Shown here one piece after another: positions 1 through 64,000 of a stretch of DNA of 64,000 nucleotides. The stretch is from contig OX465581.1 in NCBI GenBank assembly GCA_950022655.1, forward strand, positions 105,011,125-105,075,124, written 5' to 3'. The DNA is from Alentia gelatinosa. Taxonomy: Eukaryota > Annelida > Polychaeta > Phyllodocida > Polynoidae. Below the pieces are notes generated by a model. It saw nothing but the letters and a program-made list of their open reading frames with translations. It did no database searches and was not told where the DNA came from. Made by a program: the position numbers and the translations under genes. Numbering within the stretch: position 1 is the stretch's first letter; the number at the start of each line of letters is the position of its first letter.

Positions 1-206
1 CTTGTTCAATTAACAAGTCACCCACTTCGATTATGTTAACACAGTGTCGCTGCCACTGCCATGAATGTCATTTAAGAATGTTACAGGCCCCGAAACCCTG
101 ATTTCTTATCCTTGGAATATAAAGATGTTATGTTCTTGGTGAGCTCCATCGACCCGCTGAGTTTGTTGATAACTGAATGATTCTGAATGATTACCGTTTT
201 ATTTAG

Positions 207-3200
207 GTATGGAGGCTGTAACAGCTAGGAAGGTACGGGCTGGGCGTAACCTGGCCTCAGTTAACTCAGAGGCATACCTCGAGCTCGGCGAGGAAGCTAT
301 CCCAGCTGATGAAAAGTTCTTCTACAGGTAAATTCAGTCAACCCTCATAAAGTGGCAGTAACAAGAATATTAAATCTCTCATAGGTCGATCTATTTGTAA
401 ATAAAACAATATATTAGCAGTTTACCAGAATGAAAGTTAAGTATATAGACGAATACGATGGCCTGTATTTAAGTTTAGATTCTAGATGGTGACGCGTGAT
501 GCATGTGTTTTATAGCATAGTATTTCTTTCTACTGCAGATGTAATGACTGTTTCTGATATTCCAACGAATATTGTCTTATCTATTGCTTGAACTTGTTTG
601 TATTACAGCACTCCTTCAAACAAATATGCATAGCAGTAAATACTATTTTCTCTCTACAATGCGCTTGCTATCTACAATGTATATATATATGTTCATCAAA
701 TTTCTGTGTATCGACTGAAGTGTGTCGTGATTGTGTCCATAGGTACTTCAATCAGAAGGCTTCCAAGGCAAAGGCAAAAACTATTGCAGACCATGACTCC
801 GATGCGTCTGATATTAGCGACGAGGAGTTTGATGATTACCTGGGTAATGTACTTTCCGAATTATATACAATATGTGTCGCTAATTATTTTGATGGCACGC
901 TTTCCGTTATTCTTGACTGGCGACTTACTATGTACGTGTTTTGTAGCTATGTTACTGTTTTTTATGCTCGTAATAAGACACTTCAAACGCATTTATTATT
1001 CTCTTATTCTGATCACCCTATTGTAACGACCAAAGAAATGAATTGTGATGAACAAAAAAATGTGTATAGATAATTGTTACCAATCCGGTTATATTCCTGC
1101 CCCGAAGAAGGCACTGAATTGCCGAAATGTTGGCTCTTAGGATTTTTTTTAGATATTCAATTTTCAAAAATTCTTGGAGTAGATAACCTTTGTTTAACGG
1201 AGTGCGTCAGTTCAATATTCTTTCATTCACTTGCATTTCTATAACTTCCCTATACCTTCTTACACTTTCTTTGACCTCCTCAAATCCTTTTCAGATACTT
1301 TCGAGAAAGGACTGGTAGAAGAAGGAAAGAAGGAATTGGATTTCGCAGGGTAATTATTCATTGTAAATCAAATGTACAATTCTAGGTATTTATCATTTTA
1401 TGTTAAATATCCAAATGTCAGTTTTCCAATTAGTTTCGGCTTACCATTTTTCATCGTGTCCTATACTTTCGTCATTTTAAGAAAAACCACTGGAAACAAC
1501 AATTCCCTGTACCTTTTTTACTGGAACTCATTGGCATCTCTGCAATTCGGCCTATGGCCTAGTTAGGAATTTTTGTTTTACCATAAGGTTGCCTATTCCA
1601 CTACCCTGGTCCAGTTCTATATTTTACATTCAACACTACGATGAATTTGTTGGTATGGAACCACGTTCACGATTATCTAAAGGGTATAAACTGTAAATGA
1701 TATCTTTGAATCTGGTTATCGATATAGTATACCATGATCCAGTATGTATTACTACTGAAGCAATAACGAATCAAACTTAAACGTTTTAAACACATGTGTC
1801 GTGGTGCTAACAATCGTGTATGATAAGTCATGTTCAATGCAAGTACATCTTTTTTTTTTAACATATAAAAAGGAAGGTACTGATATCGATACTTTTACAG
1901 GGAACTGCAAAAGCAGAAGAGCAAGAAGAAGAAAAAGAAGGGTGGTGAGGAAAGTGACAGCGATGAGGAGGGTGATCTGACTGACGAGGAGATCGACATG
2001 GGAGATCTCGGTGCCGAGTTTGCTGCAATGATGGACGAAGACGACGCCGAGGACGTAGCAGACGACGAATATATCGACGACGACGACGACGAGGGAGAAG
2101 AAGCTGGGTTCGACGAGGAGGACATTGCCTTCTCTGACGACGGTAAGTGCAGTAATAATCTTTTCTTTTTTTCAATAAGTTTTATTCAGGGATTGAATTT
2201 TTACATCACACCGGATTCGGCGTATAGCCGTTCTTCCATCCGGGCCCTCTATTTTCTGATTTACAATCGAGTCATTTTACAGATCAGTAAATCAAATAGT
2301 ACATATTTCAAATCAGATAGCCAAATTAATAAGATGGATCATTGTAGCGTTGACATATGTAACATTATGTAGCAGTGAGAACGCTGTACGAGGACTTCGA
2401 CCATGGAGAGTTCAGGAAGGGCGATGGACAGATTCCCTCAGAATCCACCAGGGGGCGTCCCACTACTCTCCTTATCTCTGCAGCCTCTGAAAGGATCAGC
2501 TCCCCTGAGGAAATATCCGTTGCTTCCTAACCGTTGCCCCGAGCTGGACATACTCGTATCGTCTCTATCCTTCTTAAACGAATATAAAATTATATTTTAT
2601 TTAAGATTGCAAACTTGAACCACATATATATGCATATGACAGCGAGGTTGTCAAGACACCTCCAGTAACGACTTTAAAGCCTTTGTTTTGCCCATTGAAC
2701 GGGTTACATACTACATTCATTCATCAGGACAGGGGAGTGGTTATGTTATTCAGTCGTACGAATTGTGTTTGGCAATGTTGTTCTCACGAATGTTTAAATA
2801 TTGCTTCAGACGACTTTGGTGATATCGGTGGCAAAAAGGGCAAACGCACTGCAGAGAATGATGACGATGAGAACGACATGTTTGGAGGTCCTCCAAAGAA
2901 ACGTGGAAAGCCCTCGAAGGGTGCTGGGTACGTTGTTCTTTTAAATTCACTTTTCTTTTCGGTAAATTTCCTAAGTGAGTAGTCATGTATATTCGATAAG
3001 TCTCCATCTTCGAAAAAAAACTCGGCTCACTGGTTGGTCAGTAGCGAGGCTGGGGTCAGTATATTGCAGTCAGGGAAGGTCACTGTCGATAAGTACCCTG
3101 TTTAATAGTATTCAGAGAAGGCAGTTTTCCTTTTTACAAAGGAAATCCTTGTTTTTATTTTCATTTATAAATTTTGTTCTCGTATATAAAAAGAGAAAAT

Positions 3201-4484
3201 AAGCTGGGCCTCATTCGCACCAATACAGTAGTTCAAACCTCCCGACACTCCCAAGCCCCATTCCATGGCCAATAACTATGTATTTTCCATGTTTTCTAAA
3301 TCTCTCCGGGGCAGTTGATTCCATATTTCCAAAACATTTCCTATATTTTTCATGACCTCAACTGACACCCCTGTAGTATTAGTTCATTAAATTTTACTAA
3401 GACTCGGGAATAACTGATCGGGTCCGTACCTTGCTTGTACATAGAGGGCACATGATCCAACTCTCCGTGCATCTTATTATAAATAAATGTGCTGCTTGAA
3501 CATGAAAATGTAAATTGAGCGAGAGGGGGAAGAGTTCTTATAGTTCTTTCACTTGCTGTTATAAGAAACTTAAGGTACTGAAGTACCAACGAAACCCACG
3601 CAACTAATAAAGAACTGAGTGTTCCAATGACGTAATTTGATAGTCTATATTTGGACTGTCTACGATCTTTACGAGGACATTAAATGCGAATGTACGAAAT
3701 ATTAACTAAGTGATATTCAATTAGAATTTTCTTTGATTTCTTTCAGGATGGGCGGACTATTTGCTTCTGCAGATGAGGTAAGTTTATATCTTACAATTAA
3801 GAATCAATTTTATATGTTAAATCAATGCAGTTTTATATGTTCCTCCGATATCCTCACATTATACACTTGTTCTCTTTGAACAACCCGTAAAATTCTTGCA
3901 TTATTATTTCAACAGTTTGCGCATTTGATGGACGAAAATGCCGGATCCAGCATTGATATGACTGGATTTGACGCATTTGCTAACAAGGATAACGCAAGTA
4001 AGTTCACCCTCATACTAGTTTAGTAATAAGAGCGATTGCTACTCACTCCTAAGAGTGTTTATACAGAAATTGTACACCAGACCTATTACGATAAGAATTA
4101 AATCAAATCTTATCATAGCCCTTCTAAAGTATATGAACATTTATTTTGACGTTTTATTATATAGAGCCATCCTTAGCTTTTTCTCTTTTTTTTTGCTTTG
4201 TTAATTTCCTTACATTTGTAAAAATGTGTGTTCAGACATGACGAATGTTTGGTTGAATTAACGTCTGCTTTTAGAGCAACAGCAATGTTGGAAAATGTAT
4301 ATGATGACATGTTTTGTATCGACCATCAGGTGTGAAGCAGCTGAAGTGGGAGGCAGACAGGGACCGATGGATGCGGGACGCAGGTAAAAAGGGGAAACCA
4401 GGCTCGCGGAAAGGAGGACCGCGGCGAGCGCCAAACAGTGGTCCGGGAAAACGAGCAGTGATGAAGAAAGGCAAACGGAAATAA
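207..4484 (+). CDS. CEBPZ: CEBPZ/Noc1-like protein, C-terminal exons (5' end beyond window)
   Basis: CEBPZ/Noc1 is a nucleolar factor of large ribosomal subunit assembly. Eight exons join in one frame: 207-327, 743-843, 1295-1349, 1901-2142, 2810-2927, 3747-3777, 3916-3997 and 4330-4484 (stop TAA), all with AG acceptors and GT donors, giving 300 residues after a split first codon. The assembled chain runs through VNSEAYLELGEE, KFFYRYFNQKA, an SDEEFDDYLDTFE segment, long Asp/Glu runs with Lys-rich patches, DEFAHLMDEN, and NASVKQLKWEADRDRW before a basic tail ending KKGKRK. That order (VNSE block, acidic middle, KQLKWEADRD motif, basic tail) is the CEBPZ C-terminus as I recall the family. The N-terminal CBF/Noc domain lies beyond the left edge. 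AATAAA-type signals follow at about 4683 and 4732. The Asp-rich exon is open on the reverse strand too, but those readings are shadows. Family call is from recognition, without alignment. Confidence 0.85.
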
Positions 4485-5290
4485 TGACATTACTAGCACA
4501 AGAACTATTTCTATGCGGTACTGTTTTTATGCAATGATAAAAACTGCCTCAGGCCAAATATAATAAGGAATAAATCTGCGCAGCCGATTACTAGGTCTTT
4601 TACTTGTATTGCACTTGTATTGCAACAAGTATGCATTCCGCACTGTCTTATGTGATCGTGTATAGACAAGTGATACATTATGAATAAATGTTATGGTTGA
4701 AGCCCCTAACCAAGAATACCCAAGAGTTGTCTTGAATAAATGTTTCAACACTGGCTGAATTTCTCTGGTAGCTTTCACACTAAAAGTATTCTCTATCTTG
4801 ACCCCGGACTGAGAAATATGAAAAAAGATATATTGTTCCAATAAAGCCTGAGCCAGTTAGTAATTTATATCAGTTAAAAATCGTGAATTTATCAGAAATG
4901 ACACATTTTTCCTTTATTGGAAGTACATCCATAGTAAACCAAATGGTTCTCGTCCCAGTGACTCATCATAAGGTTTAGTAAACTTTTTATGCAGTCGTAC
5001 AGTTTCCACAGTACAGCCTGACCAGCTCTGGGACAGGATTCCAGATACTAAGATCTATTTTACATGTTAGGAGTTGTACTAAAGAAAACAGATAATACAA
5101 GCAGCCCTCGTGGATTTATTCGTTTTGGTAGTTCAACATCTAATATGATATATTCGACATACAGTGAAAGTGGTCCTCCTTTGCCACATTTAATTCTAGA
5201 ACTGAATACTAAGTGAATAAATTGCATATACAGGAAAACCCTGATTCCAGGACACTCCACGTAAGGGCACACCCTATTTGGAACGAAAAT
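4485..5290. other. 3' flank of CEBPZ, no gene seen
   Basis: AT-rich sequence after the CEBPZ stop with several AATAAA-like signals (about 4683, 4732, 4839). No exon-like open stretch is supported here. It is probably the 3' UTR of CEBPZ followed by intergenic DNA. Confidence 0.5.
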
Positions 5291-6895
5291 TTTATTAGCA
5301 GGTGGACGGTTGGTCTTTAGGTTATGGCTATAGCCTACTGTAGTACACATGCTTGTGTAGTGGGGTGGGAATCCAGCAGTGTTTGTATGTTTCACGGAAG
5401 GTGGCGCGACATGCCGATCCTTACTGTGTAGTGATTCCGGGCAACGCCGCACACGAGAGTGGCGCGGCGGAGACCGGGATTACGTAACGCTGGGTATATA
5501 AACTCAGCGTTCACAGTAGGTCGACAGGCTGTCCTCGCGCATCTCTTCTACGGAACAGACCCTTGGGCCCTCACTTTGAAGGCGGGTTCTCTTAACCTTC
5601 CTGGTGGTTAGGCGAGTCTTCCAGATTAGCCTCTCCAGCATTACCTGGCACATACATGCTGGGGTACTGTACTTGTGGGAAAGATCTTCTAGATCTTTCT
5701 GGGAAGTAGTGAGTAATAAACATCTCTGTTTATTAAAAGACGTTGTGTTATGTGTGACTAGGTCTGTGCGAACTAACCGAAAACCGAACCAACCTACGTA
5801 GAGTGTGTAGGGTGGGATCCTGCCTGGAACTAGCATTCCGGATTGGGGTCATCCAACCTGCTAGACAGGCGGCGACCACCACACTTGTAAAGTCACTAGA
5901 TGACATGACCACATTTTTGCTTTTTATAGATAACTACGTACAGATAGGAATATCATTTCTGTTTTGGAAAGAAGATTTTATGGTGGTATAATGCCTTACA
6001 GTTTTTATATTTAGTATTTTGGCATGGATTTAAAAAAAAAAAGTGAATTCAGTTTAGGGGGGACCTTTGTAGTCACAGGTCCATTTTTAAGAAATCCTTT
6101 ATGGACATATTTCTACCCCTTAAACTGGTTGAATCAGAATATGATATGCCTCATTTGAAAGAGAATAAAAAACAGTAGGTGCTAGGAAGTGGAATTTTCT
6201 AAGTAGATTCTATATTTACAGAGATATTCAAGTATTTGTTGAAAGGGGGGATTTTCAGTGAAATGGGCATGCTCAAACAGATGTTTACTCAATATTGATT
6301 TACAGTGAGCATTGGTGTAACATTTACCATCCCCATAAGTGGCACTGACAGTTGCTTACACTCTAGGAAGTGTCATTATTAGCAGGTGGGCGGTTGGTCT
6401 TTAGGTTATGGGTATAGCCTACTGTAGTACACTTGCTTGTAGTCACTAGACGACCTGACCACATTTTTGCCTTTTATAGCTAACTAAGTACAGATAGGAA
6501 TATCATTTCTGTTTTGGACAGAAGGTTTTATGGTGGTACAATGCCTTACAGTTTTAGTATTTTGCATGGATTTTTAAAAAGTAGTGAATTTAGTTGGGGT
6601 TGGGGTTGGGGGACTTTTGTAGTCACAGGTCGATTTTTAAGAACTCCTTTATGGACATATTTCTACCCCTTATACTGGTTCAATCATAATATAATATGCC
6701 TGAATAATGTAAGAATGAAAAATAGTAGGTGCTAGGAAGTGGAATTTTCGAAGTAGATTCTATATTTACAGAGATATTCAAGTATTTGTTAAAAGTGGGG
6801 GGTGGGGAGGTGAAATGGGCATACCTAAACAGAGATTTACTCAATATTTATTAACAGGGCATAAGTGGCACTGACAGTTGCTTACATCCTAGAAA
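5291..6895 (+). repeat. Two tandem copies of a ~550-bp repeat, first copy interrupted by a solo LTR
   Basis: Copy 1 is 5291-5355 plus about 5887-6370. Copy 2 is about 6375-6895. Both start near TTAGCAGGTGG and share GGTTGGTCTTTAGGTTATGG, TGACCACATTTTTGC, TAGGAATATCATTTCTGTTT, and a CATAAGTGGCACTGACAG end, with scattered substitutions. A third degenerate partial copy is visible at about 7610-7745 (GTTTTATGGC, CACTTTTAAGAACTCCTT). No coding potential is evident. Confidence 0.75.
5356..5883 (+). mobile_element. Solo LTR, 528 bp
   Basis: The segment begins TGTAGTGGGG and ends CCACCACA (TG...CA). It is flanked by the 4-bp duplication CTTG (5352-5355 and 5884-5887). It carries a TATA-like box (TATATAAA from 5495) and AATAAA at 5715-5720, a sensible promoter-to-polyA spacing for an LTR. 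The adjacent tandem repeat copy (about 6430-6440) shows the uninterrupted empty site. No internal retroelement sequence or second LTR is adjacent, so it is a solo LTR. A degenerate relative may lie at 37985-38200. Confidence 0.75.
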
Positions 6896-6899
6896 GTAT

Positions 6900-7356
6900 T
6901 GTTATTTAGGTTAAACTTATAGTTGGCATGATATTCATGAATTTTTGCCTAATTTCATAGCATAGGGGGAATAGATTGACTGCCACCTGTCTCCACTCTG
7001 TTTCCACTTAGAGGTTGGTATGATTAAATCCACATTGTGTCCACGAATTCTCACTCTCAGACCAAGAAGTCTTTTTTTTATAGGCGAGCTTTGATAGCAG
7101 AAATACTTATCAATAAATATTCAGTTTACCAAATTGATAATATAGTTTACCTTTATGGTTATTTTATTCTAAGTACACACAAAAGGAAATATGAATATGT
7201 AAAAATGACTTCAAGAGTGAGAAATATCACACTCTCCAAACGTAGGTCTGGGTCACACAAAAGTTCTGCAGGGAGAGGCACAGACATTTACATGTGGGTC
7301 AACCAACCAGAGCTAACATAGTGTAACTCTGGCAGCCAGTGTGTATGTGTGTGTGT

Positions 7357-7394
<38 letters not shown>

Positions 7395-10231
7395 CCATCT
7401 TTGAATTGTAATGGAGCCATGTTCCACCAGAGGACTCTGGTTCCTATCACTCTCCAAGCATATTGGCACATGCCTTATACCTATAGCTATATCAATCCGT
7501 AAAAAAACACTAAATATCTGGTTCAACCTCAGCCTCACTTTGAACATGGAGCCTGTATTATGGCAAATTAACACCAGATGGATCCATAACTAAATACACA
7601 TAGGTATATGATTTCTTGTTTTTTTTCTAGACAAGTTTTATGGCAATGCAATATCCTACAGGATTTATACAAAAAAAACAAGAGTCATTTAATTTGGGGG
7701 GAATTTTTCAGTCACAAGTCCACTTTTAAGAACTCCTTGGCAGGGTCTGGTCTTTCCCTAGACTTGCTCGAGTCCTTGATTATGGACCTCAAACTACTTA
7801 ATGAACTTCCCTAACTGCATGGAGTTGTCCCATTACACTAAGTCCATATAAGGAATAGAGTAGACCGAGTAGCCAATGACTGCATTCGCAGCAAACCCCG
7901 ACCTTAACCCTGAACTCCTTACATATTTTCTAGCACCTTGGGACGGCTCTACAGTCGAGAGTTAACCTGCAATCTAATGGGCCACAACCACCCTTCTAAA
8001 CACTTGACAGGCCCAGTAAGCAAAGACTCGTAAGATATGTGCAAAACTCTTGTAAGTTTCTCCTATGGTAACCTCTTCCCCCCTCGCCTATACCTCCACT
8101 TCCTGCCAACTCCCAGGGGCCTTCCTTGTTATCATTGTAATTAATTATTGCCAAACCTTGTATGTAGTTTTAAATGCATCCACCTGCTAATTTGGCCTTT
8201 AAAGGCACTCGTAGCTCTTGTCATTGATGAATGTGCATGGACATAAAAAAAAAAAAAAATGTTTGTGTTATATTAGGTCTATGGGCCCACTCACACACAG
8301 TCAACTTGTCATTTCTACAACTGTCGTTCTGGATACAAATATATCAAGCACCGGTAGGTCAATGAGGCATTTCGATCTTTAGTGATTGGTCATGGTCAGC
8401 CGAGCAAACCTTTAAAGTCACTGAGGTACTGGCCCTCTGCACCTTTCACTATGTCATAGAGTTGACACAGATAATGAAGGGATAGTTTTGCAGCAGGTTG
8501 AAAGTCTATATAACTTCTTCCTAACCTAGGCAGCGTATACGACTGTGTGGCCCATACTCAATAACCAGTCGGTATTGACACTCGAGCCAGGTCGAACAAT
8601 CGTTTCAACGAGGCTATTACCAAGCTTTAGTATTTCGCAATTAAATTAACACGATATTCCTTCTAAAACAATCTCGATTAATCTTCGTTGAAATGATAGG
8701 GAGGCAATCAAGTTTTGTGTTAAAGCTTGACATGTTTCAGTATATAACATATACCTTCATGAGGGATGAGTTCAGTATTTACACTTCATATTGCAGAGAT
8801 GAAGCGGCTTTCTCATACTTGTGGTGTGAAAATATTTGTGAACAAACCCAGTCGAATGATCAGGAATAAGATGTTGACCTTTATGACTGGTTTTGGGGAA
8901 AAAAGGTCTGTCATCTGGTGTGACATCGTTGAATATAGATAAACCAAGAATAGGTAACATTGTTCAGTAAAAATTTATTCTACATTTTACAACCATCTTC
9001 TAAGCGGTTTCCTCCGAGATACAAAATTACCGGGAATTCACAAGTACGAAATCCACAATATATTGAATATTTTTCTCAAATATGACCAACATTGATCCAG
9101 TATATGAACATGGTAAGGCAGGTAAGGGTGATGTTATTGTAAAATCAAAAGCAAACGATCAAGCATATACCTTATTTGAAATATTAGATATATTTCATCT
9201 ATAACAAGTCAGTGTATACTCACCGAAATCTTTGTAACATGCTGGCAACAAGAATTTCTTTAAAATTCGCCATCATTTCACTGAGGCTGTCGAAGGAGGA
9301 ACTCCAACATTCTATTGATGTCTAATTGTGGAATGGATTTAAATTATTCAAGTCCTACTACGCTAGAAGCTATGCTGTGGCGAAACTCGTGAAAAGAGAG
9401 CAACCATTGGCGCGAGCAGACATGACCCTTAAAACGAATGCGATTTCTGGTACAAACATCCGTTTACCTAAAAAAATTAGTAACCCGTGTTGTATACATG
9501 GTTCCGTTAATTTCATCAGACTTGACAAACTGAAAAAAATATATATTAGTGATTTATAAAACCACTCCATTATTTCTTCACATTTCGTATTTCCTCCCAC
9601 GAATTAAAAACAAATTATAACATATCTGTCGTGTTATTACGACATGGACTATTAAAGAGGCCAAATGAGTGAATGAATGTGAAACATATATCATGAAAGG
9701 TGAAATAATCTGTTCATAACGGGCAGACGACATTTGATGCAGACAGCCATGTGCTTGATGTTGTTGGAGGAAACGAGTATCGGACCTACAAAGGCCCAGC
9801 TGGGCTTTACCTATCCCTTGCCAAACTGTCAATGCACGCTCATAGTCCTGTCTTCTTTGAGCTGGATCTAGTCTAGTCTCCGCTCAAAAGGGGGAACATA
9901 TATATATGGCATATGGCTCTGTCACAGTGGGGCCTCATTCGTTCATTTCCACGTACTAGCGATTGTCTTCAGATACCATTTCGTCTATGAAGCAACAGAT
10001 GGCCACGCCATAGCCCAACCAACGCTCATATTTAGAGCTCGCAACTACCCATATATATATCCTCGTCCCGAGCCCTCGAGCCATGTCTATCTCGATACTG
10101 CGAGTGGGCAGGCAGCCCTAATTTCCCCGTACCTCGCCGCCCTCTCCGACCCGAGATCTGAACCGGGCCTGTTTTGACCCGGAGTGATGTCTGTGTCAAC
10201 CGTTGGTTGGGCACCAGGCGGCGGGGCATCG
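6900..10231. other. Intergenic stretch between converging CEBPZ and DRAP1
   Basis: No supported coding exon. It contains a 35-bp poly-G run (7357-7391), preceded by a short TG repeat, an A-tail at about 8246-8260 that may be the end of a decayed retroposed sequence, and otherwise unique-looking AT-rich DNA. The part nearest 10231 should hold the DRAP1 3' UTR (minus strand); I could not place its polyA site. Confidence 0.4.
7357..7391. repeat. Poly-G tract, 35 G
   Basis: Uninterrupted run of G preceded by a TG dinucleotide run. Its exact length may be affected by sequencing. Confidence 0.9.
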
Positions 10232-13200
10232 TCAGGAGTCGGAGTTGTCCTTGTCTGTGCTGGGTCGAGGCTGTGTGTGGCGAGGCTGGGCGGCGGGCAT
10301 GGATGTTGGCGGCGGGGGGTAGGAGCCGTAGAAAGACATGGGCACGTTGTAGGGAGGCAGTGGAGCGCCCATCGGAGGCACGGGAAGCGGACACTGCATG
10401 CCACCAGGATAGGCACCTGGCATACCAGACGTCCTGAAACGTAGACAAAACTGATCAGTACCAGATTTCACATGATAAGAAAACATCTCACATTAGTAAT
10501 TAATGCAATTATAATGAACTGTTGGAAATTGGAATTGGAATAGAACTTTTGTGTGTTAGTGAACGAATTCCATAGCCAGATATTCTTTTATTTTCATATT
10601 TTGTTAATTTTACATGCAACAAAACCGTGTGAATGTAAATGTGTCAGTGGTGTCCAAGATATAGCTTGATGTGATACCGTAAACACAGAAAAACTGCTGA
10701 TTAATATAGGCACACAGGAGACCGATAGAGTATCCACCTTTGTATATAATATTTAGTTCTGGTGTAGCCTAAGCTTGTCACTGAATACCCAGATTACAAA
10801 CTAAGACTGGTTAATTGTAAGCCTATTCTGGTGAAGCTTCCCACATCAGGCAATGTCTTTGCCATGTATCAGTGCGAACTTTTTTCTATTGCAAATCACA
10901 ATCCGGTAATTTCCATAATGATTCTAAGCTTATAACTTTCCTTATATCACAACGGCTGAAGTGATGTCTCATTGATAGTCCCATGGCAGATTTAACAGGT
11001 ACATCGAAGGAAGGATATGATAATAACTTCTGTTATCTCTACGGCAATCAGGACGAAGGGGCGACAAGCGGGTTGATCTAGCCATCAAGGTCGCTCCAAG
11101 ACGATTTGACCTTTGGACCTGCCATTATGCCTTATTTGTTACTCGTCTTTGATTTCTATAGATCTTAATATTTAGTACTACCTGCTCCGTGTTATATCGT
11201 GCAGTGAATCGTTGATAACAGCCACATCACGTGACAGACTTACCCTAACACTAGTTCCGTGTTCGCTTATATTTACATGCTTATTTTAGCATGCTTATTA
11301 TTTCAACGGCTACGTCCTACTAAAGTACTCGATATCAGTAATAGTAAAAGACAATAGAAATAATCCTCAATATTACCTTAAAAAGTATTTTGAAATTTAG
11401 TTCATAAATTAACTCAATTTGAATGATATTAACTGGATATCCCTTTACTTTTCTGTAATATCGTATTTTATTAAGACAATCTTATGGAATCATTTTTAAG
11501 ACACTCTCTACGTTTGTTCCCACAGCCAGTCAGATATATCTATTATCAAATATTCCCCACACAACACATAGCAAGGCACATCTATTCAAAACCTATCATT
11601 AAACGATGTAACTGTGATACTCTCCCACAGATATTCTGTAATACTTTGAAACACACATATCAAAGCAAAATTCCTGAATATTAATGGAGGCAGTTGAATT
11701 GTACCAATAAAATATGGCGAATCTACATAGAAAGACTTGGGGAATGTGTCTCAGAATACATATACCATTGTCTATTTTCCTGCTTCGCATTTTTTAACAG
11801 ACAAGACCGACTGTTCAAAGACGATGCTTCTTTTCTTTGAACTACAATATCATTGATATTATAGATGCTATTTTCAAAACAACAGACTGGGCCTCTAAGA
11901 TGAGTGAGTGAAGCAGTACGGACACAACACTACTGAAGACTTAGAAACTAATGTTATGAAGGCCAACGACAGTGATCAGTTGACAGGATTGCAGGGATGT
12001 CGGTTGGGGTCAGGAGAAAAAAATGGAAATCATGTGGAATTTACTCTCTCAAATATACCAAGAAAACGCGGAAACATGTCAGGTCTTATCGAAATGAAAG
12101 TTATAATGCAGTATACCAGTTATAAGAAATGGCAAAATGATAAATCCTAAATTTTGATCTTTGTTGTTGGTAGTTGATAGTCCCCACTAGAGCCCTTACT
12201 GCTGTGCTCATTCAGAACTATCGGCCGATAACCTGGTTGGATGATGGCTTCTATGACACACAGGGATGTCAAACGGGATCAGAAAAAAAAATTGTAAAAA
12301 GATTTCCCGTGGAATTTACGGCCTCAAAGAGACCGGGAAAACATGGAAAACAGATCGATGTTGGCCTTACGGTCCAAGGGAGGGTTCAAACCATTATTTT
12401 ATAGGCTAAATTAATATCTTTGTTTTATACATGCCCCAAAAAAATCTATACGAGAAGTAAAAATGTGGATTTTCATGGATAAATATAAGGATGCAAACTC
12501 TTGATATAATCGATTATGTATAACAACATATATCAACTCTGAAAAGCTGATAATAAGGCAGGACACCAAAATTCGTTTGCTAAAATGGAGCTGATATTAT
12601 CCCCTGTGTTCATTTTGTGGATGAAGCCACTGTGAGAGGGAGTGCGTGGCTCGAGACTGCCGACTAAGTCAGTGGAGATCTTTTTCAAAGGTCGGGGACT
12701 CTCTGCAACGTTTTATGAATATATATTGGTGACTTCCTAATTCGAAACAAGCATGCAAAAGCAAAAAGCGTCAATGTAGTCAGTGTAGGGTTAGAGTTCT
12801 TAGGTCAGCTGGCACGCATTTTGGAAAGGTTAAAGGCAGACAACGAAAGCTCTGAATACCGCCAGTCTTGGAGTGGGTAATAGTACCAGGGCGGCAACCA
12901 GCAGCACCTATATTCATGCATTAATAAAATAATACAACTTTCAGTATGTCCTTGTCTATTTTACTTTCACTTCTAGATATCAAAGGTTTATGCAAATTTT
13001 CAGAATTGTTTTTTATCTAAGAGTGGAATAATATTTTATAAATTTCCGTTCACTCTAAAATTGCTAATGTCTTCATTTCTTTCTAATTCCAAAGAGAACT
13101 GACCTCAAATTATCAATTAATAAAAGCAAAGGACTCTGCTCGAAAGCAAATCTATTTTAACAGAGAACTTGAACAAGAAACATGTTAATTGGTTAAGATA

Positions 13201-16200
13201 CGACAGCTGTATTTAGGGATGGTCTAAAGACGGACCTAGAGAGTCTGTGGTCTAAGAGGGCCTACGGGTTAGGGCGGTGTAATGAGCGGGATGTAGGTTG
13301 ACACTTACGAGCAATTGTTCATGGCGGACGGTAGTCCCACATGGGGCGGCACATAGGGAAGCCCACCTGCTGCCAGGTGTGGCGGCAGCTCGGGGTGCGT
13401 TCCCGTCGTTGACCCATGAGCGCCGGGCTGGTGATTGCCGGCGGTGACCTCAGCGTCAGGAGGGTGGTGCCGGCTCCTCGCTGACTCGGGCTCACCGGCG
13501 TAGCGCTCCGTGTCACCGCGGTGCTCTGAAGCGTCCTCGTCCCGGCCCTTGCTGCGCTGAGCGGCCGGCGACGCTCCTGGGAGCGGGGACGCGTTGCGGG
13601 CCGGCTCTGTACAATGCTGGTCCGAGCCGCGCACGGTGAGCGCCAACGGCCCGGACTCGGACTCGGACGACGTGCGGTCCTCGTACCTCGCGAAGGGCAC
13701 GCCGCTTTGCTTCTCAGTGGCGCTCTCTCCCGGTTCGTCACTGTCAGCGGAGTTGGCGGCGGGACTCCCTGCAGTCTCAGTTTCGTCAGAGTCGCCGTCT
13801 GAGTTGGCGTCCTGGGTGGTGAAAGGTAAAATGTAAACCATTAACCTATGTGTAAGACGACTGTCTTCTGGCCACATGCCAGCCCTCTACAGCATTTCAA
13901 TAAGCAATTTTTTTAAAATTTGTATTATTCATATATGAGATCTAGATAAAACAGCTGGTAAATTTCCGAATCCTGCTAATCTCTTCTAATTCTAATGTGA
14001 TGAATATATAACACACCATAAAACAGGGATTTCCGTTGGGGTCATGGAAGAAAGAGGACATATTTTTTATATAGAAATTACTGCCTCAGAGAGACTGAAA
14101 AAATATGAAAAGAACGTCGTTACTAGCTATGGCATTGTGCTTGGGTGTGAGGGAAGGTTTGAACCACTCTTTAGTGGTGTGAATGAGGCCTAATATAGTC
14201 TGTCTATGTTTTACACATGAACTAGCGACTTCGTCATTGCCCTTTGCGATTCTCAGTGTGTGTAACATAAAGATGACTTTATAATACAAAGAAACTGACC
14301 CCTTAATTGGGGTGTCCCGGAAGCGGGGTTTTACTGTATTCATAAGCAAACGGGTGGTGATCCAAAATACACAGGCGTTGCTGTGTGGGAACTCGGTGTG
14401 ATTTAGGGACCAGCACAACTTGCGGCATCTTGAAATAGCGGAGGCAGTCACACATTTTTCTCAGGGTAAGGAGATCACAAAACTACAGTATCAATTTGCG
14501 TTTTTAATATGGCTAGAAATAATTCATAAGCAAAAAAGTACACCCAACTATAGACATACAAAAAAGAATAAACTGTTTGAGTTTTTCTACACACAAGAAT
14601 CTCACTCTCGTGGCATTTCATTCTCCATGCACAGGTCTAATTCTGTCTTTCTATGTCAAGGGGCAACTCCAACCAGATCCTGTCGAAACCATGCCTTTTT
14701 ATATATGGTAGGTAATAATATCAAGAGACGTCACAAGTTTGAGTCTGAGTTTATTTATGCCACACATTTTGTTGGCTCCATAATTTCACGAGTCGAAGAC
14801 GAGTGACATTACGGAGCCAACAAAATGCGTGGCATAAATAAGCTCAAACTCAAACGAGTGGCGTCTAGATTTTATCCTACCCAGTTTCCATATTTTTTCA
14901 GTATCAGAAAGTAGTGGCATAAACAACACTTTATGTCACACCCGTGAAATAAACAAATCCCATGTTAAGCCTATGGCGTTTTTTATAAGGGGTAGGATAA
15001 AGAATTTTATAAACTGAAAATGAAAACAGGGATTTCCTTGTAAAATAGGAAACTGCCACCTCAGATAAAAACAGAAAACTGGAAATAACTGGAACGCTGT
15101 TATTGTAAGTATAAATGGTAATGCCAATTAATGTAGATGTATTTCACATGCATAATAGTATTTTATCAATGACCATGGTGGCATATATAACCATGGGATT
15201 AAATCACTTGTTTGGTTCACGGTCTGGTATGGTCCACTTTTTGAGTTGCTTAGTTGTGTTATCATTTAGATGAATTTGATTTAGTGATAACCAACCTCTG
15301 TTTCTGAGTCATCTGTTGTCTCTTCCTTTTGTTTCTTTCTACGTCCCCGCTTCTTCGGAGGTAACCGTTGTTCCTCTTCAGGCCTATGTTTCCGTGGTCT
15401 GCAAACGGGAGGGGGTAGATGAAATAATTAACCTTGATGTAATTTTTAAATCTTAAGGGCTTCAATGTCACCACATTAATTTGTTCTTGTGTATGTTCAA
15501 AGGGTAAATAGTAGAATTAAGAAATATACATGAAGTCATGGCCGAACATGCATGAAATATTACCCGCTGCTAGATGTGTAGTATAAATGATGTTCAGACG
15601 CACTGCACCCGGAGTGAATAAATCTGGTAAACGGACCCTGAACTAAGGACCGTGACAGCGGGCCGTAGAGAATGGCAGTGTTTTTTGCGGAGCAGAAAAG
15701 TTAATGAAATGTTTTTTTTAACGGTTAGGAATTATATAGTAATAAGGAAACGGGTTATATAGTAATAAGGAAACGTAGTGATTCGGTTACTTGGCGAAAA
15801 AAAAAAGAAGTTATTGCATCAAATGACCTCGAACGGCCACCCGTGCGGGCTCAGTAACCACGTTTTCTCTTATTACCTGCCACGCGGTCGTTTGGCGGGC
15901 TTGTCCGTGCTGGCCGTAGCGCTGTCCGGTCTGTCGGCCGCTGCTCTCTCCGGTCTGGGCGGGGCAGGCGGCGGGTCGACTCCCTCGAGTCCCGATTGCG
16001 AATCCCCATCCTCCTCATTTTGCTGCATGTCTGCCATGTTAGCCACCAAGTCGCGCAGAAAGTCAAACTTTTTTTCGGATTCAATTATGTGTTTACTGCA
16101 ATAGGAAGGAAAGACACTTATTTCAGGTATTTCGTAATTTCGAAATGAATACATGTATATGGGAATTATGACGTCGCCGCGAAAGAGACACTGCACATCA

Positions 16201-19200
16201 CAGCTACAGGTTTATAGCTCCCGAGCAGGTCACAGATCCAGCCTGCTGTTAGCTTTGTTTGTTTGGTTCGATTTGACGTTCAGTCAACCATTATAGGTCC
16301 TTACTAGACTTTCTCAAGGTTCTTTTACACCACAATACTGGTGATGAAATCTATGTGATGAATTCAGGTAGAATTCTCACCCCTACACATTTACCAAGGT
16401 GCGAGTTCCTTTACTTCCAACACCACAAAGACATGGTATGAGAAGGATTAGCCTTTGATATAGCAGTAAATTTACCACTGCTGGGGGTGGGACTCGAACC
16501 CACAAAGTCCTACAACTTTGGGGTTACAAGTCCAGTGCCCTAATGACTGAGCTAACTCCCCACCCCCTCTATTGTTAGCATCCTGTGGTTCAATCGAATT
16601 AAGACCTGGCTAGATCTTTATCTGCACCCCAATACCATGTAAGCCCAGAATCTGGGCACAGCGATGCCACTGGATACGGTGGGAGATAGGGATCAATCTT
16701 TTTAAAAAAAAACATTAAAAAAACAACAAGTATAAAAACAGCATTATACTGTAGTACAGAACGACTAGGACACACACAAGTACAATGTCAACGTTTATTC
16801 ACCTCACAACGGAGGTCAGTAGACAAGGTGCGAGCAGTACTTGTAATAAAGAGGTGCCTCTGGCACAATACTCAATAGTTCAATCGTTAACCATTCAGTA
16901 CACTCCGTATCCTAATGTAAACATGCCGGCCCTGGCCGCTGAACAGCCGGAGGGTGTCGATCAGGAGGGTCACAGGGAGCCTTCTGGAGGGTCACAGCGG
17001 CGCCCCTCCGGAAGGCTCACCACACTACTATCTGACCCCAAACGGCCAGTCAGAAAGCAGTAGTCCCAGTAGGTACCTTATTGCATTATAAACTTTTGAG
17101 TTGGCTATATTGTGTTACTCTTGAGATCCTAGAGTTCAGAGATGTCAGATAATGGAGATCTTGACTACCGAGTATTATGCAGCTCATGAAGTGCTAACGA
17201 TAATTACAAGGCAGGGCGTGAAAACCCTGCCAATCCCAGCTGGTCAGGACTAGTGAAGATAGGAAACCCCAACTTTTTTCTCTTTTTTTGGGGGGGGGGG
17301 GGGGGGGGATGGGCCTCGAGAAAGGAAACAAAAGAGAGAGTGTGGTAGCAGAAGAGGAGAATGAGAAGAACAATGATGAAGCACTTCTGAAAGCTGCAGA
17401 AGGATGGGAGAAGTTATAGTCACACTCCAAGCTATTGTGGTGGAAACAAAGAAGATGGCGCAGTGCAGAGTAGTGCTTACATGGGAGCAGGCTTGCATGG
17501 GGTCTCGAGCTATGATCTGTTAGTGCTATTAACAATCAGGACGAGTGACAAGAAGGCACTGAAGATTGTGGATTATGTACTGGAGCATGTGAAACTGAGG
17601 ATAGGGAGGAAGAAGAAAGACTCCATGAAGTGGAGGTCAGTACAAGGGTGCTATGCCACGATGAGCAAGCCCCGGTGTATATTTCTTGAGGTGAATGGGG
17701 TGCAGCTAACACCAGGGTGCTTTACCAGCTCCTACATTCAGGGGACCTAGCGAGTAGGAGTATTGAGGACTACCTGCCTCATTCAGTGTACATCTTTGAA
17801 CTAGCAAGTAAATTTGACTGGCAGTCCATGCTGAGCTTGGATACCAGATACTGTGACCTGCAAGCTTAGAACGGGTATCTCTGGTGAGATAAAGTGTCAA
17901 TGATTGAGGCTTTAGCTCTTCTGCCCAAATGTCTTCAGACACAGCAGAAACAGCAAGCATGGAGGAGCAGTAGAGGTACTAAAGGGAGCAAGAAGCCAAT
18001 AATTATTCAATATTAGGATCAAAGCAATTTACTACACTGGTGCCTCAACACGCTGGCTGACCGAGCTAGCAGGCTAAACTTGGATGGGATTCAGCTGCTA
18101 CTCACAACACTGAGAAATCAAGGAGGGCATTAGATTACTGAAGTCCAATGCCTTTGCACTAAACACCAAGAAGGCTTATTCATTACACAAGAGGAGATAT
18201 GTCACCTTTTTTAACATCTATGACCTATCCGTCATCCCAATGTCAAAAGAGACTTTAGTTAGATATGTTACATATCTATCAACACAGCTGAAATTCTCAT
18301 CTCTCAAACAATATTTGGGAGTGATCTCACACATGCACAAGGAGAGAGGGTTCCCAGACCATTTGAAGGACAATTACCATACTGATGACCCACCAGCTGC
18401 AAATGTGGTCTTTCTTTGCCCCATTTAATGTTAAGTGAAGAAATTGCATATACTCACATGTGAGCTGTAGACAAGGTCCTTGCATTCCTGGATTGCGTCA
18501 TGTTATTAGACTTCAATATAAGAGATTCAATGAAGAGTTCCAGTGCACGAGCTAGGTTGACTTGTGAAGGAAATGAAAGTGTACAATATAGAACAATGTG
18601 CGAATAATATATTATATTACAACTCGATACAACCTTATGTGGTTTAGTGGATATAGCAGATCAAATATTATATAGAACATATCTACGGTGTTCAATTTTC
18701 ATGCATTTACATGTACTATTACATTAGATTTTGTATCCTCCAATTAGGATATAGAGCCACGCCATGGACTGTGTAAAGGATACATATAATGACTGGAACC
18801 GCCGCCGCAACTTTCCCAACATCTTCGTCCGTCTGCATTATTTTCTTTATCCTGGCCTACATCAAATAAACACAATTATTATCAGTACCTCAAAAAAACT
18901 AGAATACTCCCATACTTATGTCTGTTAATCTAATGCTTGACATCATAGTCAGAAATTAGTGACAAAATGGGCTGATCTTTTCTAGTGTACTTTATCCATG
19001 CAGCACATAGACACACCTGTCTGTATTAGTATTACTATTAGTCACTAATAGTAATACTATACCCTAATTTAGTGTATAGACAAAGGGATTTAGTTTCTGG
19101 GTCTGTGTAGGATATATAAAGCGGGTGTTCCAATGGGCTGGTTGTGAATAGTCGTTCGATATAACTCCTATGTCTTGGTCGAGTTTGAAAATTCAAACAC

Positions 19201-19992
19201 CGATTTATTGTGGAAAATAAATACAGAGTATCCAGTTATAGAATAATTATGCAGCCATAGTGGATAGAATTAGACATAACTATCCACAGCTACTCATGAC
19301 ACACCATGTGGCATGCAGTCAGTTGCCCTGGCTGGATTTTGTGATCCCGATAAAACTTAGAACAAATAAACTGGAGATCAGATAATGAGGAAAGATGTCT
19401 TTCCAATACACTTATACAGTCAGTATAGTATTGATATTTAAGTTTGAAAAGGTAATGTTCTGTTTTATTCCATTCCTTTTAGAAGAGACGGCCTAACCAG
19501 TGTTCAGAGGATCTAACGTGTACTGAAGCGATTTTGTAGAGTACGGTTAATGACGTTAAACATGGCCAGGCATTATGATTATCCTTTCTTTCTTCTTTGG
19601 CGTTTATTTATTAAAATAAAAGGCTGACAGAAAGTTGATAAAAGTCGGCAAGGCAACACTCCTACCCTCCCGCCAAAACAGTAACCGATACTCCATAGTA
19701 TTATCTATACAACTGGCGTGCCATGGAATGACTTCATGTGCTGATAATATTGATAACATTACACTTTCAATTGGTGAAGCAAGCGGCGTGATAATCAAGT
19801 TCCTTGATAAGACATTCTGTGGAGACAGTGGGTGAAAAGAATCAACGCACCAGGATGACATTTACTAACTCCCTTTGAAAGAAGCAGACATCTTGTTCGT
19901 CAGAGTGTCAACGACATACTGACATGTCTTGAACTCAAAATGTAACTTACAGGTGGAAATCTAGCGTTGTACTTCTTCTTTTTGCTCGGCAT
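10232..19992 (-). CDS. DRAP1: DRAP1 / NC2-alpha: Dr1-associated corepressor, seven exons
   Basis: NC2-alpha pairs with Dr1 through a histone fold and represses transcription by clamping TBP on promoter DNA in the nucleus. Exons in reading order: 19992-19951, 18856-18784, 18551-18458, 16095-15877, 15398-15296, 13811-13309, 10433-10232 (stop TGA). Phases join exactly to a 411-residue protein. The start [14 protein letters not shown], then [20 protein letters not shown] and [10 protein letters not shown]...QSRNARTL, and [18 protein letters not shown] match the NC2-alpha histone fold (about residues 10-90) closely. Beyond it come an AT-hook (GRP core near residues 142-144), a second Lys/Arg block (about 156-167), a Ser/Asp/Glu-rich stretch, and a Pro-rich tail ending DNSDS. 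Vertebrate DRAP1 has about 205 residues, so the C-terminal region is unusually long. Several repeats and a SINE sit in its introns. Confidence 0.93.
10434..13308 (-). other. DRAP1 intron 6
   Basis: The acceptor ends in TTTCAG just before 10433 and the donor is GTAAGT just after 13309. No exon with matching phase is seen inside, and the direct join of the flanking exons keeps the frame (split Ser codon). It holds two copies of a dispersed repeat (about 11960-12100 and 12250-12410). Confidence 0.6.
11960..12410 (+). repeat. Dispersed repeat family, copies 1 and 2
   Basis: Two stretches (about 11980-12100 and 12250-12410) share CAGGGATGTC, GGTCAGGAGAAAAAAA or variants, TGGAATTTAC, and GGAAAACA-like blocks. 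The second ends GGGAGGGTTCAAACC. Related copies occur at about 14020-14190 and 15025-15120. Short open frames in them have no recognisable product. Confidence 0.5.
14020..14340 (+). repeat. Dispersed repeat copy 3 with a solitary Tigger-like terminus
   Basis: About 14020-14190 repeats the family seen at 11.98 and 12.25 kb (CAGGGATTTCCGTTGGGGTC, CCTCAGAGAGACTG, GGGAAGGTTTGAACC). At 14310-14337 the sequence GGAAGCGGGGTTTTACTG followed by TA resembles the right terminus of the MITE at 41393-42265. I find no matching left end, so this looks like a truncated element. Confidence 0.45.
14728..14868. repeat. Long imperfect hairpin in DRAP1 intron 5
   Basis: Left arm (about 14741-14790) reads TTTATTTATGCC, then TTTTGTTGGCTCC. 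The right arm (about 14803-14853) is its reverse complement (GGAGCCAACAAAA, then GGCATAAATAA), separated by about 12 bases containing GAGTCGAAGACGAG. Pairing extends outwards with mismatches to about 14728 and 14868. It is probably a short foldback element. Confidence 0.75.
15025..15120 (+). repeat. Dispersed repeat copy 4
   Basis: Shares ACAGGGATTTCC, GCCACCTCAGA, and GGAAATAACTGGAACG-like blocks with the copies at 12 and 14 kb. Shorter and more diverged. Confidence 0.4.
16252..16567 (-). mobile_element. tRNA-headed SINE
   Basis: Reading the minus strand from about 16567, there is a tRNA-like head: an A-box region (GTTAGCTCAGTCATTAGGGC), a TGT-bearing loop, an expanded variable region, and a B-box arm (GTGGGTTCGAGTCCCAC). 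An unrelated body follows, ending in TTGACTGAACGTCAAATCG and an AACCAAACAAAC tail, a tail type common in invertebrate SINEs. The extra body and tail argue against a functional tRNA gene. It lies in DRAP1 intron 3. Confidence 0.7.
16600..18115. other. DRAP1 intron 3 interior, partly retroelement-like
   Basis: Contains a GC-rich patch (about 16920-17060), a 19-bp poly-G run (17290-17308), and short open frames, none recognised. Because it directly precedes a tyrosine-recombinase relic on the same strand, it may be the remainder of that element; this is inference. Confidence 0.35.
18117..18425 (+). pseudogene. Tyrosine-recombinase fragment (N-terminal core-binding part)
   Basis: The frame from about 18114 reads through [20 protein letters not shown] and [20 protein letters not shown] to [12 protein letters not shown]. 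This is the helical SAM-like DNA-binding half of tyrosine recombinases from DIRS/Ngaro/Crypton-type elements; it has the same layout as the start of the intact recombinase at 21700-22671. The catalytic half is absent and an in-frame stop lies just upstream. It is a decayed fragment inside DRAP1 intron 3. Confidence 0.6.
18857..19950 (-). other. DRAP1 intron 1
   Basis: Unique-looking AT-rich DNA between the first two coding exons. A short palindrome, TAGTATTACTATTAGTCACTAATAGTAATACTA, is present at about 19027-19061. No exon or mobile-element coding region was seen. Confidence 0.5.
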
Positions 19993-20220
19993 TTTGGTCA
20001 ATTTTGAATGGAATACAGACTATCCTCACGGCCCAGGTAAGCAACCGGAAGTCACCTAGCGCGTGTGGGCGGTAAGTCGATAGCGTAGTCCAGAAACTGA
20101 TCAATTGACTTCAGTCTCACTTCATAAAAGTCGCTAGATGGCGCTTTAATTAAATATAACCACTTTTAGTACATACCAAATCCCCCAGGTGTCTCTAAGA
20201 CCACACAAACTTACCAGGAC
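19993..20220 (-). promoter_or_regulatory. Probable DRAP1 promoter region with an ETS-type site
   Basis: Directly upstream of the DRAP1 start codon there is no TATA box, but ACTTCCGGT is present on the minus strand (20052-20044), about 52 bp from the ATG. This matches the ETS-family consensus often found in TATA-less housekeeping promoters. Function is inferred from position and motif only. Confidence 0.4.
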
Positions 20221-20255
20221 CTGTTGGGTATATCACGGACGAATATCTATCCGTG

Positions 20256-20257
<2 letters not shown>

Positions 20258-20347
<90 letters not shown>
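20258..20347. repeat. (TA)n microsatellite
   Basis: About 90 bp of uninterrupted AT dinucleotides immediately left of a Tigger-like MITE. Confidence 0.95.
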
Positions 20348-20349
<2 letters not shown>

Positions 20350-20353
20350 CCTA

Positions 20354-21159
20354 CAGTAGAACCTACGCGGACATCCCGCGTAAGCGGACAGTTTTGCTCG
20401 GAACGGAAATTTTTCCCTCTATTAGATGTTTAATTTAACCCCGTGTAAGCGAGCACCCCGCGTAAGCGGACAGTTATTTCGGTACGGAAAGGCCCTAAAC
20501 CCCGCGTCAGCGGACACCTCAGACGGACACCCTGGCAAAAATGGCTTATCTGTGAGCGGACAACACTCCGTATTATCGAGATTAATTTGTTTTGGGTTGG
20601 GTATAAAAGTCCACCGACACAGGTTAGACAATAGAAGTGTGTGGGTGTTGTCTAGCGGGCCTGGATGGGCTTTGTGAGTGGAGGGGGCAGTCCATGGCGG
20701 GCGGGAGCGGGTAGGTGTGAAAGCTGTCGTGGATACACAGCTGGGAAGTGAAAGGGCCCGGACAGGCTGCAGGTGGAGGTGTGGGGCGGGCTGGGTGTGA
20801 ATTTAGCAAACAAAGCATGTATATTTGTACATTTTTACAAATATATATCAACTTATTCATTAATTCGTTTAAGATTCTATTGCTTGGAAGAACGACCTGT
20901 ATTTGTCGAATGGCAATAAAGATATATAAAAAAAATAAAAAATTCATTCCTTATTCTAGATGTAATTGTCTGTTATTTAAAAACATACATATATTTGATA
21001 AAGATTCCATGTAATAATTATTGTTTATTCATATTTATACTATAGAAATAGATCCAATGGGGAATTTAGCAGTATATGACCAGTGTAAACCTGAAAACCC
21101 CGCGTAAGCGGCCACTTTGGCCCGGACCGGACGGTGTCCGCTTACGCGGGGTTTTACTG
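20354..21159. mobile_element. Tigger/pogo-like MITE, ~806 bp, TA target duplication
   Basis: The left end CAGTAGAACC and right end GGGGTTTTACTG are inverted and each is flanked by TA (20352-20353, 21160-21161). The block CCGCGTAAGCGGACA or its variants recurs near both ends (20374, 20457, 20503, 21100, 21133). Terminal CAGTAgAACC with a TA duplication is typical of Tigger/pogo-group Tc1-mariner elements. No transposase frame is present, so it is non-autonomous. It sits between the (TA)n tract and the Ngaro-like element, upstream of DRAP1. Confidence 0.75.
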
Positions 21160-21170
21160 TATATATATAT

Positions 21171-21273
21171 ATAATATTGATACAGGGGAATTGCTAGTGA
21201 TAATAATTGATATGAAGCATAACATGAAAAAGAGACAACGACGTGTTTGGAGGCATCAACAATAAATACAGGC
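21171..21273 (-). repeat. Terminal repeat B2 of the Ngaro-like element
   Basis: 103 bp beginning ATAATATTGATACAGGGG on the plus strand, repeated essentially identically at 21573-21675. Confidence 0.9.
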
Positions 21274-21347
21274 TTTATTAAATATATAAATACAAAGCTT
21301 CATAAAAAAATCCTAGTACAAACAGTCAAAAATACACCGAAATGACT

Positions 21348-21575
21348 AAGACTAAAATACGTGCTTGTGGGTCAGATATGATAAGCCGACTGACCGTTAA
21401 TGCGAAGGTCGGTTACGTCACGGGCCCCGTAACCACGGTAACCCGCGACAACAAGTAACCATAACTCCCGGTAACCAAACCACGGAAAACGAGAGTAACA
21501 ATTAATAGAGTATAGGTAGGAGAGAGGTATGGCCCCCTACAATTTATATACATATAAAACTTATATTTAGACATA
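21348..21575 (-). repeat. Internal repeat A2 of the Ngaro-like element
   Basis: About 227 bp starting AAGACTAAAATACGTGC (plus strand) and repeated at 25711-25938 with a few substitutions (GTGGGTCAG versus GTGGTTCAG; ACCCGCGAC versus ACCCACGAC). It abuts repeat B1. Confidence 0.9.
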
Positions 21576-21675
21576 ATATTGATACAGGGGAATTGCTAGT
21601 GATAATAATTGATATGAAGCATAACATGAAAAAGAGACAACGACGTGTTTGGAGGCATCAACAATAAATACAGGC
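21573..21675 (-). repeat. Internal repeat B1 of the Ngaro-like element
   Basis: Second copy of the 103-bp repeat, placed between the recombinase ORF and A2 as expected for split direct repeats. Confidence 0.9.
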
Positions 21676-21699
21676 CAAAAACCCTCCAAACACAAGTAA

Positions 21700-22671
21700 T
21701 CACTTCAAACCCAGAAGTTTTGAGGAGGGGACTGAGTCAAAAACAGGTGAAAATTGTTGGTGATGAAGATATTTTTCCACCACAGAGGAAGACCAGTTAC
21801 CCCTCTTCTTGATGTCCTGCAAGTCCACTCCTAGGGATTTTAAAAATGAGGCGCCACCGTGGCGCAAGGAGTGGCAGGACACGTAGTCATTACCAACCAT
21901 GGCATTTTTAGCCAAGATTTTTAGTTTTGAATTCAAATCAGAATAAGTAAGTGGGCAAAGAATTTTCCCTTTCTGTAATCTTAGAATGAAATCATCATTT
22001 GAATAACTTTTAATTGAAAACAACCTTCTGAAACCACTCACCAAGCAGAATGGAGAGCCCGGAATCGAGTTAAGGTAAATAACTTGAGGGGAAGTCCCCA
22101 TTTGATCTGTTTTAGACGTTTTGACATATAAAACCAGGTGATCATTGAAAAGTTTTAAATCTTTAACTCGCAAACAGTGCTGAGAAAAAGTAAAATGGCC
22201 CTTCCTCAAAAGTGACCTGAAACCCAAAACAATGGCCAACCATATGACCAAGTCGTTATAATTTAAAAGATTCATGAGTTTCAAAATTTTTAACAGGTCT
22301 GAGGGGGTGATAGGATACCTTACCACCGGGGTAAAGGTTGAACAACGCAATACCCCATTTAAAACCACCTTAAGGTTAAAATCTGACGACATGTCTGGAA
22401 AACCTAGATACTTGTTTTTGTAATTTACAGCGGAAATATAATTCCTTATAGAATTAGGGGACAAAAAGCCGGATAAGTATGTGATATACAGAGTCAAAGT
22501 ATCGCTAGTCGTAGGGTAAGGTGATAGTTTATATAAAACACAAAATTTTGAGTAACACTCCCATTGTTGTAGTCTAGTTTTTGTTGTGTTCAATGACAAA
22601 GAAGAACCGATGTAGTGATCTCTCTGTTTTTTTAGATCCACTAATTTCTCGTCTGAAAATCGGAACAACAC
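21700..22671 (-). CDS. Tyrosine recombinase of the Ngaro-like element
   Basis: A 323-residue recombinase that would integrate a circular DNA intermediate without an integrase-type staggered cut. The N-terminal half is the helical core-binding domain (TRLQQWECYSKFC, LYITYLSGFLSPNSIRNYIS). The catalytic half shows the first Arg box in VLGFRSLLRKGHF, the HSLRHGG box with His and second Arg, and GNWSSSVVEKYL with the candidate nucleophile Tyr. The start overlaps the end of the RT ORF by about 31 bases in another frame, suggesting reinitiation or frameshifting. No internal stop is present. Confidence 0.9.
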   Translation of the reverse strand: MLFRFSDEKLVDLKKQRDHYIGSSLSLNTTKTRLQQWECYSKFCVLYKLSPYPTTSDTLTLYITYLSGFLSPNSIRNYISAVNYKNKYLGFPDMSSDFNLKVVLNGVLRCSTFTPVVRYPITPSDLLKILKLMNLLNYNDLVIWLAIVLGFRSLLRKGHFTFSQHCLRVKDLKLFNDHLVLYVKTSKTDQMGTSPQVIYLNSIPGSPFCLVSGFRRLFSIKSYSNDDFILRLQKGKILCPLTYSDLNSKLKILAKNAMVGNDYVSCHSLRHGGASFLKSLGVDLQDIKKRGNWSSSVVEKYLHHQQFSPVFDSVPSSKLLGLK

Positions 22672-24722
22672 ATGTTGTTATCTGAAAGAACTTCTAGTGT
22701 TTTACTCACATAGCCATCATACAATAATCTGGATAAATAATCGGCCAGGACATTATCCACTGATTTTATATAGGAAGCTTTCAAGTCTAAATTAAAAATA
22801 GCGCATGTCCAAAAAATCTCCCGCAACCAACTCATGCAAGTCTTATTTTTCGATCTACCGGTGTTTATCATGGCAAGCACTTGCATATTATCCGTTATCA
22901 TGTGAAAGGTACAATTTCTGTGTTTACTCCCCCAGCGATAAATACCAACCAAAATTGGCCACAATTCGTATACATTTATATTCTTCTCAACAATATCAAA
23001 TTCCGGGGCTTTTTCTTTATGATGTTTTTCTATTCGATCACATTCCAAGTTAGACCAGGTACCATAAAAATAATCCTTATTAAACCAAGCCCCGAAACCC
23101 AAATTCGAGGAATCAGATACAATTGGATATTCAATTAGATCCTGTTGGATTATGCATTTCCCATTGAAGATTTGGCAAAAATTCTTCCACCATCTGAGAT
23201 CTTCTTTAATCTCATCGTTTAAATAAATTTGACCTTTTTCTGGGGCCTGTGTGCAAAGATCAAAAATTCGACGACTAAAAGTTCTGCCCCCCCTAACTAC
23301 TTGGGAGCAGAATGATACCAGGCCGCCTATGGACTCCAACTCCTTTTTGGTAACTTTCCCTTTCAACAAGGTTGTGCTTATTTTATCTCTAAGTTTAGAA
23401 ACTTTTTCCATTGGTAATGACAACGTTATATCGTTTGAATTAATTTTAATTCCCAAAAAAACACACTCATTTTTTGGATATGTAACCTTTGACGTAGAAA
23501 CCTGGAACCCCATGGTTTCCAACAGTAAGATAAAACTATCCCTTTTATCCCTACATTCTGTTTCTGAACTACCTGTTATGAGGAAATCATCTAGATAATT
23601 TATAACTCCGAAAATACCATTTTTTTCCGCAATATCCACAACAAAATTTGAGATACTCGTAAAAATATTCGGAGCGCATTTAAGCCCGAAACACAAACGG
23701 TTGTCGATATAAATTTCATTTTCCCAACGAAAACCCTGAAATTTGACGTGGTCACTATGAACATTAACTGCTCTATATGCGGATTTTATATCGACCACAC
23801 AAAGGAAATCATTTTTTACAAGTTTTTCAACAGCATCATAAACGCAATTATATTTAAATTTTTCGTAGGTATCGTTCATGAAATTATTTATGCTATTACC
23901 TTCTGGGCGGGAACAGTCTGTGATAGGCCTTAAGCCTCCACTGCTTTTTTCTACAGCGCCTATTGCATGGATACAATTAGGGATGTAACTACTTTTTGTG
24001 ATTTTCCCAGACAAAAGTTCCTCTTCTACGATAATATCCATTTTTTCCTTGAATTTCTCCTCCAAAATGGAATTGTAATTAGCACAATCATAACTGGAAT
24101 TACAGTTATCGTCCACAATTCTGAAACCCTCGGTTAAACCCAACCAGATGAAGTTTTTTTCGCTTAGGCTTAACTTTGAAGCCTCAAATTCACCAAAGAT
24201 GTTTATCGCTGATCTACATGGCTTTAATTGTGCGATAGCCTCACCAATGTAGAATATACAATCACAGGTACCTGATAAGCATTCATCAAATATCGGTATC
24301 TCACCGGAACCACTTTCACATAAGTAGATAGGGCCTACAGAATCTAAACTGTAAATAGGCCTAACTTTACCCCACTCATTTTCAAAATTTAGGTTCATGA
24401 CAGAGCATAAATTATCCTGAAATAATACCGAGTTACTTCCCATATTTACATCTCGTATATTATTGACTTTGTTTTTAGGCGTTTCAGATTCTAGGCTAAC
24501 ATCCGCCTCATTCGAAACATAACGGTTTTCATCAAATTTTGAATTTCCAAAAAAACTTGATTTTTCAGAAATTTTATTTTCAGACCGTAAACCAATAGAT
24601 TTATCAAAGGTATCATCGGCAGTAATACTGCATTCATCAACAGTAACGTAACTTTTTACATCAAGGGCATTAAAAACGTTTGCCCTACTGACCCCATTTC
24701 CAGTATCAATGTAGTCAACCAC
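22641..24722 (-). CDS. Reverse transcriptase-RNase H of the Ngaro-like element
   Basis: A 693-residue polyprotein. The RT core is visible from about residue 255: KSSGGLRPITDCSRPEG, FLCVVDIKSAYRAVNV (first Asp), LCFGLKCAPNIFTS, and GVINYLDDFLITGSS (YxDD). An RNase H domain follows with VSDSSNLGFGAWF, INVYELWPILVGI, and ITDNMQVLAMINTG, then ADYLSRL, as in DIRS-order elements. The first ~200 residues are polar and unassigned. It lies 24 bp downstream of the gag-like stop and overlaps the recombinase ORF. Confidence 0.9.
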   Translation of the reverse strand: MVDYIDTGNGVSRANVFNALDVKSYVTVDECSITADDTFDKSIGLRSENKISEKSSFFGNSKFDENRYVSNEADVSLESETPKNKVNNIRDVNMGSNSVLFQDNLCSVMNLNFENEWGKVRPIYSLDSVGPIYLCESGSGEIPIFDECLSGTCDCIFYIGEAIAQLKPCRSAINIFGEFEASKLSLSEKNFIWLGLTEGFRIVDDNCNSSYDCANYNSILEEKFKEKMDIIVEEELLSGKITKSSYIPNCIHAIGAVEKSSGGLRPITDCSRPEGNSINNFMNDTYEKFKYNCVYDAVEKLVKNDFLCVVDIKSAYRAVNVHSDHVKFQGFRWENEIYIDNRLCFGLKCAPNIFTSISNFVVDIAEKNGIFGVINYLDDFLITGSSETECRDKRDSFILLLETMGFQVSTSKVTYPKNECVFLGIKINSNDITLSLPMEKVSKLRDKISTTLLKGKVTKKELESIGGLVSFCSQVVRGGRTFSRRIFDLCTQAPEKGQIYLNDEIKEDLRWWKNFCQIFNGKCIIQQDLIEYPIVSDSSNLGFGAWFNKDYFYGTWSNLECDRIEKHHKEKAPEFDIVEKNINVYELWPILVGIYRWGSKHRNCTFHMITDNMQVLAMINTGRSKNKTCMSWLREIFWTCAIFNLDLKASYIKSVDNVLADYLSRLLYDGYVSKTLEVLSDNNMCCSDFQTRN

Positions 24723-24746
24723 AACAGTGTCACTGCCGGCAACATT

Positions 24747-25676
24747 TCATTTACTGTTAACAGTACTCACAGTTTTTGTGCAAGAGTTTCTGCCATGTGT
24801 AGATGAAAAACAGTTTGCGCAAACATGCCTATATTTACAATTAGTAAACTTGCATTCGCCTTTGTTGAAATTGAAACAACTCCCTACTGAATTTACCACT
24901 TTCGCATTTTTTAACTTCTGGGTCTTTGCAGACAAAGAACCGTCGTAGCTCAAGTATTTCACTATATCTGAAGGGTTTATCGTTAAAATACTCTCGATAC
25001 CTTCTTTGTCGGCCTTTGTTTTCACAGATTTATCATAGTTTACTAACGCTTCGTTAGCAAAAATTTTGGTATCAGCCTTCTCCGATACAAGAATCATGTG
25101 GTCGACTAAACCCTTAACAGGCCTATCTTCATCAAGTAGTTCCTTTAACATGCGTAGATTTATCAAAATCAACTTTTCAAAGGTTGACACTTTCTCACCT
25201 TCTTGAAGATAGTGGATGTGGTCGTACTTCCCATGTCTCTTTTTTTTCTTTCGAGATTCCCTCTCAGGGGAACGACTCTCATCGGAATCGGAACTCTCAG
25301 TAATGTCAGATCTAGTAGGCCTATCTGTAGAGTTCTTCTTTGTTCCATTTTCTTTACTTGTCTTGATTTTCATAGTAGACTTGTTCGATGACGATAACAT
25401 CTCTACTATCGTAGCGAGACTATCTTCAACTCCAGACATCCTTTTATCCATTGTTCTTAGATCCTCCTTGTAGTCGTCTTTTGAAGTACCGCAAGCCCCT
25501 TCCGATATCGCTGCAAGTCCTTCGTCTTGTGGAAGAGTGCTAACTGTAGCAATGTTAGCAGGGGAGAAAACCTTTTCTCCCCCCGTCTTCTCCAATGCAG
25601 CCCAGTAGTCGGCCTTGACCACCCCTTCGCTATCGCAGTCCAACGATAACGGGACCTTTTTTCCTCTTCTCCCCAT
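24747..25676 (-). CDS. Gag-like protein of the Ngaro-like element
   Basis: 309 residues, first ORF after terminal repeat A1. The first ~110 residues are acidic and Ser-rich, followed by a basic stretch (RESRKKKKRHGK) and a predicted helical region. The C-terminus has a zinc-binding cluster: C-x7-C-x4-C-x3-H (CFNFNKGECKFTNCKYRH), then CANCFSSTHGRNSC. Position and zinc fingers fit a nucleocapsid-like role; there is no Gypsy-type gag similarity that I recognise. Confidence 0.75.
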   Translation of the reverse strand: MGRRGKKVPLSLDCDSEGVVKADYWAALEKTGGEKVFSPANIATVSTLPQDEGLAAISEGACGTSKDDYKEDLRTMDKRMSGVEDSLATIVEMLSSSNKSTMKIKTSKENGTKKNSTDRPTRSDITESSDSDESRSPERESRKKKKRHGKYDHIHYLQEGEKVSTFEKLILINLRMLKELLDEDRPVKGLVDHMILVSEKADTKIFANEALVNYDKSVKTKADKEGIESILTINPSDIVKYLSYDGSLSAKTQKLKNAKVVNSVGSCFNFNKGECKFTNCKYRHVCANCFSSTHGRNSCTKTVSTVNSK

Positions 25677-25710
25677 TCTTTACAAACGATAAACACCATG
25701 TACTAATCCA

Positions 25711-25938
25711 AAGACTAAAATACGTGCTTGTGGTTCAGATATGATAAGCCGACTGACCGTTAATGCGAAGGTCGGTTACGTCACGGGCCCCGTAACCACG
25801 GTAACCCACGACAACAAGTAACCATAACTCCCGGTAACCAAACCACGGAAAACGAGAGTAACAATTAATAGAGTATAGGTAGGAGAGAGGTATGGCCCCC
25901 TACAATTTATATACATATAATACTTATATTTAGACATA
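25711..25938 (-). repeat. Terminal repeat A1 of the Ngaro-like element
   Basis: 5' terminal copy of the ~227-bp repeat, just upstream of the gag-like ORF in minus orientation. Confidence 0.9.
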
Positions 25939-26129
25939 TATGTATATATATCATATTCAGGTGGATGAAACACGCCCTGATATTGTTTTATGGGCGACAT
26001 TAGGCGTTTTTGGTCCTCTTCACACTGGCGCCATCTTGTAATGGCCGCCTATGCAAGTCAATCGAAAACGAGACGAGCCCTCTCCACTCAGTCCTGAATA
26101 TTGATAAAAAAGATACTTGTGTTTCTCTA

Positions 26130-26985
26130 ACTTAAAAGATGGAAATCACTCTCACATCTCAACTAATCGGCCGATTTGTATAAATAATACATTGTTAGAA
26201 AGCTGAGACTTTAGCCTATCTGCTGGTAAGATATATGTTATGGCTCACATTTCCTGTCATAGATTGAACATTGGAATTGTTTTAGGTAAAAAATACCAAA
26301 ACATGTAACCTTCCTGTTTTCACAGAGATTTATTGAAAAATCTATGGTAATGACCTTTAGAAATAACTATCCTATCTTATTAGGTATTTCAGGACGAGCA
26401 CTAGAAAATAATGATTTTCTGGCATTCAGCATTTTAGATACGGTACTGGCTTTGATACAAAGTTGTCAAAGGTTGCTATATTTTACAAGTGCAATATTTA
26501 TTCCCCTGTATATCTTATTATTTAATTCTTCTATTGTACCGGTAACAGATTTATTAGTGTACCAGACTTAAAACATTATCAAATATTGTGATAAACTCCC
26601 AAATTTCCTGACAATTAACTGATGCATTATTAGTCTATTACCTCAGGAAATATCTATCACAACCTGGTAAATTTATCGGTATCATTTATCGTCATGAAAT
26701 GCCTAAGAAGGTAGGATGTTTATTTCTATAGGTCATCGTGATAGATTTTTCATTGAATCACAGTGAAAACAGGAAGGTAACATGTATGTGGTTTTTTTTT
26801 TACCTAAATAATCCAGATGTTCAATCTATGACTGGAAATCTTAGCCATTGCATAGGTAGGCCTATATGATATGTATATCAACAAATAGACCAGAGTCTTA
26901 GCTTTCTAAAAATGTTTTATTTATAAATATCGGCCTGTTATTCACAACACACTAAGAAATTACATTTTTAGTTAGCTCTGTGCTT
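26130..26985. mobile_element. Foldback element with ~235-bp inverted arms
   Basis: The left arm (about 26165-26395) and the reverse complement of the right arm (about 26690-26955) share GGCCGAT, TTAGAAAGCT, GTCATAGATTGAACAT, ACCTTCCTGTTTTCAC, and GAAAAATCTAT, at roughly three quarters identity. Weaker pairing extends outward by about 30 bp. The loop of about 290 bp has no recognised coding sequence. It is probably a non-autonomous foldback transposon. Confidence 0.75.
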
Positions 26986-26989
26986 ATGG

Positions 26990-29760
26990 TTTTGAAGCCA
27001 TGCTGCCGACCCTGGTAAGGTATCACGCCTCGTTTTGGAATGCCAGAATGTTGCTGGTTTTTGGCAAGCAGAGCCTAGTTACGTGTAACCAGCGCAACCC
27101 GTTATAAATCATGCTCGATCGCAGCGCCACGCTTTTGTGCAAGTGGTGAATGCTGTGGCGAAACAGCACCAGTGACACTCCTTTTACAACAGTAGAGACA
27201 TGTTATTATATTCATGAAATAAGTAGACCCCTACCAGGGGTACCTAGGCTAGAGGAATATAAAACCGTTTTGTGAAGCCTACCGGTACGGCCTACCATAC
27301 TTTGTATGGGACTGCAGATTGTTTTATTCAAGTGGATTTTTACAGTTTGTCCTCCTGGTTGGGATCTTTACATCCACTGACTGCTTGAGTATCCCAGCCA
27401 ATCAGGGGCCAGGACACAGAGTGCCTGTTGTTACCATGCCAACACATAAGACATAAATTTACGTGGCTCACAGGTAGATATCTTACGTAAAACGTTTGTA
27501 GAACGTGTGGTAATTTTAGGTTGTTTTTTTTCGTAAATTCACAATTGTGTGCAGGAATTCACTAGATGGCATGACAGTAGTTTCTCTGATTTTTTTTGTA
27601 TTTCTTGTGGAGGGTGTAGCCTGTAAAGTTGGTTTATTTACCAAATTTACCAAACCATCAGTTTGAGTTATAGTTAATGTCATTCAGGCTATGATTGGCT
27701 GATCTTTTTGTCACTGCAGTTATAAATCCTAATTTTGGTAATTTCGGCAGTTTGTACCCTCTCCACAGGGGGTACAGGGGTATAGGAACAGAATCGCAGA
27801 AAAAAATTCAGATATGTTTGGAATTTATCGCATGCGATTCCGGGTCCCTCCGAGGTACAAATTGTCGCCAAGAAAATGAACCCTCCACGGGTGGTGGTAC
27901 CGGAAAAGCAGGGATGAACCCACTGTACGATGCGATTTTGGGGGACCATATATCGCAGTGAAAGGAACAAGAATCACACAGTGGGTTCAGGCCTTTGGGC
28001 AAATTTCTGGAGGGGGATGCCACACTGACCAACTCCATTACAATGCCTTGCATAAGCTTACGATCGTTCTTTTGTTGCTCAAGAAGGAACATTCATGTTC
28101 CAAATCGTACAGTGTATTATGGACTTTATTCAGAATAATTCTCAAGTCACACTTATAGGCTTCCTAATTTTCAAGCATTATCTTATCAGGTCAGTTCAGT
28201 CCATAATTGCTGCGAGATATTTATTCACATGAGGGGAGGTAATTCTGATGATCGACATAAATACATGTACATATATTATAAGATAGAGACATGAATCTGA
28301 TAAAAGTCAGCCCTTCTGCATGAAACTCTAAATAATATACAGTTGCACTTTAAAGAAGGATGTCTGGAATCGCATTACATTCCGGATCTTGTACCACAAG
28401 GTATTTGTTCAACTGTTTTCAGAAAATGGTCTAGATGTGATAATCATGTATACATAGACAGGATATGTCTTTATTTACTCAGGTCACGAAGAGCTGGGCG
28501 AAGGAAACTGAGACTGGACGTTAGGTTACTATATCTGTTTATGTTGTTGTTTTCTTTTTTATATGTAAAATTAGCTTGAAATGTAAAATTATGAAACAAA
28601 GGATGAAACAGCGCTGTATATAACTCATTAGATGATAGAAATATATAAAGTGCATATGCCTTCCCAGCAAACACAAATACGTTCTTGCAACGTAGATTTA
28701 CGTATTTATTTTGGAGAATTTACATACATTTTTTATAGAAGGAACATAGATCGGAGAAGGTGGTGTTCTGGAGATACACGGTCGTTAGGTCTACCACACA
28801 TTGTCGCAAATATCACATGTCGGACATAATTGATATGCATTACTCCCTGGTATGTGGATTATGAAGCTTAATTTTGTACCTATGCTCCAATGAACATGGT
28901 CCACATGTCAACGGGATCATGAGAACAACCTTCGAACCGTATGATGTTTACGTTTGCATTTATTACTTATGCCAGAATTGTTGTACATGTACAATGATGC
29001 CTGATAAGATAATTGTGTTTCAGATGACACTCATCCGGATTGTCTCTAAAATGCAACTGTCAGGACCTGCAGGATGAAGGAAATCCTGTTTAAAACGCTC
29101 AGAGGACTTTAGTCTCGAAACGATTTTATTACACCGTATGCGCCCTTTCATTGTCCAAGAAAGGTGTCAGGGGCAGAGTGCACCGATCAACATTCTCCGT
29201 GCAGTTTTTACGTTACCTCCAACTTACGAGTCATACACTTTCCTGGTTGGAAATTTACGTCAAATCGACATGTTTGTGGAAACGTTGTAGAATGTATTTA
29301 GAGCACCACTACAGTTTCGTTATCATCATTCAGCTCCCATCAAATACAGTATTAAATCCGCATTAAAGAGGATACTGATATAGTCCTCATACATAACGCA
29401 TTGCCTCAGATGATGATTCTTTTGGTTTGTGTATGAAACACTGCGCTGAGTATATGATATCATAACCTAATCCATGTAATCTTGCCATATTACGGACCAT
29501 ATGCTGTAATTGAATGTAAAACCAAGAAATTAAATTCGACAGGATGAACATCATCAAAGGTTCCCGTCAGCGCCATGTCAACTGATAGATGAAAGTATAT
29601 ACATGACTACAGTTGTACAAATAATAAATGTCCTGTACCTCTATATCAATTACAGAATACGTAACTACGACCCACAGCGTTTCGGATGTTGTCTTGCATG
29701 CAAGACTCGATGTAGCACCCTCGTGATTTCAATCAGTGTCATCCCCGCTCATTTGATATT
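26990..29760. other. Intergenic region, no gene recognised
   Basis: AT-rich DNA with only short chance frames. At 27760-28020 a GC-richer patch repeats TGCGATT and contains two GTGGGTTCA-like blocks in opposite orientation; I could not assign it. No exon with a convincing splice context was found. Confidence 0.4.
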
Positions 29761-29769
29761 CCCAACGTT

Positions 29770-30081
29770 ATGGTATATCCCGGATACAGAGCGACTTGCG
29801 CGCCGCCCGATATGAGGACCTCGGGCACGGGGCAACAGTAACAGGCACGTGCGGCCCCTGCGTCTCAGAGGTCCCATGACCGTTCACCGACACACCCGCC
29901 ACCAAGCAGCGCGCTGCCGAACCAGCAGTCACGTGCATGGAGGAGCTCACTCAGGTGTAGGTTTTTAGGGCATAGACGAGCAGGTCTGGGTAATCATATT
30001 GAGATCACTCTTCACTTGCAAAACCCCGTTAAGGCTGGAGGATACTATTCAACGACAGCTAACCGTTCTCCGAGGATAACT
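29770..30081 (+). promoter_or_regulatory. Probable promoter/5' UTR of the SRCR/EGF gene
   Basis: A CpG-rich patch (about 29790-29950), unlike the surrounding AT-rich DNA, lies just upstream of the signal-peptide exon at 30082. The ATG is preceded by an in-frame TAA-containing leader. Promoter function is inferred from composition and position. No TATA box stands out. Confidence 0.35.
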
Positions 30082-30147
30082 ATGACCAGGGAAATACTTC
30101 TGCGGATTTTGGCGTTCCTCGTCCATGTGCCATTCGTCGATCTGTCA
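30082..30147 (+). CDS. Signal-peptide exon of the SRCR/EGF gene
   Basis: Encodes [20 protein letters not shown] plus LS: a charged start, a hydrophobic core, then a perfect GTGAGT donor in phase 0. The SRCR exon at 38727 opens in phase 0 with EIRLVGG, the usual SRCR beginning, so the two fit directly. The 8.6-kb gap could hide another phase 0-0 exon; none was recognised. Confidence 0.6.
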
Positions 30148-33100
30148 GTGAGTAATCCACAGAAATGACTAATGAGCGACTGTAACTAGAATATAAGATG
30201 TTGTTAAGATATCGATCGACGTTATGTCTGTAGTGGACGTGGGAGAATTATGTCACGGTGGCATTTACCACTGGTTGGCGTTAGTGCCACGTTTAGATCA
30301 GTATGAACAAGTTTCCAATATCATTTGACGAGGCCGAATGATATTTTGCATTAACTAACGGTTAATTAACTAAAAGTGAAAGTCAGAGTAGTCTCGAGAC
30401 ATCGATCTTTGTGTTGAATCAATAAATGAGTTTTTAAAGAGAATAAGAATGATTGCTCAATACAGAGGCAATATATAAGATACACAGTGAGAGTGGGTGG
30501 GGGTTCCGAAATCTAGGAAATTTGGTAGGGGTGGGTATAGAATTTTTTTTAGAGTACAGTACTGTATTACAGAAGTTAGATTCTATGAATATCGGTGCCA
30601 CATGTTTAGGACATTGGACTCTTTCGGGTAACTTGGTTAAGAAAGACCGACTCTATTCAACCTGACGTCATGTTGCACAGAGTCCATGCACACTTATATT
30701 TTCTGCTAGATAAACATTATTTCTTTCCAATGGCCTTCAGGTTTGGTATTGTTTGATGTCGAGATCTGGGATTATAATGGGCACCTTTTATCAAAGGCTT
30801 TGGAGGAGAAGTCTGCTAACTATATTCAAGACCCAAATAGTGGAACTATGATATGGCATATATCTAGACGTTTTGGTCTTTGTACATACCATGCACAATA
30901 CGGATGCCAAAATTGGAACAAAACAATTAAAAGCATGCCTGTTGTTACTGGCGATGTGTAAAGCACACCTCTCACATGTTTTTAATTTTTAAGATATTTT
31001 GTTATCCCATTGTCCATTGTGGATATCACTCAGTATATTTATAGACGTGATATGCAATAATTACATAATCATCCTTAATAATTAGTCTACAGCTGAATGC
31101 GTATAAGATCTGTAGGAACAAAAAATATCTTGAAGTATTTATATACTTGACATTGTATTGTGATATATGCAGGAGACCTCTATTAAGAGCTATGTCATTT
31201 ATCAAATATACGATGATGAAAATAGATGTGTTTCTGGTCCTCCCCCCCCCCCCCCCCTGGATAACCTTTTCAAACATAAATTGTTTTGCCTAAATAGAGT
31301 CTGTGATGCACACTTTCAATGGAAGGGGAAAGACACACGGGCAAAACATACAGCAAATCACAGACTTTAAATCTCAAAACTTAGTAAACAGAGTTTTAAT
31401 TTTTCAGACTTATTCTGAAAGATTATGTTTCAAAATTGTTGGTTCATTCAATAGTAAAAGACGTCATGCAGCAGGGGTGTGTTCTAGTTTCCATGACCAA
31501 GGTGTTTTGATAGCCCCTTGTCATTTACGTATTATGGAAGGTGTATCTATAACGGCAGCTTATATGGCACAGAACCTATCCTGCTTTCTCCGTTGTCTGC
31601 TAGAGGGCTAACAAGGCGTTCCAGTGTGACCCATGGGGCACATTTTTTGCATTGGGGACTGATAACAGCAAACATCGTGTGCCACATTGTAAAAGTATGT
31701 TTCAAATGATTGAAATTAAGTTTGATTATAATCAACCTTTGGGACCTGGAGGTAACGGGGTGTCTGGGCTTTGGCACGATTCAGTGTTCAACATCTTAGA
31801 AACATATTTGATAACCCTATATTATCTCTGACAGGGTTGGAAGAGGAATATAGTGATGGCTGGGCCCAGACATCCCTTGAACTCTAAGTCCTTTGGGTTG
31901 ATTACAATTAAACTTCATTTCAACCGTTTTATTCACAATCTAACCCATTGACCCTCTGAGGTCACTGGGTGTCAGGGCTGCTTTAACTCATTCAATAATA
32001 CAATGTATCATTATTGTGTCCGAAATTAGATATGTCTATTTCATATGAAACTACAAATGTTGAAACAACACTAGATTCCAATACACATCTTTATCCAAAG
32101 AACAATCAGTTTCACAAAAAATACAACTGCCAAATTCCATTCCAGCATCTATTGCAAAATACTCAGTATAAAACTAGTGTCTCTGCATTCTGTTGTAACA
32201 AGTCTATCGTAAAAGGTTGTAAATGTGGAGTCACTTTCCCAACTAGCTGACTGCATGATTTAAGTACATTCGCCCTGTTTTCTGCATTCCTTGCTGCATG
32301 CATACAACAGTAGGCCTGAAAATGTGTCTCCACTCCTGCATCTGCCAACACAAAATTCACAATTCACAATTCGCAGTGTCAGATGATGCTCTTTTAAAAG
32401 GTGGCTTCAACATACAAATCACAGAAGGTTGTGCAGCCAAAGTATGTACATCATGTAAATACTTCCTCAAGTGTGTGAAAATGCAAAGTTGTTCACTTTC
32501 GAACTGTCTACACCTAGAAATCAATGGGTTGGACACAGGATCATTGGATTTCAGTTTGGACATGTATATAATGCCAATTAGACCCCATTTCTCCACGTGA
32601 TCCAAAACAACCATCAGCTCCCATGTGTCCCTATTATATATACGAGGTCTATTAGGGTGCACATTGCTTGGACCATTTAGGAATCTACCAATTAAGTGAT
32701 GCTCACTTACAGGGACATTATATAATATGACAAAGGATGACAAACACTACTGTATCGCATTAACATAACCTTGGTTGAGGTTTTGATATATCAATAACAT
32801 AAAGAACAACAAACATTGGGATACAGAGGGTTTTAAAACATTGACTACACAATGTGAAAAAAAACGTAGCCATTTCTTCAAAACTATGGTATACATATAC
32901 CTTTTGGCCTTCGCCCAAGATGCTGACATAATCTGCCTTGTCAATTCCGGCACTCCTAGTATACACATCACGTTATCTATAGCAATGTCATCGTCAACTT
33001 ACACTTTCCAACACTGTAGATCCTCCGGCTATATCAGAGTTCCTGCCAACAGCAGCATTTCCATAGTCCTGTCTCTCCCCAGTGCTCCGTCACCACTGGG

Positions 33101-36100
33101 AACCACGGCTCGGAAGGCCACTTGGGTATGACGAGAAGTCTGGTTCAGCACTCCATCCATAGTACCATGAAAGCATCTGTGGCTTCTGCCTGTGGGTCAT
33201 ACTCTTACCATATATATACCTATCAGAGTGGGAATTCCATGCCGATAGAAACATATCCACAGTAGGCCAGTCCCATTTTGCCTTAATTGAACCTACAATT
33301 AAAGCTCCTAATGCCCATTGTAAATTCTCATCCATTGGCCAATAATGTATTTGTAAACATGTTTCATGTTCCATCATTACAATAAGTAGAGCCCTGCGTC
33401 TACAAATAATTTGACCCTCTTATAACTGCAATATAATTTGAATTACCATAGTGCCAACTGCACAGCCCTCAATTCCAATACATTAATATGTAATAGTTCC
33501 TCTCCTAAATCCCAGGGTTCTCTTTGGCTCCTTACTCTCAGAAACATGTGCGACACATGTCTTTTGGCCATGGTCACTGCAGGCTCTGTCCTTCTCTGTT
33601 CTATCATCATATCTATCTGATCCTTCAACTTTTTATTCTTATATTCACAAGATACCAAGTCCGGGACATCATTTTGAACAGGCAATGAAATTAAATCAAT
33701 CATCGGACCTCTAAACCGATCTGATAGGCATTTGTCAGCTGTTGTTTACTTTCAATTGATCGTCCATCTAGCGACCCCTCCCGCTAAATAGAAATCTGTT
33801 ATATAACAATGAGTCATTAGATACTCACTTACTCAGAGATTTACTGTCTCTTATTGGCTAAGACCGTCTTAAGACAAAAGTGTGCTATAGACAAGATATC
33901 TTAGAGGATCTTTGATATATCTTGGGCTGAGACGACTTAGGGGCGTCATAGCTGTCTTTTAGTCAAGATTATCTGGAGCTATCTTAGCTCAAATTGGCTC
34001 CAAAACGGTCTCAGCCCAAGACAAGGTTGGAGGTGTCCTAGAGGTGTCTTAGAGGTATCTTATGGCCATGTGACCACATGAGAACAAGAAAGCAAGATGC
34101 TCCTGTCACTCAACAGTCCTCTGTCACCAGTCCGCACTCACCAGTCCGCACTCACCAGTCCGCACTCAACAGTCAGCACTCAACAGTCCGCACTCAACAA
34201 TCCGCACTCAACACTCCACACCTGCACCGAACCCACACCACACCAACAACCACCCCTGCACCCACCGCCACACCCATCCCCACACCCACACCTACAACCA
34301 CACCCACAACCACACCCACGTCCACAACCACACCCACCCCTGCACCCACATCCACAACCACACCCACAACCACAACCACAACCACAACCACACCCACAAC
34401 CACACCCACATCCACAACCACACCCACCCCTGCACCAACCCCACACCCATCGCCACACCCACAACCACATCCACACCCACACCCATCCCCACACCCACAT
34501 CCACACCCACACCCACACCCACACCCACAACCACAACCACACCCACAACCACAACCACACCTACAACCACACCCACGTCACAACCACACCCAGAACCACA
34601 TCCACACCCACACCCATCCCCACACCCACCACCACAACCACACCCACAACCACAACCACAACCACACCCACAACCACACCCACACCTACAACCACACCCA
34701 CACCCACACCCTCACCCAAAACCACCCACAACCACACCCACACCCTCAACCACAACTACACCCACAAACACAAACACACCCACACCCACAACTACAACCA
34801 CAACCACATCTACAGCCAAAACCACACCCACAACCACACCCACACCCACACCCACAACCACAACCACACCCACAACCACACCCACAACCACACCCATAGC
34901 CACACCCACAACCACAAACACAACCACACCCACAACTACAACCACAACCACATCTACAGCCAAAACCACACCCACAACCACACCCACACCCACAGCCACA
35001 CCCACACCCACAATCACAATCACAACCACAACCAGAGCCACAACCACAACCACAACCACATCTACACCCACAAACACAACCACATCTACAGCCAAAACCA
35101 CAGCCAAAACCACAACCACAACCACACCCACAACCACACCCACAACCACACCACAACAAAATTCTTTTCACCTTTTCTAGGTGAAAGTGATGTGCTAGCA
35201 CCGGGGTTTGAACACCCTACCTCCAGCACAATTGCCGGATGCCTTACCTATGTCTCCACAGAGTTGGGTGATGCAATACACTCCTGAGACCCCAATATAA
35301 CTTGATATGACTGTACCCAGTGCTGGAGCTGGTATCCGGCAAGAGTAGAATTATAGAATCTAAGATAGTTCTATATTTGTCTCAAGATCTACCGTGGCGC
35401 ACCAAGACCTTGTCTATAGGACAGCGGCCATCTTTTGTCTTGAAAAAATGTCTTAGATTCTTTAGGATATCTTCGCAGATCTCAGCCCAAGACTGTCTTG
35501 ACTAAAAAACAGGGCCCTGGTCTTGCTCTGCCTCTGGCCTGCAGATCCTTTAAACACATGTACTTTTCCTGCTGAACTGTATCCCCCTGTTAAGGGCACC
35601 GGTAGTCCCACGTTTCTGATACTGGCCCTGTCCCTGGCTCCGGCATCGTCCCCCTCCCTGGTCCTAGCCTTGTCTTTTGTTTCCCCTCTGGTACTGTGCC
35701 TTGCCTTTCACGTGCTTACTAGGCTGCTAGAAAGCTCCCTTCACAGTTCTTCCTTTCACAAATTCTTTCATTCTTGTTATGTCCTCCTCAAGAATAGACA
35801 CAAGTGTTGACTTGAAGCTGTGTGTGCTGCCGTTCTTAGTCAGCACCATCCCCGAACCCTTGATATAAAGCTTAAGGCTCAGTCGTCTGAGAGTATTAGT
35901 TTTGCAAGAGACTCAATCAACTACCTTCAGTGTAGTGGTCACATTTTCAACCACAACTGACAGGGAAATATTACCCTCTTCCTCAACAATTTCCAATAGC
36001 TTTATGAGTGTCCTTGCAGCAAACTGCGGGGCCCCCTGGACTGAGCTTAGCATCCCGCCGAGTTGCCCTGTCCTGCAAACTATTGGGAAATCTCTGGGTT

Positions 36101-39100
36101 GAGCCATGGGTTAGTCAGAACCTCTAAGTTCTTTGGTGAGGCCAGTCATCATAAACCTGTAACACACTGTCTTTCAGTAAAGGGTTATTCCTGATCACAT
36201 CCACAATCCGTTACATGGACTCACCGACTTTGTTCGTCCTAGCATCTTCCTCAATTATTCAACCTTGTTTAGGAGTGTGCTCAAGTCTCTCTATTGTACC
36301 AGTCCCTGGGCCTGAGCAACTCTAGATTGCTTTGGCGGCATTCCCTGACTGACTCCTCACTCAAAGATATGTCATAGGCCCAGTTCCTCTGTCTAACTGG
36401 GGTAGGGGAAATAAACTGGGAAACTTTCAAATCTGAATGCCCATCAGAGTTCAGGCAATGATACCTTCCTCGTCATCCTGTGGGGGAGATTTGTTTGCAA
36501 ACTTGGGAATAAATGATATTGACAGCTGGAGTCTCCAGGGGGCTGTTTCACTAGGAGCTAGACATCTCGCTGTTTGTAACCATGGCAGCAAAGCGGCAGT
36601 TTGCGTTTCATTAGTAGATGCACTCAAGCGTGAACAGCACTTGGGACATGAGCGGCACCAACAGTGGCAGATCCCCTTCATCAGTCAAGTGGCTCTCGCT
36701 GTTACTGCCACTGTGGCGCCACTGTAAGTGAGATGGTCGACCCTCTCGTTGGTTACGTATATAGAAAGCCTTCCCTTTAGATTAAGCAATGAAATTTTTA
36801 CACAAGTAAGGGATACATATAACCTATAATTGTATCAAATATGAAGAAAAACAGCCGTCCGGTTCCGAAGATATCGGCGTTTGAATTTTGTCATAGCAAA
36901 TACTGCTCTGTGTCGAGCACTTCCCGCCGGCCTCTAGGGGGAGACAAAAAGAACAGCCGAAACCCTGCCGCACTACGGAGGGAGTGAAAAAGAACAGCGA
37001 CCAACAGAGCAGATGTTTGCAATGACGAAATTCAAACGCTGATATCTTCACAACGGCCGTTTTCCTTCATATTTGGGACGATTATAGGTTATATGTATAC
37101 CTCACTAGTATTAAAGTTTCATCGCTTAATTCCCATGGGAAGAGGTGAAATTCCACGTTATCCCGGCCCATCGACGAATAAATTTGAACGTCAAACGCAT
37201 GTGCATAGCGAGACCTGTGCCAACAGTGAGAGTTGGTCTCACCTCAACAGCGAGACCACTGATGAAACGAGAATTCCGGATTGACTCTGTTGCTGCCACT
37301 GTTGCTGCCACTGTTGCGGTCTCACCCCTCACTTTCACCCCTCTATTAGTGAAACAGCTCCCTGATCTGCCCTGCCACGTGCCTATGTTTTACTCCTAGA
37401 CCTCTTTTTCAGGCCCCATTTATGCCATGCAGTTTGTCTCAACTTGAGTCTTAGCGTTACTGCTAGTGGTTCTTCTCGTGCTATTAGAATATCTGTCAAG
37501 TCTTATATATGGACACTAGATGCTGTGGTAAAAAGATCTGATTGATCTTCCGAAACACAGGAATGAGTATTTTCCTCAATATATATTCCTGCAGTCAATA
37601 TAGCACCTACTAAGAGCCCATCAGAACAATCTTTACCATCTGCCTCCACAGAGTGACAGGAGTAAGTGTCTGCTCTGTTCCACTTCATTGCGCAATGTCT
37701 GTGACACCATATAGACATTGGGGTTGTCTAGTTTCGTGACAACACAAGTAGCTGCCCTTAGGAAAAGACAGACCCCAAACATAAGAATTAGACCAATCTA
37801 CACATCATGGACCTGTTTCACTAGTTTCATGACAAAAGTGTTAGACAGACATGAAAAGCGGCACCAACAGTGCAAGTAAGAACGAACAAAACGAAGTCTA
37901 ATGTCTAGTGCTTATGAAACCGGACACACCATCTAGACATCTCACGAAACTAGTGAAACAGGTCCCAGGCATTACTTCACACATCCCGTGTTAAGGAACC
38001 GTTTAAGAAACAAGAGGTATAATAAAGATTGTATACCTAATAGCTCAGAGTCTTTTTTTGTGTCAGTAGGCTTGTCATAGCAAATATTGCATCTCTTTAG
38101 ACTTACCGAAAACATTCCAAACCAACCTACGTGGTAAAGCACATAGGGTAGCACTTTCTCACCCCACTGGAACAGACTAATCTAGTTTCGGGAAGTGCCG
38201 AGCAAGATGGAGAACCGGCGGACTGCTACTTAAATAAGAATGATGTGTAGTATCACATGATCAAATAATAGAATATGGCCTAGACAAAAAATTGCCTACC
38301 CCCTGGAGTTATTTATACCAGTCCCAAGTACCCGCCCCGACCAACAGGGCTGTGCCACAGACCCCGTCTTTAAAGGGTTAACAAGAAGATTTTTGGTGGC
38401 TAGGCTTTATGTCTTCATTCATTTGAAAACAAATTTGTAGTTCTCAGCGCGGCTCAGTGGAAGCGGTCGCTAGGTGCCATGTAGGCCCCGTGTGGTACTT
38501 TTGTAAGACATTAATATATATTTTTCTCTATTTCGTTCTTCGGTGCTTCTTACTTCGGCGCTGTTCCGTCTGCAACTTGTTATGTTACTTGTTATCTCGT
38601 GCACACCTGCTTACGAATAAGTGCTCACTGGTTTCCTGGGTGAAATAAATGGCCTTTTGATCTGTTGATATGCACGTCATCTGACTCTTTGTATCCAGTC
38701 TGCTCTATATATCATTATGCATCCAGGAAATTCGGCTGGTGGGTGGAAGCATGCCCTCTCGGGGCCGCCTCGAGGTATACCACAGCTCGCAATGGGGAAC
38801 GGTTTGTGACGATGACTTCGGCAGCAATGACGCAAGGGCAGTATGCCGTTTGCTGGGACATGTATCTGGGTCGGTGAGAAATAGTGCCGCTTCGGTCGGC
38901 ACAGGTCAGATTTGGATAGACCAGGTGAGATATTTCGAATTATCTGTTAAATGTGAAAGCAAACCTGGTACCTTACACTTAGAAAATATTATAATATTAG
39001 ATTGTTGTCCAGATGTACGATCTTCTATGACGAAACGACAAAGATGCAGTTAGAGAAGGGATTATTCATGTTAATCACCAAACTATCTTTATTTGATTAC

Positions 39101-40329
39101 CGGTATATAGGTTCCATTATGGCATGACATGTCGTTTGATATTCTTGGAATAAAATTGCAACAAGTTCGTGATAACTCACATTTGTTGCTGCCATTGATC
39201 ATGTTGTTAGTTATGCTTACGATCTGACTGTCAATGGCCAACGACAATATCTTTGCAATGCCAAAATCTGGTATTATATCCATATAAGAGGAATTGCTGT
39301 TGCGAATTAATTAAATCAATACCGATTTAACCGTTTGGTTTGTCTTTCCTTATTTAGATAGAATGTCCATCAACAATAGGCGACATTGATGAATGTCGGC
39401 ATAACGGTTGGGGACGCCATGACTGCAGCCATTCAGAGGATGTTCGTCTAGAATGTACAGGTATGTCCCCGGACACATCAGGGTGTCTTTACCTCACCGC
39501 GATATTCTCTCAATAAAAATGACATCTCACATCAATAACAGGACAGTATTGAGTATGTACAACCTCATTCAAGAAATCTGATATACCTCTGAGCAGTTAA
39601 CACTGGCTGGTGGTTATACATGCACGTCACCATTCCGAAGTACATCCACTCTGTGTCTTGGACCAATCACCACTTGGCGATATATTTCTCAATTTCTCAC
39701 CGAGATATTGGCTCGTTGGCTATCCACATTATCTTTCCTTCTTCAAAATTCTTAAGACAAATTGATTGGCTGATGGTGATTTTGTGAGGTAATATTGGAA
39801 TGGTATAGAGGGTAGTAATAAGGTAAAAAAAAAAAGTGGGAGTGGGGAAGGTGCAGGGTAGGGGTTTGAACCCTCCTCTCCCCACCTTATTCTGCTTTGA
39901 TTTGCTTGTAGAATAGCCCTTTCACGTCATCATACGTTATATCCCTTATATCATGTAGAAATTGCATAATCAGTTAATTATGAGAAGTAATCTGTTAAGA
40001 AATCCTTACAGGAACTAGTTCATAATGCTTACCACGTATGTGGTACCGACCACACCTTGAGACTTATTTCTCGATGGTCATATGTACATGTGCGTGTATT
40101 CAATACCTGATTGTAACCGTGGTTTGATGTAGGATTATAGGGCTCTACAAATATAGAAAGAGCCCACTCATAACATGGTAGAATGACAGCCATTCTAACT
40201 TCTACTATAATAAATTTTAATCAGAATACATTTGATGCAATAGTCATATCATCTGTATGTCCAAACTATATATGAATTTCCTCATATTCTTTGAGCATAT
40301 TCAGACCATATTCGACATAATGCAGTCCA

Positions 40330-40422
<93 letters not shown>

Positions 40423-43400
40423 CATACATTATCTCACCCCTGATTTTCCCCATTGACTTAATATTGGAAACACGTACTCGATGCCCATGGAGTATTGTTA
40501 AAAAGGCCTGCTAATCCTTTGGCATCGGGATATATCTGATCAATAATTTCAACGCGTATTTTTGACGTACGAAGTCAGTGAGCCAGTTTCCAACTCCCAT
40601 TGGGTATGTGCTTTTTCTACGTTACATTTCGCAGTATACAAGACATGTTGCATGTTAGGTTTATAGTAAAAATTGAATTCCATGATATAAGGAATATAAT
40701 TAGAAAGCCCACAGAGTCACAATACCTGTTGGCCTACGCTTATTGGAAGCAAGCATAAAACATAATTGTCCAAGGTTTATTATCATGAACGATGAAGCTG
40801 CTACAACTAATTTTCTATCTGTTTGTCTATGTTACGAGTATACGGAAGAACACTAAAACTCCCATGGCTGATTGTGCTTTGTATGGCTTTACGTTACCTT
40901 GAATTTAAAAAAAAATCGTTTCCTCTGCTAAGTCTATGGAAAAAAACGCAAGGGGTGAGATAAAATATGTTTCTTCAACCCTGCACCTTGCTATTATAGT
41001 TTCTATATATTGTTTTCACAGGTCCCTGTGTACCAAACCCATGTCAAAATGCTGGATCCTGTGTCCATTTTCAATCCAGCCAGTACATGTGTATCTGCCC
41101 CGCAGCGTACTCAGGTCGCCGGTGTGAAATAGGTAATTATCACCTACAAGTATAATGAAGTTATCCAAAACCTGGCAGCATTCAAATTCCATAGCACATT
41201 ATTATCGTTTGTTCTCAGTTGTTAAAAAAATTATATGACTTCATCAAGGTTTTGTCATTTACATTTCAACAATACAGTGATTTTTATATCTGATGAGCGT
41301 AGGACACGCCCATACGCTAGAACCCTGCTTAAGGGGTCATCTTCCCAATTCAGATAATCAGTAGTGTGTTGCCCTCACACCGCCCTATAATACAGTAGAA
41401 CCCCGCCTAACGGACCCCCCGCGTAAGCGGTCACCCAACATAAGGATGTTCCCTTAACCGGAGTTAGACTAAACACTTTAAATAGAGAGAACAATTTCCA
41501 TTCCGAGCAAATTGTCTGTTAACGGGTTCCCTCTTTATGCAAGGTTTACACTGGGGGCCACGGTGGCCACGGTGGCAACCACAACAGCCAGAGCAGTCAA
41601 TGGCACTTACAGCGGAGTCTATAGTCTCGTTTCATAAGTTGTATCGTGGTTGAGGTGGTCATTCCATTCACTATGCCAGCATGGTGAACGAGACATTTAA
41701 TAAATCTATATCTAATTATTGATTCAATTATTCCTCGTGTTTTTCCTCACATTCCAGTTTTTATTTGACATCCATTTGTGCATTATTGACTGAGTTATGG
41801 TGCCAACACTGCAGCTCTCGCTTGTAAGACATGAAAGTGGTAGCCTAGGGTCGAGCGGCACAGTGGCATACCGACCAAGTAGTGCAGTGACTGCAGCTCT
41901 TGGTTCGACTAGAATAATGGTTCTCACAAAGGAGTTGATCCCTAGAGAAACATGAAATTCAAGATATGGTTTTAAAAATTTGTGTGGAGCATGTTTTTCT
42001 TTATCTAAATATGTTTTAACATCTGATAAAATATGTTTTAAAATTGTTGTTTTGATCAATTGTTGTTTTGAATTGTGCTTTGGTCCAAAGTGCCGCTCGC
42101 TGTTGTCATCCTTTCCTATTGAAATACGAAGTGCCGCTATTTGGTTAGTGAGACCAACAACGAGAGTATTTTCAACTAATGAAATAGCTACCATGGTCGC
42201 CTGGGCCTCCAAGGCCCAGTGTGAACCAAGCATATGTGGGGTATCCCGGAAGCGGGGGTTCACTGTATATATTTGGTACATGGAAAGGTTATATAAACTT
42301 TCAGCGTGTTGTACCTTCTGATTCTTCACTAACTGCATGTTGATATTATTTTATTTTCCTTATTTTACTAAAAAGAAAAGTACACTAGTAATTTACTATT
42401 GCAGGTTTTCATTGTAGGATTGATCAATCTATGTAGACAATTCATTTCAATTGTAGCATTGGTGACTACAACTGCAGTATCCTTTCATTGCTACCCGTAA
42501 GGGTTGTACAGACGTATCACTGTATTCATAAACCCTATGTTAGTAATAAGTATATAAAGGATTTGCTAATGTAAAATATACTTTTAACGAATTGTGCAAT
42601 TGCTTCAAAATAGAAAAAAGCATGTTATAAAGTTCTTAGCCAAGACAAACTTAGAACAACTACTTTAATGTGATAAAAAGTGGCTTTCCTTTCTTTTCTA
42701 AAAGAGCTTAGCTCTTTTATTTTCAGAAGATAGGTTGTTCAATTACATCATAATTTCTTTTTTTTAAACCACTTCTATTGGATACTATTGGATACATTGG
42801 CTCTGCTGGATCACTATGTAATCATTGTAATGATGTTAATGATGTTTCGATTGGTGATCCTAATAATATGTGCATAATTTATACAGTAACGCGGGTGCTC
42901 CAGCAGCCCGATGGTAGTACTGCTGATCCGTTGCCTTGGAAACCATCTCCATAGAGACGCTGGTAGCCGGTGAGCTGCTGGCAGGAGAAATGATAATAAA
43001 GCTTCAGTATGAACTCAGCAGTGAGAGGTGTTGGTCTTGTTCCTTGAGTAGGCTCGTGCTTGCTTATAGCGGGGACTTTACATTGGCGATCTTGCCAGGA
43101 TCTGTTTACCAGAGACAAGACACTAGTAAAGTCTCCGACTAAAGAGACATCATGGCAGATCAACAGCCTGACGACGACGCAGATAGATTAAGGATGGATT
43201 TGGATGTCAATAGGGAAACGAGAGACAATCTCAAGATGTATTCCAAATCCATAGGACGATGCAACGGGGTGAACAAAGAAAATCTGCGCGAGTGGCTAGA
43301 AGCGGTGGGATATACTAAGCGAATGACGGGTGCGAGCCAAACGCTAGTGATACAGATGGTCGGGTACCTGGCTCAGGGTGGATTGGCCACGTTTATCGAG

Positions 43401-46400
43401 ACAACGCTCAGCAGTTGGAACGAAGAAGACATTTCCTGGGAAAAGCTGGAAGAAGAAATATCGAAAACATATCTCGGAGAGGATGAGAAGAAATACCTAC
43501 GCCTCAAAGTAGACAGGATGGCTCAGTTGGAAGGCGAGTCTGTGAGGGATTATGGAGTACGGTTTTCGGAAGCGGTACGCATAGCGTACGAAGAAGACCA
43601 GTTGAGCGAAATCCTGAATAAGGAAAGAGTGATTGACGCTTTCATCGACGGACTGTCAGACCGTTTGGTTCAGTCCAATGCGGATATGCAAAATCCTACA
43701 TCGCTCAAAGAAGCTGTGAAATTCGCTTGTCGTGCGAGTAAGGCGACCGAAAGACGAGGGAGGAGATCTAAGACAGAAGAAGAGAATGCCATGGCTGCGG
43801 CGAGTGAGTCTGGAAATAAAAACAAGAACAAAGACGGTGACGGGGGAAAGCCTAAGGACCCAATGAATGAACTGTGTCATCTTATGAAATCGCTACAACA
43901 AACCCTCAAAAGTGTAGATAAGAGAATCGAAGGGAAGGAAAATATGGCGGCAGTTGGGGCACCGACACCAACGAAGACGGAGGATAAGAATATGGCCGGG
44001 ATTGGAAACAATCAGAGCCCCGCCAACGTCACGGATCCCGCGACCCGTCAGCCACAAGGAGGAACCTCGGCTCCGATAGTGTATCAATTCAATGCGCCAG
44101 TGACCAGAGGACGAGGACGGGGGCGAGGTCGTGGGAGAGGACGAGGTAGAGGAAACGGCTATCGAGGAAATCAAAACAACGGAAATGGATCGGGACGAGG
44201 GCCGAGAGGACCGTGTTTCACCTGCGGGAACTACGGACACTTTGCCCGGGATTGTCATGTCTACCAAGATAACACCCAGGGAGGGATGGAAACTTTCCAG
44301 GAATTCCAACCTGAGGAATCGGCATTCTATTCGGGAAACTGAGTGGTGCGCCGGACGGCAGAGTGAATATCCGAATGGACGTCGGGGAAAAAGAATATAT
44401 CGCTCTAGCCGATTCTGGCGCATGTCGATCGATGATGAAATGCTCGGTGGTTGAGGAACTGTGTGGGAAAAACGTAAAGGAAATGGACCTGGTGCAGGGT
44501 GAGCGTTTGAAATCTCTATCTGGACATGTCATTGATACTGAGGGGGTATGCATGATCAATCTGTTGGGTGAATCCATCCCTTTTTATGTGGTGAAAGAAA
44601 TGGGACATGATATGCTGTTAGGCATTGATGCGTTGGGTATATTAGGCGCACACATCGATTGCAGAAACAAAACCATAACGTTGAAAGATAGAGAATATAA
44701 ATGGGGACCAGAAAACGGGGGAGAACGCTATGTTGAAGGTATTTTGAACGAGTTAGATGAGTGGCGCTTGAGATTCCCAGAGGTTTTCTCGGGAAAGATC
44801 GATCCGCATTTTAGGAGAAAGGGGGTACAAATGACAATAGATACAGCCGGTCACGACCCGGTCCATCAGAAACCATACAGGGTACCGTTGCAGAAACGCA
44901 GAATGGTTGAAGAAGAAATAAGGGGGCTCCTACAGAAAGACATAATCAGGCCCAGTCAGAGTCCATGGTCCTCACCCGTCCTTTTAGTGCCGAAATCCGA
45001 TGGGTCAGTCAGGTGTGTGGTAGATTATAGAAAAGTTAACGATATAAGCAAAAAGGATGCCCACCCTATGCCCCAGGTGCTTGATATATTTGACCAACTC
45101 CATGGATCCAAAATGTTCTCGACCATTGATCTAAAATCGGCCTATTGGCAAATCCCAATCGATCCGAAGAGTAGGGAGAAAACGGCTATGGCTACACATA
45201 TGGGTCTTTTTGAATGGAATGTCATGCCTTTCGGTTTAGCAAACAGTGGCGCGGTCTGGCAGAGATATATTAATTCAGTGCTGTCACCTTTGATTTCAAA
45301 ATCGGTATTGGTATATCTGGACGATATAATTGTATTTTCCAAAGATGAGGCCGAACACACCCGACATTTGGAAGAAGTAATGACATTGCTAGCGCGAAAC
45401 CATTTGACAGCGAACCCTGATAAGTGTACTTTTCGACGGACGGAGATCAAACTGTTAGGGTACATTGTGAGCACCGAAGGCGTATCGCCCGATCCCGAGA
45501 AAACGAAGGCAATAAGGGAAATGCCGCCGCCACAATGTATCAAAGACGTTAGGTCGTTTCTGGGGATGGCGAACTATTACCGCATGTGCGTAAAGGGATT
45601 CTCCGAAATAGCCGCGCCACTAGTGGGATTGACAAAGAAGAACGCTCATTTCCGATGGGGGGTGCAAGAAGAAAATGCGTGGAATGCACTCAAAAACGAG
45701 TTAATTTCGGACAAAGTAATGGCGTTCCCGGACCTAAACAGACCGTTCATTCTATACACCGATGCCAGTGATTATTGTGTTGGGGGGATCCTAACTCAGA
45801 AAGATGGGAAGGGAGTGGAAAGACCCATACAGTATTTATCCAAAACCCTATCCGAGGTACAGTCGAGATGGGCAGTTATCGAGAAAGAAGCCTATGCAGT
45901 GGTTTGGGCACTAGAGAAATTCAAACCGTATATTTGGGGATCCATTCTATCCATCGTAACTGATCACCGTCCCCTCGTTAATTTATTCAAGACAAAGATC
46001 AATAATTCCAAGATCCAAAGGTGGGCCATTACGTTGGCAGAATATGGGGCGCCAATAGAATACCGAAAGGGAAGCCAAAATGTAAGAGCCGATATGTTAT
46101 CGAGACCGCCGAGACAGAGGGATAGATTGCAGGGTGCAGTGATGTGGGATTTCTGGAAACACAGCAAATTGAGTCCTACAGAGGTCGAGAAGGGACAGGT
46201 GAGAATGCGAGAGCGAAAGTGGGCCGAACAGGGTAGAGGACGGTTTGTAATACACAACAGGATAGTATATTCATTAGGGAAGAAAGGGGGAAATGACGAT
46301 AAACCAAGGTTGGTGGTGCCCAGATCCCTGACGGAAGAGGTAATCGTTCAGGCCCACGAAGAAGTGGGACACATGGGAGTTGAAAAAACCATGAAACGAT

Positions 46401-49400
46401 TAGATGAGCAATTTTGGTGGAACGGCATGGCTCGACAAGTTTTTGAACAACTTGAAAAGTGCGCCGTATGCAACGCTCACAGAACGAAAAGACTATTTCC
46501 ACCCACGTCAAATATGCCCATACCTACACGGCCTGGTGAGGTCATGGGTATGGACCTCATTGGCCCTATGCCAATATCAGAGAATGGGAACCGGTATTGC
46601 CTGATGATTATAGACCATTGTTCGGGATGGGCCGAGGCAGAACCAATCCCCGACAAATCCGCAGAATCAGTGTTCAGAGTCCTATTCGACAAATACGTGC
46701 CCCGCTACGGTGCACCAGCGATTATGGTATGCGACAGGGGATGTGAGTTCAAAAACCATACAGTGGATACGTACCTGAACAAATTGGGTACCAAGGTACA
46801 CTACACTACTAGCTATCACCCTCAATCGAACGGGAAAACAGAACGATTCAATCGAACCATAAAGTCTATCCTAGCCAAATTAGTAGATGCCAGAGCAAAT
46901 AGATGGGAGAGTGCTTTGGGACCAGCCCTTATGGCACATCGAAGAGCCGTGTCGGCAGCTACGGGGTATTCGCCCTATTTCCTACAGTACGGCAGGGAAC
47001 CCATTCCCATTGCGGCTGATTTGGGAGGGGCTTCACATGAGTCATTCACAGCCATTCTGGACGACAGGTTAAAGGCAATGAAACAAGCATATGTTATAGT
47101 CAAGAACAACTTAGAATCCCAACAAAAGAGGAATAAAGATAGGCTAGACAAGCGTCCCCGGGCAGTTCCTTTAGAAAAAGGGAATTCCGTGTTGCTGTTC
47201 CAGCCAGCTGCGGCTCCTTTGAATCCGCGATTTCAGAGTGGATTTGTAGTTATCGGCACCAATGGCGTTACCGCCGCGATTAAGGGACCGGACGGGAAGA
47301 TACAAACTGTAAATGTAGACCGTTTGCGTCTAGACAAAAACCTGGTAGAATCAAAGAATATGAACAAGGCACTAGGGGTACGTGCCAGAGCGCGAAATCT
47401 CAGAACCTATCCCAGCGATACGCGTAGATACGGAGAGGCCTCATCCAGGGGGACATTAAGGAGAGGAACAGGTGGGATCGCAGCAGGCCGGAAGGGCGGG
47501 CCTCGGGCAAAAGCTAGCGAACCTTCTCGGAACCGATTTGGGAGATCGGACGTAGATACGGGGGTGTCTGACAGGGACTCAGAGAGACATGGGAACGGCC
47601 GGGGGACCGATAGCGATGGGGATTCTGAGTACGATTCCGATTGGCTCGGAACGCGAACCCACACATCGCGAAAGGGGATAAATGTTGAAAGGGAGGATAG
47701 TGGGCGCGAACATCTGTATGGGGGCGAATCAGATGTTGAAAGCAATGATGATGATGAATACATCCCTCCAGATGGCTCAAAGGGAGCCGGCGATGATACT
47801 AGGGCGGGGTCCCGACAAATAGATGGCGGACAAAAAGGACAGGGGGTGGATAGGGCGGCTAGAGGGGTACGCGGTAACCAGGCTGAAAAGGCAGGCGCTG
47901 GTCGTTCCACGATCGTGCTGCCATACGCTGGCCCTTCATTACGGTCTGGGAGGCAGACAGTGAAGTACCGATTGAAATAGTCATACATTAGTACAAAACA
48001 AAACCAGAAACATGTGGTGTGCCTGGATACTGGGAATTTTGTGCCTGGCTATGAGTTATTTCGCTCAGGATATGCAAATGGAGGGAATCGTGAATGATGG
48101 AGTAATTATTACTAAAGCCGGATCTTCAAGAATTATTGGAGGATCGTGGTCGTTGGTAGTCACCATTGAACGCCCACAAACACCAGATCTAAAACAATGG
48201 AAAGAAGACACAGAAAATGTGATTAACCAACTCAAACCCATGTACGAAGACAAACGCAGGGATATGTGGAAATTGCGGATGAATCTGGTAGACGACCGCA
48301 TCACTTGGGGAAAAGAGTTGATACGTTGTGGAAGGGTAGACCCTACTACAGGCCCAAACAAAGACACAAACAGTGACAGACCGAAACGCGGATTAATTAA
48401 CATAGTGGGAAAGGCCATCAAATTCTTGTTCGGACTGGCAACTACCAGTGATCTAAACTCGGTGAAGGAGGAATTAAGGAGTTTACAGAGATCATCTTTT
48501 GCAGTTCGACATAATCACCATAAACTTATATCGGTCATGAATTTGACTCGGATGTTTGTGAAAGAAGACCGTGAAGATATTAACAAACTCAATCAGGCCA
48601 CCGAGGAATTAAATCGAATATCAGACAGACTGGCCCGCCGAATGTCGTGGTTAGACGAAGCTTTAACACATCTAAGAATCTACGGAATGGTCGAGGGCCA
48701 CATCGAAATGATGGAAGCATTATCACACGATTTCATCAGGAGAGCGGAAATATTCAACAGACAGTTCTTGGCTCTAGAGCGAAATGACCTAAATAGAGAC
48801 ATTCTACCACCAAAAGTTCTACGTGAAACCTTGGCCTTGATGACGGAGTTGGGATACGACGCTATAAACGAACACTGGTATTATAAGTACATGAACGTGT
48901 TACCGTTATGGTCTCAATCGGGGGAGGACTCTCAAATGGTGTACCAGATATCCCTTGTCACCGTTGAAAAGGAGGTATTCCTTAATTATAGACTTCAATA
49001 TTTCCCGGTGCCAATGAACCCAGAATACGATAGACAAATAGTGGGAAACCAACTAGTGGCTATTTCAACGGCTTCCAAAGACTCTTTTAGGGTTATGACG
49101 GATCTGTGTGTAGGTAACGCGCCAAAGGTATGTCAACCTGTTGTTATGAACTATCCCAGTGTTTGCGAGGCCGAAATGATAACAATGGCTAACCCCAAAC
49201 GTTGTAATGTGTCCCTCTTCTCGGCAGGGTCCAAGGACCCGAAATTATACCGGTTAATTGATGATGCGTCTTCAGTGGTTGTGGTATCCAGAAAGAAGGT
49301 CACTATCAGAAAATTGTGTTCGGGACAGGTGCCACAAATCGTGAACCATGTGGGAGTGGGTCTATACCATTTAAATAGAACTTGTCGTCTGAAAAGCAAA

Positions 49401-52400
49401 GAATGGGAAGTAAAGGGCATGTCCATAGGCACTAGCAACGTGACTATTCTTCCTAAGAAATGGGTAAAATTACCTCGATTAAACATCACCTGGCCAAAGG
49501 CGTTGGACCCCATCACGGTTAAAGAACTCAAATTGGGAAGGCGAAACGAGATACCGATTATTGCTCTGCCTGACGTTCAGGAGGACTACTTGGGGTGGGA
49601 TAGAACAAATAGGTTTTCTATTTATGGAGGTTCGATGGGTATAGCAGCTATTGTTGTGGTACTCGTCTCCGTCGTTGTGACAATATATGTGAATCGCGAC
49701 CGGATCAAAAATAGATGTATAAAGAAAATTGTCGACGACGAAGATAGCGATGTTGGCCCTGAACACCCCCAAATCATTATTGAAAACAATGTGAATGAAC
49801 CTATATCGATTCCCATGAGAGATATCGTAAACCCTCCTGTAACGCCGAGAATGAGAGAAATGGTGATGAGTGTCAATCGAAATGTTGGGCAGGGAGAAAA
49901 AGTGGTCGAAAGAAAAGATAAGAAATAGATCAAAGGGGGATGAGATCTAAAATGTGCCGAAGTAAAAAGGAAAGGTGAACACGGAGAATTGGATAACAAT
50001 TACTGTATCTATGAATCGTAAAACATTGTATCTTAGAAATAGGTGTTGTGACCCCAAGTTTATTTTACATACTTATGGGAAGATAACAAGTTTGTAATGA
50101 TGGATGTCAAATACGCGAAAATATCTACCATCCCCATAGATGGGTCGTGATTATGCTTATTTACAAATGTCGTTCACTTATGTCTTTAATGGTTTTGTAG
50201 CGTAGATCTTACAGGTATCCTTTATACTTACGATCCTGTCATCGTGTAATTCTTGTCTTTATATTATTTTCAAATACTTGAAAACTTGGGATAAGGACCT
50301 GTGTAATCATTGTAATGATGTTAATGATGTTTCGATTGGTGATCCTAATAATATGTGCATAATTTATACAGTAATGCGGGTGCTCCAGCAGCCCGATGGT
50401 AGTACTGCTGATCCGTTGCCTTGGAAACCATCTCCATAGAGACGCTGGTAGCCGGTGAGCTGCTGGCAGGAGAAATGATAATAAAGCTTCAGTATGAACT
50501 CAGCAGTGAGAGGTGTTGGTCTTGTTCCTTGAGTAGGCTCATGCTTGCTTATAGCGGGGACTTTACAACTATATTGCAACTATCCAGCCATGTTTCTGTA
50601 CCTCCCGCCTGTGAGTTGATGAATGTATGGATTTAGTTGTTAAGGAAAGGAATCTACCACAGATGTTATGTTAGTTTGAGAATGATGGTGAGCTCAATGA
50701 ATCTAAAGGTATGCAATTTATAGCTGCTAATGTCCGAAGTCTATATGGGAAACTTGGGGATTTAATGTTTAATTTAAAAAATATTGATTTTATAACACTG
50801 AGCGAAACCTGGTTAAATAAAAAATATACAGTAAATATGTTAAATCCACCTACCATGACGTCATTTAGAACAGATAGAAGTTATACAGAAACGAATATTG
50901 GTGGGGGGAGCACTTTATGTCAATGATAATCTTAGAGATTTTACAAAAGTTGTTATGAATTATATTATATCAAGGAAAGACATAGAATTTATAACAGCAG
51001 AAGTAGAGGCACCAAACATGAAGAAAATGATAGTTGTATCGAATTACAGACCGCCTGGAGATGACGAAGTGACTTTTTTATTCATTAAGTAATGCATATG
51101 AATGACAGGAAATATAGAAAAAATGAGTTTGGGTTAATGGGGGATCTAAATATCAATGTAAACACAAAAAGATGTCCAAAATATATTAATGAAATTCTTT
51201 TGACTGACAACCACCTAGCCTTAGCTAGACCAATAATTGAAAAATGTCGGCATTCAACCCTATATTTATATAGGAGAGCAGTATTGGAATAAGCTAAAAC
51301 CAGAAACACAGATGGAGATATCAAGTTATAGTTTTAAAAACAGGGTTTTGGGGGAAAAACATGTATGATATTATTGACACATAAAACATGGCAGAGGTCC
51401 ATGTGGCAGAACAACAAAGATAGTTGCATAAACCCTTACTTCGGGATCGAGTCAAGTAGAAGTGTTTTTGTTGATTTCTTAAATTCAGCAAAAGGCGGTG
51501 TCAAGCGGACAATCAGAGGTAATATACTCACCTGCACCCAGTCCTGTATGACTGATTTTAAGGGGGAAAATCAACATAACGCAAAAAAAATTTTTAATCA
51601 AATTATCTTCACCTTCTCTGCTGATGCAAATCAAATTTCAAAGATGTTGTCCATAGCATCAAGAAAAGGACCAAATATTCAAACAATGCAACAACATTTT
51701 GAAATGCTTTTCTAAAACCTAGAAATTACTCCTGAATTTGTGGCAATGATATAATATGAGCTAGCTCTGTTTTGGGGGTCTTTTTATCTTGGCATGCCAG
51801 ACCCTGTAATTGGCAGATAATAATGAGATTCATTTCTTCTAAGTTATTTTCGGAGAATAGTTGTCAATTTTTTCACAACTTAACTCCACAAATAATAATT
51901 CATGTACTAAATGGCAATAGTCATTGTTATCAACCAAATTCAAATTGATTCCATGTTCGTCCAGTTGCCAGTATAACCCTCACAGTATTCCTCAGGCATG
52001 ACCTCGTTAGTAGATACGTTCAAAAACAAAAGTTGATCAGAACGTATGAATATAATTTCCTTCAACAAACTTCTGTCGTACAGATATAGTATTTGAATAA
52101 TAGAGGGCTTGCCTTCCATGATAATCCTGACTAATAAGGATAGCCTCATTCGTTTACACATATATCCTTATATTCAAACATGTGGTAAATGGAATTCAAA
52201 TTGAGAGTGATTAGCATGGTACATCTTATTACAGTTACATGTTATAAAAATTACATTGCCATGAGATCATACAACCTTATCAAAGAATAAACATCCCCAT
52301 GAAAAATTCTTCTCAAACCCTCTTGAAAAGAAATAGTTGCATAATTTATTCAGGTTCTTACTCAAAACATACTATCTTTCTTATGTTATGATACTACAAA

Positions 52401-55400
52401 ACAGCAATCGAAAATTTAAATGACATGAAAAAATAGATAAAACCTAAAGAAATCCTGCCAACATGGTCTTAACTACTGTGATAAAAAAGTAGTCGAGATT
52501 GCTGTCATATGTTGACAACAGAGAAAACAAGACAAGACAAGACAATTGAGGCTCCACATATGCGCAATATTCTGACAAATACAATTAAAACATGGACATA
52601 ACATGTGTACAATATATGTCTTTCTACTAACAACATACAATTAACACCCACTGGCCTCCTATGGTATCAAACAAGACAGTCCCATCATCAGAAGGGACTC
52701 AATCATACAACCAGATTGATTGGTTTCAAGTATTAACTAAACCGTTCCTCAATCGCATGATCTGATGTAATTTGTTGTAGCCCCAGTTGTGTGAATTACA
52801 TTCCTAATTACAACATTGCACTTTAAATCTCTGTCATACTTAAACAGTTTTTCAATTCTAAACTTCACCCATACAGGTCAAGTGTGCTCTAATGAAAAAG
52901 ATTTTGTCTCTAAATATAGAATTTCGTATGTAAGCATATATAGTTGTATTTTTTGCTTCACGTCCTAAGTCTATTGTCCTTCGTATAAGATACAATGGGT
53001 TAGTATCAAAATCCTATCCCATGAAAGCCCTGAGCCAATTACCTATTTGTTTCAAAAAATCTCTGCACACATAATATAAGTGGCTTGAAATGTATCCATA
53101 GAGAGTTACCGAAATCTTACACCAAACCTTTTTCTTCAAACCAAACCTTTTTCATTTTAATCACTGTTACTGTTCTATATGATAACAAAAAACGTTTGGT
53201 GTTGCTTGGACGAACGATATGTATTATCGAAGGCAAATGGAAACTTAAAAAAAGAAAGAAAAAGAAGTAAATGTTTGTAGTACGTTGCACATAGTAGTAT
53301 GCATTATCAGTATCTGCATGTAGGTCATGAGATATGTGACTATCGGTAATCTAGGATAGTCGCGTAGTGAGAAACAGACGGGGCACAGAGCGGGTGACAT
53401 TGTAAGAGGTAATGGGAAGGGGAAGTAGGAGACCGAAACTAGCACTGAACAAACTAAATGTGAGACTGAAACTGAGATACTAAGAGAATCAGTCCCAATT
53501 TAAAAGTGTGACAAGTTGACCGTTTTACCCCTCAAGACTTATCTCTAAATTTATGGTTAAGAAATCTATCTTCATCCATTAGTCTATGGGATATCACGAC
53601 AAACATATTTGTCTGTACTGACATTGCTTTCATCATATGTTTCAGCTGCTAACCCATGCTTATATATGACTTGTCTTCATGAGGGAACCTGCGTGAGCAA
53701 TGGGACTCGAGGGAGCTGTAACTGTATGTCTGGATTCTCAGGCCAACATTGTGAAGAACGTACGTTGATCGCATGTTCCTGATAATACCATGTTCCTGAT
53801 AATAGAGGTCCTCTTTAGATGTGACAGTACGGAATGTGAAGGAAATACTTAAGCATATTTTATTATGCTGCAGATTGAAGACATTCATCCAATAGTTGTA
53901 ATTACAAGCATGTCTATTAGTTGTTTCTGTGAAACTCAAGACTTAGATATCAGAAGATTAACTCAGAATAGCAATTTTGTATTTATCCAAGTATGAATGT
54001 TATTTTTCTTGTAGTCTTTTTTCAGGCATATGATTTTGTATATCATGTTATTTTATAGGTGACCCTTTTCAAATTCCGATTAGAGTCTCTGCAAATATTG
54101 GAAATAAACAATGAAATAGTAACAGAAATGATAAATTCGAACTACATTAGTCAAATTATGTTTATTGGCCTTCAGAGAGTGAAACAATAAATGTTATTTA
54201 CTATGTATATGTCTGACCTATACAATTACTTTCCTAGAAAGTACATTACCTTCAGATGTCTGTAGCTCAAAGGTTTGTCTTAACAATGGTAACTGTACCA
54301 AGATTGGTACTCTACCCATTTGCAACTGTGTTCCTGGCTTCACTGGTGCCAACTGTGAACAAGGTAAAGCTACTCCTTTTCTAATTGATTGCCCATTGTT
54401 TTCAGCTATTTCTCTACAATTAGCCTTCAGTAGATTTCTGTTAGGTGGGACATCCTTCATCTTAATCCAGACTGATCTATTATGAGGGCTGTTCCCCACA
54501 TTAGGGCAGTGTGTTATTTTCCACTGTATATCAAGTATTACACCTGTTAACTTATAGATGATGTAATTATTTGTGCTGGCAAGTATTTGAACCTTAATGT
54601 TTTTTGTTGACAGACATTGATGAATGTCATTCAAGCCCATGTGGAGAAAATGGTATATGTAGAGACAACACAAATGGTTTTATATGCAAGTGCTTCCCTG
54701 GCTGGACCGGGATAGATTGTCAATCAGGTAAGAATATTGAATCATGAATTCATGAATTCAATTCACAATTTGTTCTCTCACCTTGTATTACCATGAGGGA
54801 TGTTACTAATCTATCTATATCATATTGCTAGTAGTATTACTACATGAAATTAGTTGACATGATGGAATGAATAATATATTGCTTTGGATAAACATAAAAC
54901 CTCTTGCATAAGGTAACCTAGTTCATAGTATCAGACTGCCTTATGTTAATAAAAGAAGGACAAAAGATAACAATATTTCTTTTTATAAGTGTCATGGCCT
55001 AATACAGATACCAGAGGCTGTATTGCTCTGCAGATACTAATTCAAATTTTGAATATCTGCCTTTTGTGTACAAATAGCCTCTTGATACGGCAAATGATTA
55101 TTTACAAAACAGCACACTGTATCAATGAAATGTATCTTGAGAAGTTATCAATGAATGCCAGCTATCTTTATTTGTTTCCCTCAATATGGCAGTGTAAACA
55201 GGGGAGGTGAAGCGGGATTTAGTGTCTATTAAGATTCCAATCCAGGATGTGTTCAAACATTGGACAGGGACTGATGACAATACGTCATCTCGTAGTAATA
55301 CAGAGCATAAAGAGCAAACCTTCAGTTTCTCTTTAAGATACAATTAATTGTCTTTGGTAAATGCCATACCTTATGATAGAGGTTTTCTTCAGCAGTGTCA

Positions 55401-55940
55401 GCACTATAAGTTATTAAAAATGTATATTATGTAATTATAATTCTTATCCTATCATTTATATTGTGTGACATGGACAACCAACAGCTATAGCAATTGTCCT
55501 ATACTTTCCTCAGTGAATTATAGGAACACTAACCTATATTTTGACATCTATATTCATGTTCTGGCTAGATATATTCAAGATTGATCCTGATGGAAGATAG
55601 CATAAATTCCTCTATTAAACTTTGAAAACAGCAAATTTCATCCCATTTAGTGTTATGTGATAAAAGGTACATTTGCTATTTCGCGAGGTAATTCATCTCA
55701 ACTTAAATATCACACAGGTACAATGAGCACCCTTTAGAATTTTGAGATTGAGACATGAAAATATTGTCATATTTTGACCTATTCCATGTTTGACATGAAT
55801 TGTGTTTTTCGTGTCGTTTTTCCCAGACTTATCATAATTTATATCATGCTAATTATAGCTAATCTTCTGTATATTCTGGTCCGAGCTCATCTGGATATGT
55901 TTGCAATGAACAGAAATAGCGTTAGCAATCATTATTGTTC

Positions 55941-56006
<66 letters not shown>

Positions 56007-58295
56007 TATCTATAAATGTATGTCTGACTTATACAACTACTTTCTAGGGCATGCACCACCCTCAGATGTCTGTAGCTCAAAAATATGTCTTAACAATGGT
56101 AACTGTACCAAGATTGGTCCTGTGGCCATTTGTAATTGTGTTCCTGGCTTCACTGGTGCCAACTGTGAACGAGGTGAGGTTACTATTTTCCAATTGATTG
56201 CCCATTATCATTAGATATTTCTCCACAGTTAGTTTTTTCATCTTGTTTACTTCGTCATGTATTATTCCTATAGTAGAAATCTGTTATGTGGGTCATCCTT
56301 CACTTTAATCCAAAATGATTCATTATGGGTTGTTCCACATATTAGGACAGTGTGTTATTTCTACTGTACATGTATACCTTGCATAGATGATATAATTACT
56401 TGTGCTGATAAGCATGTAAACCTTAATGTTTCTTCTACTGACAGACATCGATGAATGTCATTCAAATCCCTGTGGAGAAAATGGTATATGTATAGACAAA
56501 ACAAATGGCTTTGTTTGCAAGTGCTTCACTGGCTGGACAGGGATAGATTGTCAATCAGGTACATATTAATATATTGAATTATGATAAATTCCTACAATGT
56601 ATAAATTCATTTTTACATGTAATATATCATCTGCTTCTCATTATAGTAATGATATTCAAAAATTATAATCTTATTCAGTAAAATCGTTCACAGGATGGCA
56701 TTAACCATAATGCAAGCATTGATAAGTTTCCAAATGGGTTCAGCCATAAAGTCGGGGCTGGATGTGAAAATTGTTGGTGATTTGTGTACATCCCTTTTAA
56801 TCTAATGCATGCAAGCTGGAGAGGGGAGGAGGGTAAATATTTTCAGTTAATTTCGGTACTAAACATACTCATTTGCTCCAGAAAATTATCTGTGTGACCA
56901 GTGGAATGCCCCGTGTTGTTGGGCGGCCCATGTTGCGGGGTAAAGCCGGATGCCCATCTACCGATTTAGGGTTGAATGATTAGTTCCCAAATCGTATAGG
57001 GTCGGTCACCTTGTCGCAGGCAAATAACGTAACCCCTACATTCGACCCGCGGCCCTCGAGGAGAGGGGCTAGTGGGTATTAGTCCTAAGGAAATCAGTCT
57101 ACACCTACCGACATATGTATACAATATAGCACACTGATGAAATTGGTCCACTAATCGCTGGGGGAGGGCAAAAACCAAAGAAACCGAGTGTGGCACCCCT
57201 CTTACAAGCCTCACCAAGCAATTACTGCTTTTACTGTGTCGGCCCGTGTCGGCCAACCAATCAACTCTCATTTCCCAACATTCCGTTGTCGCCGACTACA
57301 TTTATCAACATGTTGATAAACTGATCCCCACCGATTTTGGAACATTGAAACCACAAAAGGACGTCTGAAGAAGGTGGTTCACTAATCGGTGGGTAGCCTT
57401 GCCTAGCTGTCCTACATCTACCGACTCCGTTAGGATGGCTTGGCTGAGACAAATTACCCTCCGTTTGTCGCCGACAAACGTACATAAATGTTCCAAAATT
57501 GGTAGATGGGCATTAGCCTTAAGCTGGATGCCCATCTATCGATTTAGGGTAGAACGATTAGTTCCCAAATCGTATAGGAGTCGGTCACCTTGTCGCAGGC
57601 AAATTATGTAACCCCTCGCTCGACCCGCACACTGATAAAATTGGTGCATGGTCCACTAATCGCTGGGGGAGGGCAAAAACCAAAGAAACCGAGTGTTCAC
57701 TAATCGGTGGGTAGCTTTGCCTAGCTGTCCTACATCTACCGACTCCGTTAGGATGCCTCGCCTGAGACAAATTACCCTCCGTTTGTCGTCGACAAATGTA
57801 CATAAATGTTCCCAAATCGGTAGATAGGCATTGGGCTTTAAACTCAAAGATCTACGAAGAGAACGAAATCTATTCCGGCCCAGAGTATCATGAGTTACGG
57901 AGTGTCTCGCTACCGGGGTTCTACACTCTACATGTATATACAATAGATTTGGAGGTCTGTTAAGTGGGTACAGGGCTGTAAATCTTGTCCCTCTTATATA
58001 AGGTGTCTCTGATATGCATAAGATTTATTTTATTCTGTTACACAAGCTCACCAATGAAGGGCAATCTATCACGTTTCTGAAAATCAACAAAATATCTTCT
58101 TTTTTTTCATTTGGACACACAGTGACTGATGGATGTTTCGGGTCGCCTTGTCACAACGGTTCTACCTGCGTCTCTGAAGAACCACAAGGTTCTTTCCGTT
58201 GTCACTGTGCTCCTGGGCGACGGGGAAGAACATGCCAAGAGGGTAAGTCTCTCCTCCCACCACGGCCCCTCTGTGTTGTGTTTTGGGGTACATGT

Positions 58296-58361
<66 letters not shown>

Positions 58362-61300
58362 TAGGATAAGATCACAAGGCGGATTAACCGTTAGCGCATT
58401 TAGAATAACACGTCACGCATCCAGAGACCGCGCGGTTGCTTAGATACGTGACGAGGACAAGATGCGTGACGTAGATTAACATAGATACCGTTACCGGGTG
58501 AGTTGCGTAGAGTTGCCTTGAGTCCTCACATATATTAATATATTGAAATATATAGACATACACATGATTCGTTTTAATCTTGGCCACTGCATTCCACTCC
58601 TGAAGTTTTGGCTCCGGACTTCACTCGGCTTCGCCTCATGAAGTCACTTTGCCAAACTTCAGTCGTGGAATACGGTGGCCAAGATTAAAACTCATCCAGT
58701 TTTACGATAATACTATACAGGTATAGATGCAAAGGAAATGGTTTACCTTCTCACTGTAGTCCCTACTATATAAAATGTGAACTTTGTATAATATGCTGGA
58801 TGAATTACTGATATATGTATATCTTCAGATGACCCATGTATCGCATGTTCCAATCAGACACAACGTTGTGAAATCAGCACCAATGGAACAGCAAATAAAA
58901 CATTGAATTGCATTTGCCGTCCAGGTTTCAAAGGTGATCATTGTAAAATAGGTACGGAGAATATAACATACATTTATTGTCGGAGTACCTGTCATTCAAG
59001 ATGTTAATCCAGTAGCAAATGGATACTACGTTGATTATATGATTCTTAGCCACGATCAAACATGTTATAAAAACTAACTTGGGTACCAGATAACGTGTTA
59101 TTCATTTCGGCTTACTAACATTGAACTTGAACATGGTGTAATTATGTGATTGTGGAGTCTACTTAAGGTGATTCTTTTTGTTTATGTATGCATGCATTCA
59201 TGGTGAAATTATGACGAAGGCGTCTGCAGTTATCCCTAATTTGCACGAATAATCATATAATACATACCAGGGCTGTGCTGGAATTCTCCCCCATCAAGCT
59301 ATTTCAATAATGGAAAATTTAAGAACATGATGATAATCATCCGTGCTATTCCATTCCCGACATTTGAGGCTTTAGCATACTTGATCCCCTAGTTGATTGC
59401 AATTGAAATTATAATCCGAGATGATAATTTCTCAATGCATGTATTATCATCATAGACAGGGGCATGATGGAAGGTATCATTCTCCATCTGTTCACCTTTA
59501 ACAGACATTGCTTACTGTCTCAATACGACCTGTTTAAACGGGGGAACATGTCTTGAGATGGAGGCTGGCTTCTCGTGCGAATGCATCGACGGATTCACAG
59601 GACCTCGTTGTGATATCGGTGAGATATTATAATTAATATGCAAAGAAAAGACTACAAGTATTCCATGATAATCGACCTAGCAACATGAACCTTCTCCACA
59701 ATCATTACTTCGAAATGCGCTCATAATCTAATAACATATAATCACTATTTTCCAATTGGACCGTCGGTGGTCTTCACGCAGTAATTATTGTTCATCTTTG
59801 TGGTGGGTGTCGATGAAGTGCATTTTTATTTTGCCATTTTTTCCGTCTAGAAATTGATGCGTGCAACCTGTTTCCATGTCAGAATGGGGGCACTTGTAGG
59901 ACCGGCGTCAACACCTCCAAATGTGAATGTCCACAAGGCTTTGAGGGGGAACAATGCCAGCAAGGTAATGCAGTATAAAGACTCAGACGCCCTTATGTTC
60001 ATAAGGGAAGGGCATCGCACTACAGCAGTTCTACCCTATGAGAGGTAGTCCTTTTGCAAACACTAGAGGCTTGTCCGCTCTGTAGACACGTCCAGTAAAA
60101 CAGAAGTGCCTTACTGCCGTATGGTCTGTAGGATTATATAGATCTAACACACATTTGAAGCGGTATCATGCAGTTTTGAGTATTAAACCCATGTACACCA
60201 TTTTATGCAGAAAAAATCTTTTTAAGTACCACAAAATTAGAGATATACATGAAATTTTCAATTACATCCAATAAGTCATACTTTTGTTCGACAGGTCTTA
60301 ACCATAGCATGAGTTGTCATCACATGCAGAATACAATGGCATGTGTTGCTAACAGGTGTATACAAATATTTTATCTGCAGAAGTGAATGAGTGCCTCTCT
60401 AGCCCATGTGCAAATGGGGGTGGGTGTCTGGATGGTCAAGGTTGGTTTTTATGTCGGTGCCAACCCGGATTTTCAGGAACAACATGCGAACTTGGTAAGT
60501 ACTTGACAATTGGTAAATTGGAATTTGAGGAAAGTGAAGTGCTTATAACTTCAATAACTAAAGTCCTGCAATGAGATTTTCGCGGACTTTCTGGGGCTTT
60601 TCATGCAATGCCTGTGGTCCTTCCCGCGACAGACATACATTTATATAATTTTCTCTTCCTATATGTATTGGCACTGTGGACGTCTATGTTGTGCTTTTAT
60701 GTTATATATATGATACCACTATAGAGGATCGATTTTCACCTAGGGGTCTTTGATTCTGTCTCGAATTAAGAATATAAACATTAATATATTTCTCCTGATT
60801 ACATTGTGGGTTTGTTCACAGATTCATGCACAAATTTCCTATGCCTTCGAGGCGGGGACTGTGTCATGGAAAACCACGAACCTCACTGCCAATGTCCTGC
60901 GGGCTATCTAGGACAACACTGTGAAAGAAGTAAGAAATATATATCTCTCTCTCTCTGTCTGATATGGAATTAGACTAGGTAAATTAACATTCGGGTACAT
61001 TTGATCAATGGTACCATTACATTCCATATTTGTACGTCGAAATTGGTTATTACCGTGGTTATAGCAAGTTTGCTGAAATATATAACAGCTTCCAAGAAAA
61101 GAGAGCTTTTGTGAGAATAAAGCAAACCCCATCTTTGTAGATGTTTGTGACGAACAACAGTGTCTCCATGGATCCCAGTGCACGGTGGAAGAGGGTAGGG
61201 CTTTCTGTCACTGCCCGGTCGGTTACAACGGGAGCTTGTGTGAAAACAGTAAGTATGCCTCCGGTAAAATAATGGACATATTTTGGACACCATAGTTATT

Positions 61301-62676
61301 GTTCTGTATGTATCAATTGATTTGTATTCATTTTAGCTGAAGCTGTAACAGTATGACTATTAATTTCAGAAGTAGATCACTGTCTACCAAACCAATGCCA
61401 CAACAATGGCACCTGTGTAAACACGGAAAATACATTTTTATGCGTCTGCGGACCAGACTTCGACGGCCCCTTCTGCGAAAGAGGTAAACACATGTTCATA
61501 TACATCATAAGCGTATGTGTTTAAAATCAGAGCAAACTCTATTCTTTATCACTTTTTGATACATCGTTATGGGTTCTCCTTTTGAGGTCTCAGGACTGTC
61601 CTTTAAAGGAAATAATTTTCGGTTAATTCATTATCACATGATTGATTTTCTTAGTATATAGATAAAGTTTTGCTTTTTCATATTTCGAATTGCTCTCGCA
61701 TGATTAACCCCTTCGATGTGTATCTTTCTTCACTAGTATATTATACATTGTCTTATATTGGCTTATTCGTATATTAGACTATTCTTTAAAAGATAAGTGC
61801 TACACTACTGTATTTTAGTCTTGCTTAATACATACTTATTATCAAGTATCTTTATACGATGATCAATACATGATTTTTATCATTCATTGAATCAACATGT
61901 TTTTATACTAGCATTTAACCATGGGGCCATCCATGAAATATGTACTCAGAATTTCTGAAATATTGACCCCACACCACCCCCACCCAATCATGTATGAAAC
62001 AGAACAGAGCATAAGCAGAATTTCCGAAATCGTTGACTCCATCCCAACCCCCTCAGTGTGTACATACTTTATGGATGGTCCCCTAAGATAGTTAGTGTGC
62101 TGATTAAAGTTGGATAGCCTTTGATATATCAACTCTTATGGAACTCTTAAGTGGGTGTTCCACCAAACAGGCGCTCCGTAGGCGTGTTTTCACTCTCCAG
62201 CCAACATTGCTCTCCGGGTGACAATGAACAGGCCAGCAGATTCTGGCTGGCAACGAGGTTTTGTACACACTGTGAGGGGCTGGTGGTCGGCAGGGCCAGC
62301 TGTGAAGACGTTATTTGATGTTATGAGCTGTTCCACCTAGCAGATCATCGCAGCCGACGTACAATTTGGGAGGGCAATTGTCGCCGACGACCACAATGCC
62401 ATCAGCCGTTGCTAGCGCCTGTTTGGTGAACGCCCACTTTCCACATTATGGCGATACAAAACATGGATAATTCAACACAGATGGCAAGATTAACTTGGCA
62501 TTCTACACCATACATGTATATCAACAGAGAGCGGTGTTCCTATATGTGCTCAGCTGTGTTTTTTTCAGATGGCTGTATGAATCATGTGTGTCTTCATGGC
62601 GCGGTGTGCAGGCTGACTGACGCCGGGCCGCACTGCTCGTGTCATCCAGGCTACAAGGGAAAACACTGCGAGATCA
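30082..62676 (+). CDS. Secreted or surface SRCR/multi-EGF protein (3' end beyond window)
   Basis: Eighteen exons join without a frame break into about 698 residues. Exons: 30082-30147 (signal peptide), 38727-38924 and 39358-39460 (SRCR), then EGF exons 41022-41132, 53646-53759, 54238-54363, 54614-54727, 56048-56173, 56445-56558, 58123-58242, 58829-58951, 59505-59618, 59851-59964, 60381-60494, 60822-60929, 61141-61248, 61370-61483, and 62569-62676. Every EGF exon encodes one six-Cys domain and is phase 1-1, so domains can be gained or lost without shifting the frame. Several begin DIDEC, EIDAC or EVNEC, a calcium-binding EGF start. The domain plan suits an extracellular adhesion or recognition protein; I know no specific orthologue. 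The terminal exons lie past the right edge. A Gypsy provirus and many MITEs occupy its introns. Confidence 0.8.
33090..33710 (-). pseudogene. DIRS-type RT/RNase H fragment
   Basis: On the minus strand, 33703-33443 encodes [23 protein letters not shown], the RNase H 'HINxLEL' signature of DIRS-order elements. 33377-33090, after stops, encodes [18 protein letters not shown] and WSAEPD, matching the 'TVDLFASRxN...PD' segment that follows in this group. Stops and frame breaks separate the parts, so this is a decayed copy and not the same as the intact element at 21.2-25.9 kb. Confidence 0.6.
33840..34075. repeat. GTCTTAG-rich repeat, left part
   Basis: Repeats short GTCTTA/ATCTTAGAGG blocks (ATATCTTAGAGGATC, GGTGTCTTAGAGGTATC) and contains GTCTCAGCCCAAGAC. 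A related part (ATCTCAGCCCAAGACTGTCTT) lies at 35340-35510, on the other side of the satellite, so the arrays may have expanded inside one element. Confidence 0.45.
34112..34212 (+). repeat. 14-bp minisatellite, about seven units
   Basis: Tandem CAGTCCGCACTCAC / CAGTCCGCACTCAA units with few changes, running directly into the hexamer satellite. Confidence 0.85.
34213..35158 (+). repeat. CCACAA/CCACCC hexamer satellite, ~950 bp
   Basis: Hexamers of the form CCACAA, CCACAC, and CACCCA alternate irregularly. Because the repeat has no stops, all frames of both strands stay open (His/Pro/Thr-rich one way; Gly/Val/Cys-rich the other). The strand bias (C and A only) is almost absolute. No coding meaning is inferred. 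Confidence 0.95.
35190..35285 (-). repeat. tRNA-like (SINE-head-like) segment
   Basis: On the minus strand GGTAAGGCATCCGGC resembles an A-box region, and GGTGTTCAAACCCCGG, about 30 bases on, resembles a B box. No full cloverleaf or tail was worked out. It may be the head of a decayed SINE. Confidence 0.3.
35340..35520. repeat. GTCTTAG-rich repeat, right part
   Basis: Contains GTCTCAAGATCTACCG, TGTCTTAGATTCTTTAGG, and CTCAGCCCAAGACTGTCTTG, resembling 33840-34075. The two flank the satellite arrays. Confidence 0.45.
36536..37364. mobile_element. Foldback MITE, ~830 bp with ~390-bp arms
   Basis: The ends CAGGGGGCTGTTTCACTA and (reverse strand) CAGGGAGCTGTTTCACTA are inverted. Inner blocks also pair: ATTAAGCaATGAAA, ATACATATAACCTATAAT, GAAGATATCgGCGTTTGAATTT, and TCATaGCAAA in the left arm match the reverse complement of the right arm. 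Little loop remains (about 36925-36975). A CAGGG terminus would suit hAT-type elements, but I see no 8-bp target duplication. No transposase is present. Confidence 0.7.
37809..37965. mobile_element. 157-bp MITE with ~25-bp terminal inverted repeats
   Basis: Starts GGACCTGTTTCACTAGTTTC and ends with its near-perfect reverse complement. The inner TGTTTCACTAG block resembles the ends of the neighbouring 36536-37364 element, so the two may share a transposase source. Confidence 0.75.
37985..38200 (+). mobile_element. Possible degenerate LTR fragment
   Basis: GTATAATAAAGATTGT, ACTTACCGAAAAC, and AACCAACCTACGT occur in the same order and spacing as in the 3' half of the solo LTR at 5356-5883. Similarity is patchy and neither end was found. 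Confidence 0.3.
38727..39460 (+). CDS. SRCR domain, two exons
   Basis: Exon 38727-38924 reads [40 protein letters not shown] to GQIWIDQ. Exon 39358-39460 reads [20 protein letters not shown] to [15 protein letters not shown]. Joined in phase 0 they give one scavenger-receptor Cys-rich domain of about 100 residues; I count six Cys, the group A pattern. The first exon runs 0-0 and the second 0-1, handing over to the phase-1 EGF exons. Confidence 0.9.
40332..40418. repeat. (TA)n microsatellite
   Basis: About 87 bp of AT dinucleotides in the intron before the first EGF exon, followed by CATACATACATT. Confidence 0.95.
41022..41132 (+). CDS. First EGF exon
   Basis: Reads [18 protein letters not shown] then [16 protein letters not shown]: six Cys in EGF spacing, phase 1-1, with TTTCACAG acceptor and GTAATT donor. 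Confidence 0.9.
   Translation, partial: VPVYQTHVKMLDPVSIFNPASTCVSAPQRTQVAGVK
41393..42265. mobile_element. Tigger/pogo-like MITE, ~873 bp
   Basis: Begins CAGTAGAACCCCGCC and ends GCGGGGGTTCACTG, each flanked by TA. An internal CCCGCGTAAGCGGTCA motif links it to the family at 20354-21159. The right end resembles the solitary terminus at 14310-14337. No transposase ORF. Confidence 0.7.
42817..43082 (+). repeat. 5' LTR of the Gypsy element
   Basis: 266 bp, TG...CA, with AATAAA at 42995-43000. The primer-binding site follows after one base. Confidence 0.93.
43152..44342 (+). CDS. gag: Gag of the Gypsy element
   Basis: 396 residues. This would be the structural protein of a virus-like particle. 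The N-terminal half is a helical retrotransposon-gag region ([37 protein letters not shown]). A Lys/Glu-rich linker, an Arg-Gly repeat box (about residues 318-350), and one CCHC zinc knuckle (C-x2-C-x4-H-x4-C, about residues 355-368) follow. The ORF stops at TGA 44340-44342, immediately after a slippery heptamer. Confidence 0.93.
   Translation: MADQQPDDDADRLRMDLDVNRETRDNLKMYSKSIGRCNGVNKENLREWLEAVGYTKRMTGASQTLVIQMVGYLAQGGLATFIETTLSSWNEEDISWEKLEEEISKTYLGEDEKKYLRLKVDRMAQLEGESVRDYGVRFSEAVRIAYEEDQLSEILNKERVIDAFIDGLSDRLVQSNADMQNPTSLKEAVKFACRASKATERRGRRSKTEEENAMAAASESGNKNKNKDGDGGKPKDPMNELCHLMKSLQQTLKSVDKRIEGKENMAAVGAPTPTKTEDKNMAGIGNNQSPANVTDPATRQPQGGTSAPIVYQFNAPVTRGRGRGRGRGRGRGRGNGYRGNQNNGNGSGRGPRGPCFTCGNYGHFARDCHVYQDNTQGGMETFQEFQPEESAFYSGN
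44333..44339 (+). promoter_or_regulatory. -1 ribosomal frameshift site GGGAAAC
   Basis: Read in gag frame as tcG GGA AAC, then the stop TGA. This is a canonical X XXY YYZ heptamer. Slipping back one base enters the pol frame, which is open from 44315 (just after TGA at 44312-44314) to 47980. The overlap of the two frames is only 28 nt and the heptamer lies inside it. A downstream stimulatory structure was not evaluated. Confidence 0.75.
44363..47980 (+). CDS. pol: Pol of the Gypsy element: protease, RT, RNase H, integrase
   Basis: The open frame starts at 44315, with no ATG until 44375; 44363 is a GTG counted here as residue 1, and the protein probably arises by frameshift from gag. Domains: aspartic protease (LADSGA, about 15-20), RT (palm YLDD at 318-321), RNase H (TDASD, Asp 467), integrase zinc region (HEEVGH, His 665, and CAVC), integrase catalytic Asp 731, Asp 791, and Glu 827 (35 residues between the last two), then a C-terminal barrel-like part. 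The final ~200 residues are a charged, Gly/Ser/Asp-rich tail of unknown role. No internal stops. Confidence 0.93.
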   Translation: MNIRMDVGEKEYIALADSGACRSMMKCSVVEELCGKNVKEMDLVQGERLKSLSGHVIDTEGVCMINLLGESIPFYVVKEMGHDMLLGIDALGILGAHIDCRNKTITLKDREYKWGPENGGERYVEGILNELDEWRLRFPEVFSGKIDPHFRRKGVQMTIDTAGHDPVHQKPYRVPLQKRRMVEEEIRGLLQKDIIRPSQSPWSSPVLLVPKSDGSVRCVVDYRKVNDISKKDAHPMPQVLDIFDQLHGSKMFSTIDLKSAYWQIPIDPKSREKTAMATHMGLFEWNVMPFGLANSGAVWQRYINSVLSPLISKSVLVYLDDIIVFSKDEAEHTRHLEEVMTLLARNHLTANPDKCTFRRTEIKLLGYIVSTEGVSPDPEKTKAIREMPPPQCIKDVRSFLGMANYYRMCVKGFSEIAAPLVGLTKKNAHFRWGVQEENAWNALKNELISDKVMAFPDLNRPFILYTDASDYCVGGILTQKDGKGVERPIQYLSKTLSEVQSRWAVIEKEAYAVVWALEKFKPYIWGSILSIVTDHRPLVNLFKTKINNSKIQRWAITLAEYGAPIEYRKGSQNVRADMLSRPPRQRDRLQGAVMWDFWKHSKLSPTEVEKGQVRMRERKWAEQGRGRFVIHNRIVYSLGKKGGNDDKPRLVVPRSLTEEVIVQAHEEVGHMGVEKTMKRLDEQFWWNGMARQVFEQLEKCAVCNAHRTKRLFPPTSNMPIPTRPGEVMGMDLIGPMPISENGNRYCLMIIDHCSGWAEAEPIPDKSAESVFRVLFDKYVPRYGAPAIMVCDRGCEFKNHTVDTYLNKLGTKVHYTTSYHPQSNGKTERFNRTIKSILAKLVDARANRWESALGPALMAHRRAVSAATGYSPYFLQYGREPIPIAADLGGASHESFTAILDDRLKAMKQAYVIVKNNLESQQKRNKDRLDKRPRAVPLEKGNSVLLFQPAAAPLNPRFQSGFVVIGTNGVTAAIKGPDGKIQTVNVDRLRLDKNLVESKNMNKALGVRARARNLRTYPSDTRRYGEASSRGTLRRGTGGIAAGRKGGPRAKASEPSRNRFGRSDVDTGVSDRDSERHGNGRGTDSDGDSEYDSDWLGTRTHTSRKGINVEREDSGREHLYGGESDVESNDDDEYIPPDGSKGAGDDTRAGSRQIDGGQKGQGVDRAARGVRGNQAEKAGAGRSTIVLPYAGPSLRSGRQTVKYRLK
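48012..49928 (+). CDS. env: Envelope-like glycoprotein of the Gypsy element
   Basis: 638 residues. Seen: an N-terminal hydrophobic signal (about 1-19), a furin-type RPKR at 123-126, followed at once by a Gly-Leu-Ile-Asn hydrophobic segment, coiled-coil-like heptads (about 150-230), a Cys-containing ectodomain with N-x-S/T sites, one transmembrane helix (about 539-560), and a ~78-residue cytoplasmic tail. A cleavage site directly before a GLxN..GK..KFLFG segment is the hallmark of errantivirus Env and baculovirus F-type fusion proteins. It starts 31 bases after pol in another frame; expression from a spliced RNA is likely, with CAAAACCAG just upstream as a candidate acceptor. Function inferred. 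Confidence 0.85.
   Translation: MWCAWILGILCLAMSYFAQDMQMEGIVNDGVIITKAGSSRIIGGSWSLVVTIERPQTPDLKQWKEDTENVINQLKPMYEDKRRDMWKLRMNLVDDRITWGKELIRCGRVDPTTGPNKDTNSDRPKRGLINIVGKAIKFLFGLATTSDLNSVKEELRSLQRSSFAVRHNHHKLISVMNLTRMFVKEDREDINKLNQATEELNRISDRLARRMSWLDEALTHLRIYGMVEGHIEMMEALSHDFIRRAEIFNRQFLALERNDLNRDILPPKVLRETLALMTELGYDAINEHWYYKYMNVLPLWSQSGEDSQMVYQISLVTVEKEVFLNYRLQYFPVPMNPEYDRQIVGNQLVAISTASKDSFRVMTDLCVGNAPKVCQPVVMNYPSVCEAEMITMANPKRCNVSLFSAGSKDPKLYRLIDDASSVVVVSRKKVTIRKLCSGQVPQIVNHVGVGLYHLNRTCRLKSKEWEVKGMSIGTSNVTILPKKWVKLPRLNITWPKALDPITVKELKLGRRNEIPIIALPDVQEDYLGWDRTNRFSIYGGSMGIAAIVVVLVSVVVTIYVNRDRIKNRCIKKIVDDEDSDVGPEHPQIIIENNVNEPISIPMRDIVNPPVTPRMREMVMSVNRNVGQGEKVVERKDKK
49929..50301 (+). other. Untranslated region between env and the 3' LTR
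   Basis: Carries a purine-rich AAAGGGGGATGAG (about 49931) and a weaker purine stretch right before the LTR (GGGATAAGGA). The latter is in position for a polypurine tract. Confidence 0.5.
50302..50567 (+). repeat. 3' LTR of the Gypsy element
   Basis: 266 bp, differing from the 5' LTR at GTAATGCGG (versus GTAACGCGG) and GGCTCATGC (versus GGCTCGTGC). Start is uncertain by one base. Confidence 0.93.
50700..51720 (+). pseudogene. LINE endonuclease remnant, frameshifted
   Basis: 50711-50926 reads [16 protein letters not shown] and [13 protein letters not shown], the start of an apurinic-type endonuclease domain of non-LTR retrotransposons. After a frameshift, 50898-51092 reads [13 protein letters not shown] and [10 protein letters not shown]. 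After another, [10 protein letters not shown] (about 51130) supplies the GDxN motif. 51365-51715 is open without recognised motifs. At least two frameshifts make it non-functional. Copy is just right of the Gypsy element. Confidence 0.7.
51721..53645 (+). other. Intron before the second EGF exon
   Basis: AT-rich. Short (ACAAG)n tract at about 52525-52545, like the one in the LINE 3' region at 63257-63280. No exon or recognised element. Confidence 0.45.
53646..53759 (+). CDS. Second EGF exon
   Basis: [14 protein letters not shown], then [12 protein letters not shown]: six Cys, phase 1-1. First EGF exon after the provirus-bearing intron. Confidence 0.88.
54190..54740 (+). repeat. Duplicated EGF exon pair, copy 1
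   Basis: Exons 54238-54363 ([15 protein letters not shown]...GFTGANCEQ) and 54614-54727 ([16 protein letters not shown]...[10 protein letters not shown]). Both exons, the intron between them, and the flanking intron edges closely match 56010-56570. Confidence 0.88.
55941..56000. repeat. (TA)n microsatellite
   Basis: About 60 bp of AT dinucleotides just upstream of the second copy of the duplicated exon pair. Confidence 0.95.
56010..56570 (+). repeat. Duplicated EGF exon pair, copy 2
   Basis: Exons 56048-56173 ([15 protein letters not shown]...[10 protein letters not shown]) and 56445-56558 ([16 protein letters not shown]...[10 protein letters not shown]). Intronic blocks such as GATTGCCCATT and TATACAACTACTTTCTAG also match copy 1. 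Confidence 0.88.
56941..57840. mobile_element. Two head-to-tail copies of a MITE
   Basis: Starts TAAAGCCGGATGCCCATCTA and ends with its near-inverse (TAGATAGGCATTGGGCTTTA). At about 57505-57535 an internal right end (GGTAGATGGGCATTAGCCTTA) runs directly into a second left end (AGCTGGATGCCCATCTATCG). Copy 1 is 56941-57521 and copy 2 about 57522-57840, the latter shortened internally. Both share ATTAGTTCCCAAATCGTATA and CCTAGCTGTCCTACATCTAC. No coding sequence. Confidence 0.8.
58123..58951 (+). CDS. EGF exons seven and eight
   Basis: 58123-58242 reads [14 protein letters not shown]...[12 protein letters not shown]. 58829-58951 reads [13 protein letters not shown]...[12 protein letters not shown], with an N-x-S/T-rich loop. 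Both phase 1-1. The intron between holds a (TA)n tract and a hairpin. Confidence 0.88.
58299..58354. repeat. (TA)n microsatellite
   Basis: About 56 bp of AT dinucleotides immediately after the EGF exon ending at 58242. Confidence 0.95.
58569..58692. repeat. Hairpin with ~38-bp stem
   Basis: TTTTAATCTTGGCCACTGC...ATTCCAC...TGAAGTTT on the left pairs with AAACTTCAG...GTGGAAT...GGTGGCCAAGATTAAAA on the right. The loop also has CACTCGGCTTCGCCTC. It is probably a short foldback element. Confidence 0.8.
59505..61483 (+). CDS. EGF exons nine to fourteen
   Basis: Six consecutive exons: 59505-59618 ([13 protein letters not shown]), 59851-59964 ([14 protein letters not shown]), 60381-60494 ([14 protein letters not shown]), 60822-60929 ([14 protein letters not shown]), 61141-61248 ([14 protein letters not shown]), 61370-61483 ([14 protein letters not shown]). 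Each completes a six-Cys EGF domain and keeps phase 1-1. Introns here are the shortest of the gene (120-420 bp). Confidence 0.9.
62569..62676 (+). CDS. EGF exon fifteen, last in window
   Basis: [14 protein letters not shown]...[14 protein letters not shown], phase 1-1 with TTTTTCAG acceptor and GTGAGC donor. Because it ends in phase 1 with no stop, the gene continues to the right. Confidence 0.9.
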
Positions 62677-63101
62677 GTGAGCGTAAAAAATCTACCCGTC
62701 AAAGACTATGCTCTTCTAATAACCAATGCCATATTTCTGTCATGCTTAAAGATACGTAATACTGATAATCTATCCTACATATATATATGTTTTATTTAAG
62801 TCGTAAATATTACCGCAATTACCTGTATTCAGGGTATCATCTTGTACCTTGAAAATATCATTTAATGATTATTAGAAAAGGTTATACAACATTAAAGCAA
62901 AATACTGTCATCTATTTTGGAATCACACCCTCGGTATCTATCAGAATTCAAAACCAGGATGAATTTAACCATTTATAAGGGACTGATGAGGAATCAAAAT
63001 GCTGTGGATTATGATAGTTAGCAAACAGTAATTTAAATGAGTTTATGATCAACCCGTAATGAATAGGAGTCACAGGTCAACTGGGCTATGATGGTGTATT
63101 T

Positions 63102-64000
63102 TTTTTTTTATTTATTTTTTTTTTTTTATTCAGTAAGCAAATTACATTCACCCACGTGGGCGTTCTTACATGCATTGCAAAGGAAGAGAAGAGAGGATAT
63201 GTACAATTAAACTATAAGCAATATTCACATATTGTAATAGTTCTCAGGGACAAACAGGACAAGACAAGACAAGACAAAACATATTCTGAGTTATTACATT
63301 ATATAATGCGATAGTGGGTGTAATTCCCTATATCTTGTAACGTAAATCAACCTTCGGCTGCTGACTGACCACTGAAAACCTACCTACCATAGGTTTGGGT
63401 TTTGTAACAGATATTCTTTGATATACAATTTAAAGTGAGATTTGTCCGGATGCTGTTGTACTTCTTTGGGTAAATCGTTCCAGATTTTTATCCCTAAGTA
63501 AAGGGGTGAATTCCTGAATTTTTCAGTTCTGGGGAAGTCATGTTTTATGCTTATTTTATCATTCTGTCTTGTGTTTTTTATACCTTCTTTACAATGCATC
63601 GGGTCATGTGACCACCATAAGACATGCATTAACAAGTGAACTACCCTTCTATACCTTAACGGCCTTATCTTACATTGACTATAGAGTTCATCAATTGGGT
63701 GCTCACGTATTCGATGTAATCCCAGAGAGGCTCTCATACATTGATTAAACGATACGTCAAGAGCATTTTGATCTCTTAATGAGCAGCTTGTGTATAAGAA
63801 ATCTACATAATCAAATATTGGCATTATAGTCTGTTTAAGTATCAAAACCCTAGTTTGTTCTGGTAATAAGTATTTAAGCAACCGCATCTTTTGCATTTTC
63901 AATCTAGAGTCCGAGACTATTTTTTGAACCTGGTATTTGTGAGATAGAACACTGTCAAGTATAATACCCAAATAGTTAAATTTATAGGCCCTTTCAAGAA
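63102..64000 (-). mobile_element. 3' part of a LINE, running off the right edge
   Basis: Minus-strand frame from the edge to TAG at 63384 encodes MGIILDSVLSHKYQVQKIV, LPEQTRVLILKQTIMPIFDYVDF, and ASLGLHRIREHPIDELY: the C-terminal thumb and tail of a non-LTR reverse transcriptase (jockey/CR1-like). A 3' UTR with a (GTCTT)n-like tract (about 63257-63280) and an A-rich tail (63131-63102 read in minus) follow. The frame is open as far as the window shows, so the copy may be recent. Confidence 0.8.

What the first reader, a model, noticed from the sequence alone, without database searches (positions are those of the whole stretch)
42817..50567. Apparently intact env-bearing Gypsy provirus in a lophotrochozoan-like genome
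gag, pol, and an envelope-like ORF are all uninterrupted, and the two 266-bp LTRs differ at only two CpG-type positions. The 4-bp target duplication (ACTA) is perfect. Most metazoan Gypsy copies lack env; a complete errantivirus-like copy outside insects would be evidence of a recently mobile, perhaps infectious, lineage.
Basis: partly seen in the sequence, partly recalled or inferred. Interest (0 to 1): 0.88.

Follow-up and report, generated by a model that had tools for sequence, protein, structure and literature searches.

The report
Young env-bearing gypsy provirus family
A complete virus-like jumping element with its own cell-fusion (envelope) gene sits in this animal genome, and dozens of near-identical young copies in the same genome suggest that the family moved very recently and that selection has kept the envelope gene in working order.

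Summary
Window 42817-50567 holds two 266-bp LTRs (2 differences, both CpG transitions), a perfect 4-bp duplication (ACTA), and open gag, pol and env. Env matches Pfam Baculo_F (E 8.9e-8). New here: a 17/17 primer-site match to the host's own tRNA-Arg(ACG) genes, a GGGAAAC site right before the gag stop, and the family. The same 1.23-Gb genome holds at least 68 Env copies at 95-100% identity. Of 50 examined, 49 have both LTRs; 46 of 49 have a perfect duplication, 32 of 49 identical LTRs. Env is open from its ATG in 27 of 30 copies; its ectodomain (pN/pS 0.03-0.07) is as constrained as the integrase core (0.06). So a young family has spread as lineages that keep Env functional, which argues for Env-mediated (re)infection; infection itself is not shown. 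Env-bearing gypsy elements outside insects are already in print (Chary and Hayashi 2025, seen only as cited): a new member of a known kind. Not settled: host phylum, and whether pol belongs to the insect errantivirus clade.

The parts
42813..42816 (+). target-site duplication ACTA, 5' copy
42817..43082 (+). 5' LTR, 266 bp, TGT...ACA, AATAAA at 42995; no TATA-type motif found
43084..43100 (+). primer-binding site, 17/17 complementary to the 3' end (with CCA) of host tRNA-Arg(ACG)
43152..44342 (+). gag (Retrotrans_gag, CCHC zinc knuckle), ATG to TGA
44333..44339 (+). GGGAAAC slippery heptamer in the X XXY YYZ phase, directly before the gag stop; GGGAAACTGA present in 18 of 20 other copies examined
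44349..44420 (+). predicted RNA stem-loop downstream of the slippery site (z -3.24)
   Evidence: no compensatory changes among copies
44315..47980 (+). pol frame (-1 to gag): protease DSGA, RT YLDD, RNase H, integrase with D807 and E843, low-constraint C-terminal tail
48012..49928 (+). env, 638 aa from the ATG, Baculo_F-type fusion protein
48378..48389 (+). furin-type site RPKR in Env
48390..48890 (+). putative fusion peptide (GLINIVGKAIKFLFG) and the region after it with a heptad-like stretch; the most constrained part of Env
49635..49691 (+). transmembrane segment of Env, followed by a 78-aa tail
50302..50567 (+). 3' LTR, AATAAA at 50480
50568..50571 (+). target-site duplication ACTA, 3' copy
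38730..62672 (+). host exons, probably one gene: SRCR (38730-38930) and 15 EGF-like tblastn matches from 41042 to 62672 (two of them weak); the provirus lies between 41134 and 53657, same sense
   Evidence: four EGF pieces and the SRCR exon put to Pfam; SRCR and three EGF pieces pass the cut-off, one EGF piece just misses it

Best explanation
This is a structurally complete Ty3/gypsy (Metaviridae) provirus with an F-type envelope gene, one copy of a young multi-copy family in the same genome. Inferred cycle: the RNA is primed by host tRNA-Arg(ACG); Gag and Gag-Pol are made by -1 frameshifting at GGGAAAC; Env is probably made from a spliced RNA, cut by furin at RPKR, and mediates membrane fusion; cDNA is inserted with 4-bp duplications. 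Shown here: anatomy, tRNA match, insertion hallmarks in many copies, recent insertion, and purifying selection on Env. Inferred: frameshifting, splicing, cleavage, fusion, and that copies spread at least partly by Env-mediated (re)infection of germ cells rather than purely inside one cell.
For: Env matches Baculo_F above its gathering score (31.6 vs 24.1 bits), with RPKR, a following hydrophobic peptide and a TM segment. At least 68 Env copies at 95-100% identity on 14 contigs. Of 50 copies examined (the window's own included) 49 have both LTRs; 46 of 49 perfect 4-bp duplications; LTR differences 0/1/2/3 in 32/11/5/1 copies; 48 distinct flanks. Env open from the ATG in 27 of 30 copies. pN/pS 0.080 over 171 pairs of 19 copies without any stop in the matched frame; per part over 29 copies: gag N-part 0.022, integrase core 0.062, pol tail 0.302, Env SU 0.072, fusion-heptad 0.031, rest of ectodomain 0.053, TM-tail 0.166; six independent sister pairs 27 nonsynonymous vs 38 synonymous, ratio 0.196. 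Both PBS variants (33 and 16 of 49 copies) match two host tRNA-Arg(ACG) gene types 17/17. CpG observed/expected 0.946 against 0.404-0.874 in 82 mutually overlapping host windows of equal length.
Against: No expression, particle or infection data. The best Baculo_F stretch is local (profile 135-225 of 609); put in alone, that part falls just under the cut-off (23.8 bits) and the N- and C-terminal parts do not match. No Env relative among candidates from 5.8 billion proteins. A signal peptide is seen by eye only: the 19-residue hydropathy scan flagged the TM segment alone; the heptad stretch is the best of many windows, without a control. Env-defective copies exist: one with most of env deleted and one frame-broken, both LTR-flanked, and 3 of 30 with stops, so Env is not needed in cis for every insertion. 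3 of 49 copies lack a matching duplication. The copies examined are the best Env matches, biased to intact young ones. The stretch before the 3' LTR is a poor polypurine tract and no TATA-type motif was found in the LTR. The stem-loop has no compensatory support and 4 broken cells.
Confidence: 0.85

Rival explanations
1. An intracellular LTR retrotransposon that carries env as a passenger: copies arise by ordinary retrotransposition, env is intact only because the copies are young.
For: 32 of 49 copies have identical LTRs; env-deleted and frame-broken copies with both LTRs exist; pN/pS rises to 0.19 among the closest pairs.
Against: Youth alone does not explain a ratio of 0.066 between lineages with synonymous divergence above 0.2 (140 pairs), nor an Env ectodomain as constrained as the integrase core while the pol tail of the same copies is at 0.30.
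Confidence: 0.12
2. Env has been taken over for a host function, and its constraint reflects host selection, not viral spread.
For: Strong Env constraint.
Against: Constraint is shared by gag and integrase, and lies on dozens of separate young insertions with duplications, not on one old locus.
Confidence: 0.02
3. Recombinant: an env-less gypsy lineage that acquired an F-type env independently of insect errantiviruses. (Not exclusive of the main explanation.)
For: Pol relatives are numerous (2213, best 51% identity) while no Env relative was found in the same protein collection; none of 29 more distant pol loci carries a tblastn-detectable relative of this Env.
Against: Env evolves faster than pol; the collection gives no contig context, so the env status of the nearest relatives (P0016, P0025) is unknown; the 29 loci are 27-50% identical, and many end soon after pol.
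Confidence: 0.25

Closest known systems
Insect errantiviruses / insect endogenous retroviruses (gypsy, ZAM clade), env-F
   Same: gag-pol-env order; F-type Env with furin site, fusion peptide and TM (features listed in PMC12992720 section 7); young intact copies
   Different: LTRs end TGT...ACA and the letters of 46 duplications show no strong base preference, whereas insect errantiviruses are recalled to have AGT...-type ends and TATA-rich targets; tRNA-Arg primer; pol clade membership not resolved; host not shown to be an insect
Metazoan env-carrying gypsy elements (Chary and Hayashi, eLife 2025, RP108449)
   Same: env-bearing gypsy elements across animal phyla, as described in passages of papers citing that work
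   Different: The paper itself is not held, so I cannot say whether this family or host is among its 289 representatives (number)
Ty3 of yeast
   Same: closest solved relative of pol (E 2.1e-95); PR-RT-RH-IN order
   Different: no env (recalled); outgroup in the RT-RNase H tree
Bdelloid rotifer TelKA elements (PMC5408684, passages read)
   Same: non-insect LTR retrotransposons with a class I viral fusion protein
   Different: their Env is described as most similar to paramyxovirus F; this one matches the baculovirus F family

Membership tests
Metaviridae (Ty3/gypsy) | pol order protease-RT-RNase H-integrase, Ty3-like RT | tested here: met
   (the protease family match is weak, E 0.051; DSGA motif present)
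Metaviridae (Ty3/gypsy) | LTRs, tRNA primer-binding site, short target duplication | tested here: met
Metaviridae (Ty3/gypsy) | polypurine tract next to the 3' LTR | tested here: inconclusive
   sequence before 50302 is only partly purine; a stronger tract at 49932-49945 is 356 nt away
Errantivirus / iERV | third ORF encoding an F-type Env (furin site, fusion peptide, TM) | tested here: met
   the match is local
Errantivirus / iERV | pol within the gypsy/gypsy clade (PMC12992720) | tested here: inconclusive
   tree of 144 rows places it with unnamed P0016 and P0025 (SH-aLRT 98); no named errantivirus row available
Errantivirus / iERV | Env from a spliced RNA | not testable with these tools
   no RNA data; in-frame stops at residue 7, upstream of the env ATG, in 10 of 30 copies fit use of the ATG at 48012 or a spliced leader
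Errantivirus / iERV | insect-errantivirus LTR ends and TATA-rich targets (recalled) | tested here: not met
   TGT...ACA ends in 49 of 49; duplication letters A52 G49 T42 C41; the criterion itself is recalled, not from a call, so I file the element under Metaviridae with an F-type env, not as an errantivirus
Infectious (endogenous) retrovirus | Env under purifying selection during spread (criterion used in PMC4643047, passages) | tested here: met
   (counting method on a biased sample)
Infectious (endogenous) retrovirus | particles that infect cells | not testable with these tools
   sequence data only

The most novel reading that the evidence does not exclude
The family is a presently infectious, Env-dependent gypsy virus of a non-insect animal, with several co-circulating lineages (synonymous divergence reaching at least 0.31) that are still inserting, some of which may have entered this host separately from other hosts.
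Probability: 0.35. Interest if true: 0.78.

Novelty: new member of a known kind. Interest (0 to 1): 0.52.

Why it matters
Whether env genes of gypsy elements outside well-studied insects are working genes or passengers is testable, and one genome here gives dozens of dated insertions and a direct measurement: the Env ectodomain is as constrained as the integrase core while a neighbouring pol tail is not. If confirmed by expression and population data, it would point to an active gypsy-type retrovirus and give a natural setting in which to study germline invasion and host defence.

Tried and rejected
Env search in the protein collection, whole and by its conserved part: no hit. Env and P0016 scans of viral contigs: none. 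Degenerate fusion-peptide pattern in viral contigs: one match (L030), not examined, about what chance gives by my own estimate. Structure of Env without an alignment: mean pLDDT 33, unusable, so no fold search was run. Solved-structure search with Env: nine chains, best E 0.38, picornavirus capsid proteins, taken as chance. Pol scan of prokaryote genome contigs gave 28 loci, which I take to be eukaryote contamination; with L001 from viral contigs none of the 29 has a tblastn relative of Env; one (L012) has an unrelated 662-aa ORF after pol. RT-RNase H tree: 118 of 120 listed proteins and 24 of 29 loci passed the coverage filter; quick search with LG+G4 only; since the env status of the rows is unknown it cannot decide gain or loss of env. 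Passenger and host-takeover readings: see rivals. An early reading of 7-10 LTR differences in copies 10, 11, 18-20 was an end-finding artefact and was replaced. Stops at Env residue 7 first looked like broken env; they lie upstream of the ATG. Host phylum: not identified. APC1 match at 41724-42350: below cut-off, no solved-structure support. A genome-wide Baculo_F search was sent six times and never answered; a genome-wide pol search was not sent.
Full report
CHECK. The two LTRs are at 42817-43082 and 50302-50567 (266 bp), with TGT...ACA ends. They differ at LTR positions 74 (C/T) and 240 (G/A), both CpG to TpG/CpA in the 3' LTR; ACTA flanks both ends. Frames: gag 399 aa, pol 1221 aa, env 650 aa stop to stop, env ATG at 48012. 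The longest frame in 200 base shuffles was 181 aa.

ANATOMY. Gag has Retrotrans_gag (E 1.1e-7) and a CCHC knuckle; pol has RVT_1 (1.5e-37), RNase H, integrase zinc-binding and core domains; env has Baculo_F (E 8.9e-8, 31.6 bits, cut-off 24.1). The protease family match is weak (E 0.051), but DSGA is present, as are YLDD and the integrase residues D807 and E843. GGGAAAC lies in the slippery phase at 44333-44339, directly before the gag TGA; a stem-loop follows (-29.9 kcal/mol, z -3.24, 1 of 200 shuffles as good). In 20 other copies GGGAAACTGA is present in 18; against the window's structure, 11 distinct sequences show no compensatory cell, 5 one-sided changes that keep a pair and 4 broken cells. 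That frameshifting happens is inferred. Env has RPKR at 48378-48389, then GLINIVGKAIKFLFG, five N-glycosylation motifs, a TM segment (49635-49691) and a 78-aa tail; the signal peptide is seen by eye only (the hydropathy scan flagged just the TM segment), and the heptad-like stretch is the best of many windows without a control. The best Baculo_F stretch is the fusion-peptide region; alone it scores 23.8 bits, just under the cut-off, and the N- and C-terminal parts alone do not match. No TATA-type motif was found in the LTR.

PRIMER. The 17 bases from 43084 are complementary to the 3' end plus CCA of host tRNA genes. A pattern with the T-loop has 397 forward and 10 reverse matches in the genome and none for its backward control. 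The four loci tested hold tRNA-Arg with anticodon ACG. The two tRNA types (ending AAGATCG and AAGCTCG) correspond 17/17 to the two primer-site variants of the family (16 and 33 of 49 copies).

FAMILY. The window is contig C3:105011125-105075124 of a 1,234,393,884-bp assembly in 101 contigs. The Env search scored 68 of 1164 candidates, all 68 at 95-100% identity, on contigs C1-C14; the number is a lower bound. I examined the ends of 50 of the 68, the window's own included: one had no LTR match in its 5' piece; of the other 49, 46 have perfect 4-bp duplications (3 do not), and LTR pairs differ at 0, 1, 2 and 3 positions in 32, 11, 5 and 1 copies, with no gaps. One pair of copies shares flanks (a duplicated host segment), leaving 48 distinct sites. 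24 substitutions in 49 pairs is about 0.19%; with assumed (recalled) neutral rates of 1e-9 to 1e-8 per site per year the mean age would be roughly 0.1 to 0.9 million years. The window copy, with 2 differences, is among the older ones examined. CpG observed/expected is 0.946 in the element and 0.404-0.874 in 82 mutually overlapping host windows, which fits a recent arrival; the LTR alone is at 0.69. The LTR search scored 40 of 200 candidates; 38 of the 40 fall into 19 pairs, 18 of them 7.4-7.5 kb apart and one 6.1 kb; two have no partner in this capped list. Two LTR-flanked copies outside the Env list have defective env: one lacks roughly Env residues 50-514, one is frame-broken near residue 440. 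The sample is biased: copies were taken in order of their Env score.

SELECTION. Among 30 Env loci (the window's own included), 27 are open from the ATG; copies 7, 9 and 17 carry internal stops, and 10 of 30 have a stop upstream of the ATG. Over 19 copies with no stop anywhere in the matched frame (171 pairs; 11 copies dropped) mean dN is 0.0107, mean dS 0.149, and the ratio of summed proportions 0.080. Per part over 29 copies (copy 20 dropped as a duplicate; stop codons skipped): gag N-part 0.022, integrase core 0.062, pol C-tail 0.302, Env SU 0.072, fusion-heptad 0.031, rest of ectodomain 0.053, TM-tail 0.166; stops also in gag of copy 19 and integrase of copies 10 and 25. By synonymous distance: 0.191 (17 pairs, pS<0.03), 0.088 (68), 0.067 (181), 0.066 (140, pS>0.2); six independent sister pairs give 27 nonsynonymous and 38 synonymous changes, ratio 0.196. 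The higher ratio among the closest pairs is what post-insertion drift would add; it is also what recent relaxation would look like. The Env tree shows several supported groups that include LTR-identical copies. PMC4643047 (passages) uses this logic: env under purifying selection during spread points to reinfection, loss of env to retrotransposition. Pairs are not independent, and the method is counting (Nei-Gojobori), not a likelihood branch model.

SETTING. The provirus lies between EGF-like matches (41042-41134 and 53657 on) on the + strand, with an SRCR exon at 38730-38930 and further EGF matches to 62672, so it is probably intronic and in the gene's sense; that all these exons are one gene, and the splice structure, were not tested. 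Host phylum is unknown; 'lophotrochozoan' was not tested.

RELATIVES. Pol has 2213 matches at E<=1e-20 among 6972 candidates, best 51% identity; of the 120 listed, two bear an organism name (Cordylochernes scorpioides), and these two did not pass the tree's coverage filter. In the RT-RNase H tree the query joins P0016 and P0025 (SH-aLRT 98), inside a clade of 119 rows apart from Ty3 and 24 locus rows. No Env relative was found outside this genome, which leaves separate env acquisition open.

KNOWN. PMC12992720 (section 7 and passages), PMC13172572 (passages) and PMC12859917 (passages) state that envelope-carrying gypsy elements occur widely outside insects, citing Chary and Hayashi (eLife 2025; not held, seen only as cited). 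So presence outside insects is not new. What this locus adds is a dated, multi-lineage, Env-constrained family in one genome. My searches do not allow a claim that this family is unpublished.

VERDICT. A real, complete, young env-bearing gypsy provirus; new member of a known kind; infectivity plausible and supported by selection, not shown.

Noticed in passing
window 21160-25938 (-): A tyrosine-recombinase (DIRS/Ngaro-like by recall) retroelement with RT and recombinase ORFs and split direct repeats (21348-21575 and 25711-25938 at 98.7%; 21160-21273 and 21562-21675 at 97.4%), apparently young.
   Followed up: partly
G000 C8 about 39538010-39649470: A long tandem array of tRNA-Arg-type matches at about 1,023-bp spacing; 397 forward and 10 reverse matches genome-wide, only the first places listed. 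It carries one of the two tRNA-Arg ends that fit the provirus primer site.
   Followed up: partly
window 49932-49945: The best purine tract (AAAGGGGGATGAGA) lies 356 nt before the 3' LTR, while the stretch directly before the LTR is only partly purine, in the window and in other copies.
   Followed up: no
G000 C15:18678566-18684940 and C7:24775262-24783012: LTR-flanked copies with env mostly deleted, or frame-broken: possible env-less derivatives.
   Followed up: partly
G000 C11:30500114 and 30534669: Two copies with the same flanks, 34.6 kb apart: probably a host segmental duplication carrying a provirus.
   Followed up: no
L012:2448-4433: A 662-aa ORF after a gypsy-type pol in a contig of a bacterial MAG (probably contamination), unrelated to this Env and without Pfam match; possibly another kind of envelope.
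   Followed up: partly
window 7357-7391 and 34211-35152: A run of 35 G and a 942-bp ACACCC-type hexamer array.
   Followed up: no
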